Below are positions 1 to 64,000 of a stretch of DNA of 64,000 nucleotides, one piece after another. Position numbers and translations under genes: made by a program. The stretch's first letter is position 1, and every line of letters starts with the position of its first letter. The DNA comes from Mesostigma viride (lineage: Eukaryota > Streptophyta > Mesostigmatophyceae > Mesostigmatales > Mesostigmataceae): assembly GCA_009746045.1 (NCBI GenBank), contig RPFO01000034.1, positions 3,041,181 through 3,105,180 of the forward strand. The letters are read 5' to 3'. The notes beneath the pieces were generated by a model. That model saw only the letters and a list, made by a program, of their open reading frames with translations, had not been told where the DNA came from and did not search any database.

Positions 1-1141
1 TCCTCTGAGACGACTACCCTAGTCCTTCCATGGCGCTGGATATCGCCATGCGTCCAGGCATACAGTTGTCTCACTTCATAGCCTTATTATAGCTTAGTCC
101 TTGTACAGCCATGCCACGTACGTCCTGGCTGTGCTCAGGTTACTTGCCCACACTCCTTGTTAGGATATGCTCACATGGGTCTTATTGCACCCGCGCAGAT
201 CTTGCCGGATCGTTTATCGACGGTGGCCGATTGCAGAGCTGTTGCATGCCTCTGGCATGAAGGAGAAAGGGGGTCTCTGCCCTTTAATTCTTCCTCAGTT
301 GTGCACACACAGGGATTTAAGGCTCTTCGGTGCTACGTGACTCCCCAACGGGAGCACGAGTTTAATTAACTATTTCATGAATTAATTGACATGGTCCGGA
401 TTCTCCCGATTTCTGGCCTGCGCTGGTTGTCTCCTTGATGTCAAGTGTATACTGGCATGACATTAAGTAATAAATTTGCACGTACACTTGCATGACACAA
501 ACGAGCTGTTTATTTGTCAGATTGTAAGACATGACTCAAATTTCTCTAGGCCATCAAGAATCTCAGTCTGAAACCTTGCATACAGAAAAAATTATGTATA
601 CTGCCTTTTGATCCATCATCCACTCAAAACCATCCAAGTATTTACAAAGTGCCTATTCAGACAACCATGTGGCACAGAACCCCTGCCACCTGATTCACAC
701 ATGGTTGCCTCACCACTAGAAAATCGGGGTTATTTTACGATTCTATACCGGGTCATTGCCAACAAAAACATGTTGAGAGGCCAGCAGGAAGTTTCAAAAG
801 CTACACTATAACCCACAACGCAAATATTCTCCTGACCGTTGCCAGTAATTGATAAGGTATTTTCACAGCGATGCTAGGACTAGGCTGTCAGATCGCGTGG
901 ATAGGATCTAATCCTTTTACAACTATGTATGTACAGCAGCAAACACTGACTTTTATTTTTGTCAGTAGTGCCTTCAAAAGAGCAGCTCCCTGTGGCTCCC
1001 TGCCATGGATGCCCCACGAGCAGACCGGCAGCCAGGGTCATCCCACCTGTTCATCCAGAAAACCAATGATCAGGTTGCTCGGCGTAAAAAATTAAAGTTT
1101 CCTGGCATGGCGCCTGCCAGGGCTTGCACTCCTGGGCATTT
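1..1141. other. Left edge, no gene recognised
   Basis: No reading frame here has recognisable domains or convincing length. About 92-375 is a dispersed repeat whose inverted relative lies near 58016-58280. The rest is unannotated sequence with short incidental frames. Confidence 0.5.
92..375 (+). repeat. Dispersed repeat, copy 1 (relative at 58016-58280, opposite orientation)
   Basis: The stretch running from CTTGTACAGCCATG through GCTCACATGGGTCTTATTGC to TCCCCAACGGGAGCACGAG and TTAATTAA matches the reverse complement of 58016-58280, with substitutions and small indels. The TTAATTAA-plus-CTCCCGTTGGGGAG end also occurs at about 50366-50412 inside element D. This points to a short dispersed element ending in a TTAA-rich tract. 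No coding capacity is conserved between copies. Confidence 0.6.
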
Positions 1142-1729
1142 TCACTCCAAGACCATCTGCTGCATCAGCCCCCACATCACCGAAACGTCAAGTTCAAAGT
1201 CCCCAAACGGTGCCCCTTTGGCCGGCTTGCTGGTTAGTACTGGGCTATCGCAGCTCAGGTCGCCGTCAAAGCAGAGGTCCGGCAGGCAGCAGTCATCAAA
1301 CCACGACGAATCCTCCAGGTGAGTCGACACCGGGCTGGGTGCCCCACTGGGTGCGTCCTCTTCGCTCAGCTCTGGCACCACGGGGGTTGAAATGGTCTCT
1401 GCTTGGCGTGCAAGCATGGCACTTGCTGGTATGGAATCGCGGCTGCTCTCTTCTGAATCCAAGTGCTCCGATGTAGCGAGCAGGGACTGCCAGTCGTCAC
1501 GCTTGGCACGCTTCAGGGGCATGTCACCCATGGCATCCCCATTACAGCCCGGCGCTCCGCCTCCGTTTGCCCACTTGCGTTTCTCTTCTGGATCGATCGA
1601 TTGCCCCTTGGCCAATAATTGGCGGGCACGTGACAGCTGGCCGGTAGCTGGCGTGGGTGCAATCGTCACGGCCCACACCCCGCTGGCTGCCACCATTCGC
1701 CACCGACCCGCGGGCAGCTGCTGAAGCAT
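1142..1729 (-). CDS. Hypothetical acidic protein or exon, regulator-like composition
   Basis: I do not recognise this gene. The 195-codon frame encodes a basic patch (PLKRAKRDDW, NLS-like, about residues 75-84). A Ser/Glu/Asp-rich half follows (HLDSEESSRDS, ELSEEDAPS, LEDSSWFDDCCLPDL), with aromatic residues set among acidic ones as in acidic activation domains. The composition is unlike the mobile elements in this window. The first 40 or so residues read poorly. An overlapping upstream minus frame with a helix-like ADLASHLKELESRS segment (about 1740-1780) could be an earlier exon joined through a small intron, so the true start is uncertain. The regulator idea is inference from composition only. 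Confidence 0.4.
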   Translation of the reverse strand: MLQQLPAGRWRMVAASGVWAVTIAPTPATGQLSRARQLLAKGQSIDPEEKRKWANGGGAPGCNGDAMGDMPLKRAKRDDWQSLLATSEHLDSEESSRDSIPASAMLARQAETISTPVVPELSEEDAPSGAPSPVSTHLEDSSWFDDCCLPDLCFDGDLSCDSPVLTSKPAKGAPFGDFELDVSVMWGLMQQMVLE

Positions 1730-2364
1730 GGTAATGGCTGCGCGATTCTAGTTCCTTTAAATGGGATGCCAAGTCTGCCACCACAGCAGCACAAGCAAGG
1801 GGAGGGGAGGACGCGCGTGTGTGGAGATGCAAGCAGCATTGAGTCAACAGGCGAGGAGGCCACGAAAAACCAAGGAAGGTCAGACCGGTACCCATAGAGC
1901 ATCCATCACCCAGGCACACCATCACAACAAGGAGCGCAGGGTTTTGTGGATGTGGCACCACGAGCGTGAACCAAGGCCATGTCATGGCAGTGCAACCCTC
2001 TACCAGGAAAGGAAGGGGGGGTGGGAGAGCGGAGGGATGATCCTGGACAGTAAAAAGTGCATCCTTATCCACCTTGTTGTTGCCAAAAACCCGGAGAGTT
2101 CGGTTGTATCGCGGATGGCCAGGGCATGATGGGTATTCACACATGAGTTGAGGCATTCCCATCCCGTATCCTGGCAAGCAGCCGCGCCTGCTCTTGAGAA
2201 AGGACACACACATCACTTTATAAGCTGGTAATGGTTAAGGACGAGTAAGAGCGCTTGCTATGGCCAAGAAAGATTGAAATTCAAGGCGACTTGTCTGGAG
2301 GTAGCAACTAAAGTAGATTTACCAGGGTCAACGTACCAAGAGCAACCTTACAGTAATCTGACAA

Positions 2365-3300
2365 TGAACAGGCTCATAGGCCAAGCCGATTTCTATGCAT
2401 AGGTGCGAGACAATTCTCACGTATCCGGGGAAACAAACTACGAGGCCCACCCTTAGCCAAGAAAGCTCTTGGCAAACGGTCACATATGAAGGTAATCATG
2501 ACGAGCACAGGGAACGCACGACTCTTGCGCACACGTGCTTCCACACCCACCCCCCTCAACGTTTCTTGGGCAGGTACCGCTGTAGTCCTGCAGAGCAAAA
2601 GGAAACAAATGTAAAAGACCTAGAAAACTTCATATGACCACACAAACGCACCCGCTTCTGCTCGGTGCTCGGTGCTCGTCGCTCGCTGTCACGTCCACAC
2701 AACTGACCTTCGCTACTCCAGCGATCTGCAAATGCAAAACAGAGGATGGGAACGTAGACGAGCTACGATGAGCCAATGGTAAAGAATGTGAGGAAAACAT
2801 CGCTGTAACGACGGCGGTAGTATGCGTTGATTAGTCGCCCTATATTTGGGCCGCCAGAGTGCATGGAAGCAAATCAAATTATTGGGCAAATTCCAGGCAA
2901 ACTTTCAAACAGATTCTTCTGTCCAAAAAGCGCGCGGTAGGGATTGCTATAGGCGTCTTTCGCAGCGGAGAGCCAACTAATACAGGCAAAGATGGAGGAA
3001 ACCAAGCATGCAAGCAAATGGGTGGTGCATGGCATAGACAACAAACTTACCCAATTCTTGAATCTTGCGTTCCCTGTGACAATGGCACCCGCGTTCATCA
3101 AGTTCGCGGTGCGATTTGCGATGGCGGCCCCGCTTTGCTAAAGAAAAGAGAAATGGCCCACCCAAAGCTTGAAGTAACTTCATCCGACGGTGTAAGATCG
3201 ATAAGAAATCGTTCCATCGATGGACATAAAGGTCTGCGGGTCCCGCGGCATTCTTAAAATCCTGAGATTTTCATTGCTTGATACACGTCTGCTTGGTTCT
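2365..3300 (+). repeat. 0.9-kb dispersed repeat, copy 1 (direct copy at 62840-63760)
   Basis: Long stretches align to 62840-63760 in the same orientation, for example ACGAGGCCCACCCT, GCTCTTGGCAAACGGTCA versus GCTCTCGGCGAACGGTCA, CAACGTTTCTTGGGCA versus CGACGTTTCTTGGGCA, and CGCACCCGCTTCTGCTCG. A 75-codon plus-strand frame stays open in both copies, but substitutions fall at all three codon positions. I therefore do not call it coding. Identity by eye is roughly 75-80 percent, and it is likely an old interspersed element. Confidence 0.65.
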
Positions 3301-3548
3301 GTCCGTGCAACAGGCTAGCTACGGCACTTTCATGAAATCTGCGTACTCCAAGGAGCTGCATAAAGTTGTAGTTAGTTAGTTAGTTGTAGCCCACGTTGTA
3401 GTACTACAACAACAACAACAGTTGTTGCCGAACCGGATGACGCGACGCCATTTTGACACGTCGATTGGTCTGAAAACGCTTGGGAAGCCCACTGCCCGGT
3501 GCCCACTGCCCACTGCCCAGGCCTGCGCGACAGCGTTTTGCTAACTGC

Positions 3549-3880
3549 TTTCAGACCAGTAATTAATGACGAACGTAAATGATGCGAACCTACGCGAACC
3601 ATGAACCGATCATGCAGAACAACCCTCATCAAACTCGCTATTACCAGCGTAGGCAGGGTGGTAGGCCAAATATTCCAACCTGTAGCTCCCTGAGTGTTGG
3701 TCAAGGTGAATTGGACTCGTTTTCAGACCAGTAATTACGAACGAATGTATGAAATGCGAACCATGAACCGATGATGCAGAACCGGCAACTCTCATCAAGC
3801 TCGCGGCATCATTAGTATGCGGCCAAATATTCCAAGCTACCTTAACCCTAAGAGTGTTGGTCAAGGTGAATTGGACCCCT
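3549..3880 (+). repeat. Tandem duplication, two diverged units of about 172 bp
   Basis: Unit 1 starts near 3549 and unit 2 near 3721. Both begin TTTCAGACCAGTAATTA. Both contain GCGAACCATGAACCGAT and end GTGTTGGTCAAGGTGAATTGG. Several indels separate the copies. No gene is recognised. Confidence 0.7.
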
Positions 3881-3889
3881 AGTCCCTGC

Positions 3890-5679
3890 TGAATACTGGG
3901 AACTTTTGGCCTACGTCGATCCCTGGTTAATGAATGGTTCCTATTCTTCTGCCTCTAGCATTGGCGTACCCGCTACACCGCCAGCTTGAGGTAAAAAGGG
4001 GGTCCGACCGATCCAGGGCTGCGATCTTAAACCTGAAATCAAATCCAGGGCTGACAATCTTAAAAATCAGCTGTGCACACTTGGTGCACATACCCCCCCT
4101 CGCGTATGATGACCGCTACTTAGCAGCCTTGCCTACTAGTGGTGCCTCCTCTACAGTAAGATGCCTCCTCTACTGTAAGATCTTTTTTTATCCAAAACCA
4201 GCCCTGCGAACTTAAGCCAGAAATTCCAAAATCCAGGGTCTCAAGATCTAAAACCTGGGCTTCTTGAACCTCAAGCTGGCGGTGTAATAGCTATAGCATA
4301 CGGGTGGCGTTAGAGCCTGCGCCAGTATGTGCATGACGGAGCTTACTCTGCGCTCCAGCGCATTACTTTTTCAGATTTAGATATATCAAGGATCTATGTC
4401 AATTGTTGCTGAACCCTCAGTTCAATGGCTGCTACATCTGCGTATCCTGCATCACCTGACCTAATTGTAACTTGAGTTATGCTCCTTTTCCTGGCTTGGG
4501 AGGCGACAGACACATGTTACGTTGCCAATAGCTGGGTGCAATTATTTGGCTTCTCATTCATCCACCCCAACAGCACAGTTAGTTGGGATTATGAAGCAGA
4601 TATGATCATGACCCTCCTTCTTTTACATAAGGTCGCACCTAAAATATTCACAGTTTTGAAAAACGGCCATTTCGATTAATAGGGTCGCCTTCTTTTCTTC
4701 TTTCTCTAATGCATTCCCCTACTCCCGCCTCAAAATGTCCAACCTATTCCAGATCTCACTCGCCAAAATCACGTCCACCCTTGTCCTCATCATTCTCACT
4801 CTTTATCATTCCTACCAATTGCGGCTATTGATGCCACTACCACCGCCACCGCCGCCGCCGCCACCACCACCAACAGCACCACCACCACTACCTATAACCG
4901 CCACCGCCGCCACCGCCATCACCATCACCACCACTGCCACCTCCACCTGCTTGTCTGCCTGCCTGTCTGCCTGCTGAGTCCCCCACCTGCCGGGCTGCTT
5001 GGAAGGTTGCTTGCTTTGTTGCCTGCCTTTCTAATTCCTCACTTGGCTCGCCTCTCTCTTATCTTCGGCATCCTCCCAGGTTGATGGGAAGCGCTGCCAC
5101 ACATCAATTATTATCTGGACCATTTTTTACTATCAATCATTATCTTGAGCATTTGATGAGGCAGGTTCTTGTGTGTTCGTCCGCTCTTGCGCGTCTTTGT
5201 CCAGTTCTTGTGTGCTAGGCCTGCCAGTGATGTCTGGCTTTTTGTTCACAACCTCTTGTTCTTAAACAAAGCGTTGTGTGCGTGTGCCCACTCTCGTGTT
5301 CGCCCATGTCTTGGCTTAATTGGTATGCATGCAGGTCTTGGCTTGGCCGGTTATTGCACGATATTTGGCACCTAATCAAAGATCTTCGATTCTTCCATGT
5401 GCCGCAAGCCCAGCGGTGACAAAAAGGCGCTCGGGCATAAAGCGTGTTCAAGCTGTTCTAACATGGGGCACATTCTGGCTTCATTCTTCCGCCGGCCACA
5501 GCTGGGCTGAAGTTGAAGCGCAAGGCATTGAAGCTCTGAAACACGCGGATAAGGGAACATTATCGCAAAGGCAAAGACACAGTGCTCATGCGAGACATTT
5601 TGTCCCCCATGAGCAGCAAAGTAAAATTCCATTTGCTCTGCTGGCTTTAATGTGCATCCCTCTGTTGCTTTTTGGCTTA
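3890..5679. other. No gene recognised; Pro-codon microsatellite
   Basis: About 4835-4935 is a (CCA/CCG/CCT)n microsatellite that produces a spurious poly-proline frame. Short tandem copies of GCCTCCTCTAC(A/T)GTAAGAT occur near 4142-4180. Nothing else here supports a gene. Confidence 0.5.
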
Positions 5680-6505
5680 ATTAATTAATTAATTATCAAC
5701 ATCACTCCGTTGGGAGTAGATGTAGCACATAGCCCTGAGAAGGGGCATATGGCTTTTAATACATTCTAGGCTACTTCATGCAAGGGTGGGAATGTAAGCT
5801 ACCCCTGCTCTAGGTGCACCAGGGCACCCGCACCCTCATGGTCTATCACGCTATGCCCGGGTAAGGGGGGAGCATGCCTGTGAGGGGGAAGATCATCATG
5901 GCTATACAAAAACTAGAGCGTGGCATCTCAGCAGAGAGCAGCTCTCTGTATGGGCACAGCATTACTAAATAAAACTAGGCATCGTCTGGAGTGTGGCTCA
6001 TCATAGGCACACATGTACATGATTACATAAAGCGCGTGGCTTAGCTGGATTTTTGGCTTGCAAGGATTTAAAATTTAATTAATTAATTAATAACTCCGTT
6101 GGGAGTGTATGTAACACATAGCCCTGAGAGGGGGCATATATGGTTTGTAATACATTCTGAGCTACAACCTGCAGGTGGGGGGATGTAAACCGCCACCTAC
6201 TCTGAGTGCACAAGGTGCACCTGCACCGACCATGATGTATCAGAGCTCAAAGGCCTGGCATGGGGTGGAAGCACGTGACGCAGTGACGTGTCTATTAATT
6301 AATTAATTAATTAATGGTGTGGAAGATTAACATGGCTAGGCAATGGAGCCCTTGGGTGGATGGCATCTCAGCAGAGAGCTCTGCATGGGCAAAACATAAC
6401 TAAATAAAGCTAGGCATCATCTAGATCTGGTGTGGGGCACATCATAGGCACACTGTCATTAATTAATTGATTAATAGACACGTGACTGCGTCATGCACGT
6501 GAGCA
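5680..6505. repeat. Two tandem 0.39-kb units with (TTAA)n tracts; MITE-like inverted pair
   Basis: Unit 1 (about 5680-6060) and unit 2 (about 6070-6470) both run from (TTAA)n through CTCCGTTGGGAGT, GCACATAGCCCTGAGA-like and CATCTCAGCAGAGAGC to a TAGGCATC(G/A)TCT-like end. Unit 2 is interrupted by a segment absent from unit 1. At about 6271-6316 and 6455-6505 lie inverted copies of a CACGTG..GACGCAGT.ACGTGTCTATTAAT motif, forming a terminal-inverted-repeat-like pair around about 140 bp. Short non-autonomous elements seem likely. No TSD is clearly assignable because the ends are TTAA repeats. Confidence 0.55.
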
Positions 6506-6619
6506 TAAGTCCTCAGTGGGAGGGGAACATGGGATGGAATGGATGGTATAAGCTATCTAGGTACGTCCTAGTTACAGGGGTGTGGGCGCCGCGGCCCGAA
6601 TCGCTATGAATGCCATACT

Positions 6620-6713
6620 TGGTCACACGCGGAGCCCCCACAGGCTTGGGGGTGGTCTCCTTCATCACTACTTGCCATCTATCCTTGCGCACCATCTGCC
6701 TCCATATTACAGA
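6620..6713 (-). other. Exon-like conserved fragment shared with element D (43484-43577)
   Basis: The minus strand encodes SVIWRQMVRKDRWQ followed by VVMKETTPKPVGAPRVT. The plus strand at 43484 encodes a near-identical peptide (SVIWGPIVRKDRWQ then LVMKETTPKSVGAPRVT). Several differences are synonymous (AGA/AGG, GTG/GTA, CAA-GTA/CAA-TTA), so this strand is the coding one if either is. I do not recognise the family. It may be an exon of a gene carried by a mobile element. Confidence 0.4.
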
Positions 6714-7043
6714 CAAACCAGGAGGCTGCCCGGGGGTGAGCCCGTCACGTCTAGTGTAGCACATGTCCATGCCGAGTCTATCACGAAAAGTCCACGGGTG
6801 GCGGCCCTGCCGCGCGCGGCCGGGGGCACGCCAGGTGAGGACATATGCACACTATCATGTACATGGCTAAATAATGCTAATTCCTCAGCTGGCCAGGGGG
6901 CCTGTAATAGGCCTGCGTACATGTACAAGGCCAGCACGGTGGAGCCCTACGCCTTACTATTCTACACTACTACTGCTGTATTCTCCTAAGCTGGGGTGGC
7001 TGAAGCATGCCGGGGCAGCGGGGGTCACTTGCCAGGGCTTGTG

Positions 7044-7907
7044 GCCGATATACTAGATGGCCGCCCCCTTCCAGTACACCGGCTTCCCCGCCGTGGTCTG
7101 CCGGAGCTGGAGGTAGGTCGGCCATCTAGCTCCCGTCGCCGTTGTTGCTGCGCCAGGGTCAAGTCGTCATCCAGGGTGTAGTGAGTCTTCTCGAGCCGCT
7201 TGCGGCGTCTGAGAAGCGAAATCTTGTCCGCCGGGTTCTCAAAGATGAGCAGAAGCGGAGGCGCCCCTGCCTTACCCCGCGAGCTTGCGGGGTCCAAGGC
7301 GGTGGGCGTCCAGCTTGATCTTACCAATGAGGCCCATGCAGCCAAGGATTTCTCTCTCAATCGCCTGTCCGTGCAAGCGTCACGGAATTCTCACCTTCCA
7401 CCAGGCCGAAGTTCTTGACGATGACGTTAAGGCTGCGCTTGTCAAGCTCGGCCTCCTCGCGGAGGTCGAGTGTCTGCTGCTTGAGCTGTGCTGCGACAGC
7501 GGAGGTGGTGGAGGTGGTGTGTTGCTTGAGCATGTCCGCCCAGGTCTGGGTGGGAGGAGCATCGCCTGCCGGCCAGCGGGGGCTGGCTTGGCGGCTATGT
7601 CCTCAGTCACCGCCTGGGCGGTGAGGCCTGCGGTGTTTTGCAGGCACTCGATGGCGATGGCGTTGTCAACCTTGAGGCGCTGGTCGATGTCGCGGAGCTG
7701 GGCGGTGATGGCGTCGGTGGTGGGGGTGGTGGCGGTGGAGGAGGCGAGGAGGGTGGATCGAGGTGGCGGTGGAGATGCATGGTGGAGAGGAGAGGGAGCT
7801 CGGCAGCCAGCGTGCTGCCCATGGCTGCCACATCTGCAGCAAGGGGGGCCCACGTGCTGCGCGAGGGCCTTTCTTAAGGAGTGAGCGGATGGAGGATTCG
7901 CGGTCAA
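7044..7907 (-). pseudogene. LINE ORF1-like remnant
   Basis: Read on the minus strand in shifting frames, this contains a coiled-coil-like segment (ITAQLRDIDQRLKVDNAIAI), a beta-strand-like NVIVKNFGLVEGE, then REILGCMGLIGKIKLDAHRLG. After these come APPLLLIFENPADKISLLRRRKRLEK, DDDLTLAQQQRRREL and a terminal PVYWKGAAI. This order matches the RNA-binding ORF1 protein of L1-type non-LTR retrotransposons as I know that family. The C-terminal block recurs at 58440-58665. At least three frame changes make it a relic. The coiled-coil part also contains long Pro/Ser runs. Confidence 0.45.
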
Positions 7908-8138
7908 GGTGGTGGTGAGGGGCTTGGGGGCCCAGACTGGCCAGAGCTCCTCGAGGGAGCGTCCAAGGACTGAGGGAGAAGAGGGCTGTCACGGACGCGA
8001 GCTATGTCATCCGGGCGCCCACTGGTTATGCACAAGACCGGTGACGTGTGCAAGGAATGTGTTTTCTGCGCATTTTCGACAAAGGCTAGTGACCGGGGGG
8101 GGGGGACACTAGCACTTGCAGCATAGGGGCAGGGGCAG

Positions 8139-8260
8139 GCGCGCCGGGCCAGGCACAGTCGGGCGCGCAGCATAAGAGCGGACAAAAGTGTACGTGCGCG
8201 CGCGCCGGGCCAGGCACAGCTGGGCGCCGGCGCAGCAAGTGACTTGAGCGGACGGCAGCA
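8139..8260 (+). repeat. Short tandem GC-rich repeat
   Basis: Two copies of GCGCCGGGCCAGGCACAG followed by a (T/C)(C/T)GGGCGC..CAGCA-like tail, about 66 bp apart. No gene. Confidence 0.5.
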
Positions 8261-8313
8261 TAAGTGCGCAGCGTCGAGATCATACGTCGAGGATCATACG
8301 TGAGTTAGTGGAC

Positions 8314-8397
8314 AGCTGGAGCTGGAGCTGGAGCTGGAGCTGGAGCTGGAGCTGGAGCTGGAGCTGGAGCTGGAGCTGGAGCTGGAGCTGGAGCTGG
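8314..8397 (+). repeat. Hexanucleotide microsatellite (GGAGCT)n
   Basis: About 14 perfect copies of the 6-bp unit GGAGCT. They translate as Trp-Ser dipeptides in one frame. The 125-codon frame across it is an artefact of the repeat. Confidence 0.95.
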
Positions 8398-8699
8398 CTC
8401 CCAGCTGGAGCTGCATGGAGCTCAGTGGACTGCTGGACTTCAACAGCGCCGAGGCTATTGATAGGCCAGGTGTCTTTGTGGTGTAGAATAGCGGGTCAAC
8501 GTTATGAGGACTGGACAGAAAATGGAAAAGGACAATTTGCGGTGCGGAGCTGGCCAGATCACTGGAATGAATGCGAAATCGCTGGCAGCCCTATGAAAGG
8601 GATTTCTTCTAGAAAGGAAAGATTAGAAGCAATGTTTGCTCAGTGGGCCACTCACACGCAAGGTGTGAGCGTGCAGATTGTTTGAAGGATATTATGCTT

Positions 8700-9585
8700 C
8701 GACCTTGGTGGTCGTGACTCAATGCCGGACATTCCCAGAGACAGAAATGCCGGAGCCTCTAGGAGATATGAGATCGGCAACAGGGTAGCAATTTAGATTT
8801 GTCGGGATGCCTTCCTGCTTTTGTTGGCATGTGTGGTAGAAAGCCAGGACGGCAACTGGAATGCGGTTTCTGTTTGCATGACCAGTTCAGGCAGCAAGAT
8901 AGTTTTGGCATTCCTGGCTGGACTGACAAGTGTGGCGTGTGTCATGCGTGTGGCATGACGAATGGTTTGGTTCATAGTCGAAGAGCACTCTCACGTAGCG
9001 TGTAGTCTCTTCGAGTTTCTCGTTAGTGGCCTTCGTGTTTCTCCCTTTCCTTGGGAGCAAGGCCGGTAGCATGTCATGGAGCGCTGCCTAAGTGCGGGCT
9101 CGTGAGCATGGAGTGCATCGATATTGAGACTATCAACGTGTTGTAATTGTATTAACTTTCTCAATAAATTCCGCATGTGCGGCTTCATCACGCATCAGAC
9201 TGTGCAAAGTGTGTGTTGTGAAAGCATTGTTCTATAGCAGGGGAGGCAAAAGCATCATCTTGCACCATCATCATTGTCGCAATTAGATTATAGTTGGAGC
9301 GTCTAGCTAACGCCCCAGCAAGGATAGTCAAACGCGGCAGGCGACGGTACACAAGGGGATCAATAAGGTGGTCATCAGGCACGAGGGACAGTTGAATCCT
9401 TGTCCTCGGCTGAGAACCCTCCTTTCGTTAATCATGGGACAGGTCCGCGCCCACCCCACAGGGCATGCAGTTAAGGCAGGCACGTCAGCTCAGCTCATTC
9501 GGGTTTTACCAAAGCTGTCAGAGTGGCCAGCCGCCATGGTGGCGCCGGAGATTGTGGAACGCAGACGCGACAGGGCGTATAGTAG
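8700..9585. other. No gene recognised; left flank of element E
   Basis: Nothing supported as a gene. The last part (about 9460-9590), once joined to 55297 onward, continues a minus-strand open frame through the target site. Element E therefore appears to have inserted into an older element or gene fragment. Confidence 0.4.
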
Positions 9586-9590
9586 CTGCA
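9586..9590. other. TSD of element E, left copy (CTGCA)
   Basis: CTGCA directly precedes the left LTR, and the same 5 bp follows the right LTR at 55292-55296. Confidence 0.7.
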
Positions 9591-10287
9591 TGTTGCGTCC
9601 AAGCCTATTTAATTAGGTTTAGTAGTGGACAGTTCGGCGCAACAATGTGAAATAGGCGAAGTCTTAGTGTTCGACTATTTAGGACTATTTGTACAGCCGG
9701 TTCATACGGCGTTGTACTTGCTATTCAGTGGTTTTGTAGTACTTTCGGTACTTTGGTTTATCTGTAGGTGCGCAGCATGTCAATGTGCGTGGACCTAGTA
9801 TAAGTCGTTTTGGGTCGTACAGTCAATTCGTGTGAACCGTGAGCGCCCTAGAGATCTCGGTTGACCATGCGTCCAAGCAGTGCTGCTTGGCACTGCTTGG
9901 CAACGCCGTGAGCCGCCAAGGTTAATAGTGTGTGGGAACGTTCACCATTGTCACCCGCGGAATGAATGAAATGAATTGAGTTAATCTCTTTCTCTTTCCG
10001 GCTGGGTCACGCCCGCGGGTTTAGGAAATGCATGGTCCTGAATTCCTGTCGTAAATGCTACATGTACCTCGGGAGGCATTATAGCCACGCTTCCCTATAG
10101 AGGTTGTCTCACCGCAGGCTATAACCGGCCAGGGTCAACTGCGCCAGGTCAATTATGCCAGACTAGTTATCGTCCATACTAGTCATGGTGTGGATTGCGT
10201 AGATTAATATAGCGACCACTGTTCATAATGGTCTATTATGAATCAGGTGTAGATCTTTCGCAGCCGGCAGTCAGCCGGGATGTAAAA
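9591..10287 (+). repeat. Element E 5' LTR
   Basis: 697 bp, nearly identical to 54587-55291. It lacks CCTT after AATTAGGTT and TCGA before the terminal TGTAAAA. It includes a short inverted motif around CAGTGCTGCTTGGCACTG. Confidence 0.8.
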
Positions 10288-10290
10288 CTC

Positions 10291-10302
10291 AGGTATCGGA
10301 GG
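10291..10302 (+). promoter_or_regulatory. Putative primer binding site of element E
   Basis: AGGTATCGGAGG begins 3 nt after the LTR end. It resembles TGGTATCAGAGC, the initiator-tRNA-Met complement used by most Copia-type elements, with differences at the first base and two later ones. Position and similarity support a PBS. Confidence 0.55.
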
Positions 10303-10853
10303 AATCCACCTGAGTCGCAGAGGTAAATAAGCGCTGTTTATAAGTTTCTAAAACAATCGTAATGTCACATCGCAGACTTGCCACCTTGCGATTGTGCGTG
10401 TGTCGTGACCTACACTCTAGAGGTCATGACCCAGGTTCCTGTCAGGAACGGCTTTTTTCACGAATTTAATTTTTTCTTTAGGCGGTAGGTCGATTTTCAA
10501 TTGCCCCTGCCGAAGAGGGGTTATGGGTTCGGTAGTTATTGAATAAGTCCGGCAATCGGCATCGAGAACCTATAGCGGGTCCATAATCCCTCATAGTCGA
10601 CTTTTTAGTGGGGCGGGGTGCTGGCGAGCGTCCGAGGGAATATCCTCATCATCGGCGACCTCTTTTACTTCGGCAGCGTCCATGGGCACGACACCCGGCA
10701 GTCAGCTGGGGGAGTCGAAGACACAGGTATGCCCGGAGTAGGATTGTTCATTATGATAGAACGCTCCTTCGGCCAATGCTGTTGAAATTTTAGTTTTTCC
10801 TAGACTTGAATTTCTATCAGTATATGCAGCCCTACCCAGTAGTGTTTCTTTTA

Positions 10854-10960
10854 GGGTTGCAGCCCTTCCAGGCTGTAGCCCCCTTTTCTTTTTGTCATGC
10901 TGCAGCCCTTCCAGGCTGTAGCCCATTTGTGTGCTGCAGCCCTTACAGGCTGTAGCCCGC

Positions 10961-11005
<45 letters not shown>

Positions 11006-11087
11006 AGGCTGTAGCCCATTTTCGCGTTGCAGCCCTTCCCGGCTGTAGCCCATTGTGGTGCTGCAGCCCTTACAGGCTGTAGCCCGC

Positions 11088-11138
<51 letters not shown>

Positions 11139-11275
11139 TGCAGCCCTTCCCGGCTGTAGCTCATTTTCGCGTTGCAGCCTCTCCCGGCTGTAGCCCATTT
11201 AGCGTTGCAGTCCTTCCAGGCTGTAGCCCAAGTGTTTCTTTTAGTGGCAGCCCTTATAGGCTATAGCCCCTAGCA
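10854..11275 (+). repeat. Tandem CTGCAGCCCTTCCAGGCTGTAGCC-type repeats with two (GT)n arrays
   Basis: About ten copies of a 24-28 bp unit carry inverted halves (GCTGCAGCC.. ..GGCTGTAGCC), so each can form a small hairpin. (GT)n microsatellites lie at 10963-11003 and 11091-11135. The arrays sit inside the non-coding body of element E. Confidence 0.8.
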
Positions 11276-11564
11276 GCAATAGTGTACACTGTGGCTGGCT
11301 CCGGAGCACGCTGAACAGGTCATTTGTGGGTACGGGTGGGGGAGGCAGGTCTTGCCACTCTTGTTCAGGCAGAAGAGTTAATTCTTATGCACACGGCACT
11401 CCTGGGTCACTAGGAGCCACTAATTGTACCACTCTATGACCTTCACCACCACCTTTGCCTTCTGCCCCAACCATCCTCTCACCAGGGTCATCAGTGTAGA
11501 GGGTACAGGGAGGGCAACAATTGTTGGATGCACTACGTAGCTGTGACAACAGGTAGTCATATCT

Positions 11565-12670
11565 GTTGCATGCGCGAGTGGTGACGCGCAGTAGTAGCTA
11601 CTTTGGTTGGCTGCTGCACTGTTACAGGTGGTCACACTTGTTCTTTTCCTTCATAGGGTTGTTTTATTTTCTTTCGGTGCTGGTAGTCATGCCAGTATCT
11701 TGGAGACAGGCAGGTAGTAGCCAGTCTGGCTATAGCTGCTGCGCTGTTACGGGTGATCACACCTGTCCCTCTTCTTTCTTTTGTTGTTTGGTTATTTCCA
11801 TGTGCTGCTAGTCACGCCAGTATGTTGACACTGTGTCCCTGTGGTTGTAGCCATTAGCTGCCTGTACCATGTACCTCCTTTGCAGGGGCCAGGATGGCTG
11901 CCTGTGCTCATCTTATAGGTGCTATAGTGACAATTGCTATCTTTAGTAGCATCGTCCCTTGTAGTCTTTAGTGACTGCAATATTCTAGCAATATTTGTAT
12001 CAGCTGTGACATGCAGCAGCTAGTAATAGCTGTGTTGTCTAGGTTGCTCTTATTTGCTACTAGACATCGCAATTAGGGATACCCTCATGGCGATTGTTGT
12101 CTCTTTGTTGGGATTAATTAGTTAGAGTGACAGTTGTTGCAACAGTTATAGTCATAGCTGGTGCCATCATGAGTATTTTGTCCCTTGTGCTTCTTTTGGT
12201 TCCTGTGTATATGGCCCTCACGGCCGTCCATGTGAAGTGTATCAACACTTTACCTCTTTTGTTTCCTTAGTGGTTGTCGCCGGCGTTCCACCGGCTTGTT
12301 CCTTTGTGCATCATGTCCATCTTCAAGCGTCGGCCTGTTTGGCAAGGGTAATTAATGTTTCTTACCTTTGACGTATCTATGCGACGTGGTTGTTTCAGGA
12401 TGATGCGCTTGGTTGTTGTAGCTCGGGTACCTTACTTTTCCTTCCAGTCAGGGAGGGTTCTATCAGCATATGCTTTGCAACCTTCCTAGTTGCAGATTTC
12501 ACTTTGCTGAAATGCATGCTGACGTTCATGGACATCAGTTCCCACGTGTGGATCCTACAGGGTTCTCAGTCCTCCTGTCATGCACACTTGTCTCCTCGTA
12601 CTTTTTCCTTCCAGTCAGGGAGGGTTACGTCGCCACAATGTGCAACCTTCTTAGTTGCAGGTTTTAGGCA
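11565..12670 (+). repeat. Degenerate tandem segments in element E
   Basis: Paired motifs recur: CTGTTAC(A/G)GGTG(G/A)TCACAC near 11620 and 11742, AGTCA(T/C)GCCAGTAT near 11687 and 11810, and CCAGTCAGGGAGGGTT followed by GCAACCTTC(C/T)TAGTTGCAG near 12447 and 12612. These look like old internal duplications. No coding signal. Confidence 0.5.
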
Positions 12671-14492
12671 ATGGAGCACTTAAGCTGCATGACGGGCCTG
12701 GGATTGTTGTTGATTTTTGTTGCTTGACATAACAATCTTATGGATCCTATAGGGTTAGCAGTACTCCTTCAGTCTGAAGGCGCTATCAGCATTTTGTTCT
12801 CTTCCCTGTTCTATAAGGGGAGTTAGGACTCTTCACATGGGGTGCATTGGGTTTTACCACCACCCCCACATCATCTATCCTCAGTCGCATTCAGCCCGTT
12901 GCCATCCCCCCTTCCCTGCAAAGCCACCGTGCCAGGAGCCAGCAAGTAGTAATCCTTGTTGTTCGGGGTTGCTGTTGGTCATACATGCTGTTTGCTTGGA
13001 TTGATGTCAGGTGATAATGGGTGTTCATACCCATTTTTGTGGGTGTGTGGCACGTTTCTGTTGCAGGTAGTCATACCTATTTTTTTTGTACTCAATACTA
13101 GCGGTCATGCTGGTAACCGTGGCAATGGTTTATATCGGACATCGCCAGCTAGACACATCTACCATGATGACAGGGGCTCATGATAGCTCAGTACCGGGGA
13201 GTTCCTCGACGTGTTAATAGGGGCAGCCTTGCTTGTGGACCTGATCACTCCACTCTCAGTGCCATTCGGACACACTGATGTTTCGTAGACACTGCCTTGT
13301 CCTGAACTTCACACCCCTTTCTCCCCAGTCTGGGGGTACCCTTGTGGGTACAATGTCTTTGTACCTCAGTTATGGGACGTCTTTTTTGGCTTGATATTCT
13401 ATCTGTTTGGTTTGTTTGGAATTTTTTTTTTCCTTCCCCCCCCCCCCCCTCCGGGTGCTTTCCGTCGCGAGGGCGCTCCGATTCCCATAGAGGGGGGAGG
13501 AGAGAAGAAGAAAGAGGCTTCACAGCCCCTTAGGGGGGGCAGGAGTCACATGGATAATAGGCATCTGTGTGTTACCCAGTTAGTGGACTGAAGGGAGAGG
13601 CTCCCATCCCCCTTAGGGGGGGGAGGATTCAGTGTGCACTCAGGTTACTAGTGTTATTACTAGTGGCTCTAGTAGCAACTAGATATTGTGTCTGTACTAG
13701 TAGTCATACTAGTGGATGCACATGTTGGTCCGAGCATCTGTGTTTGTATTGGTAGTCATACTAGTGAGCTCTAGTGCATGTGTTGGTCCGGACATCGTGG
13801 ATGTACGGGGTTGGTTGTCCTTGGTTCGTCAGTGTCTGAGGTCAACTAGGTCATGTAGTACGTAGGTGTATGAGGGTGTACGTGGTGTGTGCATAAAGGA
13901 TTGGAAGATGCGTATGCGTGTCAGAGGAATCTTTCAATTTTTTTCTTTGAACTTGGTGTGGGTTCCTCCATGCCGAGGCACACGCTTGGCTCCCCCTTAG
14001 GGGGGGGAGGTATCTCATCTCTTTCGTGCGATGGATGTGCGCAGTCATGCACACTTGTCTCTTCCCCACCACACCAATACCAGCCGCATGTCCGCAAGGA
14101 GGAGCTATCTGCTCTTCAGGACCCCGCTCTTCAGGAGGGGTTGGACCTCGGCATTAGTTCATTCGGCGCGGAGTCCCCCTTGTAGTCATACGAGGTGGCG
14201 AGGGACACCGCTTTCATAAGGGTTACGGCGGCGACAAAGAGCGCGGGATACGGTGCGCGCAGTTCGAGCTATGATCACGCCTCAAGTTGCGACATCTGCG
14301 CGACGTCGGCGCAGTGGCGGCAGTCAGCGCTAGGGCGGCCGTCGGGCGAAGTATCACACGCGACTTCCGTCGCAAGCGTATATTTGTGCAACGGTGGTAA
14401 GCCACCGTACATGGAGCCCGCGCTATGCCCCTCAGGTATAGTGGCGACGGGCGACAAGGACAAGGAGACACAGTGGCCACTTCGGCGAGTCG
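12671..14492. other. Element E interior, no gene recognised
   Basis: Non-coding by inspection. It contains an interrupted poly-C tract near 13438-13450 and several CCCTTAGGGGGGG(C/G)AGG motifs (13530, 13610, 13998) that resemble duplicated polypurine tracts. Confidence 0.45.
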
Positions 14493-14804
14493 ATGGACGC
14501 ATCGGCGAGTCATTTGTTGGACAACATGCCGGTTTCCGGCATTAACAAGGCGTCCGACCTCTCTTCGCAGTCCGCGGTGGAGGTCGAGCAGCGGGTTTTC
14601 TCCTAGCTGCAGGCGCTACGTTTAGGTTTGGAGAAACAGATGGTTGCATTGGCAGAGTTGTTTTTTTTTAGGCGCGGTTGTCCACCGCGATGGAAGCGGT
14701 ACTCCATGCAGAAGGTGATGGAGCGGATGTTGACTCCCCAAGCGGCGGCGGGACCTGGGGCTTCTGCACCTTCCAGTGCAGGACCCAATCAGGTCGCGCC
14801 TTAA
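14493..14804 (+). pseudogene. Broken gag-like frame of element E
   Basis: A 103-codon frame starts MDASASHLLDNMPVSG and continues through SLQALRLGLEKQMVALAEL-type helical sequence to a Pro/Ala/Gly-rich end. An in-frame TAG lies at 14604-14606, and a T9 run at 14660-14668 interrupts the helical part. Helix-rich sequence followed by a low-complexity tail, downstream of an LTR, suggests a gag relic, but there is no zinc knuckle or clear homology. Confidence 0.3.
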
Positions 14805-15026
14805 GGGCCGGGCAGGGCAGTCACTAGCGCGACGTTACCGGTGGGTACTGTGACCGTTGCGGGTGGTAATTCCGGGGTTGTGGGGCCGTTAGGTCCCCCA
14901 ATGACGGGCCGGCTTTCCAGTGCCCGTCCAGGGGTCGCACCGGGGCCGTCAGGTCCCCTCGTGGCGGGGCTTTCCAGCCCCTCACACCGACCTTTGGCTC
15001 CTGTCCAGGTTCCCCCTCAGGGGTCT
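14805..15026. other. Pro/Gly-rich non-coding stretch upstream of B1
   Basis: Repeated GGGGCCGT(T/C)AGGTCCCC motifs (about 14881 and 14941). A 63-codon low-complexity frame is not supported as a gene. Confidence 0.4.
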
Positions 15027-15031
15027 GGGTG
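15027..15031. other. TSD of element B1, left copy (GGGTG)
   Basis: GGGTG is followed by AGTTAACG. The partner GGGTG is at 53884-53888. Confidence 0.9.
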
Positions 15032-15161
15032 AGTTAACGTAAAGGATTTACGTTAGATGGATAGAGATTGTTACGCTCTTTCCAACGGCACCTTGAACGC
15101 CTCATTTGGTTAAGAAACGTAAAAGTTATGACGTTTCCTAGGCTGTGCCGACAGTACCCGG
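15032..15161 (+). repeat. B1 5' LTR, first part
   Basis: AGTTAACGTAAAGG... to CCCGG. It continues at 21967 after element A. The same sequence is intact in B2 LTRs (reverse) and at 36893. Confidence 0.9.
15157..15161. other. TSD of element A, left copy (CCCGG)
   Basis: CCCGG lies at 15157-15161 and at 21962-21966. The uninterrupted site GACAGTACCCGGCGCGCC is present at 37011-37028, which proves the insertion point. Confidence 0.95.
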
Positions 15162-15744
15162 TGTTAAAATCGAGTTCGAATTTTATTAAATGATAATTTT
15201 ACGGTAATCAGGTTACAAACTCAGAGCCAAGCCCCCAGCTTAATTTACCAGCGCAACCATAGCCATTGCCAGCATAGCAGCAACAACCGTTGGACCGCCG
15301 CAACACAATGCTGGCTTTTGGATCATCATCGTCTGTCAGGCGGCTAGGCTAGCCTGCAGCGCTAGGCACCGACGCAAGCCTGGGAACGCATCTCCGTTAC
15401 ACATCTCCGTTACAACACACCAGCCGAGTACCGACCAATCGACACACACCAGTATCTCGCCACTTGTCACGCCAGCCGGCAGTACCCAGAATCCTAGTCC
15501 GCACCTCAGTACCGGACCAGTGCCGCACAGCCAAAGTCTAGGGCGTAACTCACGAGGCATAACGCACACAGCGTAACTTAAATCGTTGTGGATCACACAA
15601 GCCAAAATTCAGCCGAACCTCAAAACGGCTAAGTCCCAATGCGCCGAATTAACCCGAACGCCTCGAACCACAAAATGGCTAAGTACCGGCACACAATCAT
15701 TAATTATTTCCATGTGACTGCGAGCTGAAACCTATAATATAACA
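15162..15744 (-). repeat. Element A 3' LTR
   Basis: 583 bp, matching 21379-21961 with one substitution seen. The 89-codon frame inside it (15336-15605, minus) is present in both LTRs and is not a gene. A purine tract (GGGAAAAAGCGG on the minus strand, about 15749-15760) abuts the LTR as the polypurine tract. Confidence 0.95.
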
Positions 15745-16218
15745 CCAGCCGCTTTTTCCCGAGCAGTCACACATCCCACCAATCATTATCTCACTCAGCT
15801 CGAGAGTAACCGACAGACACCTCACCAGGAAGCACTAACACAGGACGCTATGTACTAGGGGAGTCCGCACCCCTCACTTGGCGCCCATTCACGCCCTGGT
15901 AGTACAACCAGCATCTGTCAGTAAGTCAAGTAAGCAAGCGAGAATACAAGACTGATCAAAAGACCACCCTCGGCTCCAACACCAACCACACCCTGAACCC
16001 ACGGACTTTCACACATCACCAACCACAGTCCCCGCCTCCGATCAGGTCCTCAACCCAGGACCATCCCATCAGGTACATCCCCACCAAGATAGAGTTATCC
16101 AACCGTACTGGGTCATCCTGAGATGGGCTCGATCCAGGGGTCATTCCCAGCCCACATGTAATGCGTCCCAACGCCTGCCAGCCTGAAATTCTCATGCCAC
16201 ATGGTCCATTGCCCAGAT
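15745..16218 (-). other. Element A 3' untranslated region
   Basis: 474 bp between the RNase H stop and the 3' LTR. It holds only the polypurine tract; no ORF of note. Confidence 0.7.
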
Positions 16219-18096
16219 CTACATCAAACCCTCCAGCAGTCCTTGCAGATCCCCGAGAGAGCCCCCCATGACCATCCGCAGGAGGCGATACTGGTCGCGC
16301 GCCCCAGCGAACAGCTTGGTCAGCGCATCAGCCGGGTTGAGCTTCCCAGGTAGATGAAGCACGCTCACTGCGTATGACAGTTCCTTGAGTAGTAGGAAAT
16401 CCAGGTCGCGCGTCCTGGACAGGCTGTTGAGAATGAAACTCACAAGCGGCTGACTGTCGGTATGCACAGTCGTGGTCAGTACCAAACGAGCATCCAGCCA
16501 CTTGCCCATCCAGCGCAGAAATTGCTCTAGATACAGGGACGCCTTGATGCACTCACACACCCCGCGACACTCATTGGTATCCGATCCAACTGCCACCCTG
16601 CGGCACAACCTAGAGTACCACCCACAGAGCGAACCATTGCCCTTGGGGTTGGAGAGCACAAACAAGCCGCCCATGCGAGCTCTCGTCTTGGTGAGCTCCC
16701 TGCCCTCGCCAGACGTGTCAGCAAAGCAATGCAACACAATCGGCTGAGAAAGAGACAAACCAGAAAGTACTACACCCTGGCTCTCAGCAACATACTGCTT
16801 GATCACAGACGGAGAAACGAGAGCCAACACCTCATCCACAGTCCTACTTAACACCAGCAGGTCAGGCCCACACACCGCTGCCATCCAGCCGAGCTTGCCA
16901 CGCAATCTGCTCCACAAACCCTTGGCGCACAACTCCTCCACATCGCGCATGAGCTCCTCCCTGTACTTGTCAGGAATACCCAAGTGCATCCGGTGCTTAC
17001 CCGACACCACCCGCAGGGTTTGCACCACCCCGCAAAACACCCGTGGCGTCTGCGGCCCCAATTGCTGCAACTCACCCACTGGGAACCGCCGCCCAATGTC
17101 AGCATAGAATGCATGCAAGGCTGACCGCGAAGCAATGACACGCAAGTCATCCCCATGCAGTTGTACAAACATAGGACCAGACGGCATCCGCGCCACGAAC
17201 AACGATGGGTCGTAGGGAGATACCTCAAACTCTGCGATCTCACCCAACGCACGCATGAGGGTTATCCTCCAAACAATCGACGCGCTCTGCAGACCCTCTA
17301 TAGCCTTGCACAGACCCATGAACTCAGACGTGACCACCTCCTTCCAGAACGGCGGCGTCTGCACCACTAGAGGCGGAGTACCCTCCCACACCTCTTGCGC
17401 CACTTCCTCGCTAGAGTTAGGGAATGCGCGCTTGACATCAATGGACGCACACGCGTAGTCCTTGCCTTCGTCCAGAAAGCTAAGAAAAATCATGCTAACC
17501 ATCCTGAACGTGTCCCATGCCATCCCTGGGGTGTAGAGCTCCTCCTTGGCCAGCGGGCTAGTACCTGCAAACTCTTGTGATACCGGCCTCACGTAGCAGA
17601 TCTCCACACCTGCCTTCACCTTGTGGGACAGCACCATCTTCAGCGGAAGCACCCTAGCCCCCTTCGGCACCGTGTCAAGCGGTTCATACACCCCGTAGCC
17701 CTGCCACTCCTCAAGTGCCTTACGGAATGCACACCACCAGCTCGAGAACCCACTAGGCGTTGACATCTGCAGTACAAGCTCAGGGAATGTGATCGGGGAA
17801 TGTGCGGCTATGTCCCTCTCAGTGATTCCTAGGCTGTTGGGATGCAGTAATGCAGGCATAACCAGGTCAGCAGCTGGCGGGAGATCAGCGCCCCACGCTA
17901 CACCCTCCGTACCCGACAGTGCTGCTAGCCTAGCCACTGTGCTGCAAATGCGACTGAGAGGCTCGACTGACTTGTAAGACTGTAGCTCTATCGACCCGTG
18001 ACCTACTCGGGTTAGCAATGAGCTCTGAATCCGCACATCAGGATGGTCCAGGAAAGGAAGTCCCAAAATGGCGGGTCCATCATACCCCTCGAGCAC
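16219..18096 (-). CDS. Element A pol, end of protease-like region, RT and RNase H
   Basis: The frame opens inside the protease-like segment (LEGYDGPAILGLPFL, residues 2-16). RT follows, with a conserved VRPVSQEF block (about 170), the first catalytic Asp in SIDVKRAF (about 218-225), and the active site LHGDD (about 313-317) where Copia RTs normally have YVDD. RNase H residues appear as ADTS (about 459), NECRGV (about 508), HTDSQ (about 545) and the Copia-type tail HLPGKLNPADALTK (about 581-594). The protein makes cDNA from the element RNA and degrades the RNA strand. It is in the -1 frame relative to the integrase ORF and overlaps it by 85 nt. Either a programmed shift or, more likely, a lost G at 18114-18117 separates them. 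Confidence 0.9.
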   Translation of the reverse strand: MLEGYDGPAILGLPFLDHPDVRIQSSLLTRVGHGSIELQSYKSVEPLSRICSTVARLAALSGTEGVAWGADLPPAADLVMPALLHPNSLGITERDIAAHSPITFPELVLQMSTPSGFSSWWCAFRKALEEWQGYGVYEPLDTVPKGARVLPLKMVLSHKVKAGVEICYVRPVSQEFAGTSPLAKEELYTPGMAWDTFRMVSMIFLSFLDEGKDYACASIDVKRAFPNSSEEVAQEVWEGTPPLVVQTPPFWKEVVTSEFMGLCKAIEGLQSASIVWRITLMRALGEIAEFEVSPYDPSLFVARMPSGPMFVQLHGDDLRVIASRSALHAFYADIGRRFPVGELQQLGPQTPRVFCGVVQTLRVVSGKHRMHLGIPDKYREELMRDVEELCAKGLWSRLRGKLGWMAAVCGPDLLVLSRTVDEVLALVSPSVIKQYVAESQGVVLSGLSLSQPIVLHCFADTSGEGRELTKTRARMGGLFVLSNPKGNGSLCGWYSRLCRRVAVGSDTNECRGVCECIKASLYLEQFLRWMGKWLDARLVLTTTVHTDSQPLVSFILNSLSRTRDLDFLLLKELSYAVSVLHLPGKLNPADALTKLFAGARDQYRLLRMVMGGSLGDLQGLLEGLM

Positions 18097-20111
18097 GCAA
18101 AACGGCGTCTCCTCCCCAAGATCGTCAGCATTACCTCACCCCGCACCGGCATCCTCACTAACCCGGAGAAGTCCTCCACATACCTCCACCTGGACGCAGT
18201 GCACGGCAGATGCCTGGCTACTCCCTCACCCAGCAAGCACACCACCGCGTCAGTGTCCACTTCCAATCGACAACTACCCAGCCCGTCCGAATACCAGTTG
18301 GCAAGCTTAGAGACCGCAGCCACCAGCTCACCTGGCTCACCTCTCTCCTCGACAGCCTCGCTGTCGTCCATGGGGCTATCGCCCTCACTCGGCAATATAG
18401 GCCCCGCGTCGGCCAACCCGCCAACGCCACCAGCCTGCTGCCCCGCACCTGCGGTCAATGCCCCAGCATCGCCGGCCCGTGCAACCCCACCTTCGGCTGG
18501 CTCACCCGCCTCACCGGACCGTGGTACCATCCCACCTTCGGCCACCCGCTCCTTGCCGGCCCGCGAGATGTTGCCCCCCAACTGCCGCTGCTCGCCCACC
18601 GTGGCAGCGCGTCGAGCTTCCTGCAGGCGCTCCACTAGGCGGGCTAGTACCGCGGCGCGCTGCTTCTCCTGGTCGTCAACGGCTGGGGCAACCCCCGAAC
18701 CGCCCGACCCCACGCTAGCGGGACCGCCCTTGGAAGGTGGCAACCCAGCTTCCGGCGAAAGGGAGCGAGTAGGTTGATCAGGCCCACCCCCCTCCCTCAC
18801 CCCCCCTGCAGCCCCGGGATCCCCCGCCTCACCCCCAGCCTGCACACTGGGGTCCCTAACACCTTCCTCAGCGGGTGGGTCTGGCGGCCCCAGCCCGTCA
18901 TAGTAGGGGCGCAGGTGTTTCCACGCTAGCAGCTTGTCGTAGCAACTGTCCTCTAGCGCTACCGAAGCAAGCATGTGATCAGGATCGATCTCCTTGACCA
19001 CACCGGGACCTCTCCATAGGCCCCGTTTTCCATGACTGCCCTCCGCGTAGGCCCAGACCCTGGCGTTCACGCACGGCACATAAACCTGTCCACGTCGCAG
19101 GTCCATCTTTACCATGCGCACGTAACGATCGCTCAAATAATCCCTGTACTCTTCCACAGCCTCAGGTGACAACAAGCCCATCTCCACTCCCTTAGGCGTG
19201 ACTGCCACCTGCCCACCCAACACCTTGACCATTACACGGTTGTTGAGACATTGCTCTATCTCATTGCAGATCACCAGCCTCTCACGATACGAGCCTGTTC
19301 TCATCTTCTCCATGCATGCCATCACCTGCTTCGATGTCTGTATGTGGCGCTCGACAAGACCCTGGTGCTCGTGGTCAGCTACCCCAGCAAGTTCTATCTT
19401 CCCCACACCCGGCTCACCCACACAGCACTCAAACTGCTGATCGCACTCCAACACAGATGCCACACCAAACTTGGACCTGAGGAGACGCAATGCATCACAC
19501 AAGTGCTCCTTCAGCTTGCGCTCAAGTGGCACCATGACCTTGTACCTGGAGAACCTGCCCACTGCAAGCACGTAGTCTCTGTCGTCATACATGAATACAT
19601 CACACTGCACCACACCTCGCTCAAACTCTGGCCTACGTGCATGGAACTTGTGCGGTTTAGGTGCCCGCTCCTGACATTTGCGACACCTTAACCACACCTG
19701 CTTGCACATATCCACTAAGTCTGTGAACCCTAGCATGGCTGCCCACTCCTCACCCGCATGCCCATGCCCTAGTGCTTTGTGTAACCGTGTGGCCATGTTA
19801 AGTACACTGAGCGACCCGGCTGCCTCACCGCACGCCGCACCATTCACATGTGCTGAACTAGGGTCTGGTGAGGTACCACCTACCGGCGGCCCGCCCGCTG
19901 CGGTGTGCCCCCCTGCAGCGCCTCCAACCCACTCATTCCCCATCCCCTGAGACACTGCCCTTCCCCCTTCTGCAGCTGTCCCATGCTCCAGGTGGCCCCC
20001 CTTCTCCCTAGTGCCTGCTAGCACCGCCACCTGAGCACCCAGGTAGGGTGAGTACACCTGGGGGGTCGAGCTGGCCTCCCCTGCACCAGCCCGCATGCCA
20101 ACCTCACCTAG
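18012..20111 (-). CDS. Element A pol, integrase plus start of protease-like domain
   Basis: The frame is open from the codon after the gag UGA (20112-20114). Counting from the first Met (20096): a low-complexity linker, then the zinc-binding HHCC-type region (H106/H111 or H113, C138 and C141). The integrase core follows, with catalytic D166 (VQCD), D219 (ECDQQF) and E249 (GLVERH). Between D219 and E249 are 29 residues, not the usual 35. A basic/aromatic C-terminal region follows (GKRGLWRGPGVV), then an Ala/Gly/Pro-rich linker. A retropepsin-like start (LEVDTDAVVCLLG, D614) and its flap region come last. The final 30 or so residues are out of frame. Integrase inserts cDNA; the protease is expected to cleave the polyprotein. 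Confidence 0.88.
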   Translation of the reverse strand, partial: LGEVGMRAGAGEASSTPQVYSPYLGAQVAVLAGTREKGGHLEHGTAAEGGRAVSQGMGNEWVGGAAGGHTAAGGPPVGGTSPDPSSAHVNGAACGEAAGSLSVLNMATRLHKALGHGHAGEEWAAMLGFTDLVDMCKQVWLRCRKCQERAPKPHKFHARRPEFERGVVQCDVFMYDDRDYVLAVGRFSRYKVMVPLERKLKEHLCDALRLLRSKFGVASVLECDQQFECCVGEPGVGKIELAGVADHEHQGLVERHIQTSKQVMACMEKMRTGSYRERLVICNEIEQCLNNRVMVKVLGGQVAVTPKGVEMGLLSPEAVEEYRDYLSDRYVRMVKMDLRRGQVYVPCVNARVWAYAEGSHGKRGLWRGPGVVKEIDPDHMLASVALEDSCYDKLLAWKHLRPYYDGLGPPDPPAEEGVRDPSVQAGGEAGDPGAAGGVREGGGPDQPTRSLSPEAGLPPSKGGPASVGSGGSGVAPAVDDQEKQRAAVLARLVERLQEARRAATVGEQRQLGGNISRAGKERVAEGGMVPRSGEAGEPAEGGVARAGDAGALTAGAGQQAGGVGGLADAGPILPSEGDSPMDDSEAVEERGEPGELVAAVSKLANWYSDGLGSCRLEVDTDAVVCLLGEGVARHLPCTASRWRYVEDFSGLVRMPVRGEVMLTILGRRRRFACSRGMMDPPFWDFLSWTILMCGFRAHC
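18114..18117 (-). other. Frame change point in element A pol
   Basis: A run of four G (minus strand, ATC TTG GGG AGG) where element-family alignment demands one more base to keep ILG-EETPF-LEGY in one frame. It lies inside the protease-like domain. The local sequence does not match an N NNW WWZ slippery heptamer, so a one-base deletion or assembly error is favoured over programmed frameshifting. Confidence 0.6.
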
Positions 20112-20114
20112 TCA
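20106..20114 (-). promoter_or_regulatory. UGA CUA G(G) stop-codon readthrough context, gag/pol of element A
   Basis: On the minus strand the gag stop reads AGG TGA CTA GGT GAG, and pol continues in frame without another stop for about 700 codons. UGA CUA(G) is an established high-efficiency readthrough context in animal and viral genes, so readthrough is the likely route to Gag-Pol. Confidence 0.8.
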
Positions 20115-20323
20115 CCTACGGCCACCGCCCTGGGCCGCTGGGCACAGGTGAGTGTCCCTCGCAAAGTGCCCTGGCTGCCCACACCTGTGACACACCGCTG
20201 GTGCTTGCGAGTTGGCGTTGCTGCGTGCCTGGAGAGTGTCCTTGTGCCTGTGATAGCAATTGGCTGCCATGTGTCCCGACTTCCCACACACAAAGCATGC
20301 CCCATGCACCGCCGGCTGTGCAC

Positions 20324-20367
<44 letters not shown>

Positions 20368-21338
20368 GAGCGCTGTTGCTGCTGATACGGCGACGCAGCT
20401 GGCTGTTGTGCATGCTGCTGCTGCTGCGGGTATGGCTGCTGTCTACCTTGCTGCCATCGCTTCCCAGGCATGCGCTGCGCTCGGCTGAAGCTGCCCTTAT
20501 TGCCCCTACGCATCGGGCCCCCATTGCCCCGAGGCCCGCTGGGCCCCGCGCCGCTAGAGCCACCACCGCCCGCAATGGCGGCCACCTTGCCCCCATCCGG
20601 CGCTTTAGCAGCACCACCTTGGGCACCACCAGAAGAAGGAATGGAATTCACAGCGACAGGCGGTAATGCAGGGGAAATCAGACCCAGCTCATTGAGCTTA
20701 CCTTGGGCCCGCAGTTGGGCCACCATGTCCCTCTCCTCACCCTCGACAATGCCCGTGATAACCTCAATCGCCTTATTGAGATCATCCTCGGCTTTCTCAC
20801 GCTTGAGAGCTGCCATGGCATTCTGGAAATTAAGGTCCTTGGCATTGCGAACATAACGGTCCACCACCGCCAGTTCCACCACCGGAATGCCATCCTTTAC
20901 ACTCTCGTTTCTCGCATTTCTCAAAGCGAGAAGGTCGAGTGTGTAGGGACGCTTCGGCACCCAATTATAAATGCCAACATGACGAGACTTGGCAGATGCT
21001 TTCGATTCAAGAAGTGCTGCACGCAACCTACCTCCAATTGCAGCGCCCTCGATTTTCTCGTCACGGCAGGAGCGCAGGCAATTTACTAGAATGGCGTTGT
21101 CGGCTCTAAACATTCCGGCATCCCGGAATAGCCCATACAGATCCTCGGTTTTATCTGCATGATCCGCCACAAACGCCTCAAACCTGTCACAGAAATCCTC
21201 TACCAATGTCACTGCCGCATCAAGAGGAATTGTCCCGACTCGTGTTTTGCACAGCTCTATCAAATTCTTCTCATTTCTTAAATCCTTCCACCCAGTACGC
21301 TTTCTCGAATCCGTCTCTTCTTGTTCTTGATCCGACAT
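20112..21338 (-). CDS. gag: Element A gag (nucleocapsid with two zinc knuckles)
   Basis: A 408-residue structural protein that packages element RNA. Residues 1-220 are helix-rich and charged. Residues 230-345 are Gly/Ser/Gln-rich, with a polyglutamine tract of (CAG/CTG)n origin (about 20318-20380). Two zinc knuckles follow: CFVCGKSGHMAANC (348-361, classic CX2CX4HX4C) and a variant starting CHRCGQPGHF (383-399, spacing H-X7-C). The frame ends GRR-UGA, followed directly by CUA G with pol in the same frame. The ATG lies 40 nt inside the LTR boundary and is the only plausible start. Confidence 0.92.
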
Positions 21339-21378
21339 TGCTACGTTTTTCCTTATTAATTAACCCCGTCCTAGTACA

Positions 21379-21961
21379 TGTTAAAATCGAGTTCGAATTT
21401 TATTAAATGATAATTTTACGGTAATCAGGTTACAAACTCAGAGCCAAGCCCCCAGCTTAATTTACCAGCGCAACCATAGCCATTGCCAGCATAGCAGCAA
21501 CAACCGTTGGACCGCCGCAACACAATGCTGGCTTTTGGATCATCATCGTCTGTCAGGCGGCTAGGCTAGCCTGCAGCGCTAGGCACCGACGCAAGCCTGG
21601 GAACGCATCTCCGTTACACATCTCCGTTACAACACACCAGCCGAGTACCGACCAATCGACACACACCAGTATCTCGCCACTTGTCACGCCAGCCGGCAGT
21701 ACCCAGAATCCTAGTCCGCACCTCAGTACCGGACCAGTGCCGCACAGCCAAAGTCTAGGGCGTAACTCACGAGGCATAACGCACACAGCGTAACTTAAAT
21801 CGTTGTGGATCACACAAGCCAAAATTCAGCCGAACCTCAAAACGGCTAAGTCCCAATGCGCTGAATTAACCCGAACGCCTCGAACCACAAAATGGCTAAG
21901 TACCGGCACACAATCATTAATTATTTCCATGTGACTGCGAGCTGAAACCTATAATATAACA
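21379..21961 (-). repeat. Element A 5' LTR
   Basis: 583 bp. On the minus strand it begins TGTTATATTATAGG, which includes a TATA-like stretch, and ends TTTTAACA. It is a direct partner of 15162-15744. Confidence 0.95.
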
Positions 21962-21966
21962 CCCGG
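21962..21966. other. TSD of element A, right copy (CCCGG)
   Basis: Matches 15157-15161. Confidence 0.95.
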
Positions 21967-22457
21967 CGCGCCACTGTGGGCGCGTACGGACACAGGATGT
22001 ACAAGTGTCACTTTGATAGTCCGCAGGACGTTGACAGGACTTGTACAGGACTTGATGGTCAATTGATAGGTAGGCGTGCTGTAGCGCGCCAGGACCTATG
22101 AGACATGCAATTGATGCTGAGTAGTGTACGGATAGGTCCACAGGACTAGCCGTATGGACAATTGATAGATCTGCGCGCCAAAGGCGTGCCAGAGTCTGTG
22201 TAATCAATTGATTGACAGTTCAGCTGTGACAGTACAGCTGAATACTTGGACGCGTCCCTAACAACCTATACGTGTGACTTGGTCGCACCGGGACGCTAGT
22301 TCTTGCGTGCACGTTCTCTTGGCACTGCGACCCTGTCGCCTGTGCTGCGTGCAGTCTTGGAAGTGACGTGACTTACGTCTGTGTTTCCTTGTTATTAATA
22401 AAGGCAACTTCCTGCAAGAACCATGGCGGAATTCGTGGCATTCGCACTCATACAACT
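21967..22457 (+). repeat. B1 5' LTR, second part
   Basis: CGCGCCACTGTGGGCGCG... to CTCATACAACT. It contains AATAAA (about 22396) as a possible polyadenylation signal. Repeated GATAG and CAATTGAT motifs give many short palindromes. Confidence 0.9.
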
Positions 22458-22481
22458 CGTATTACACGCCTCGTTAAAAAG

Positions 22482-23198
22482 ATGCCAAATTCTGAAGAAT
22501 TCCGGATTCCCACCGATGAGGAAATAGCCGCTCCGCCGGCTGGTCCTCCATCAAGACCGACTGCGCCGTCGTGGCAGCAATTGCTCGACGAAGTCACGAT
22601 CTCGCTCGACGAACTTCATCGTCGGCAGCGCGCAGTTCTTCCATTGCTCGGGGATAACCCCGAGGACCCCGATTTGCCGCAGCTGGTGCCGGCTATCCGC
22701 ACGCCGTTGGACACCATTCGCAACATTTTGTCGCAATTTACGGTCCAGGTGCGGGGAGGTTTGCGGTCGGTGAACGAGGTCACCACCGCCATCGAGGAGC
22801 TGGACAACGCCATCTCTTCGCTCACCGGTTACCAGAGAAACTTACAAAACTGGGCATCGCTACGCACGGGGGGCGCGCCGGCGGTGTCGACAAATTTATT
22901 TCAAGATCTCGCGTTGCTGTCGCTGCTCACACGCGGCGTACGCAGTCGCGAACGCCAGGTTCTTATTAACCTGGTGGCTTTTCTCGCATCTCTGCGAGAG
23001 TGGATTCCCGCAGGGTGGGAATTGTTATCCATTTTTACTCATCCTCTGCGCCTCGTCGCGCGTCGGGCGCGCGCAACCTTCGCGACGGGAAGCACACCGG
23101 TTTTAATACATACCGGTGCAGGTCCGGCACACACGCCGGATATGGAGGATCCTGAGTATACCTACGAGTACTGTGATTTCCGGGGCCTTGACTACTAG
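22482..23198 (+). CDS. B1 pre-gag ORF, unknown function
   Basis: A 238-codon frame between the 5' LTR and gag, starting MPNSEEFRIP 25 nt after the LTR. I do not recognise it. It is predicted largely helical: an acidic N-terminus (1-30), helical segments around WQQLLDEV, TAIEELDNAISSL and LALLSLLTRGVRSRERQVL. A hydrophobic stretch follows (LINLVAFLASLREWIPAGWELL, split by charged residues), with an aromatic C-terminus EYCDFRGLDY. The B2 copy (35193-35899) conserves most of it, including the last seven residues (CDFRGLDY), and several length differences are in frame. That suggests past selection. Copia elements normally have nothing coding here. An accessory or capsid-related protein is possible but unproven. 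Confidence 0.65.
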   Translation: MPNSEEFRIPTDEEIAAPPAGPPSRPTAPSWQQLLDEVTISLDELHRRQRAVLPLLGDNPEDPDLPQLVPAIRTPLDTIRNILSQFTVQVRGGLRSVNEVTTAIEELDNAISSLTGYQRNLQNWASLRTGGAPAVSTNLFQDLALLSLLTRGVRSRERQVLINLVAFLASLREWIPAGWELLSIFTHPLRLVARRARATFATGSTPVLIHTGAGPAHTPDMEDPEYTYEYCDFRGLDY

Positions 23199-23368
23199 GT
23201 CGGCCAATTTTCTTTTCCAGTACTGTACTCGTCGACATTTTTGTCGATTTTTCAACGGCAATTCGCGGGGGCGGCGGCGACACCGGCGCAGGCGGCAGTT
23301 GCGACAATTTTGTACATACTTTGTTCTGCTGCTGTGCTGAGGTGTTTTTGAATAGCTTGTAGTGCAGA

Positions 23369-24486
23369 ATGGCAGACGGGCGCCGTAGCAAAGGTGCCCC
23401 AGCCAGTGGGAATAATGGTGGTGCTGGTAGTGGGACCGCTCACGTAGATGACGTGGGGGTTACCGGAGAGATTACCAACATTCATCACAATAATAATAAT
23501 GCACAGGTTGTTCATGGTTTTGACCTTACCACTCAGGGATTATTAATTGTAAATCAGCTGCAACCTGTGACATCTGACTCTAAGCCTAAGCAGGCTGAAG
23601 AGTTTGTAGAAGGGCTGGAAGGGTTTCCTAGTTTGTACGGGGGTACCAACTACTATCAGATCTGGATAGGCAGCAGCACGTTTGGCAAGTGCACTGATCA
23701 GATCAAGGACCTAACCAGGGAATGTAAGAAGGCCAACAAGGCCTGGGCAGTGTATGTAGCTGAGCTGAAGGAGTTGCTTGAAGACCAGCGAAAGAAGGTC
23801 GGCATCCATTGGCAAGACAAGTATCAAGGGTGGGAGGTCAAGGGGGATCTCATCCAGAATTTCCTTAGCTATTGCAAAATGGTTGAGGAAGGCAGGGCCC
23901 ACGGTTTCAACGTGGCAGATAACATAGCCCTGACCAACTGGTTGAAGGTCTCTGGGCTGGATAAGGCTACACGTGGCTCTTTAAAGGTCATGTGTGCCCC
24001 ACACTCAACCCTCAAGGCCTACAAGGTCATAATCAAACAAGCACTCGAGGCAGAGGAGCTGTTTGAGGGTGGAGTGCCAGCAGTGAAGGCTACCCAGGCA
24101 GGTGGGCGTACCCAGGGGGGCTCCAAACGTCTGAGGCTGACAGAAGCCAAGGAGGGCGTAGGGGCAACCACAACAAGCGCAAGGCCAATCATTCACCCGA
24201 CCCTGACAGGAGGTCACACTCCAAGTCGGTGTTCAGGCGGGTGGGTGGTCAGCCCAAGCAGGGCAACGCGTCTGACAACGGGGGCAGTGGCCAGGGCAAG
24301 TCAAAGATACAATGCTACCTGTGCAAGGGGTGGGGGCACATCAAGAAGGAGTGTCCCAGCTTCAAGAAGTCCCAGGGCCAGGGCAGCAACAAGAATAACA
24401 ACAACAACAAGAAGAAGAACAACAACAAGTCCCAGGCAGGCCAGCCTTCAAAGGGCAGTCAGCAAGAAGACAACAAGGAGCAGTGA
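23369..24486 (+). pseudogene. gag: B1 gag, frameshifted
   Basis: Starts MADGRRSKG. The N-terminal 250 codons read cleanly. Near 24135 B1 has CCAAACGTC where B2 has CCAAGACGTC, and loss of one G shifts the frame. The remaining true frame carries the single zinc knuckle CYLCKGWGHIKKEC (about 24313-24354) and an Asn/Lys-rich tail, ending at UGA (24484-24486) followed by CUG. It is otherwise equivalent to the intact B2 gag. Confidence 0.88.
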
Positions 24487-24626
24487 CTGTCTGAGGCAAC
24501 CCCTACACACCTTAATTCACCCAGGGGGAGGCCAGGTGCTCCAATGCAGATTTTATATCTGGGCAACAAGAGGGTGATCTCCAGGTTCAGGGTGGCCCCA
24601 GGTCACCTGGAGAGGTACAGGTTCCT

Positions 24627-26348
24627 ATGAAGACGTCCTTGACAGCTGGTGCAGCTGTAAGAATGTCTGACCCCATGCATCCTCGTGCTGGGCACGAGGG
24701 TGGACCTCTCATTTTGAGAGAAACCAATGTACAACCACAGAGGGGTGTGAAGGCCTCTGGTGGTATGCATGTGGTCCCTGCTGGCGGTCCAGGTGTTGGG
24801 CATGAGCAGGGTGACTCAGGCTCTGAGTCAGAACAGGATGGAAGTCAGCATGGTGATGCTGGACAACCTGACAGCACAGTCCTGACTGTGCCAGGGACTG
24901 CTTCCTCTGTGTACCAGGAGTTGGGTGCCCGAATCCACAACATGTTTGGGCATGCCACTTCTCTGTCAAACAACTTTGCCTTCCGTATGGGCAGGGCACC
25001 CCTTCTCAAGGCGTGTCAGCAAGCTGCCTCACGGTGTAAGTGCCAGTTGTCCTCCAACAAGCCCAGGAAATCACATGCCAAAGCTCTACCTCAGAGCATT
25101 GGTGATCTGCAGTGTGATATCCAACACATCAGGGGCATGCAACTGTTGGTGTGCGTGGACAGGTACACGAAATACAAGGTGCTAGAGCATTTACCTTCTA
25201 TGAAGAACAGGTACTTGCTGGCTGCCCTGCAGAATGTAAGAGCCAAGTTTCCTACCACAAGGATCCAGGTGGACATGCAGTTTCAGCATCTCAAGGGTGA
25301 TCCTACCCTTCCTGAGTTGCTGGTTACACCTAGGGAGGCTCATGGGCAGCAGGGTGCTATCGAGAGGGCAATCCAGGAGGTCAAGAAATTGATCATCTCT
25401 GAAGACTGGGTACCCTTGTCTGCACCTGCACTTGTCAGGAGTGCATGGCTGAGGAACGTGGAGCAGCAGCTGAACAGCAGGGTTAACTTCTACTATGATG
25501 GAGTTGCTGTCAGCCCAATGGGTCTATATCATGGCCTGTGCCCACCACATGTGCTGGAGGGCTGGAAACATGCTGCACATGTCACCTTTGCCAAGCTGAG
25601 GGAGAAGGACCGGGGTTGGAAGATGCTGGAGCCACAAGTGGGTCAGAAGGTCCTAGCTTGGAAGGAACCTAGCCTTTATGGCAAACGTGGTAGCTGGAGT
25701 CCTGGGGTGGTTACCCAGGTTGATGAAGCTAGCCACGCATGCTTGGTCAGCATGGAGGACGAACCAAAGCATGTGCACCGGCTGAGTTGGTCATATGTCA
25801 AGCCTAACCTGATGAATGAGGGCAGTCAGGCACAAGGCTCACAGGATCTGCAGGATTTTCAGGTCCCAGGTGACATCACTGACGCAACGACCACATCTGT
25901 TGCAGGGGAATCTGTCAGCCCTGGCCAGGTTGCAGAGGTACTTGTTGAACAGGCTGCAAGGTCAACAGCTGGGGAGTCAACTGTCAAGCCCAAGGCACTA
26001 ACCAAGCCCAGGGGGACAAGTTTGGCTGGATTGATTGGGGCTCTACAAAGAGCCAAGAAGCAGCCCAAGGTAGCCAAGCTCAGGTGGCATGGCAATCTGG
26101 GGCTGGACACTGCCTTAGAGGTAGACACTAATTCTCAGGTTTCCATCATTGGGACCAGGGCTGCAGCAGGGTACAGCATGTCTGAACCCAGCTATCAGTT
26201 TGTGTCTGACTTCAGTGGCGGGGTACACGTGAAGGTACTGGGTGAGGTATTCATTCCTATCCTTGGACAGGACACTGCTTTTTGTGTCTTGGAGGGCTAT
26301 CAAGGACCTGCTCTTCTGGGGCAGAATTTCCTATGCCAGGATGGGTAG
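24627..26348 (+). CDS. B1 pol, integrase and protease-like domain
   Basis: 573 codons. After a 95-residue linker comes an HHCC-type region (ARIHNMFGHA then SRCKC). The integrase core has D164 (LQCDIQ), D216 (QVDMQF) and E246 (QGAIER), again with 29 residues between the last two. The C-terminal integrase region has GKRGSWSPGVV. A retropepsin-like domain closes the frame: LEVDTNSQVSIIG (D500) through LEGYQGPALLGQNFL. A missing G near 26345 (GATGGG versus GATGGGG in B2) stops the frame before RT. Gag and pol are in one frame in B2 but not in B1, because B1 lost an A near 24531. Confidence 0.88.
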   Translation: MKTSLTAGAAVRMSDPMHPRAGHEGGPLILRETNVQPQRGVKASGGMHVVPAGGPGVGHEQGDSGSESEQDGSQHGDAGQPDSTVLTVPGTASSVYQELGARIHNMFGHATSLSNNFAFRMGRAPLLKACQQAASRCKCQLSSNKPRKSHAKALPQSIGDLQCDIQHIRGMQLLVCVDRYTKYKVLEHLPSMKNRYLLAALQNVRAKFPTTRIQVDMQFQHLKGDPTLPELLVTPREAHGQQGAIERAIQEVKKLIISEDWVPLSAPALVRSAWLRNVEQQLNSRVNFYYDGVAVSPMGLYHGLCPPHVLEGWKHAAHVTFAKLREKDRGWKMLEPQVGQKVLAWKEPSLYGKRGSWSPGVVTQVDEASHACLVSMEDEPKHVHRLSWSYVKPNLMNEGSQAQGSQDLQDFQVPGDITDATTTSVAGESVSPGQVAEVLVEQAARSTAGESTVKPKALTKPRGTSLAGLIGALQRAKKQPKVAKLRWHGNLGLDTALEVDTNSQVSIIGTRAAAGYSMSEPSYQFVSDFSGGVHVKVLGEVFIPILGQDTAFCVLEGYQGPALLGQNFLCQDG

Positions 26349-27387
26349 TGATCACGTCCTCTCTCCTGACTAAGGAAGGGGCTGGTCAGGTCCCACTGAT
26401 TAATTTCAGGACCACTCACCTATCACGTGCAGTAACCAGGTCGGTTAAGCGTGTGCAAGTGTGCCAGGGGCAGGAGCCCTTGGTTGATGACCTCATACTG
26501 CCAGCTGCTAGTCATCCAAGCAGTTTGGGCATTGGTCCTCACTCACTTGCTGGACACAGCCCTATCAACTACCAAGGCCTGGTGAAGCTCATGTCCTCTC
26601 CCATTATGTGTCCCCAGGTCACACTGGGTCTGATTAAATCTGGGGAGGACTGGATCTCCAAGAAATGCGTGGAACCTGTCAATGACCTGCCTCCTGCACG
26701 ACGTCTACTCAAGCTCAAGTTTGTCATCAAGATGAAGGAGGTGGACGGGGTCAAGGTACCACATGTCAGGCCAGTGCTGAATGAGTTCAAGGGTACTGGT
26801 GAGTGCACTGCTGAGGAGTTGTATACCCCTGGCATGCTGCATGACACTTGGAGGCTGCTGCTGTGTGTATTTCTAGGCCTTCTCAACAAGGGCTTGGACT
26901 ATGGCTCAGTGGTGGTAGACTTCAAGAGGGCATTTCTGGAGGGGATGCAGATGTGGCACAGGAAAAGTGGGAGGGCAAGACGCCTTTCTATGTTAGGGTG
27001 CCTGCTGTATGGAAAAGGGACATCCACACGGAGTTCCTTAAAATCCTCAAGGGCCTGGAGGGCCTGAGGTCAAGTCCAATAATCTGGAGGGAGACTCTCA
27101 ACCGTTTCCTGAAGGAGCATTGCAACTTGAAGGTCTCTCCTGTAGACCCCTGTCTGTTTCTGGGGCAATGGGAAGGCCTGCCAGTGTATGCTTCGCTGCA
27201 CGGGGATGACCTACATCTGATAGCTCCCACGTCGTGGCTTAAGGAGCTGATCTCCATCATTAAGTCCAAGTTTCCTCTGGGTAGGGAGCAATGGCAGGTG
27301 GAGAATGAGCCTCTGCTGTTTGTGGGCATGGAGGCCACACTGGTGAAGAAGGGGGGAGTGGCGTATGCTGCTGGTGGGGGGCAATGA
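26349..27387 (+). pseudogene. B1 pol, reverse transcriptase, frameshifted
   Basis: RT sequence in two frames. The first (to about 26943) holds VRPVLNEFKGTGECTAEELYTPGM and ends in the VVVDFKRAFLEG catalytic block, where B1 lost a T (GGAGGGGATG versus GGAGGGTGATG in B2). The second frame continues through EGLRSSPIIWR to the active site LHGDD (27199-27210). A G run at 27351-27356 (six G here, seven in B2) shifts the frame again before RNase H. Five G would restore continuity. Confidence 0.85.
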
Positions 27388-28108
27388 TTATCAAGAGACC
27401 CTCATTAGCAAGCTTCCTCCAACCATCACACAGGCACTGTGTCCCATGGTGAGGGGCATGGTTGCTTGGGTGGCAGGCATTTCCAGGCCAGACCTTATGG
27501 TCATAGCCAGGTTGCCTGATGACATGCTGGTGGAGCTAGGGTCTGCCAAGGTGGCTGATCAGGTCAGGGCTTCATCTGGCATTCTGTTGTCTGCAGTGGA
27601 TTTATCACAACCCATTTGCATGGAGCTGTATGTGGATAGCTCAATGGACAGCAGGCAGGTCTCCAAGGTCAGGGGCAGGGCTGCAGGGCTCTTTGTGCTC
27701 AGACAGGAAGGCCTGGGGAGTTTGGTGAGCTGGTTTAGTCGCCTGCACAAACGGGTGGCTGTCAGCAGTGATGTGGCAGAATGCAGGGCTATTTGTGAAG
27801 GCATTCACACAAGCCTTTATCTGAAGGAGTTGCTTCATCAGATGACTTCTAACACTCCTTGGCCACTTCAGGTTACCACTCTTCTAAAAACAGACTCCAT
27901 GGGGATGGTGCAGTTTGTGCACAGGCAGATGGCCAGAAGTAGGGACTTGGATTATCTCCTTCTTAAGGAGTTGTCCTCCTTGGCCAATATTGAGCATATC
28001 CCTGGGGTTGACAATCCTGCTGATGCTTTGACCAAGCTAGTGCAGAAGGCAGCAGTGCAATACAAGGTTCTTCAGTCTCTGATGGACCCATCTCAGCAAG
28101 CTGTCTAA
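27365..28108 (+). CDS. B1 pol, RT connection and RNase H
   Basis: 247-codon frame with the Copia-type RT C-terminus (MVRGMVAWVAGISRPDLMVIAR) and RNase H. Catalytic acids are in YVDSSMDS, AECRAICEG and LKTDSMGMV, with the tail HIPGVDNPADALTK. The protein sequence appears identical to the B2 copy at 30283-31026 (minus), in sharp contrast with the diverged gag and pre-gag regions. The apparent ATG (27365) is an internal Met after a frameshift, not a real start. Confidence 0.88.
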   Translation: MLLVGGNDYQETLISKLPPTITQALCPMVRGMVAWVAGISRPDLMVIARLPDDMLVELGSAKVADQVRASSGILLSAVDLSQPICMELYVDSSMDSRQVSKVRGRAAGLFVLRQEGLGSLVSWFSRLHKRVAVSSDVAECRAICEGIHTSLYLKELLHQMTSNTPWPLQVTTLLKTDSMGMVQFVHRQMARSRDLDYLLLKELSSLANIEHIPGVDNPADALTKLVQKAAVQYKVLQSLMDPSQQAV

Positions 28109-28716
28109 GCTGGTGCATGGTTATAGGGCATTGGAGAGCAGATTGTGTGGTAGTGTCAGCATTGTGACTGGCATAATACCTGTATTTTAGTCTGTACTAA
28201 GGCTCATGGACCATGGTACACTCACTCTGATTTTAATCAGGATACAGCCAGGTTTTGGCTGGGGTTCATGCTGTTGACTACACAAGGTTGACAGGTCCAT
28301 TACAGACCATGTAGTCTATTTTAAAAAGAAATGTATATTTGTACATACTTCTCACAATGGTCTGGGAACCTTTATTCTGGGGTTTATAGGGCGGGGTTCG
28401 ATTCCCTGGTATTATGTTTCTACAAGCTGGCCTGTTCAGGTGTTTGCCTGTTCAGACTTCCCTAGTTCCCCAGGGCAGGATTTAATTGTTGCCTATGTGT
28501 TTCATTTTGTCATTTGTTTGCTGTGGCAGTTTACCATCTGGCAAGTAGACGGGCGCCGTAAGACGGGCGCCAATAGACCCCTGTTGAGAGAATGACAGGC
28601 AAACTATTGTAATACGCCTTACTTTGTCAAGTGGTATTTTAATTGTCATGGATTTATTGTACTTATATTGAATATGTACTGGGTTTTATGGGATTAGTAT
28701 CTGGGATTAATGTAAC
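28109..28716 (+). other. B1 3' untranslated region, first part; TSD of B2 at its end
   Basis: Non-coding, ending GGGATTAATGTAAC. GTAAC (28712-28716) is the left TSD copy of B2. It resumes at 36546. It contains two GACGGGCGCC motifs about 15 nt apart (28550-28574). Confidence 0.8.
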
Positions 28717-29333
28717 AGTTGTGAGGGTACGAATGCCACGAATTCCGCCATGGTTCTTGCAGGAAGTTGCCTTTATTATTAACAAGGAAACACAGACGTA
28801 AGTCACGTCACTTCCAAGACTGCACGCAGCACAGGCGACAGGGTCGCAGTGCCAAGAGAACGTGCACGCAAGAACTAGCGTCCCGGTGTGACCAAGTCAC
28901 TCATATAGCTTGCTAGGGACGCGTCCAAGTATTCAGCTGCACTGTCACAGCTGAACTGTCAATCAATTGATTACACAGACTCTGGCACGCCTTTGGCGCG
29001 CAGATCTATCAATTGTCCATACGGCTAGTCCTGTGGACCTATCCGTACACTAGTCAGCATCAATTGTCTCATAGGTCCTGGCGCGCTACAGTGCGCCTAC
29101 CTATCAATTGACCATCAAGTCCTGTACAAGTCCTGTCAACGTCCTGCGGACTATCAAAGTGACACTTGTACATCCTGTGTCCGTACGCGCCCACAGTGGC
29201 GCGCCGGGTACTGTCGGCACAGCCTAGGAAACGTCATAACTTTTACGTTCCTTAACCAAATGAGGCGTTCAAGGTGCCGTTGGAAAGAGCGTAACAATCT
29301 CTATCCATCTAACGTAAATCCTTTACGTTAACT
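28717..29333 (-). repeat. B2 3' LTR
   Basis: 617 bp. On the plus strand it reads AGTTGTGAGG... to ...TTTACGTTAACT. A purine tract AAAGAAAAGAAGGGATTG (minus strand, 29334-29351) abuts it as the polypurine tract. Confidence 0.95.
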
Positions 29334-30282
29334 CCAATCCCTTCTTTTCTTTAGGGATCACATCCCCTGCCAGGGACCCTTGAAGTAGCTTGAAATGTCC
29401 TTCACTCCAGCTTGAAGCTTGAACAGATGTCTTTAATGGCCATTGCCATTCCCCCAGCCCTTTCTTTTAAGGAACTGGAAAAGAAACAGATCTGCCACAG
29501 GGAAAACCATTTCATGAGAAATGGAGAAAACCTATGGAAGTGGCATTACAGAGTACCACCAGATATTAGAAGCACACAAAATTAAATACATACAGGTTAA
29601 TTCTATGAGGTCTTCTCCAGGAATTAATCCCATCACCTCGGTAGAGCCTCCAGTACAATGACCTTCTGGCGGTGAGTTACATTAATCCCAGATACTAATC
29701 CCATAAAACCCAGTACATATTCAATATAAGTACAATAAATCCATGACAATTAAAATACCACTTGACAAAGTAAGGCGTATTACAATAGTTTGCCTGTCAT
29801 TCTCTCAACAGGGGTCTATTGGCGCCCGTCTTACGGCGCCCGTCTACTTGCCAGATGGTAAACTGCCACAGCAAACAAATGACAAAATGAAACACATAGG
29901 CAACAATTAAATCCTGCCCTGGGGAACTAGGGAAGTCTGAACAGGCAAACACCTGAACAGGCCAGCTTGTAGAAACATAATACCAGGGAATCGAACCCCG
30001 CCCTATAAACCCCAGAATAAAGGTTCCCAGACCATTGTGAGAAGTATGTACAAATATACATTTCTTTTAAAATAGAATACATGGTCTGTAATGGACCTGT
30101 CAACCTTGTGTAGTCAACAGCATGAACCCCAGCCAAAACCTGGCTGTATCCTGATTAAAATCAGAGTGAGTGTACCATGGTCCATGAGCCTTAGTACAGA
30201 CTAAAATACAGGTATTATGCCAGTCACAATGCTGACACTACCACACAATCTGCTCTCCAATGCCCTATAACCATGCACCAGC
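29334..30282 (-). other. B2 3' untranslated region
   Basis: About 950 bp between the RNase H stop and the 3' LTR. It is the intact version of the region that B2 interrupted in B1. No supported ORF. A GGTTCGATTCC box (reverse at about 29990) resembles a pol III B box but no tRNA fold surrounds it. Confidence 0.7.
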
Positions 30283-31026
30283 TTAGACAGCTTGCTGAGA
30301 TGGGTCCATCAGAGACTGAAGAACCTTGTATTGCACTGCTGCCTTCTGCACTAGCTTGGTCAAAGCATCAGCAGGATTGTCAACCCCAGGGATATGCTCA
30401 ATATTGGCCAAGGAGGACAACTCCTTAAGAAGGAGATAATCCAAGTCCCTACTTCTGGCCATCTGCCTGTGCACAAACTGCACCATCCCCATGGAGTCTG
30501 TTTTTAGAAGAGTGGTAACCTGAAGTGGCCAAGGAGTGTTAGAAGTCATCTGATGAAGCAACTCCTTCAGATAAAGGCTTGTGTGAATGCCTTCACAAAT
30601 AGCCCTGCATTCTGCCACATCACTGCTGACAGCCACCCGTTTGTGCAGGCGACTAAACCAGCTCACCAAACTCCCCAGGCCTTCCTGTCTGAGCACAAAG
30701 AGCCCTGCAGCCCTGCCCCTGACCTTGGAGACCTGCCTGCTGTCCATTGAGCTATCCACATACAGCTCCATGCAAATGGGTTGTGATAAATCCACTGCAG
30801 ACAACAGAATGCCAGATGAAGCCCTGACCTGATCAGCCACCTTGGCAGACCCTAGCTCCACCAGCATGTCATCAGGCAACCTGGCTATGACCATAAGGTC
30901 TGGCCTGGAAATGCCTGCCACCCAAGCAACCATGCCCCTCACCATGGGACACAGTGCCTGTGTGATGGTTGGAGGAAGCTTGCTAATGAGGGTCTCTTGA
31001 TAGTCATTGCCCCCCACCAGCAGCAT
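30283..31026 (-). CDS. B2 pol, RT connection and RNase H
   Basis: Same 247-residue sequence as 27365-28108, with RNase H catalytic acids and the NPADALTK tail. It is separated from the RT frame by a homopolymer of seven G at 31037-31043. Confidence 0.88.
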   Translation of the reverse strand: MLLVGGNDYQETLISKLPPTITQALCPMVRGMVAWVAGISRPDLMVIARLPDDMLVELGSAKVADQVRASSGILLSAVDLSQPICMELYVDSSMDSRQVSKVRGRAAGLFVLRQEGLGSLVSWFSRLHKRVAVSSDVAECRAICEGIHTSLYLKELLHQMTSNTPWPLQVTTLLKTDSMGMVQFVHRQMARSRDLDYLLLKELSSLANIEHIPGVDNPADALTKLVQKAAVQYKVLQSLMDPSQQAV

Positions 31027-32216
31027 ACGCCACTCCCCCCCTTCTTCACCAGTGTGGCCTCCATGCCCACAAACAGCAGAGGCTCATTCTCCACCTGCCA
31101 TTGCTCCCTACCCAGAGGAAACTTGGACTTAATGATGGAGATCAGCTCCTTAAGCCACGACGTGGGAGCTATCAGATGTAGGTCATCCCCGTGCAGCGAA
31201 GCATACACTGGCAGGCCTTCCCATTGCCCCAGAAACAGACAGGGGTCTACAGGAGAGACCTTCAAGTTGCAATGCTCCTTCAGGAAACGGTTGAGAGTCT
31301 CCCTCCAGATTATTGGACTTGACCTCAGGCCCTCCAGGCCCTTGAGGATTTTAAGGAACTCCGTGTGGATGTCCCTTTTCCATACAGCAGGCACCCTAAC
31401 ATAGAAAGGCGTCTTGCCCTCCCACTTTTCCTGTGCCACATCTGCATCACCCTCCAGAAATGCCCTCTTGAAGTCTATCACCACTGAGCCATAGTCCAAG
31501 CCCTTGTTGAGAAGGCCTAGAAAGACACACAGCAGCAGCCTCCAAGTATCATGCAGCATGCCAGGGGTATACAACTCCTCAGCAGTGCACTCACCAGTAC
31601 CCTTGAACTCATTCAGCACTGGCCTGACATGTGGTACCTTGACCCCGTCCACCTCCTTCATCTTGATGACAAACTTGAGCTTGAGTAGACGTCGTGCAGG
31701 AGGCAGGTCATTGACAGGTTCCACGCATTTCTTGGAGATCCAGTCCTCCCCAGATTTAATCAGACCCAGTGTGACCTGGGGACACATAATGGGAGAGGAC
31801 ATGAGCTTCACCAGGCCTTGGTAGTTGATAGGGCTGTGTCCAGCAAGTGAGTGAGGACCAATGCCCAAACTGCTTGGATGACTAGCAGCTGGCAGTATGA
31901 GGTCATCAACCAAGGGCTCCTGCCCCTGGCACACTTGCACACGCTTAACCGTCCTGGTTACTGCACGTGATAGGTGAGTGGTCCTGAAATTAATCAGTGG
32001 GACCTGACCAGCCCCTTCCTTAGTCAGGAGAGAGGACGTGATCACTACCCCATCCTGGCATAGGAAATTCTGCCCCAGAAGAGCAGGTCCTTGATAGCCC
32101 TCCAAGACACAAAAAGCAGTGTCCTGTCCAAGGATAGGAATGAATACCTCACCCAGTACCTTCACGTGTACCCCGCCACTGAAGTCAGACACAAACTGAT
32201 AGCTGGGTTCAGACAT
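30939..32216 (-). CDS. B2 pol, protease-like C-terminal half and RT
   Basis: 425 codons reading straight through the protease end (VFIPILGQDTAFCVLEGY, PALLGQNFL) into RT without the B1 lesion, which shows that protease and RT are one polypeptide. RT blocks are VRPVLNEFKGTGE, VVIDFKRAFLEGDADVAQ, EGLRSSPIIWR and LHGDDLHLI. The frame goes wrong after VKKGG at the G run. Its ATG is internal. The true frame continues from the integrase ORF but for one missing T near 32252. Confidence 0.88.
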   Translation of the reverse strand: MSEPSYQFVSDFSGGVHVKVLGEVFIPILGQDTAFCVLEGYQGPALLGQNFLCQDGVVITSSLLTKEGAGQVPLINFRTTHLSRAVTRTVKRVQVCQGQEPLVDDLILPAASHPSSLGIGPHSLAGHSPINYQGLVKLMSSPIMCPQVTLGLIKSGEDWISKKCVEPVNDLPPARRLLKLKFVIKMKEVDGVKVPHVRPVLNEFKGTGECTAEELYTPGMLHDTWRLLLCVFLGLLNKGLDYGSVVIDFKRAFLEGDADVAQEKWEGKTPFYVRVPAVWKRDIHTEFLKILKGLEGLRSSPIIWRETLNRFLKEHCNLKVSPVDPCLFLGQWEGLPVYASLHGDDLHLIAPTSWLKELISIIKSKFPLGREQWQVENEPLLFVGMEATLVKKGGSGVCCWWGAMTIKRPSLASFLQPSHRHCVPW

Positions 32217-33907
32217 GCTGTACCCTGCTGCAGCCCTGGTCCCAATAATGGAACCTGAGAATTAGTGTCTACCTCTAAGGCAGTGTCCAGCCCCAGATTG
32301 CCATGCCACCTGAGCTTGGCTACCTTGGGCTGCTTCTTGGCCCTTTGTAGAGCCCCAATCAATCCAGCCAAACTTGTCCCCCTGGGCTTGGTTAGTGCCT
32401 TGGGCTTGACAGTTGACTCCCCAGCTGTTGACCTTGCAGCCTGTTCAACAAGTACCTCTGCAACCTGGCCAGGGCTGACAGATTCCCCTGCAACAGATGT
32501 GGTCGTTGCGTCAGTGATGTCACCTGGGACCTGAAAATCCTGCAGATCCTGTGAGCCTTGTGCCTGACTGCCCTCATTCATCAGGTTAGGCTTGACATAT
32601 GACCAACTCAGCCGGTGTACATGCTTTGGTTCGTCCTCCATGCTGACCAAGCATGCGTGGCTAGCTTCATCAACCTGGGTAACCACCCCAGGACTCCAGC
32701 TACCACGTTTGCCATAAAGGCTAGGTTCCTTCCAAGCTAGGACCTTCTGACCCACTTGTGGCTCCAGCATCTTCCAACCCCGGTCCTTCTCCCTCAGCTT
32801 GGCAAAGGTGACATGTGCAGCATGTTTCCAGCCCTCCAGCACATGTGGTGGGCACAGGCCATGATATAGACCCATTGGGCTGACAGCAACTCCATCATAG
32901 TAGAAGTTAACCCTGCTGTTCAGCTGCTGCTCCACGTTCCTCAGCCATGCACTCCTGACAAGTGCAGGTGCAGACAAGGGTACCCAGTCTTCAGAGATGA
33001 TCAATTTCTTGACCTCCTGGATTGCCCTCTCGATAGCACCCTGCTGCCCATGAGCCTCCCTAGGTGTAACCAGCAACTCAGGAAGGGTAGGATCACCCTT
33101 GAGATGCTGAAACTGCATGTCCACCTGGATCCTTGTGGTAGGAAACTTGGCTCTTACATTCTGCAGGGCAGCCAGCAAGTACCTGTTCTTCATAGAAGGT
33201 AAATGCTCCAGCACCTTGTATTTCGTGTACCTGTCCACGCACACCAACAGTTGCATGCCCCTGATGTGTTGGATATCACACTGCAGATCACCAATGCTCT
33301 GAGGTAGAGCTTTGGCATGTGATTTCCTGGGCTTGTTGGAGGACAACTGGCACTTACACCGTGAGGCAGCTTGCTGACACGCCTTAAGAAGGGGTGCCCT
33401 GCCCATACGGAAGGCAAAGTTGTTTGACAGAGAAGTGGCATGCCCAAACATGTTGTGGATTCGGGCACCCAACTCCTGGTACACAGAGGAAGCAGTCCCT
33501 GGCACAGTCAGGACTGTGCTGTCAGGTTGTCCAGCATCACCATGCTGACTTCCATCCTGTTCTGACTCAGAGCCTGAGTCACCCTGCTCATGCCCAACAC
33601 CTGGACCGCCAGCAGGGACCACATGCATACCACCAGAGGCCTTCACACCCCTCTGTGGTTGTACATTGGTTTCTCTCAAAATGAGAGGTCCACCCTCGTG
33701 CCCAGCACGAGGATGCATAGGGTCAGACATACTTACAGCTGCATCAGCTGTCAAGGACGTCTTCATAGGAACCTGTACCTCTCCAGGTGACCTGGGGCCA
33801 CACTGAACCTGGAGATCACCCTCTTGTTGCCCAGATATAAAATCTGCATTGGAGCACCTGGCCTCCCCCTTGGGTGAATTAAGGTGTGTAGGGGTTGCCT
33901 CAGACAG
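32162..33907 (-). CDS. B2 pol, integrase and start of protease-like domain
   Basis: Open from the codon after the gag UGA (33908-33910) in the same frame as gag; first Met at 33766. The integrase matches B1 (LQCDIQ, QVDMQF, QGAIER). The protease begins LEVDTNSQV, then shifts frame because B2 has GGTTCC where B1 has GGTTTCC. B1 and B2 therefore carry different, complementary lesions. Confidence 0.88.
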   Translation of the reverse strand: MSEATPTHLNSPKGEARCSNADFISGQQEGDLQVQCGPRSPGEVQVPMKTSLTADAAVSMSDPMHPRAGHEGGPLILRETNVQPQRGVKASGGMHVVPAGGPGVGHEQGDSGSESEQDGSQHGDAGQPDSTVLTVPGTASSVYQELGARIHNMFGHATSLSNNFAFRMGRAPLLKACQQAASRCKCQLSSNKPRKSHAKALPQSIGDLQCDIQHIRGMQLLVCVDRYTKYKVLEHLPSMKNRYLLAALQNVRAKFPTTRIQVDMQFQHLKGDPTLPELLVTPREAHGQQGAIERAIQEVKKLIISEDWVPLSAPALVRSAWLRNVEQQLNSRVNFYYDGVAVSPMGLYHGLCPPHVLEGWKHAAHVTFAKLREKDRGWKMLEPQVGQKVLAWKEPSLYGKRGSWSPGVVTQVDEASHACLVSMEDEPKHVHRLSWSYVKPNLMNEGSQAQGSQDLQDFQVPGDITDATTTSVAGESVSPGQVAEVLVEQAARSTAGESTVKPKALTKPRGTSLAGLIGALQRAKKQPKVAKLRWHGNLGLDTALEVDTNSQVPLLGPGLQQGTACLNPAISLCLTSVAGYT

Positions 33908-35023
33908 TCACTGCTCCTTGTTGTCTTCTTGCTGACTGCCCTTTGAAGGCTGGCCTGCCTGGGACTTGTTGTTGTTCTTCTTGTTGTTGTTGTTATTCTT
34001 GTTGCTGCCCTGGCCCTGGGACTTCTTGAAGCTGGGACACTCCTTCTTGATGTGCCCCCACCCCTTGCACAGGTAGCATTGTATCTTGGACTTGCCCTGG
34101 CCACTGCCCCCATTGTCAGACGCGTTGCCCTGCTTGGGCTGACCACCCACCCGCCTGAACACCGACTTGGAGTGTGACCTCCTGTCAGAATCAGGTGAAT
34201 GATCTCCCTTGCGCTTGTGATGGTTGCCCCTACGCCCTCCTTGGCTTCGGTCAGCCTCAGACGTCTTGGAGCCACCCTGGGTACGCCCGCCTGCCTGGGT
34301 AGCCTTCACTGCTGGCACTCCACCCTCAAACAGCTCCTCTGCCTCGAGAGCTTGTTTAATGATGACCTTGTAGGCCTTCAGGGTAGAGTGTGGGGCACAC
34401 ATGACTTTTAAGGAGCCACGTGTCGCCTTATCCAGCCCAGAAACCTTGAGCCAGTTGGTTAGGGCTATGTTATCAGCGACATTAAAGCCGTGAGCCCTGC
34501 CCTCCTCAACCATCTTACAATAGTTGAGAAAGTTCTGGATCAGGTCCCCCTTGACCTCCCACCCTTGGTACTTGTCCTGCCAATGGATGCCGACCTTCTT
34601 TCGTTGGTCCTCCAGCAGCTCCTTCAGCTCAGCCACGTACAGTGCCCAGGCCTTATTGGCCTTTTTGCACTCCCTGGTTAGGTCCTTAATCTGGTCAGTA
34701 CACTTGCCAAAAGTGCTACTGCCTATCCAGATTTGATAGTAATTTGTACCACCGTACAAGCTAGGGAACCCTTCCAATCCCTCCACAAACTCTTCAGCCT
34801 GCTTAGGCTTGGAGTCTGAGGTTACAGGCTGCAACTGATTGACAATTAAAAGACCCTGTGTGGTAAGATCAAAGCCATGAATAGCTTGTGCATTATTATT
34901 ATTGTGAGGAAGGTTGGTAATCTCTCCGGTAAGCCCCACGTCATCTACGTGAGCGGTTCCACTACCAGCACCCCCATTATTATTCCCACTGGCTGGACCC
35001 TTGCTACGGCGTCCCTCAGCCAT
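33908..35023 (-). CDS. gag: B2 gag, intact, one zinc knuckle
   Basis: 371 residues, MAEGRRSKGPASG start. The N-terminal half resembles Copia-type gag (WVALADQL-like features replaced by NYYQIWIGSSTFG). A Ser/Lys/Arg-rich linker is followed by the zinc knuckle CYLCKGWGHIKKEC and an Asn/Lys tail. The stop is UGA followed by CUG U, with pol in frame, as in element A. It differs from B1 mostly in the first 45 residues. Confidence 0.9.
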   Translation of the reverse strand: MAEGRRSKGPASGNNNGGAGSGTAHVDDVGLTGEITNLPHNNNNAQAIHGFDLTTQGLLIVNQLQPVTSDSKPKQAEEFVEGLEGFPSLYGGTNYYQIWIGSSTFGKCTDQIKDLTRECKKANKAWALYVAELKELLEDQRKKVGIHWQDKYQGWEVKGDLIQNFLNYCKMVEEGRAHGFNVADNIALTNWLKVSGLDKATRGSLKVMCAPHSTLKAYKVIIKQALEAEELFEGGVPAVKATQAGGRTQGGSKTSEADRSQGGRRGNHHKRKGDHSPDSDRRSHSKSVFRRVGGQPKQGNASDNGGSGQGKSKIQCYLCKGWGHIKKECPSFKKSQGQGSNKNNNNNKKNNNKSQAGQPSKGSQQEDNKEQ

Positions 35024-35192
35024 CCTGCACTACCAGCTATTCAAAGAACACCTTAACAAAGCAGCAGAAAATATGTACAAAATTTTTGTGTCGCCACTGC
35101 CGCCTGCGCCGGTGTCGCTGCCGCCCCCGCGAATTGCCGCCGAAATTCGACAAAAAAATGTCGACAAGTACTGCAGAAGAAAATTAGGCCGA

Positions 35193-35899
35193 CTAGTAGT
35201 CAAGGCCCCTGAAGTCGCAGTACGTGTATACGAACTCACGATCCTCCATATCCAGCTCCGGACCTGCACCGGTATGAATTAAAACCGGCGTGCTCCCCGC
35301 CGCGTAAGTTGCGACGCGCCGACGCGCGACGAGGCGCAGAGGATGTGTAAAGATCGTCAATAATTCCCACCCCGCGGGAATCCACTCTCGCACAGAGGCG
35401 AGAAATGCCACCAGGTTAATTAAAACCTGGCGCTCACGACTGCGTACGCCGCGAGTGAGCAGCGATAGCAGCGCGAGATCCTGAAACAAATTTGTTGACA
35501 CCGCCGGCGCGCCCCCCGTGCGAAGCGATGCCCAGTTTTGCAGGTTTCTCTGGTAACCGGTGAGTGAAGAGAGGACGTTGTCCAACTCCTCAATGGCAGT
35601 CGTGACTTCGGTCACCGACCGCAAACCTCCCCGCACCTGGACCGTAAATGTCGATAAAATGTTTCGAATCTGGTCCAACAGGTGCGGAGCCGGCACCAGT
35701 GCTGGCAAATCGGGGTCCTCGGGGTTATCCCCGAGCAATGCGTGAGCTGCACGCTGCTGACGATGAAGCTCGTCGAGCGAAACTGTAACTTCGTCGAGCA
35801 ATTGTTGCCACGACGGCACAGTGGTCTTGACGAAGAACCAGCCGGCGGAGCGGCTATTTCCTCATCGTCCGGAATCCGAAATTCTTCCGAATTTGGCAT
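35193..35899 (-). pseudogene. B2 pre-gag ORF, one-base deletion
   Basis: Homologue of 22482-23198. It starts MPNSEEFRIPDDEE. Near 35820-35830 it has AAGACCACTG where B1 has AAGACCGACTG, shifting the frame. The remaining 200 codons are open and well conserved to CDFRGLDY. In-frame length differences occur near LVPAPHLLDQ and near the C-terminus (GPELDMEDRE versus GPAHTPDMEDPE). Confidence 0.65.
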
Positions 35900-35923
35900 C
35901 TTTTTGACAGAGCGTGTAATACG

Positions 35924-36540
35924 AGTTGTGAGGGTAAGAATGCCACGAATTCCGCCATGGTTCTTGCAGGAAGTTGCCTTTATTATTAACAAGGAAACAC
36001 AGACGTAAGTCACGTCACTTCCAAGACTGCACGCAGCACAGACGACAGGGTCGCAGTGCCAAGAGAACGTGCACGCAAGAACTAGCGTCCCGGTGTGACC
36101 AAGTCACTCATATAGCTTACTAGGGACGCGTCCAAGTATTCAGCTGCACTGTCACAGCTGAACTGTCAATCAATTGATTACACAGACTCTGGCACGCCTT
36201 TGGCGCGCAGATCTATCAATTGTCCATACGGCTAGTCCTGTGGACCTATCCGTACACTAGTCAGCATCAATTGTCTCATAGGTCCTGGCGCGCTACAGTG
36301 CGCCTACCTATCAATTGACCATCAAGTCCTGTACAAGTCCTGTCAACGTCCTGCGGACTATCAAAGTGACACTTGTACATCCTGTGTCCGTACGCGCCCA
36401 CAGTGGCGCGCCGGGTACTGTCGGCACAGCCTAGGAAACGTCATAACTTTTACGTTCCTTAACCAAATGAGGCGTTCAAGGTGCCGTTGGAAAGAGCGTA
36501 ACAATCTCTATCCATCTAACGTAAATCCTTTACGTTAACT
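35924..36540 (-). repeat. B2 5' LTR
   Basis: 617 bp; partner of 28717-29333. Confidence 0.95.
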
Positions 36541-36892
36541 GTAACTCACCGCCAGAAGGTCATTGTACTGGAGGCTCTACCGAGGTGATGGGATTAATTC
36601 CTGGAGAAGACCTCATAGAATTAACCTGTATGTATTTAATTTTGTGTGCTTCTAATATCTGGTGGTACTCTGTAATGCCACTTCCATAGGTTTTTATCCA
36701 TTTCTCATGGAATGGTTTTCCCTGTGGCAGATCTGTTTCTTTTCCAGTTCCTTAAAAGAAAAGGCTGGGGGAATGGCAATGGCCATTAAAGACATCTGTT
36801 CAAGCTTCAATTAAGCTGGAGTGAAGGACATTTCAAGCTACTTCAAGGGTCCCTGGCAGGGGATGTGATCCCTAAAGAAAAGAAGGGATTGC
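36541..36892 (+). other. B2 right TSD (GTAAC) and remainder of B1 3' untranslated region
   Basis: 36541-36545 is GTAAC. The following 347 bp are the end of the B1 internal region, homologous (inverted) to 29334-29680. They end in the polypurine tract AAAGAAAAGAAGGGATTG just before the 3' LTR. Confidence 0.9.
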
Positions 36893-37136
36893 AGTTAACG
36901 TAAAGGACTTACGTTAGATGGATAGAGATTGTTACGCTCTTTCCAACGGCACCTTGAACGCCTCATTTGGTTAAGGAACGTAAAAGTTATGACGTTTCCT
37001 AGGCTGTGCCGACAGTACCCGGCGCGCCACTGTGGGCGCGTACGGACACAGGATGTACAAGTGTCACTTTGATAGTCCGCAGGACGTTGACAGGACTTGT
37101 ACAGGACTTGATGGTCAATTGATAGGTAGGCGTGCT
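36893..37136 (+). repeat. B1 3' LTR, first part
   Basis: AGTTAACG... to GTGCT (37132-37136, left TSD of element C). It continues at 53507. Confidence 0.9.
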
Positions 37137-37564
37137 AGTTGTGCTCCCGAGTGGCATCTATCCGCTGGCCGGTAGTCGCCGGCCTGGGCGCCTAGTCAGG
37201 TGGGCATCAAAGATTGGTGTCTAGATGCTAGTCGGTGCCTAAGCAAGGTACGGAAGCCAGTGCGCGCCGGGACGGTCAGAGAACCGTCGCCCTCGGTAGC
37301 ACAGATCCGCTGAGTGCCGGTAGTCTCGGGTTAGAGGCTCGAGCATGCACTATCGGGTAGCCTACCGGTAGTCTCGGGTTAGAGGCTCGAGCATGCCTTA
37401 TCGGTTAGCGCCGCGCCGCTGAGCTCCTTGTGGCCTGGCCAGCTGCAAGGGTTCAATAGCAATCAGTGGCGGCTGCGGGCTCAGCCTCCCACAATCGGTT
37501 CCCCAAACAACAAAATCCCGTCTCCATCGCCGGCGTGCTAGTCAGCGGTGAAGGGCGTTCAACT
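37137..37564 (+). repeat. Element C 5' LTR
   Basis: 428 bp. It includes two copies of CCGGTAGTCTCGGGTTAGAG followed by GCTCGAGCATGC (about 37317 and 37366). Confidence 0.95.
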
Positions 37565-37610
37565 TGTATTCACAACAGTCAACATTGCCGTTGACCATTT
37601 TTCTGGGCTC

Positions 37611-38816
37611 ATGGCGCGTGGCGCGGAGCGAACGCCAGCTGCAACCCAGGACCAGGGAACGCAAGCATCAACTCCGGCGGATGGGAGTGGCGCAGCCACC
37701 GTGGCGACTGAGCCAGCTGGTGGCTCGGTCAGCACAGCTCCGGGGCAGCAGTCAGCACCAACTGCCCGGAAAGTTTTCAAGAAAGAAGAGCTGCCAAGTA
37801 AGCTGCCAGAAATTCTGACGCCGTCCGCCGTGGAGGAGTTTATTAACAGCCTGGGCGAGCTCCGGCAGGACTACAACGAATTGTCCGACGCAGTTTTCCT
37901 CACCAAGCTGCGCCGGTCAGAGGTATGCAACGAGGCTACGGGTAATGCGGACGTGCGAGGGGTCATTATCAACGCCAGCAAAGAGGCGTGGACCTGGCCC
38001 GACACAGTGAAGGCCCTGCAAGAGGTGCTCGACACCTCAAGCTTTCCTGACGAGGAAAAGGAGGGGCAGGCGCTGGTGCGCAACCTGTCGCTTGACCCCA
38101 ATTACCTCAGCTCGGACATGGCCAGATTCGCGGCCCAGGTCCGGAGCAAGGGTGTCTTGAAGCACATGAGTAGCGAATATTTACTCAGCGCAGTTCTGGA
38201 TGCGCTGGGGCTGACGCCAGAGAGCCGTGCCAATGTCAAGGCCGGTCTCGGCATGAAAATTGCGCTAGCCTCTTCCGTGGTAGTGGGCACCCCGGACGAC
38301 CAGAAACGGTTCAACGCAGCCATGGCGCACCTCCGAGAGATGTTCAAGGACCGGGGCGGCCCCAGGCGTAACAACAAGCTGCCGACAGTTGCTCAGGTAA
38401 ACCCTGTGCCTGCCTCGACCCCGCCAGCAGCTTCTCTGTCGGACTTGACCACTCTTGTTACCCAGCTGTCCACGACGGTGGCCGACAACGTGGTGCGAAT
38501 GTTGGGTGGCAAACGCCGAGCTCGCGGTGGTCGGCACAACCAGAACGCGTCCAGCAAACGCGGGCCGGGAGGCGGTCAGGGCAAGCAGCCTCGCCAGGAG
38601 GGCGGCACTGGCAGGCAGCAACAGCAGCAGGGTGGTGTCCCCAAGGAGAAGGTCGTCTGCGAGCGGTGCACCGGCGTGGGGCACACCGAGGACAACTGCA
38701 CGCTGCGGCTGGACCTCGGCAAGGCGACTCGAGTGTGCCGGCGCTGCTGGGCGGTTCGGCTTCCTGGACACGACCCCAACACATGCCGCGCCCCACGGCC
38801 AGCCATGCCCAAGTGA
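37611..38816 (+). CDS. gag: Element C gag
   Basis: About 401 residues from MARGAERTP (the frame also extends upstream into the LTR from 37548, but that start would sit inside the LTR). The N-terminal 60 residues are Ala/Thr/Gly/Ser-rich. A helical capsid-like core follows (PSAVEEFINSLGELRQDY onward), then a basic Gly/Arg/Gln-rich linker. Two zinc knuckles end the protein: CERCTGVGHTEDNC (CX2CX4HX4C) and a variant starting CRRCWAVRLPGH with longer spacing. It ends KPAMPK-like MPK then UGA (38814-38816) followed by CGU, with pol in the same frame. Confidence 0.9.
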   Translation: MARGAERTPAATQDQGTQASTPADGSGAATVATEPAGGSVSTAPGQQSAPTARKVFKKEELPSKLPEILTPSAVEEFINSLGELRQDYNELSDAVFLTKLRRSEVCNEATGNADVRGVIINASKEAWTWPDTVKALQEVLDTSSFPDEEKEGQALVRNLSLDPNYLSSDMARFAAQVRSKGVLKHMSSEYLLSAVLDALGLTPESRANVKAGLGMKIALASSVVVGTPDDQKRFNAAMAHLREMFKDRGGPRRNNKLPTVAQVNPVPASTPPAASLSDLTTLVTQLSTTVADNVVRMLGGKRRARGGRHNQNASSKRGPGGGQGKQPRQEGGTGRQQQQQGGVPKEKVVCERCTGVGHTEDNCTLRLDLGKATRVCRRCWAVRLPGHDPNTCRAPRPAMPK

Positions 38817-41800
38817 CGTCATAGAGGTGATGTGTGTCGCGGTGAGTCGGCTAGGCGTGAGGATGCTGTGCCTTGTAGTCCTAATGTTCCCACGTCAGTG
38901 GTTCAGAATGGAAGTGCAAGTGCTGCAGCTGATCAGGAGTGCGTGCCCAGCGTGGTCGCAATAGAGCCTGAACACGCCCTTCCGGAGCTCACCCCTTCAG
39001 GTGAGATAGTGCCGGCAGATGCCGAGGTAGCCCCTCACGTAGACGTGGAGTTGGGTCGCCGCCTCAGTAAGGCCTCACTAGAGCACATTGCCGACAGGAA
39101 TGCACATGCAGAGAGCTTGGCGGGGCAGGTGCCTAGCATAGAAGGGGATGGCACCACCCCCACGGCCATAGGATTGCGGATGCTTGCTCACCAGATTCAC
39201 CTTGCGGTGGGTCATGTGGCGGGGCAAACGCTAGACTGGGCGACTCGGCTTATGGGGGCGCCGGGGTTGAAGGTCGCTCAGGCGGAGTTAGAGGAGTGCC
39301 ACGCATGCGCAAGTGTCAGGAAGAAGCGTAGGCGCTGGCATGCTAAGACTCCTTCCCCGTACCGGGGGAGGTTAGTGGGGGATGTCATGCATTTGGAGGA
39401 GGGGGACTATTATTTGGTCTTGATGGATCGCTATACCAAGTTCCTAGCCATCGAGCCCCTGCCAAGCATGGTAGAGGAGTCCTTGTGGCGGGGGCTGCGC
39501 ATTGCCATGTCTCACTTCTTTCCCATTTCTGAGGTCATGTTGGACCAACAATTTGATTGCATTGTGGGGCGGGAGGGCTGTGAGATGGTGGTTATTGCTG
39601 GGCGGCAGGACCATGGCAACTTGGGGCTGATTGATAGGCACATCAGCAGCGTAAAGGGCATGGCAGCCAAGCAGCAGGCCAGCGGGTTAGGATTCAAGCC
39701 CGCGGGGCAGCCTTATGCACAACGCGCGCTGTGGTGCCGCTTGCTCATGGACAAGTACAACAGCCAGGTGCTTTTCAAGCTGCCCCAGGGACTAGGTCTT
39801 ATTACCGCGCGGGGGCTGCAGTCGGGCATTTACCCTCCGGACGTGGCAGACCATTGGGAGGCCCACCTCGCTACCACCGCTGAGGTTAGGCGGCAGTTAG
39901 ACCGCACCCAGCCTGACTTGTCGCAGGAGTGGGAGCTGGGGGAGTTGGTCTTGTTTCACAAGGAGAATTCCTTTGGCAAGCGGGGGCAGATGCAAGGGCC
40001 AGGCATGGTGGTGGATTTGGACTGGGTGCATAGGCGGGTGAAGGTGCACTGGGAGCATAGGGACTATCTCATCCCGTGGGATAAGGTGTATCGGTACAAG
40101 GCGTCCGATGCCCAGGTCCAGGCGGCCAAGGAGCACAGCCGCCAGCTCGGTTGGGATGTGGATAGCCGGCCGGCCAAGCGGGCCCGGCTGGAACCTGTCC
40201 TACCCACCCCACTTGGGGTGGCTGTGCATGATGCGCTTGTTGCCCACCCCCCTGCAGGCGCCGCGCCGGAGCAAGTCCCCGGGGTCGACGCGGGGGCGAT
40301 ACCTCAGCCCCTCCCCGCGACCCCAGCAGCGCCCACCGTGGCGGCGCCGGACACATCGTCAGGCGCGGGCGTGGGCTCCCAGCTGGCCCACGTCCTCCGA
40401 CAGCTGCTCAAGGCGGACAAGCTCAAGGCGGCGGCAGCGGGGGGTGCGGCACAAGTCAGCCGCGTCATGCCAGATAAGTGCCCCACCGTTGTGGCTGAAG
40501 CTCATGATGTTCCCTCTAGGCATATTGCGGCCATAGATACCATGGCAGGGGTGTCTATCACGAGCCCGGCGGCGGCCGAGGCCTATTACCCTTTGCTGCC
40601 CAGTAGTTGGAAGGAGGTTGCGGGGTTTGACGGGCAGCGGGCCTATAAGGTGGCTGGGCAGGTGCTCATGCCCATCCTAGGGGTAGATGTCCCTGTGCAA
40701 GTGCTAGAGGGTTACAAGGGGATCACCCTCATAGGTAACCCTTTTGTTTCCCTCCCCGGGTTTTCTGTGTCAGCCGGCTTGGTGACCCTCGAGGGGGTGG
40801 GGAGCATAGGATTATACCAATATCACGTAGCGCTTGCAGCCCTCACGGGCCGGGGTCCCCCCGAGGCTATTAATCACCCTGAGGATTATGCCACTGCAGT
40901 AGGGGCCATTCGCGGGGCGGAATATACGGCAGAGCCGCTGGTAGCCGATGTCACGCAGCCGCAGAAGTGTCACCCCAGCAGTCTTGGCATTTTTCCCTGG
41001 AGCATCGCCACTAAATCTCCTATTAGTTATCCGCAGTTTAAGGAGGACTGCCGTGACCCTGTCAAGTTCCATAAGTGGCGCGCGGCTTTCTTGCGCGCGC
41101 AGCTGGAGTGGGCGATGTATGGGGTGTATGGGGAGTTGATGGAGGTGCCGCAAGGGGCGGTAAAGCTGAACTTGAAGTTTGTGCTCAAGTATAAGCAGGT
41201 CCTCCCCACTGACCCTGTCACATTTCATGTACGGCCCTGTGTCACGGAGTTTAGGGGCTCGTCTGAGTTGTCGGAGGAGGAATTGTTTACGCCCGGGCTG
41301 TCGCAGACCACTAGCCGGGTGTTAACATCGGTGTTCTTGGGGCTGTTGGATCGGGGGTTGGACTATGCCATGGCCTGCTCAGATTTTCAGCGGGCCTTTC
41401 TCCATAGCGACCCGGCAGTGGCCGAGGAAGTGTGGCGTGGCACGGTGTATGTGGTCAAGGTCCCTTTGGTGTGGCAGGGGGAGCTGCGGTGTGTGTACTT
41501 GCGGCTTCTCCTTGGTGTGGAGGGCCTGCAGTCTAGCCCCATCATCTTTCGCAAGACGGCTGAACGCATCTTTGCTAGCATGGGGGCGGTGTTTTCCCGC
41601 ATCGATAGCAACCTCTTTCACATCCACACACCCAACCCACACGAGCCCGCGTTCATGCAATGGCATGGGGATGACTGGCGGCTTATTGGACCCCGGGCGT
41701 GGGTCCGGCAGTTCATAACCGCTGTGGCCAAGCTTTTGCCCACTAGCCGCACGTTGTGGCTGGACCCCGACACCCCCGTCCCTTTCTGTGGCCTAACCTA

Positions 41801-42348
41801 CACTTTGCACCGCACACCGGTTGGCTGGTGCATTGACATGGCGGCCAAGCAGGAATACGCCGACAAGCTCGCGCAATCGCTGCCTGAGCGGCTGGATGCG
41901 TCCGCGGGACCGCACTTGCGCGGCCAGCTGGGGTGGCTCGCGGGCACGGTGCGACCCGACCTGTCCATCTACGCGCGTGCGCCCGACGCCGTGCTTGCGG
42001 GCATGGGAGCGCAGCATCTTCGGACGCAAGTCTTGGCGTCACCGGGCCTGCGCGTGTGGGGGGTTGATATCACCCGCCCGGTGGCAATGACCATTTATTC
42101 TGACGCGAACCTGGAGTCGCGTACCCTCACGCAGCTGCGCGCGCGGGAGGCGGCCATCTATTTTCTTGATAGCCCCACTGGGCAGCCCACTATTGTCGAC
42201 TGGTATAGCCGCATCCATCAGCGGGTAGTGGTAGACAGCAATCGCGCGGAGTGTCGCGCGTTCATTTCCGCTGTCGACCATGCGTGTTATGTGCAGCATC
42301 TTTTGCAATGGATTGCGGATAAGGCCCGCGTGGCGCTGTCGCTCCGCA
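38817..42348 (+). CDS. Element C pol (integrase, protease-like, RT, RNase H part 1)
   Basis: In frame directly after the gag UGA; residues are counted from codon 38832. Zinc region around AHQIHLAVGHVAG and ECHACAS. Integrase core has D184 (GDVMHL), D238 (LDQQFD) and D268 (GLIDRH), the last being Asp where A and B have Glu. Integrase C-terminal KRGQMQGPGMVV. A retropepsin-like domain starts IAAIDTMAGVS (D569) and includes VLEGYKGITLIGNPFV. RT has CSDFQRAFLHS and WHGDD (about 944-948). RNase H begins IYSDANLES, with AECRAFISAV. The frame is cut by element D after codon 42345; the printed end (42374) runs 26 nt into D. Confidence 0.93.
42345..42348. other. TSD of element D, left copy (CGCA)
   Basis: CGCA at 42345-42348 and 52513-52516. 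Removing D plus one copy restores the pol frame exactly. Confidence 0.85.
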
Positions 42349-42411
42349 GGGTGGTCCCACGCGGAATGGGGTAGATTTTTGCAAGAAAAAAACGCTAGTT
42401 TCAATCGTCCG
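42349..42411 (+). repeat. Element D left TIR
   Basis: Starts GGGTGGTCCCACGCGG; inverse of 52440-52512 with a short indel. Confidence 0.9.
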
Positions 42412-43300
42412 AAAACCGGACATTGCGCCGAAATTCTTGCCGAATTTTTTGCAGCCGAGCGAATTTTCCGCCGGCCGGACTTTGCGCCAGTTTTATTTAA
42501 CTTGACCTTTTCCTGCTGTCGCGTGCACTTTGTCCCATGCCTCAGGGACTGAAATTTTTGTAGCGGAAACGTTTTGGCCGTCACTTCCTTTTGCGCCAAG
42601 TGTTGGACTAGAAAATTCGTAACAGAAACTTTTTGGCAGTTGGCGTCACTTCCTTTCGTTCGACTGAAAATTCTCTGAAATTCGCTGAATTCGTACCGTA
42701 GCCTAATTTTTAATACCTCGAAGTGACGGGGCACTTAAAAATTTGCCCACAAGTACACTTGGCAGCGCGCTCACTGGGAAAAATTGTACAGCCGCTCGGC
42801 GGGCCACTTCAAAATTCGTGCGTGGCCTGCACTAATACAATTCGTCTCCATGGCCTGCTAGCAGCTTTTTACTATCAATTCAGGGAATCAACAAACTCTA
42901 AAGAAAGTTTGATGGAATCGTATATATATTTGCATGTACTAATTGACAAGGCAATGTGCCTACAAAAAGGTGCGGGGACAACCTGATGACGGAAATTGTC
43001 GAAGTCTTTCAGACTACTACCGTTCCTGCTATCGCGTGCACTTCAGTTCGTCCGTTGCCTATATCATTTACATAACTTAAATAATAAAATCAAGGTCGCG
43101 CTGCAAAAAGAGGCTTCACAACAACCATCACCAACAATACTAGGATCAGAATACTAGGAAGAAACCTGATGGCTCTATCTTGACCGCATAGAATAGTAAT
43201 TCCCTCAATTCAACAAAAAACGACTCACCTTCACTCACCCTCGTTCCGGGCCACCTCTTGCTCCTTCATCTCGTGCGTGAACCATGCACCGCAAACATTG
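42412..43300. other. Element D, left interior, no gene recognised
   Basis: Moderately AT-rich. GAAAATTCGTAACAGAAAC-like and GAAATTTTTGTAGCGGAAAC-like stretches repeat (42550 and 42612), as do CACTTCCTTT motifs. No coding support. Confidence 0.5.
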
Positions 43301-43483
43301 ACTAGGTGTGCTTTGAAAGAAACCGAGCATACATGTCAAAGTGTAGAAAATACATGTCAAAGTGCGCCCCTTCGAACAACAGCAGCAAAATTATAACCCC
43401 TGTTGCCGCGGCCCATCCCGTCACATGTGACTTCAAGACGTCCCTCATTTGCGACGAGTATTGCAAAGTAGTGTCGTAATCCA

Positions 43484-43657
43484 TCGATGTGTCTGTAATC
43501 TGGGGGCCAATTGTTCGCAAGGATAGGTGGCAATTAGTAATGAAGGAGACCACCCCCAAGTCTGTGGGGGCTCCGCGTGTGACACCCCCAAGCCGGTGGG
43601 AGGCATTCACAGTACCCCAGATTCGGGCCGTGGTGCCCACATACCCCTGTAACTAGG
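43484..43657 (+). other. Exon-like fragment in element D (relative at 6620-6713)
   Basis: A plus-strand frame encodes SVIWGPIVRKDRWQ, then LVMKETTPKSVGAPRVT, TPPSRWEAF and VPTYPCN-stop. The core is shared with the left flank at 6620-6713 (minus). Family unknown. It could be captured host exon sequence or part of a transposon gene dispersed in the genome. Confidence 0.4.
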
Positions 43658-43685
43658 ACTTCGATAATAAGCGCCATCCATCCCA

Positions 43686-43943
43686 TCACACTCGACTGTA
43701 CTGAGTCGGCTTATCAAGGAGACAACAAGCGCAGGTATATATTTCCGAATTCAACTCCAATTGGAATACTTGCACAAAGCGAAACGAAAATAATTGCAAT
43801 TGAGGACTCTCTGCAGCTAGACCCTCGCCCACTTGCTCAACATCGATTCTACCATATGGTGTGTGCAACTTCACACTTAACCTCCCCGTTCTCAACATGC
43901 GTGCCTCAACTCCCCCTTCCGTTGGGTTATACCAAACAAACAA
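43686..43943 (-). other. Exon-like frame, unknown
   Basis: An 85-codon minus frame with well-mixed, protein-like composition (GRLSVKLHTPYGRIDVEQVG and so on). It contains GAGGGTCTAGCTGCAGAGAG, the seed of the hairpin repeats that fill 44392-44905. Not recognised; may be an exon of an element-borne gene from which the repeat was derived. Confidence 0.3.
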
Positions 43944-44391
43944 AGAATTATTAAGTTGCGCAGCAAGTTCAAGAGTTGTTCGTATACAAAAAAAACAAGC
44001 TACTAATTATTTATTTGCACGGGCACAGTAGCACTTGCAGCTAATAAAACGCTATCGTCTAATTCCGAAGGGCCTTTCGGCTAAATCAAAATTAACGATG
44101 CGGGCAGTGTGGCCGGAGCTGGAGACCTAACGGACATGACAGACCCCTAATGCGTCTGAGGGGACGCACGAGGAGGCAAGGCTGGAACGTCCTCTGGAAC
44201 CTTCCCCACCTAATCCGGAGATCCCGGGGGGCTCACTGTTTGCGGTGAAACATTGGTGGCCTTGGCCTTTGAATAATAGGACGCATCGTTCCCAGACATC
44301 TGCAGCAAATGATACAAAGCCATGGAGCAATTTCGAAAGTATCCGTAAGAATCATGTAGACCTGAGAAACAATTTTTTCGCAACCTCCAAG

Positions 44392-44905
44392 TTGGGAGGG
44401 GTCTCGCTGCAGCTAGACCCTTCCGTGAACGCAAAAAATAAACATCGAATAACTGGGAGGTCTTCCTGCAGCTAGACCCCTCAAATCATACAAAGATGAA
44501 ACATTGAAGTTGGGAGGGGTCTAGCTGCAGCTAGACCCTTACAGGAATGCGAAAAAACAACCAATAATTGGGAGGGTCTACCTGCAGCTATACCCTTACA
44601 TGCAATCAAAAAGGATGAAACCTTGGAAGTTGGGAGGGGTCTAGCTGCAGCTAGACCCTTACAGGAATGCGAAAAAACAACCAATAATTGGGAGGGTCTA
44701 CCTGCAGCTAGACCCTTACATGCAATCAAAAAGGATGAAACCTTGGAAGTTGGGTGGGGTCTAGCTGCAGCTAGACCCTTACAGGAATGCGAAAAAACAA
44801 CCAATAATTGGGAGGGTCTACCTGCAGCTAGACCCTTACATGCAATCAAAAAGGATGAAACCTTGGAAGTTGGGAGGGGTCTCTCTGCAGGTAGACCCTT
44901 CAACG
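44392..44905 (+). repeat. Hairpin-forming tandem repeat, left arm
   Basis: A 120-bp unit made of two 60-bp halves, each centred on a palindrome with half-site GGGTCTAGCTG (or GGGTCTACCTG) reading into its complement at CTGCAG. About nine copies. The four perfect-unit starts are spaced 120 bp (about 44518, 44638, 44758 and 44878). Confidence 0.9.
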
Positions 44906-44976
44906 AAGGCAAGAATTCTATCACAAATTCATGGGAGCAGATCTGAAGAGAGACCTAATCCAATCATGTGAGGACT

Positions 44977-46066
44977 GGCATGGGTGTGTCGCATGCGTGC
45001 GTGGGTGTGGTGGATGCGTGCGTGTGGTGGGTGGCTGCCATGGCGTGCGTGGGTGTGGTGGATGCGTGGCATGCGTGCGTGGGTGCGGTGGAAGGCTGGC
45101 ATGCGTGCGCGGGTGGGCTAGCATGCGTGCGTGAGTGTGGTGGTGGGCTGGCATGCGTGCGTGGATGTGGTGGGTGCCTGGCATGTGTGCGTGGGTGTGG
45201 TGGGTGCCTGGCATGCGTGCCTGGTTGTGGTGGGTGGCTGGCATGCGTGCGTGAATGTGGTGGTGGGCTAGCATGCGTGCGTGGGTGTGGTGGTGGGCTG
45301 GCATGCGTGCGTGGGTGTGGTGGATGGCTGGCATGCGTGCGTGGGTGTGGTGGATGCGTGGCATGCGTGCATGGGTGCGGTGGATGGCTGGCATGCGTGC
45401 GCGGGTGGGCTAGCATGCGTGCGTGAGTGTGGTGGTGGGCTGGCATGCGTGAGTGGATGTGTTGGGTGCCTGGCATGTGTGCGTGGGTGTGTTGGGTGCC
45501 TGGCATGCGTGCCTGGTTGTGGTGGGTGGCTGGGATGCGTGCGTGAATGTGGTGGTGGGCTAGCATGCGTGCGTGGGTGTGGTGGTGGGCTGGCATGCGT
45601 GCGTGGGTGTGGTGGATGGCTGGCATGCGTGCGTGGGTGTGGTGGATGGGTGGCATGCGTGCATGGGTGTGGTGGGTGGCTGGCATGCGTGCGTGGGTGG
45701 CTGGCATGCATGCGTGGATGTGGTGTTGGGCTGGCATGCGTGCGTGGGTGTGGTGGTGGGCTGGCATGCGCGCGTGGGTGTGTTGGATGGCTGGCATGCG
45801 TGCATGGGTGTGGTGGTGGGCTGGCATGCGTGCGTGGGTGTGGTGGGTGGCTGGCATGCGTGCGTGGGTGTGGTGGGTGGCTGGCATGCGTGCGTGGGTG
45901 TGGTGGGTGGCTGGCATGCGTGCGTGGGTGTGGTGGGTGGCTGGCATGCGTGCGTGGGTGTGGTGGGTGGCTGGCATGCGTGTGTGGGTGTGGTGGGTGG
46001 CTGGCATGCGTGCGTGGGTGTGTTGGATGGGTGGCATGCGTGCCTGGGTGTGTTGGGGGGGCTGGC
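44977..46066 (+). repeat. 30-bp minisatellite, left arm
   Basis: About 36 copies of a GGCATGCGTGCGTGGGTGTG + GTGGGTGGCT unit with variants. Because 30 is a multiple of three and the unit lacks stops, frames of up to 357 codons arise on both strands. They encode repeating decapeptides and are not genes. Confidence 0.95.
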
Positions 46067-46525
46067 GTTTATATACTGAGAATAATATAGTTTTAAAAAG
46101 GACATATAGTTACCAAACATAATATATAATAGCTATTAATCGTTGCCTATCCAAAGTTGCATGCAGTAAGTGCAACAGCCAAAATATGCCAACAAATCAG
46201 TTGATGGGAATTTCATAAAACTTACAATCGAAATACAACAGACCCCAGTTAGAAGAACGAAGGAATATCTGCGTGACAGGGAATAACGCACCAGAGATGC
46301 TCGGTAAGCGTTGCTGACCGAAACACAACGGAAAAACACTGCCCGGTTGCTGGTAAGAGAATAAAAAGGCGTTGTCCATAATCGAAATACATAAACAAAG
46401 AGCGGGAGTCATACCTGCCTTGCGGGAAGTGACGCAACGAATGTTATGGCCGAGCAAACTGGGCCTCCTTTCCCGTTGCTGACGGAAACACACCTCAAAC
46501 AGACGGCCTCGAAGCATGGTAATGC

Positions 46526-46882
46526 ATGCAACGACGTTCAAAAGCGTCCCAAATCGAAATAAAACGAAACCGAGCGCAAAATACAGTGGAATATATGCAT
46601 ATCGGAATATATGCATGGCGGGGCATGATGTATTGGAAAAGCCTGGTTGCCTTCGTATCCGCTCCTGACGTGAACAAATGGAAAGAGACCGCCTGGAAGC
46701 CAACATATGCAGGCGACACCGTTCCAAAGCCCAGAAAACAAAAATGCAGCTTACCCAGGCGTCATTCCGGGTGCCACCGTCTTACCCTGACAGTCGTCAT
46801 CCCAGCAACCTCTCCAAGAGCTTACGGCCCCCACAGTCCAGGAGCTTGCATGACCCATCATTACGTACCTAAGCATCGGTGA
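46526..46882 (+). other. Conserved frame in left arm of the inverted repeat
   Basis: A 118-codon frame shares MMYWKSLVA.VSAPDVNKWK, ETAWKPTYA and SLPRRHSGCH.LTLTVV with the minus frame at 47583-47927. Conservation may simply reflect arm homology. Function unknown. Confidence 0.3.
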
Positions 46883-47582
46883 TTTTAAAACCGCGCTCCT
46901 AAGCGCACAAAAAGAGAGCTAGCTTTCCCAACGGCATGACGAACTGAACACTTTCCTATCGACAGCCATACCGTAATCCCGTGGCCATTTGCAGCGTGAT
47001 GCAATTAGGGTTGGGTAGGTAATAGGTAGGCTGCTGGTTTTTGTTAGAATTGTGATGTGCATCATTTTGTTGGGCCCGTGGGCCACAATCATCGCCGTCA
47101 ACGGCTCAACGCTGCGCTTTGAGTTTTTACGTGTGAACCGTCAGCCCTCGAGTGTCGTCCAATCTTCTTGCTCGGTTACTAATAATGTCGTATTCCAAAG
47201 GAACACTAGTAATGAAAACGGTCGCAAAGCGTACGGCTGTAAAAGGGTAGAAAACGGTAACGTGGCATCCTCGCAGTCGCCGGAAAGTGGAAGCGCGGCG
47301 CCGATGGCAATCGTCTCGACCAAATTTTTCGAAACCGAGAAAGCAGATTGGACGACACTTGAAGGCTGACGTCCACACGTGAAGACCCACCAGAGCGCAG
47401 CGTTGAGCCGTTGACGGCGATGTGGCCCACGGGCCCAGCAAAATAATGCACATCAATTGCATCGCGTCGCAAATGGCCGCTGGACAAATGGTATGGCTGT
47501 CGACAGCGACGTGCTCAGTTGGTCATGTTTGTTACAGGAAAGCTAGTGGTATTCTTGTACGCTTAGAAGCGTGGTTTTAAAG

Positions 47583-47927
47583 TCACCGATGCTGAGGTAC
47601 GTTATGATGGGTCATGGAAACTCCTGGACTGTGGGGGCCGTAAGCTCTGCTAGAGGTTGCTAGGATGACGACTGTCAGGGTAAGATGGTGGCACCCGGAA
47701 TGACGCCTGGGTAAGCTCTGTTCGTGTTTGCTGGGCTTCGGAACAGTGGCGCATGCATATGTTGGCTTCCAGGCGGTCTCTTTCCATTTGTTCACGTCAG
47801 GAGCGGATACGGAGGCAACCAGGCTTTTCCAATACATCATGTCCCGCCATGCATGTATTCTACCGGCTTTAGCGCTCGGTTTCTTTTCATGTCGATCTGG
47901 GACGCTTTTGAACGTCGTTGCATTCAT
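47583..47927 (-). other. Conserved frame in right arm of the inverted repeat
   Basis: 114-codon mirror of 46526-46882. Substitutions exist but the frame is open in both arms. Not recognised. Confidence 0.3.
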
Positions 47928-48026
47928 TACTATGCTTTGAGGCCGTCTGTTTGAATTGTATTTCCGTCAGCCACGGGCAAGGAGGCCCAGTTTGCTCGGC
48001 CATAACATTCGTTGCGTCACTTCCCG

Positions 48027-49197
48027 CATGCCACGCATCCACCACCACACCCACGCACACATGCCACCCATCCGACACACCCACGCACGCATGCCACCCA
48101 TCCAACACACCCACGCACGCATGCCACCCATCCAACACACCCACGCACGCATGCCAGCCACCCACCACACCCACGCACGCATGCCAGCCACCCACCACAC
48201 CCATGCACGCATGCCAGCCACCCACCACACCCACGCACGTATGCCAGCCACCCACCACACCCACGCACACATCCACCACACCCACGCACGCAAGCCAGCC
48301 ATCCACCACACCCACGCACGCAGGCCAGCCACCCACCACACCCACGCACGCATGCTACCCATCCAACACACCCACGCACGCATGCCAGCCCACCACCACA
48401 CCCACGCACGCATGCCAGCCATCCACCACACCCACGCACGCATGCCATGCATCCACCACCACACCCACGCACACAGGCCTGCCAGCCACCACACACACCC
48501 CACGCATGCATGCCAGCCCACCACCACACGCACGCATGCCAGCCCACCACCACACCCACACAGGCATGCCACGCATCCACCACACCCACGCACGCATGCC
48601 AGCCACCCACCACACCCATGCACGCATCCACCACACCCACGCACGCATGGCAGCCATCCACCACACCCACGCACGCAAGCATGCCACCCACCACACCCAT
48701 GCACGCATGCCAGCCACCCGCGACACCCACGCACGTATGCTAGCCCACCACCACACCCACACATGCATGCCAGCCATTCACCACACCCACGCACGCATGC
48801 CAGCCATCCACCACACCCACGCACGCATGCTAGCCCACCACCACATTCACGCACGCATGCCAGCCACCCACCACACCCACGCACGCATGCCAGCCACCCC
48901 AGACACCCACGCACGCAGGCCAGCCCACCACCACATCCACGCGCGCATGCTAGCCCACCACCACATTCACGCACGCATGCCAGCCACCCACCACACCCAC
49001 GCACGCAGGCCAGCCACCCATCACACCCATGCACGCATGCCAGGCACCCACCACACCCACGCACGCATGCCACCCACCCACCACACCCACGCACGCATGC
49101 CAGCCACCCACCACACCCACGCACACATGCTAGCCCACCACCACACCCACGCACACATGCCCACCACACCCACGCATCCCACCCAGCACACCCACGC
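48027..49197 (-). repeat. 30-bp minisatellite, right arm (inverse of left)
   Basis: About 39 copies of CCAGCCACCCACCACACCCA + CGCACGCATG, the reverse complement of the left array. It produces spurious frames up to 592 codons. Confidence 0.95.
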
Positions 49198-49218
49198 CAG
49201 TCCTTGCATGTTTGGCAA

Positions 49219-49790
49219 GGGTCTCTTTGCAGAGAGACGATGTTACTCATTTGTGATAAAGTTCTCGAATTCCTGTAAGGGTCTAGCTGCAGCTAGACCC
49301 CTCCCAACTTCCCAGGTTTCATCCTTTTTGATTGCATGTAAGGGTCTAGCTGCAGGTAGACCCTCCCAATTATTGGTTGTTTTTTCGCATTCTTGTAAGG
49401 GTCTAGCTGCAGCTAGACCCCTCCCAACTTCCCTGGTTTCATCCTTTTTGATTGCATGTAAGGGTCTAGCTGCAGGTAGACCCTCCCAATTATTGGTTGT
49501 TTTTTCGCATTCCTGTAAGGGTCTAGCTGCAGCTAGACCCCACCCAACTTCCAAGGTTTCATCCTTTTTGATTGCATGTAAGGGTCTAGCTGCAGGTAGA
49601 CCCTCCCAATTATTGGTTGTTTTTTCGCATTCCTGTAAGGGTCTAGCTGCAGCTAGACCCCTCCCAACTTCAATGTTTCATCTTTGTATGATTTGAGGGG
49701 TCTAGTTGCAGGAAGACCTCCCACTTATTCGATGTTTATTTTTTGCGTTCACGGAAGGGTCTAGCTGCAGCGAGACCCCTCCCCAATTCG
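49219..49790 (-). repeat. Hairpin-forming tandem repeat, right arm
   Basis: About ten palindromes centred on CTGCAG, 60 bp apart and inverted relative to 44392-44905, separated by CATCCTTTTTGATTGCATGT and TTGGTTGTTTTTTCGCATTC spacers. Confidence 0.9.
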
Positions 49791-50060
49791 AGGTTGTGAA
49801 ACATGCTTTTGTGCGGGGGTACTTGATTCGTCGAATACTTTCGAAATGCCTCCGTTGCTTTGCATCATTTTTTGTAAATGTTTTCGAGCGACGCGTCGTA
49901 GACTACAGGTGCTTGACGACGGTATGCGTGACTGTGTTTTTGTTGTGTTATGTGCAGCCCGAGACATTGACGGTAATGAAACTTTTGAAGGGTGAGGCGG
50001 GCTATTAAGTGGATAAGGCCATAATCCGCTTGCCATACTAAGTGCTTGCTATGTGTTGAG

Positions 50061-50306
50061 ATGGCGGGTGCGGGTGCCGTCGGCGCGCAAATTAAGTTGT
50101 GCGAGAGTGTAGCTTACACAGATAACTGGCTGGACCACATTGCGATGTTGGAAGCCATAGCGTGATCCCTAATCGGGAACAGTGTCAAGGAGGACTACAT
50201 TTTTCATGTTTTGAAGATTGCCGAATCGTGCATTTTACAGTTGAAGTCGGATGTTGGGAGTGTCATACCTTGTCGTGCTTTTTTATGGGCGACGCTCGTT
50301 GATTGA
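50061..50306 (+). pseudogene. Exon-like frame with in-frame TGA, unknown
   Basis: Codons from ATG at 50061 read MAGAGAVGAQIKLCESVAYT, then DNWLDHIAMLEAIA. A TGA lies at 50163-50165, then the frame continues SLIGNSVKEDYIFHVLKIAE through LWATLVD to TGA at 50304. The amphipathic, protein-like sequence on both sides of one stop suggests a decayed or recoded exon of an element-borne gene. Not recognised. Confidence 0.35.
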
Positions 50307-51229
50307 TTTGGCGAGTCCAGAAGTACAAGTTTGAGGGTTGTGATGAACGGGAAAGGATGTATACTAATTAATTAATTAGACTTGTGCTCCCGTTGGGGAG
50401 TCACGGAGCATTAACCCCGATGGATCGATGGATGGATGGAAACGGTGTATATGGAAAACCGTGATACTTGCTGCCATGTGGTTGTCTCCTTAATGTTTCA
50501 AATATATAAGACAGCCGGCACTTGCTCATTGACGTTTCTGTGGCTCGCCCCTTGGCTCTTAGCCATGTGCGCATGGTTCAGTTGGTGCATCCCAGGCGGC
50601 GGCCGGGCTACCCGGCGGATCGGGTTGAGCGGGCCAAGCCCACGGCCTAAGGCGATGTCGGGCACCACCGTGTGGTGCCCTTCGTCTTGGAGTTCGGGGC
50701 CTTGGGGACCCTTACCGCCGGCTTCTTTAAGGAGTAAGTAAGTACCTGCGGAAGTTCTTTTAAGGAGTGTTGCCCGCGGCTCCGGGAGGACTGCGTGGAC
50801 CTGGAGGGCTAGCGGGCCCCTGGGTCGGCGCGGACCTGGACGCCGTACTGTTTAGGCTTGTTGTTGTTGTTGTTGTGTCTCACGCCGCACATGGGCAGCA
50901 GAGAATCTGTAGTGGCCGAGGGCCGGATATATTTAGTATCGGTGGTACTATCAAGGAGACAACCAGCAGTACTATGTTTAGGCTTAGGCCCAGTCTAGTA
51001 CACGGAAAGTTGGGAAGCCGATAACCCAAAGAATAAAGCTTGGTCAACGCGAGTCAGCGCATGGAATCCAGTAGAATCTGGCAGCGAGGAACGGATAACG
51101 CTCGGATTGTCTTTTTCATTTGTCTCGATAAAACTCTCAAAAAAAAAAAATGCCTGATCAAGCAGTAATTCTGGGTTGCTGCCCAGGCATTTGACACCGA
51201 TTTTCGTGAGTTTTCGTGTAGTTGGCTAG

Positions 51230-51535
51230 TTGCCCCCGTGTCCAGGATTTCAGAAATCGGACGTATCCAACGCAGGTCAACCTTCCTTTACGGGTTTGGT
51301 GTGCGTCGAAAAGACGATTCCAGGTATTAAGAATCTCTGCTTACCGTATTTGACGGACGACTTCCCGATTCCTCCGCCGACCCTTGAATCTTCATGTCGG
51401 CTCTCAGGAACTTTCACTTTTGCCCCCCCCAACTTTCCGTGCCTTGAGTACGTAGTAAGATTATGCCAGCCCGGGTCTATCTGCGAGGAGAGGTTGAAGG
51501 ACGAACCGCACCATGTGCAAAGACAACAAGGGTAA
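51230..51535 (+). other. Exon-like frame, possible multi-exon gene of element D
   Basis: A frame preceded by CAG-ending pyrimidine context reads FQKSDVSNAGQPSFTGLVCV, then KTIPGIKNLCLPYLTDDFPI and onward. It ends near AACAAGGGTAAATT, a plausible splice donor. A following segment after TTTTAG (51632) reads SLVDGLIGMRAGKEDVERIL, and 51851-52033 reads MDGEKDFGAREAFWSDGWTS. Together these suggest a plus-strand intron-containing gene at about 51230-52033. Function unknown; transposase or captured gene both possible. Confidence 0.3.
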
Positions 51536-52029
51536 ATTATAAGAAGGGTAATCTAAAATTTCTGCGAGTGGATTGTGTCCTCACTTGATATCCAAACTTT
51601 GGCAATCCCTCTTCTTCTAATAACTCGATTTTAGTCACTCGTTGATGGGTTGATCGGTATGCGCGCAGGTAAGGAGGATGTGGAGCGGATCCTACACTTG
51701 GCAAATGTGGCGGTGGACTTCGGACCAGCGGCTCAACATGCTGACACTTCCGGAGGGAAGGCTAAGGGGGCGGAAGAGAGGCTAAGGGGGCGGGCAATGA
51801 GGGTGATGAGAAGCCCACGTTGGAAATGAGACTTATTAAGTGAGACAACTATGGACGGGGAAAAAGACTTTGGAGCACGAGAGGCCTTTTGGTCTGATGG
51901 GTGGACTTCTGCCGTTATGAAGGCAGGGAACAAGGATCCGGAGAATCCAATGTATGCAAAGTTAGAAGACGTGATGCTTTATGGGCAGATGTCTGGATAC
52001 GACACCAATAGGAGGGTCGTCAGTCGCAC

Positions 52030-52224
52030 TTAATTTTTTGAGGGCCTTATCCGTAATTTCGCTTCCGCAATCTGCTCTTGCGTTTTCGACTTCCTCCTCT
52101 TGCTGTCCGTCAGCTCTGCCACCTTTATCACGTAGTCTAGCGGCATCCAGTACAACTGCCTCTTCAACTTCCCTCCGTCCTCCCCCACAGGAAAAAAGTT
52201 GAGGGGAAATGATGAGCGCTCCAT
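52030..52224 (-). other. Exon-like frame convergent with the preceding one
   Basis: A 64-codon minus frame ends KSKTQEQIAEAKLRIRPSKN-stop after LKRQLYWMPLDYVIKVAELT. Charged, helix-like, gene-like composition. Not recognised. It overlaps the end of the plus-strand frame tail to tail. Confidence 0.3.
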
Positions 52225-52439
52225 GTGGTTGGCAATGCTCGTCCTATTGTTTTAGATTCGAAGTTTAGGTTGTTGTCGAGTCTCTCCATGTGAAATATAC
52301 CCTTAGATTGACATGTTTTACTAAATTTCAAGCCTCTCGATGTGGAATGTACGCTCAAATTGACATGAATTAAGCATTATGACACCAAATTAGCTCGAAA
52401 ATACGCGATCGGACGCCAAATTCGCGCGAAAAAACGCGA

Positions 52440-52512
52440 TCGGACGATTGAAACTAGCGTTTTTTTCTTGCAAAATGCGCAAAAAATGACCCCATTCCGC
52501 GTGGGACCACCC
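52440..52512 (-). repeat. Element D right TIR
   Basis: Inverse of 42349-42411, ending GGGACCACCC. Confidence 0.9.
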
Positions 52513-52516
52513 CGCA

Positions 52517-52734
52517 TGCGGCTGTGCACAGATAGCAAGTCAATAATTGAGTTTCTGAATAACCCGCTCGCCTCCACCACCAAACTCGATTACCTTGTGT
52601 TGGCCGAGTCCGCCACGGTGTTGGATGAGCGGCGGTGGATCCCCGAGAGCGAGAATATTGCCGATGCCTTGACCAAGCCAGCGATGCTGTCGGGGCCTCA
52701 GTACAAGCTGCTGCGGCAGCTCATGATGACATGA
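52517..52734 (+). CDS. Element C pol, RNase H C-terminal part
   Basis: Continues the 38817-42348 frame after D and its TSD. It holds the last RNase H acid (LCTDSKSIIEF) and the Copia tail IPESENIADALTK, then LSGPQYKLLRQLMM and a TGA stop. Confidence 0.92.
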
Positions 52735-53073
52735 GTTTTTTTTTTACCGTGTGACCTGTCGTCTTTTTGCATGGGAATGGGCGCTTCTTTCATCTGTGAA
52801 TACATTTCCCTAGACCTGACAGGCGGCCAGTGTGCCTAATAATGATGCATGTGGTGCAGTTGCACCCAAGTAGAAAAGGAGGCCGGGAGCAAAGCCCGGG
52901 TGTTTTTGGCGTGCTCAGATCCCAGCGTAGGGCACCCTCCTTGGGGTTTAGGATTTGGGGACGGTCAGTGTGCCGTTACGTGTTTCTCTACTTGAACGTA
53001 CGTAGGGTCAGTGCTACCCTAATGCCCCTCGCTTTAAATAATTTATGATAATTATTTAAAAAGAAGGTATGGG
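52735..53073 (+). other. Element C 3' untranslated region and polypurine tract
   Basis: No ORF of note. It ends in AAAAAGAAGGTATGGG immediately before the 3' LTR. Confidence 0.8.
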
Positions 53074-53501
53074 AGTTGTGCTCCCGAGTGGCATCTATCC
53101 GCTGGCCGGTAGTCGCCGGCCTGGGCGCCTAGTCAGGTGGGCATCAAAGATTGGTGTCTAGATGCTAGTCGGTGCCTAAGCAAGGTACGGAAGCCAGTGC
53201 GCGCCGGGACGGTCAGAGAACCGTCGCCCTCGGTAGCACAGATCCGCTGAGTGCCGGTAGTCTCGGGTTAGAGGCTCGAGCATGCACTATCGGGTAGCCT
53301 ACCGGTAGTCTCGGGTTAGAGGCTCGAGCATGCCTTATCGGTTAGCGCCGCGCCGCTGAGCTCCTTGTGGCCTGGCCAGCTGCAAGGGTTCAATAGCAAT
53401 CAGTGGCGGCTGCGGGCTCAGCCTCCCACAATCGGTTCCCCAAACAACAAAATCCCGTCTCCATCGCCGGCGTGCTAGTCAGCGGTGAAGGGCGTTCAAC
53501 T
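53074..53501 (+). repeat. Element C 3' LTR
   Basis: 428 bp, appears identical to 37137-37564. TSD GTGCT follows at 53502-53506. Confidence 0.95.
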
Positions 53502-53506
53502 GTGCT

Positions 53507-53883
53507 GTAGCGCGCCAGGACCTATGAGACATGCAATTGATGCTGAGTAGTGTACGGATAGGTCCACAGGACTAGCCGTATGGACAATTGATAGATCTGC
53601 GCGCCAAAGGCGTGCCAGAGTCTGTGTAATCAATTGATTGACAGTTCAGCTGTGACAGTACAGCTGAATACTTGGACGCGTCCCTAACAACCTATATGTG
53701 TGACTTGGTCGCACCGGGACGCTAGTTCTTGCGTGCACGTTCTCTTGGCACTGCGACCCTGTCGCCTGTGCTGCGTGCAGTCTTGGAAGTGACGTGACTT
53801 ACGTCTGTGTTTCCTTGTTATTAATAAAGGCAACTTCCTGCAAGAACCATGGCGGAATTCGTGGCATTCGCACTCATACAACT
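53507..53883 (+). repeat. B1 3' LTR, second part
   Basis: GTAGCGCGCCAGG... to CTCATACAACT, followed by TSD GGGTG (53884-53888). Confidence 0.9.
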
Positions 53884-53888
53884 GGGTG

Positions 53889-54570
53889 GACCTCCCTATT
53901 GCCGCGTGTGGCGATAGTACGGGCGTGTGATTGGTCATGGTCACATGACAGTTTATATTGTGTTCTTCACCACATTGTCTGATCGGGTTGGAGCTTTTGG
54001 CACCTTGCTTGCCATTGGTAGACTGTTCTATTTGGGACGTCGTTGAGTTGGTGACATTTGGTGACATTTGGCGACATTCGGTGACATTTGGCGACACTCG
54101 GTGTTCTTTGGGGACTTTTGGCTACTTCATTGTAGCATGGCCTTTATTGGCTCTTGTGATGAGAATTTGGAGGTTGAGCCACCTGCGTGTGATGTATCAC
54201 CTCGTGCAGTTACAGTGGTGCATGGTCGTGTCGATGCCTGTATTGACTATCCTCACTTTGGATGTGTTACGATTCACGTATGTCCGTGGCTAAACTTGTG
54301 GTGATCGTGGAGACCTTGGCTCACTGCCCTGTGTCTTGGCCCCTCGCTTCTGTCCTTTGGGCATGCATCCTTCTTCTGCGTGCCGCGCGGCCAATGGACG
54401 GGATCTGAGTTGGGCTTGCCCGATGGACCAGCTTAGTCGTGCAAGCTGCATGGTCCCTGCCCCATCGGGACCATAGGTCACTCGATCATGGGTTGCACCA
54501 TGCGTATACGGAGTCTAGCATGTTCTGGGCGTGGTTGTCGTTGGGCTAGCGGGGTAGCCGACCTCTCCCC
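53889..54570 (+). other. Element E interior, 3' part
   Basis: No gene. GGTGACATTTGGCGACA(T/C)-type short tandem repeats occur at about 54045-54105. Confidence 0.5.
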
Positions 54571-54586
54571 AGAGAGGGGGGAGGAG
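54571..54586 (+). promoter_or_regulatory. Polypurine tract of element E
   Basis: AGAGAGGGGGGAGGAG is pure purine over 16 nt and abuts the 3' LTR, as required for plus-strand cDNA priming. Confidence 0.8.
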
Positions 54587-55291
54587 TGTTGCGTCCAAGC
54601 CTATTTAATTAGGTTCCTTTAGTAGTGGACAGTTCGGCGCAACAATGTGAAATAGGCGAAGTCTTAGTGTTCGACTATTTAGGACTATTTGTACAGCCGG
54701 TTCATACGGCGTTGTACTTGCTATTCAGTGGTTTTGTAGTACTTTCGGTACTTTGGTTTATCTGTAGGTGCGCAGCATGTCAATGTGCGTGGACCTAGTA
54801 TAAGTCGTTTTGGGTCGTACAGTCAATTCGTGTGAACCGTGAGCGCCCTAGAGATCTCGGTTGACCATGCGTCCAAGCAGTGCTGCTTGGCACTGCTTGG
54901 CAACGCCGTGAGCCGCCAAGGTTAATAGTGTGTGGGAACGTTCACCATTGTCACCCCCGGAATGAATGAAATGAATTGAGTTAATCTCTTTCTCTTTCCG
55001 GCTGGGTCACGCCCGCGGGTTTAGGAAATGCATGGTCCTGAATTCCTGTCGTAAATGCTACATGTACCTCGGGAGGCATTATAGCCACGCTTCCCTATAG
55101 AGGTTGTCTCACCGCAGGCTATGACCGGCCAGAGTCAACTGCGCCAGGTCAATTATGTTAGACTAGTTATCGTCCATACTAGTCATGGTGTGGATTGCGT
55201 AGATTAATATAGCGACCACTGTTCATAATGGTCTATTATGAATCAGGTGTAGATCTTTCGCAGCCGGCAGTCAGCCGGGATCGATGTAAAA
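54587..55291 (+). repeat. Element E 3' LTR
   Basis: 705 bp; partner of 9591-10287. TSD CTGCA at 55292-55296. Confidence 0.8.
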
Positions 55292-55296
55292 CTGCA

Positions 55297-55510
55297 GTCT
55301 TGGGCAAGGGGCGGTGAGGATGTATTTGTATGGGCGCTTCCTGGAAAAGGCATCGCCGAGGCGACCCTGGTGGAAGAGCTGCTTGCACAGTTCCGTAAGC
55401 GAGGCGTGCGCGATCCCCAGAATTAACACTTAGCTCAGGAGGCTGTCGTGGTTGAGCTTGTCAAAAAAGTCGGGCTGGCTGGCGTCAAAGTCGAACTCGT
55501 CCCAGTTCGT
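55297..55510 (-). pseudogene. Probable LINE RT fragment
   Basis: The minus strand reads DEFDFDASQPDFFDKLNHDSL, then LS-stop-VLILGIAHASLTELCK. This resembles the DASKAF..LNRD.LL region of non-LTR reverse transcriptases, with one TAA. The frame continues across the E target site into 9590 and below. Weak on its own; supported by the RT fragment at 56035. Confidence 0.35.
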
Positions 55511-56034
55511 TTCGATCGGCAGGGCGACTGCGCTTGGGCTCAGGCGCGATGCTGCGGGCGAGGCCAGCCCGGGGGGCTCAGGACGACAACTACATAGGGC
55601 TTGGCCTAGTGGTGCCGCTGCCTTCTGGACCGGAGGGCGAAGCTGCAGCCCGGGAGCTAAGTGCTGACGGCGTATTTTCAGGGCTGAGCGCAGCCGCGCC
55701 AGGCTGCGTTGCGCGGAGCGGAGCGTTTGCTCGCCATATATTACGTGATAGCTTCGGGAAAATATATCATCAGCATGTGTGTCTTAGTTAGAAAGACGAA
55801 GGGATTGTTACATTGAATCACGGCCGAAGTTGGTGCCCGTGAAAGTTATGAGCTCCGCGCCGTCAGCCATGGCTACCTCGTGGCTCGTGGCTTGTTGCGT
55901 ACCATCTGCAAGGATTTATATGAGATGAGAAATAATGTATATCAAAATATGTTACGTCTGCACATCAGTCAGTATGGTACAAAGTATATACATTCTCAGG
56001 ATCTAGAAATTGTGTAATTTAAGAGTTCATCTAT
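55511..56034. other. No gene recognised
   Basis: GC-rich to 55750, then AT-rich. Nothing supported. Confidence 0.4.
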
Positions 56035-56945
56035 TCATATCGCCTTGCCGACCTGATTTATTATGCGGAAGACACCACCCTCATCGAGAGCCCCGAGCAC
56101 ATTCAGACCTGGCTGGACTGTCTGGGCCTGGAGGCGCGGGCGGTGGGGTTGGAGATTAGTGTCAAAACTGAGGCGATGGTGATTGGGGCCTCCAGTACAC
56201 CACCGCTGCCGCGCCTGCTCGACGGGACGGAGGTCCCGTTCCGCGACCGCTTCAAGCTGTTGGGGAGCTGGCTCCCTGACACTGCCGACCGTCGATGTGG
56301 ACACCCGCATCGGCCTTGCCTGGGCCAAGCTCCGTTCGCTCAAACCCTACTGGCGCTCGAAGGGCCTGGGCGAGCACCGCAAGCGCATGCTCTTCAAGGT
56401 CCTCGTCCTCACGGTGCTCACGTATGGCGCCGAGGCGTGGACAATCCCACCCAAACTGGCAGCTAGGCTAGACGGCACGGTTTACAGCTGTGATGCTCCG
56501 ACAGGTCCTTAACGTAGGGTTTTCCGAGCGTCCGTCATCAGAGTCTTTGTATCATGGCATGCCTCGTATTTCGGACGAGATTAGGCAGCGTAGGATAGCT
56601 GCCATTTGTAGGACACCTTGCTCGCACCATGCAGCCAGGTCGACACCGCTCTTGGTCTGGCCGGCCCCCAGCGGCTTGGCCAGCCAGGGCGGCACATTCT
56701 GACCTGGCCTGGCCTCGAGGGCATTCCCAAAAGGGTAGGGAAACCTGTCACGAACTACATCCAGATGTTGCTGGACGACCTAGTGGTCCCAGGCAAGTTT
56801 GAGTACCGTGCATCCACTCTCTCTCCCGTCTTTGGACTGCCATGCAGGACAAGACGCGATGGAAGAAGATTGTCAAGGCTCACACGCCGGCCCGCCCCCT
56901 GTGGGCAAGCCCCTTCCCCCCAAGCGGAGGAGGCGTTTTGATGAG
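56035..56945 (+). pseudogene. Non-LTR retrotransposon RT, 3' part, decayed
   Basis: Joined frames give LADLIYYAEDTTLIE (the RT YADD motif, here YAED), GLEISVKTEAMVIG, RFKLLGSWLPDTA, DVDTRIGLAWAKLRSLKPYW, VLVLTVLTYGAEAWTIPPKL, and RQVLNVGFSERPSSESLY with RISDEIRQRR. This is the classic palm-thumb order of LINE RTs (K.E....G, YL.....D...R, L.YG.E.W). At least two frameshifts (near 56283 and 56490) and the catalytic change show it is dead. The 5' part is missing. Confidence 0.8.
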
Positions 56946-58015
56946 TAGTGTAGTTAGGATTTTCTAGACTATAGATAGCTTAGAGTTAGGATAGTTCGAT
57001 CACGTCGCTTCCTCCACCCCATCCATCATGGAATATGTGCTATACATGATCTCCCCACGGAGGCATGTGTTATAATTTAATTTTTTAATTTAATTTAATC
57101 TATTCATAAAGAGCAACATGCAGCGAGTAACTTTCTGATTTGAGGACACAATCTAATGCAATCTACATGTTTGCGTGACTGTCAATTAAGTCAATGCATA
57201 ATAAGTGGCGTCAGCTGTATACCAACTTGGCTTGGAACCGGATGGTCGGGATCCATCCGGCAGATAGCAGCATCAGCCCTGCATGTTCGTGGAGAGTTCA
57301 TTTTTTCCTCCTGTTGGCCTGTTTTTGGACTGACAGACTTATTATTTACAAACTTACCTATACTACCTCATGCAAAAGTCCCAAGCGTACGCCCTTACAA
57401 GGCAAAAAGCCCCACTGATCCCGGAATTAATCCCGGTACGTACAGTGCAAGTGCCTCAAATGGGACTAAGGACCCGCTAGCTGGCACTGCGCCACTTCTT
57501 TCGTGCATGAGATCGGAAAACTCAACTTGTCCGCGCGAGGGCGCACTTCCAATTTCAACTCCTACATGCCTTCCATCTTTTACTGGGGTTTTGATCGCGC
57601 TGATCCGACGGCTGAGATTCGAGGAATGGGCGCGGCGTGACCAAATTATTCCAGTCATGACGGCTAACAGCTTGGTGTCAGTCATGTCTAACGGTTATGC
57701 ATGCTACCCCGTCACCGGACGGTACGTTTTACGTGTACACAGTCTATTCGAGTTCTCCACTTGTCTTCTCCGTCGATCCCGCAACACATGGTTTTCGGTG
57801 TCGTACACTTGTATTCTCCCGGTTAGGGCTCAGTATTGCAAAAAACGTAAGTCCAAAGTACATTTTCCTATAGCAACAGTACTGTTCGTGGAGGTGGTAC
57901 CATGCCTACTAGCAAGTTACTAGGTGAGAAATTATGCACGGCATGCACTCTGCCTCGTCTCTGTACAAATTGCGGTTGCATGAGAAAGCGCGAAGTTTTA
58001 TAAGCACTGCATGTA
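56946..58015. other. No gene recognised
   Basis: AT-rich stretch (TTTAATTTAATTT around 57075-57100), then a 255-codon plus frame (57156-57923) with no domain and unremarkable composition. Not called. Confidence 0.4.
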
Positions 58016-58280
58016 ATTAATTAAACTCGTGTTCCCGTTCGGGAGTCACGGAGCACCGAAGTGCTTTTAATCCCTGTGTGTGCACAACAGGAGAAAGGGC
58101 AGAGACCCCCATTCTCCTTCATGCCAAAGGCATGCATGCCACAGCTGCAATCGGACACGCTAAACCGGGTCCGGCCATCTGTGGGTGCAATAAGACCCAT
58201 GTGAGCATGGCATAACAAGGAGCGTGGGCAAGTGATCTGAGCATACCCAGGACGTAGCATGGCTGTACAAGGACTAAGCT
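58016..58280 (-). repeat. Dispersed repeat, copy 2 (relative at 92-375)
   Basis: Begins TTAATTAAACTCGTGTTCCCGTT and mirrors 92-375. Confidence 0.6.
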
Positions 58281-58439
58281 AAGGCTATATGGCTGGTTGT
58301 GTACCGTGTGTTAGCGGTGCACGTGACTAGGTATGTTGGCATGTGCAGCTAGGCAAACATTCTAAGCGTGGCTGCCATAGCGGCAGTGACTACCAATGGA
58401 TACAAGCTACTGCTATCATGCAAGCTATTATAGCCCGCA

Positions 58440-58690
58440 GGGGGCGTCCACATCTTGTGGTTGATCATCAGGTTGTCCCCGCCCCTCCAGTACACCTTGG
58501 GCTTCTGGGGGTCCTGCTTGTGGCGGAGGTATTCCGGCCACAGGTCGCGTCGCTGCTGCTGCTGAGCGGGGGTCAGGTCGTCGTCCAGCGTCCAGGTGAG
58601 CCTCGTGCAACCGCGTGCGACGAGAGAGGAACCGCTGCTTGTCCTCGATCACGGGAGGGGAAGGTGAGCACAGGCGCCTAGTGTTTGCCA
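58440..58690 (-). pseudogene. LINE ORF1-like C-terminal fragment
   Basis: The minus strand reads LDDDLTPAQQQQRRDLWPEY, then LRHKQDPQKPKVYWRGG and DNLMINHKMWTP. It aligns with the end of the 7044-7907 relic (DDDLTLAQQQRRREL and YLQLRQTTAGKPVYWKG). This matches the C-terminal domain of L1-type ORF1 proteins. Too short to be functional. Confidence 0.5.
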
Positions 58691-59816
58691 AGTGGATGCT
58701 GGCTGATTGATGTGACAGCGATCCGTGGCTCCGCCCCGGCCACATTGCAAAGCCCTAGCTAGCTTCCATGCATGTTCGCGAGCATCAACTGGAATGCCTA
58801 CAGCCGGTGTTCCATGCAGTGACCGGCGCGTACAGCTAGGTCAAGCGCTTGCTAGCTTATAGATCTCTATAGTTGTCTCAATTAACAAATAAATTACATA
58901 CACACACACAGCCCGCAATTTAATTAACAACACCAACAAGTCGTTGTCCAGTTGCCGAGCACACAAAAAAATCCAGCCCGTGATCCACACGCGCCCGGCC
59001 TTCCGCCTTCGATCCGCGAGGACAGCCAGGCCGGGGCTGCATGGCATGCAGAACGCAATCCTAATGAACAGACTTAGTAGTACAAACATCTGCTTGTGGT
59101 GCGCAATTTTAACAAAAGAGATTTTCACATACCTCATAAATATTTTACATGCCCATGCATAAAAAAAGGGAGCAAGAAACTTCCTCATTGATGTATGTCG
59201 ACAAACTGGCTGCACAAGTCCTTGACAAAGTGCATCCATCACACAAGGCCATACTCCCTACTGAAGTGTCAATAAAAGGCCATCCCCTCCTGAAATGGAG
59301 GGCCGACAATCATTTTTGCCAGTATCCTGGCCTTTAATGTGACTACGCTATTGCAGTCGAAACAAAAAGCAGGCACAAACTGCAGCCTTAAAAAAGGCTG
59401 CCTGCAGAGCAACTTGGCCAATAAAGAACTGATACAGGCAACTTGCAGGGTGCCTCATCAGGATCCGGCAGAAAGCAGCATGATCACATTATAGCTTGAC
59501 TTACATACTGGTTGGCTGCAGCAGGTCGTCTCAACACCTGCTTTCTATGGCTGCCCCCCCAAAGCTATCATCTTATTACAAAATCGCGTATCTCTGCAGC
59601 GTGCATGGGAGTTATAACAGGCAAGCTACTAAGCCCTAGTTTGCAGGTCACCTTGGCCCCCTCAATCCAGGGCCATGCCTGTCCAGAAGGCCCTGCCCCC
59701 TCTGTCCTCGGCAGCTGGACCCCTGCAACTCCATCCCCGCAACCTGGAGGGTGTCCAATTCAGCATCATCCAGTCTCTGTGTCTCCCTGGCCAGGCCTGA
59801 CAAGGACATGTCAGAG

Positions 59817-60680
59817 CTAGACGCATGATGGCGTCGATGTGGCCGCCTCCTCTGGCACGACCGGGGGTGGCATGCACGCAGCGACGTCACCCAGCAACTC
59901 CAGACCACCGTAGGCTGCGGCACCAGAGGTTCCTGCGCCGGATGCCTCCCCGTCCTCTTCTTCATCCTCCTCTTCCCCTTCCTCTTAATCATCGTCCATG
60001 CGTGGGTTGGTGAAGGGCGGCCACGGGTAGCGCTCCTCCATGCTCGTCTCGCTTGGTGGGGGCGCATCCAACCCATCATCCAAGATGTCCTGGTCAAACC
60101 GCTGGTAATTGCCCCAGCGCACGTGATGGCAGAAAACGGGAAGCTCGTGTGAGGAAGTGGCCGCCGCCCCCCAAAATACGGAGGGCAGTGAGCTCTTGAG
60201 GCAGCCTGCGTGACCACAGCCCACTCGCACACGAGGGAGGCCCAGGGATGCCGCCACCTGTTCCTTCCTGATCAAACCCTGATCATCTCCTTCTCCATCC
60301 CCATGTGATTCTCCGGCCTCCAATCCTTCCACTAGTAGCGCCTTCCCCCGCGCGCAGCGCTTCACCTCGGTCAGGATGCCACCCATGTCGAACGAGGCAC
60401 CCGTGTTGTTGCCCCGACCACGCTTGTTTCTTGCTGTGGACATGAGGACGGTGATGGTGGCAGTGGCCGATGCTGCCGCGGGAGCAGCATCGCCCATGCA
60501 GGCGGCATCATAGCCGTTGGATGCGGCGTTGTTGACGTGAGGAAGGTGTTCCGTGGCACTTGGCTCGTTGCCGCTGCCACGTGGGGCTTCCACGCGCCGG
60601 GGGAACTGCCACTGTGCAGTGGCACCACCGTGGGCGTGGGCAGCGGGTCTCTGGGCCATACAGCCTGGTGGAGATGCCAT
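59817..60680 (-). pseudogene. Candidate host gene, acidic tail, one in-frame TAA
   Basis: From ATG at 60680 a 231-codon frame reads MASPPGCMAQRPAAHAHGG and on. It contains ARNKRGRGNNTG (basic), KEQVAASLGLPRVRVGCGHA and QRFDQDILDDGLDAPPP, and reaches MDDD followed by TAA (59985-59987). The same frame then continues EEGEEEDEEEDGEASG to TAG at 59817. Both halves look coding, so this may be a gene with a recent nonsense change, a recoded stop, or an exon boundary. Family not recognised. Confidence 0.4.
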
Positions 60681-60699
60681 GATGACAGGGACTTATGGA

Positions 60700-62839
60700 A
60701 TGGTCGGACTACCGTGACCCGGGGGGGAGGATATGAAGCTCCCAGCTACTGGGATGATTCGTGACCAGCTCAGGCTCTACGCGACGACTTGTCTCCGAGA
60801 ATAGGCTGGGCTGGGCTGGGCTTTCCGAAAACGCGCTGGGTACCTGTTGACGTTGACAAGGGAGGGAGTGCGGAAAGGACAGGGCCGGGGCAGGCAAAGC
60901 AAGGGAGTAAGTGAGGGACATGTGCTGGTGCTGGTGATACGGGAGAAAGGGAGGGTTGTTCCGGGCAGGCAAAGGATCACAAGAAGAGGGTGAGGCAGAC
61001 CATAACTAACAAATGGGAACCCCAGCACGTTCAAGGGGCGGCCTTGCAAAGCAAGGGGTAGTGCTAACATGGTACGGCTATCAAGGGGACAGGGTTGATC
61101 AAGTTACCCCGTAACTTATATTATCAGTTAGTGCTAAGCATGTCTTGAATGTTGAATCAGACACGCTGCGTTGCTTGCAGCAATGCCCCCGGAACTGCAA
61201 GCAGGCATCATGCCAGAAAATGTGTCTTGCCGTGTATGAGCACAACCGGAGGCATCATCAAGCACATGCCAGTATACACACAGCAGATCAGATAGCGGCG
61301 CATGCGTGGCTGGATTGCAGCAAACCAAAGTCACACATGCAACTAGCAGCCCTGCTTGAGATTGGCGAACCAGTTGCTCTTGGAGGGACTTAAATGAACA
61401 AAACCCAATATGCTTGAGCTTTTCAAGTACTGGCAGGAAAGCAGGCAGGCACCTATCCAAGGAGCATCACGGTTAGCAATAAAACCTTGCAAGCTGATGA
61501 AACTTGTGAAACCATGAGGTGCGGTGAGCCACGTTGACAGCAATATTGTCTACCAAACTATAGGAGATCAGCATAGAACTCGTGGCATGCCTCTGCGCAT
61601 GACACGCATGACACGCATGACACGCAAGTACTTCACCACAATGACAATGTAGGGCACTTCACTAGATGAACTGCTGGGCGCTGGAGGAGAGAGCTGGTAA
61701 CCACAACAAAGTTTATGCCACAAGCAACTGTCCTTTGACTCGTATCAATCTTTCGCTAGCCCCCCCCCCCCCCCTGGCCCCTTTATTCCAGGGTGTGGAT
61801 GCGTTCGCGGTCAGAAAAGAAATTTCCGGGCATTGACAAAATGAAGAGCAACGGATAAGCCACTTGAAGCAAGAAGAACGACTTGTCTGTAAACGGAATC
61901 GAGATCAAAGAAACAGTCTTGTTGTTTATACCACAGCCGGACTACGGCAGCGAGGGAACACTAACGCTGGGGTCCTGGGGAAGAGCATCTGAGTTGCCAA
62001 CGAGGCCTGCGAGAAGAGAAGACCAGGCAGAATCGGATTATGATCTGCCCCTCACCACTGGTTGCCCGCAGGAAGTTCGAGTCTGCCGTCGTTGCAAGCT
62101 TCCAGCAGTAAATGCTATGGCGTTGATGCTTGTTCCTGCAGACAGAATATCAAGTAGTTCAACACAGCCAAAAAGAATATCAGCTTGGTAGACTGCGGGA
62201 TGACATCCATTCGAGGAAGAAAGAGGTAAGACAGCCCCTCATCAAGGCTAGGCACCAGAAGGGGAAACTTTTCATGTCTTTCTCAGCTGGCGGCATGCCG
62301 AACGACGTCAGTGCATGGAGGTGGAAAGTGCAGGAGATGATTCGCAACTCGCAAGGAAAACGTCACCGATGCGGGGCAGGGAGGTGCCCATCCACTACCC
62401 AGGAGCGCTCCACACGATCACAAAAGGGCATGTGGTTGAAACGTGTAACAACGCGGGGCAAACCAGGTCACGCTGTGGCAGTATAACCTTTGCTGCTGTG
62501 AAAACGAGTGGGGAGTGGGATAGAGGAGGGCGATCCTTGGGCAAACCAAGCGCAAGCTCTTCCACCCTACGTGCTGCAAGCAACCGGGTTGACAGGCGTA
62601 TTGCAGATGGGCAAGGCGTCACAGGTGTATCAGACCGGTTGAGTCACTAACTACCTATACCTGGGTAAGCAACGGTGCTAGATCATGAACGAGAAAGTGC
62701 TCATCCACTTTAAAGGCTGATATCCAGAAAAATTAGGGTGATAGGCAATCTTTTCATCGATCCAGGACGCCAGGTAGGCAAGTTAGGGTCCATCTACCAA
62801 CCTAACAGAAATATGATGACGAGAAGGCTCCCCCATGAT
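60700..62839. other. No gene recognised; short repeats and poly-C
   Basis: Contains GCTGGGCTGGGCTGGGC (about 60803), four CATGACACG copies (61597-61626) and a C-run of about 14 at 61761. Several frames of about 100 codons lack any domain. Confidence 0.4.
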
Positions 62840-63760
62840 ACGTCAGGCCAACTTCTTTGTTTAGGGGCCAGGAAGTTCTCACGTATTCGGCAAAAAAAGC
62901 TACGAGGCCCACCCTCGGCAAAGAAAGCTCTCGGCGAACGGTCAAAGACGGAGGTTATCACGACGAACAAAGGAAACGGACAACCCTTGCGGACACGTGC
63001 TTCCAGACCCATAGCCCTCGACGTTTCTTGGGCAACTACCGCTGTAATCCTGAAGAGCAAAAGGCAAGAAACATAAAGGACCTAGAAAACGTCTTATGAC
63101 CATAAACGCACCCGCTTCTGCTCGCTGCTCGTCGCTAGCTGTGACGTACACACCAGACTTTGGCTACTCCAGCAATCTGCAAATACGAACAAGAGAGTAA
63201 GAACGCAGACGGGATAGGATGAATGAGCGGAAACGAACGTGACGAAAACATTTCTGCAATGGCGGCGCTGCCAATATTTGCGAAATAGTCGCCCTATACT
63301 GCATACTCCAGAGGCAAGGTAGCAAAAAAAGAGCAAAGCTACTACTGGGCAAATCCTAGGCAAATCTTCAAACCGATTCCACTGTCCAAAGAGCGCGCGA
63401 CAGGGATTGCTATCATGCTTGTTTGTAACGTAGAGCAAACTTATAGAATCGTCGAAGATGGAGGAAATCATGCATGCAAACAGGATGAAAAGCAATTTGG
63501 TGTTGTAACTTACCCAGGCACTTGAATCTTGCGTTTCCCTGCGATGATGGCGCTTGCCTGCCTTCATCAAGTTCGCGGTGCGCATATTTGCAATGGCGGA
63601 ACCCGGACAACGCGAACCGGCATGAGCCAACCCAAAAATCAACTGCATCCACCGTCGGATCGTCAAGAAGAACCAATGAATCAAAGGACACAAACGTCCG
63701 CGGATCACGGAAGTCCTCGGCCTACTTATAAATTATGAGTTTGTGATTGCTTGATACCAA
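62840..63760 (+). repeat. 0.9-kb dispersed repeat, copy 2
   Basis: Direct partner of 2365-3300. Confidence 0.65.
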
Positions 63761-64000
63761 GATAAAGTTTTAACCAGGGTAGCTACGGAAACTTTTTCCG
63801 ATCTTTTTACTTGGAGAAATTGTACCACATGTGCTGCACACATCTTTCCCTCGGCCGTTTTATAAATCTCTACTTGACATGTCCGGCGTGGGAACTAACA
63901 ACAACAACAACCAGGTCCAGTGACTCCTGTTAGTATCAAGTAACGTGCGTTTTAGCTTTCACGTGAAAACTTTCGTCGGCGGAGCCCATTTTCGGAAAAA

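Follow-up and report, generated by a model that had tools for sequence, protein, structure and literature searches.

Does the protease of an LTR retrotransposon have to lead pol? This question is raised by a stretch of 64,000 nucleotides of DNA (the window) from Mesostigma viride, a unicellular streptophyte alga, in which three LTR-retrotransposon families, A, B, and C, carry a retropepsin-like segment (PR) between integrase (IN) and reverse transcriptase (RT). Classification of LTR elements follows the order of their pol domains, and a lineage breaking the protease-first rule would be dropped by pipelines that filter on order. A plant survey gives two orders, PROT-INT-RT-RH and PROT-RT-RH-INT, with the protease leading in both, and reports that elements of unexpected domain order were discarded (PMC6317226). 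Variation of pol order between LTR families is described in another paper (PMC3248453). The three families would allow a test of whether the protease must adjoin Gag for particle maturation and of whether the active site can do without its glycine.

Several elements are nested in this region, with A inserted in the 5' LTR of B1, C in the 3' LTR of B1, and B2 in the B1 interior in the opposite orientation. Elements A, B2, and C each have LTR pairs that are 99.5 to 100% identical and 5-bp target duplications: 15162-15744 and 21379-21961 with CCCGG for A, 28717-29333 and 35924-36540 with GTAAC for B2, and 37137-37564 and 53074-53501 (forward strand, 100% identical) with GTGCT for C. The LTRs begin and end with AGTT...AACT in B2 (28717, 36540) and C (37137, 53501), and with TG...CA in A. 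That three distinct families are present, as had been predicted from the letters alone, was borne out by their RTs, which are 38 to 41% identical between families (95 of 238 positions for C and A).

Motifs, alignment, and ORF reading gave one order, gag-(UGA)-IN-PR-RT-RH, in all three families. In C, a single forward-strand ORF (38817-42374) carries the IN zinc motif and acids (IN, 39117-40139), the PR-like segment (40500-40800), RT (41000-41760), and RNase H up to its break (41900-42347, the start being approximate); RNase H stops at 42347 and, after an insertion of about 10.2 kb, resumes at 52513-52731, where it is 100% identical to its paralogue P0001, a separate gene model that reads PR-RT-RNase H. 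Element A, on the reverse strand, has one ORF (20111-18012) for IN (18873-19823) plus the start of PR, and another (18135-16219) for the remaining PR, RT, and RNase H (the latter two at 16222-17878), its PR domain (17980-18299) being split by a frameshift near 18100-18114. In B1, on the forward strand, one ORF (24516-26348) carries IN (24876-25829) and PR (26076-26440, with a frameshift at about 26345); in B2, on the reverse strand, IN lies at 32564-33517, and an ORF (32261-30939) carries PR (31950-32285) and RT (31029-31901), a frameshift falling just after the Asp motif and the frame then being open into RT.

Thus, the IN-PR and PR-RT junctions each lie within an open frame in at least one copy per family, and the original observation, that retropepsin-like sequence separates IN from RT, was confirmed in A, B, and C. 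In so heavily nested a region, the order might be an artefact of nested insertions or of assembly. We consider this extremely improbable: the junctions inside the open frames of three families and the order in P0001 argue that neither nesting nor assembly produced it, and the insertion points and target duplications are located away from the junctions. The order, the open frames, the positions of UGA, and the conservation between families are all legible in the DNA itself.

The neighbours of PR were named from several kinds of evidence. For IN, these were motifs, alignment, and Pfam rve matches below the cut-off (E of 0.0058 for B1, 0.015 for the B2 ORF, and 0.018 for C); the A integrase had no Pfam match of its own and was assigned by its zinc motif and alignment. 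The zinc motif is of the H-H-CxxC form in A and C (from 39189 in C) and reads C-K-C in the B pair. The IN acids are D, D, and E in A and B; in C (39381, 39543, and 39633) the third is Asp (GAT at 39633), so this copy of C may depend on others. Near the IN C-terminus, the alignment showed a conserved GKRG......GPG.V...D motif (39975-40025 in C, with equivalents in A and B), which is reminiscent of the GPF/Y module in the integrases of Gypsy elements and retroviruses. For RT, RVT_2 matched above the Pfam cut-off in A (E = 1.9e-8) and in the gene model P0002 (E = 1.6e-12), and below the curated cut-off in B2 (E = 8.5e-7) and in the gene model P0003 (E = 2.3e-4); C and P0001 had no RVT_2 match of their own, and the C RT (HGDD at about 41664) was recognised by its similarity to that of A. 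RVT_2 was the sole RT family found up to an E of 5 or 10, with no Gypsy-type RT, in keeping with a Copia-type RT. RNase H, which in C had no Pfam match, was putatively assigned by position and by characteristic motifs.

Is the segment between IN and RT a retropepsin? A solved-structure profile search with PR returned retroviral protease or pol chains only, among the 60 matches listed, while in the reversed control 0 of 3 were such chains; the match spans the flap to the C-terminus and stops short of the Asp motif. A predicted model of the segment (pLDDT 62.7) superposed on retropepsins in all 50 of the matches listed, and the Asp of the segment fell on residue 25 in 3 of these 50, at the start of those three. 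Pfam gave no match to the segment. Taken together, the support for a predicted retropepsin fold is convergent and moderate. The three families thus resemble known retropepsins (retroviral proteases, the DDI1 RVP, and the Rickettsia retropepsin-like protease) in the sequence from flap to C-terminus and in overall fold.

They differ from them at the active site. The third residue of the canonical retropepsin motif is Gly, whereas here the stretch reads D-T-[M/N/D]-[A/S]-x-V-[S/C]-[I/L], with IDTM in C (Asp at 40536), VDTN in B (Asp at 26124 in B1 and 32269 in B2), and VDTD in A (Asp at 18257). Each of the three families retains Asp and Thr, and each lacks Gly, leaving no Asp-Thr/Ser-Gly site. 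VDTD, VDTN, and IDTM had been proposed to mark the start of a retropepsin; their third residue is never Gly, so any activity is putative. Families C and B moved recently, since the C LTRs are identical and B1 and B2 differ little (8 synonymous and 2 non-synonymous codons in five pieces totalling 2798 bases). Recent movement combined with a motif lacking Gly means that either the non-glycine site works or the elements dispense with a protease of their own.

According to the latter reading, the segment would keep a retropepsin fold without catalysis, its role between IN and RT being structural or in dimerisation. Maturation would fall to a host protease or to another element in trans, or would not take place at all. 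The loss of Gly in DTM, DTN, and DTD speaks for it, as does the conservation of the segment as a whole between families. Nevertheless, nothing would preserve Asp and Thr at a dead site, and their retention in three of three families, despite 59 to 62% of the aligned RT positions differing, counts against it, though three families are a small sample. We therefore regard a catalytically dead segment as unlikely, if far from negligible, and a putatively active protease as the preferred reading.

Another possibility is a true protease so diverged that it escapes detection, located in gag or ahead of IN; the segment between IN and RT would then be a second copy or a beta-rich connector of unrelated origin. 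Pfam misses PR as well, so a second diverged copy could escape, and GDSG is present upstream of IN in B. When the PR profile was compared by hhalign with the three gag-IN linkers and three gag ORFs of A, B2, and C, the probabilities were 0.05 to 0.15%, with a thin profile (Neff 1.7) and no positive control; this agrees with the original statement that no protease precedes IN. The gag-IN linkers, moreover, are not conserved between families (Z of -0.7 to 0.2), as opposed to IN, PR, RT, and RNase H, which scored 40.4 to 56.4, 11.7 to 28.6 (PR halves), 68 to 100, and 33 to 85, respectively. A hidden protease thus seems to us quite improbable. Whole gag scored 1.9 to 5.0, and its part before the knuckle was not conserved (Z of -0.2 to 0.6). 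The same was true of the IN-PR linkers (Z of -0.9 to 0.4), which makes PR a conserved block with an unconserved spacer on its IN side.

How would such a pol be expressed? The pol frame of A, B2, and C continues that of gag, with a single in-frame UGA-C in between; B1, in which gag is frameshifted, was left out of this count. The gag ORFs extend over 20112-21359 in A (reverse strand; zf-CCHC at E = 3.2e-9 in two stretches), 33908-35029 in B2 (reverse strand), and 37542-38816 in C (forward strand, measured from stop to stop, with the first ATG at 37611 and a CCHC knuckle at 38658), and the stops read UGA CUA (20112-20114), UGA CUG (33908-33910), and UGA CGU (38814-38816), respectively. UGA-CUA is a leaky context, and we infer that UGA is read through in the three elements. 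A comparable junction is found in Tca2 of Candida albicans, which has the usual Copia domain order. The gag and pol ORFs of Tca2 are likewise parted by UGA; however, the junction with its flanking sequence was insufficient to direct readthrough in yeast, and the mechanism is unsettled there (PMC2194720). In the Mesostigma elements, Gag alone would be made mostly, and a minority of ribosomes would read through UGA to give Gag-Pol, which would join Gag in particles. Dimerisation would then pair two PR copies, and PR would excise itself from between IN and RT. The IN-PR-RT order would have arisen once, before the split of A, B, and C, and been kept since. On balance, we find it fairly likely that the three families are Ty1/copia-type elements with a retropepsin between IN and RT, including these steps of expression, maturation, and single origin.

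With Ty1/copia (Pseudoviridae, with plant and algal lineages) the families share an RVT_2-type RT, a pol in which IN precedes RT and RNase H closes the series, and LTRs with 5-bp target duplications; they differ in that PR follows IN instead of preceding it. The IN-before-RT order together with the RVT_2 RT points to a Copia relative with a moved PR, and the most probable reading of A, B, and C is a Ty1/copia lineage in which the protease, with putative proteolysis, has moved into mid-pol. In the Gmr1-like Ty3/gypsy elements, the protease remains first in pol. They are nevertheless a precedent for a pol domain moving for good in a clade, INT lying upstream of RT across the whole Gmr1 clade (PMC3587641, PMC2774666); in that case an integrase of Gypsy type came to occupy a Copia-like position, whereas the RT of A, B, and C is Copia-type. 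Neither the IN-PR-RT order nor a clade with it was described among the matches listed from the open-licence PubMed Central literature, and the words copia and gypsy are absent from the main text of two genome papers (PMC6947507, PMC7027972). The only close proteins were Mesostigma viride gene models, none being found outside Mesostigma: P0001 matches C at 99% identity across 57% of the query, and P0002 and P0003 are 84% and 38% identical to A, respectively. The undescribed Copia-like clade originally suggested is a candidate reading: we would tentatively propose, as somewhat short of an even chance, an undescribed deep Copia lineage of streptophyte algae, whose internal protease with a non-glycine Asp-Thr-X is either a new working retropepsin or a retired protease kept as an IN-RT connector.

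Some further repeats were noted in the window. The insertion interrupting the C RNase H (42348-52512) carries terminal inverted repeats that begin with GGGTGGTCCC and align over 76 bases at 83% identity, and it is apparently accompanied by a CGCA duplication. No transposase was recognised among its listed ORFs of at least 150 amino acids, which are mostly repeat translations, and its interior contains inverted satellite-bearing arms (44277-46066 and 48093-49900, 85%) with units of 30 and 120 bp. A direct pair at 9591-10289 and 54587-55293, 98% identical and about 45 kb apart, probably represents the LTRs of an outer element enclosing the whole nest. Another direct pair, 72% identical, lies at the window edges (2343-3284 and 62798-63757).
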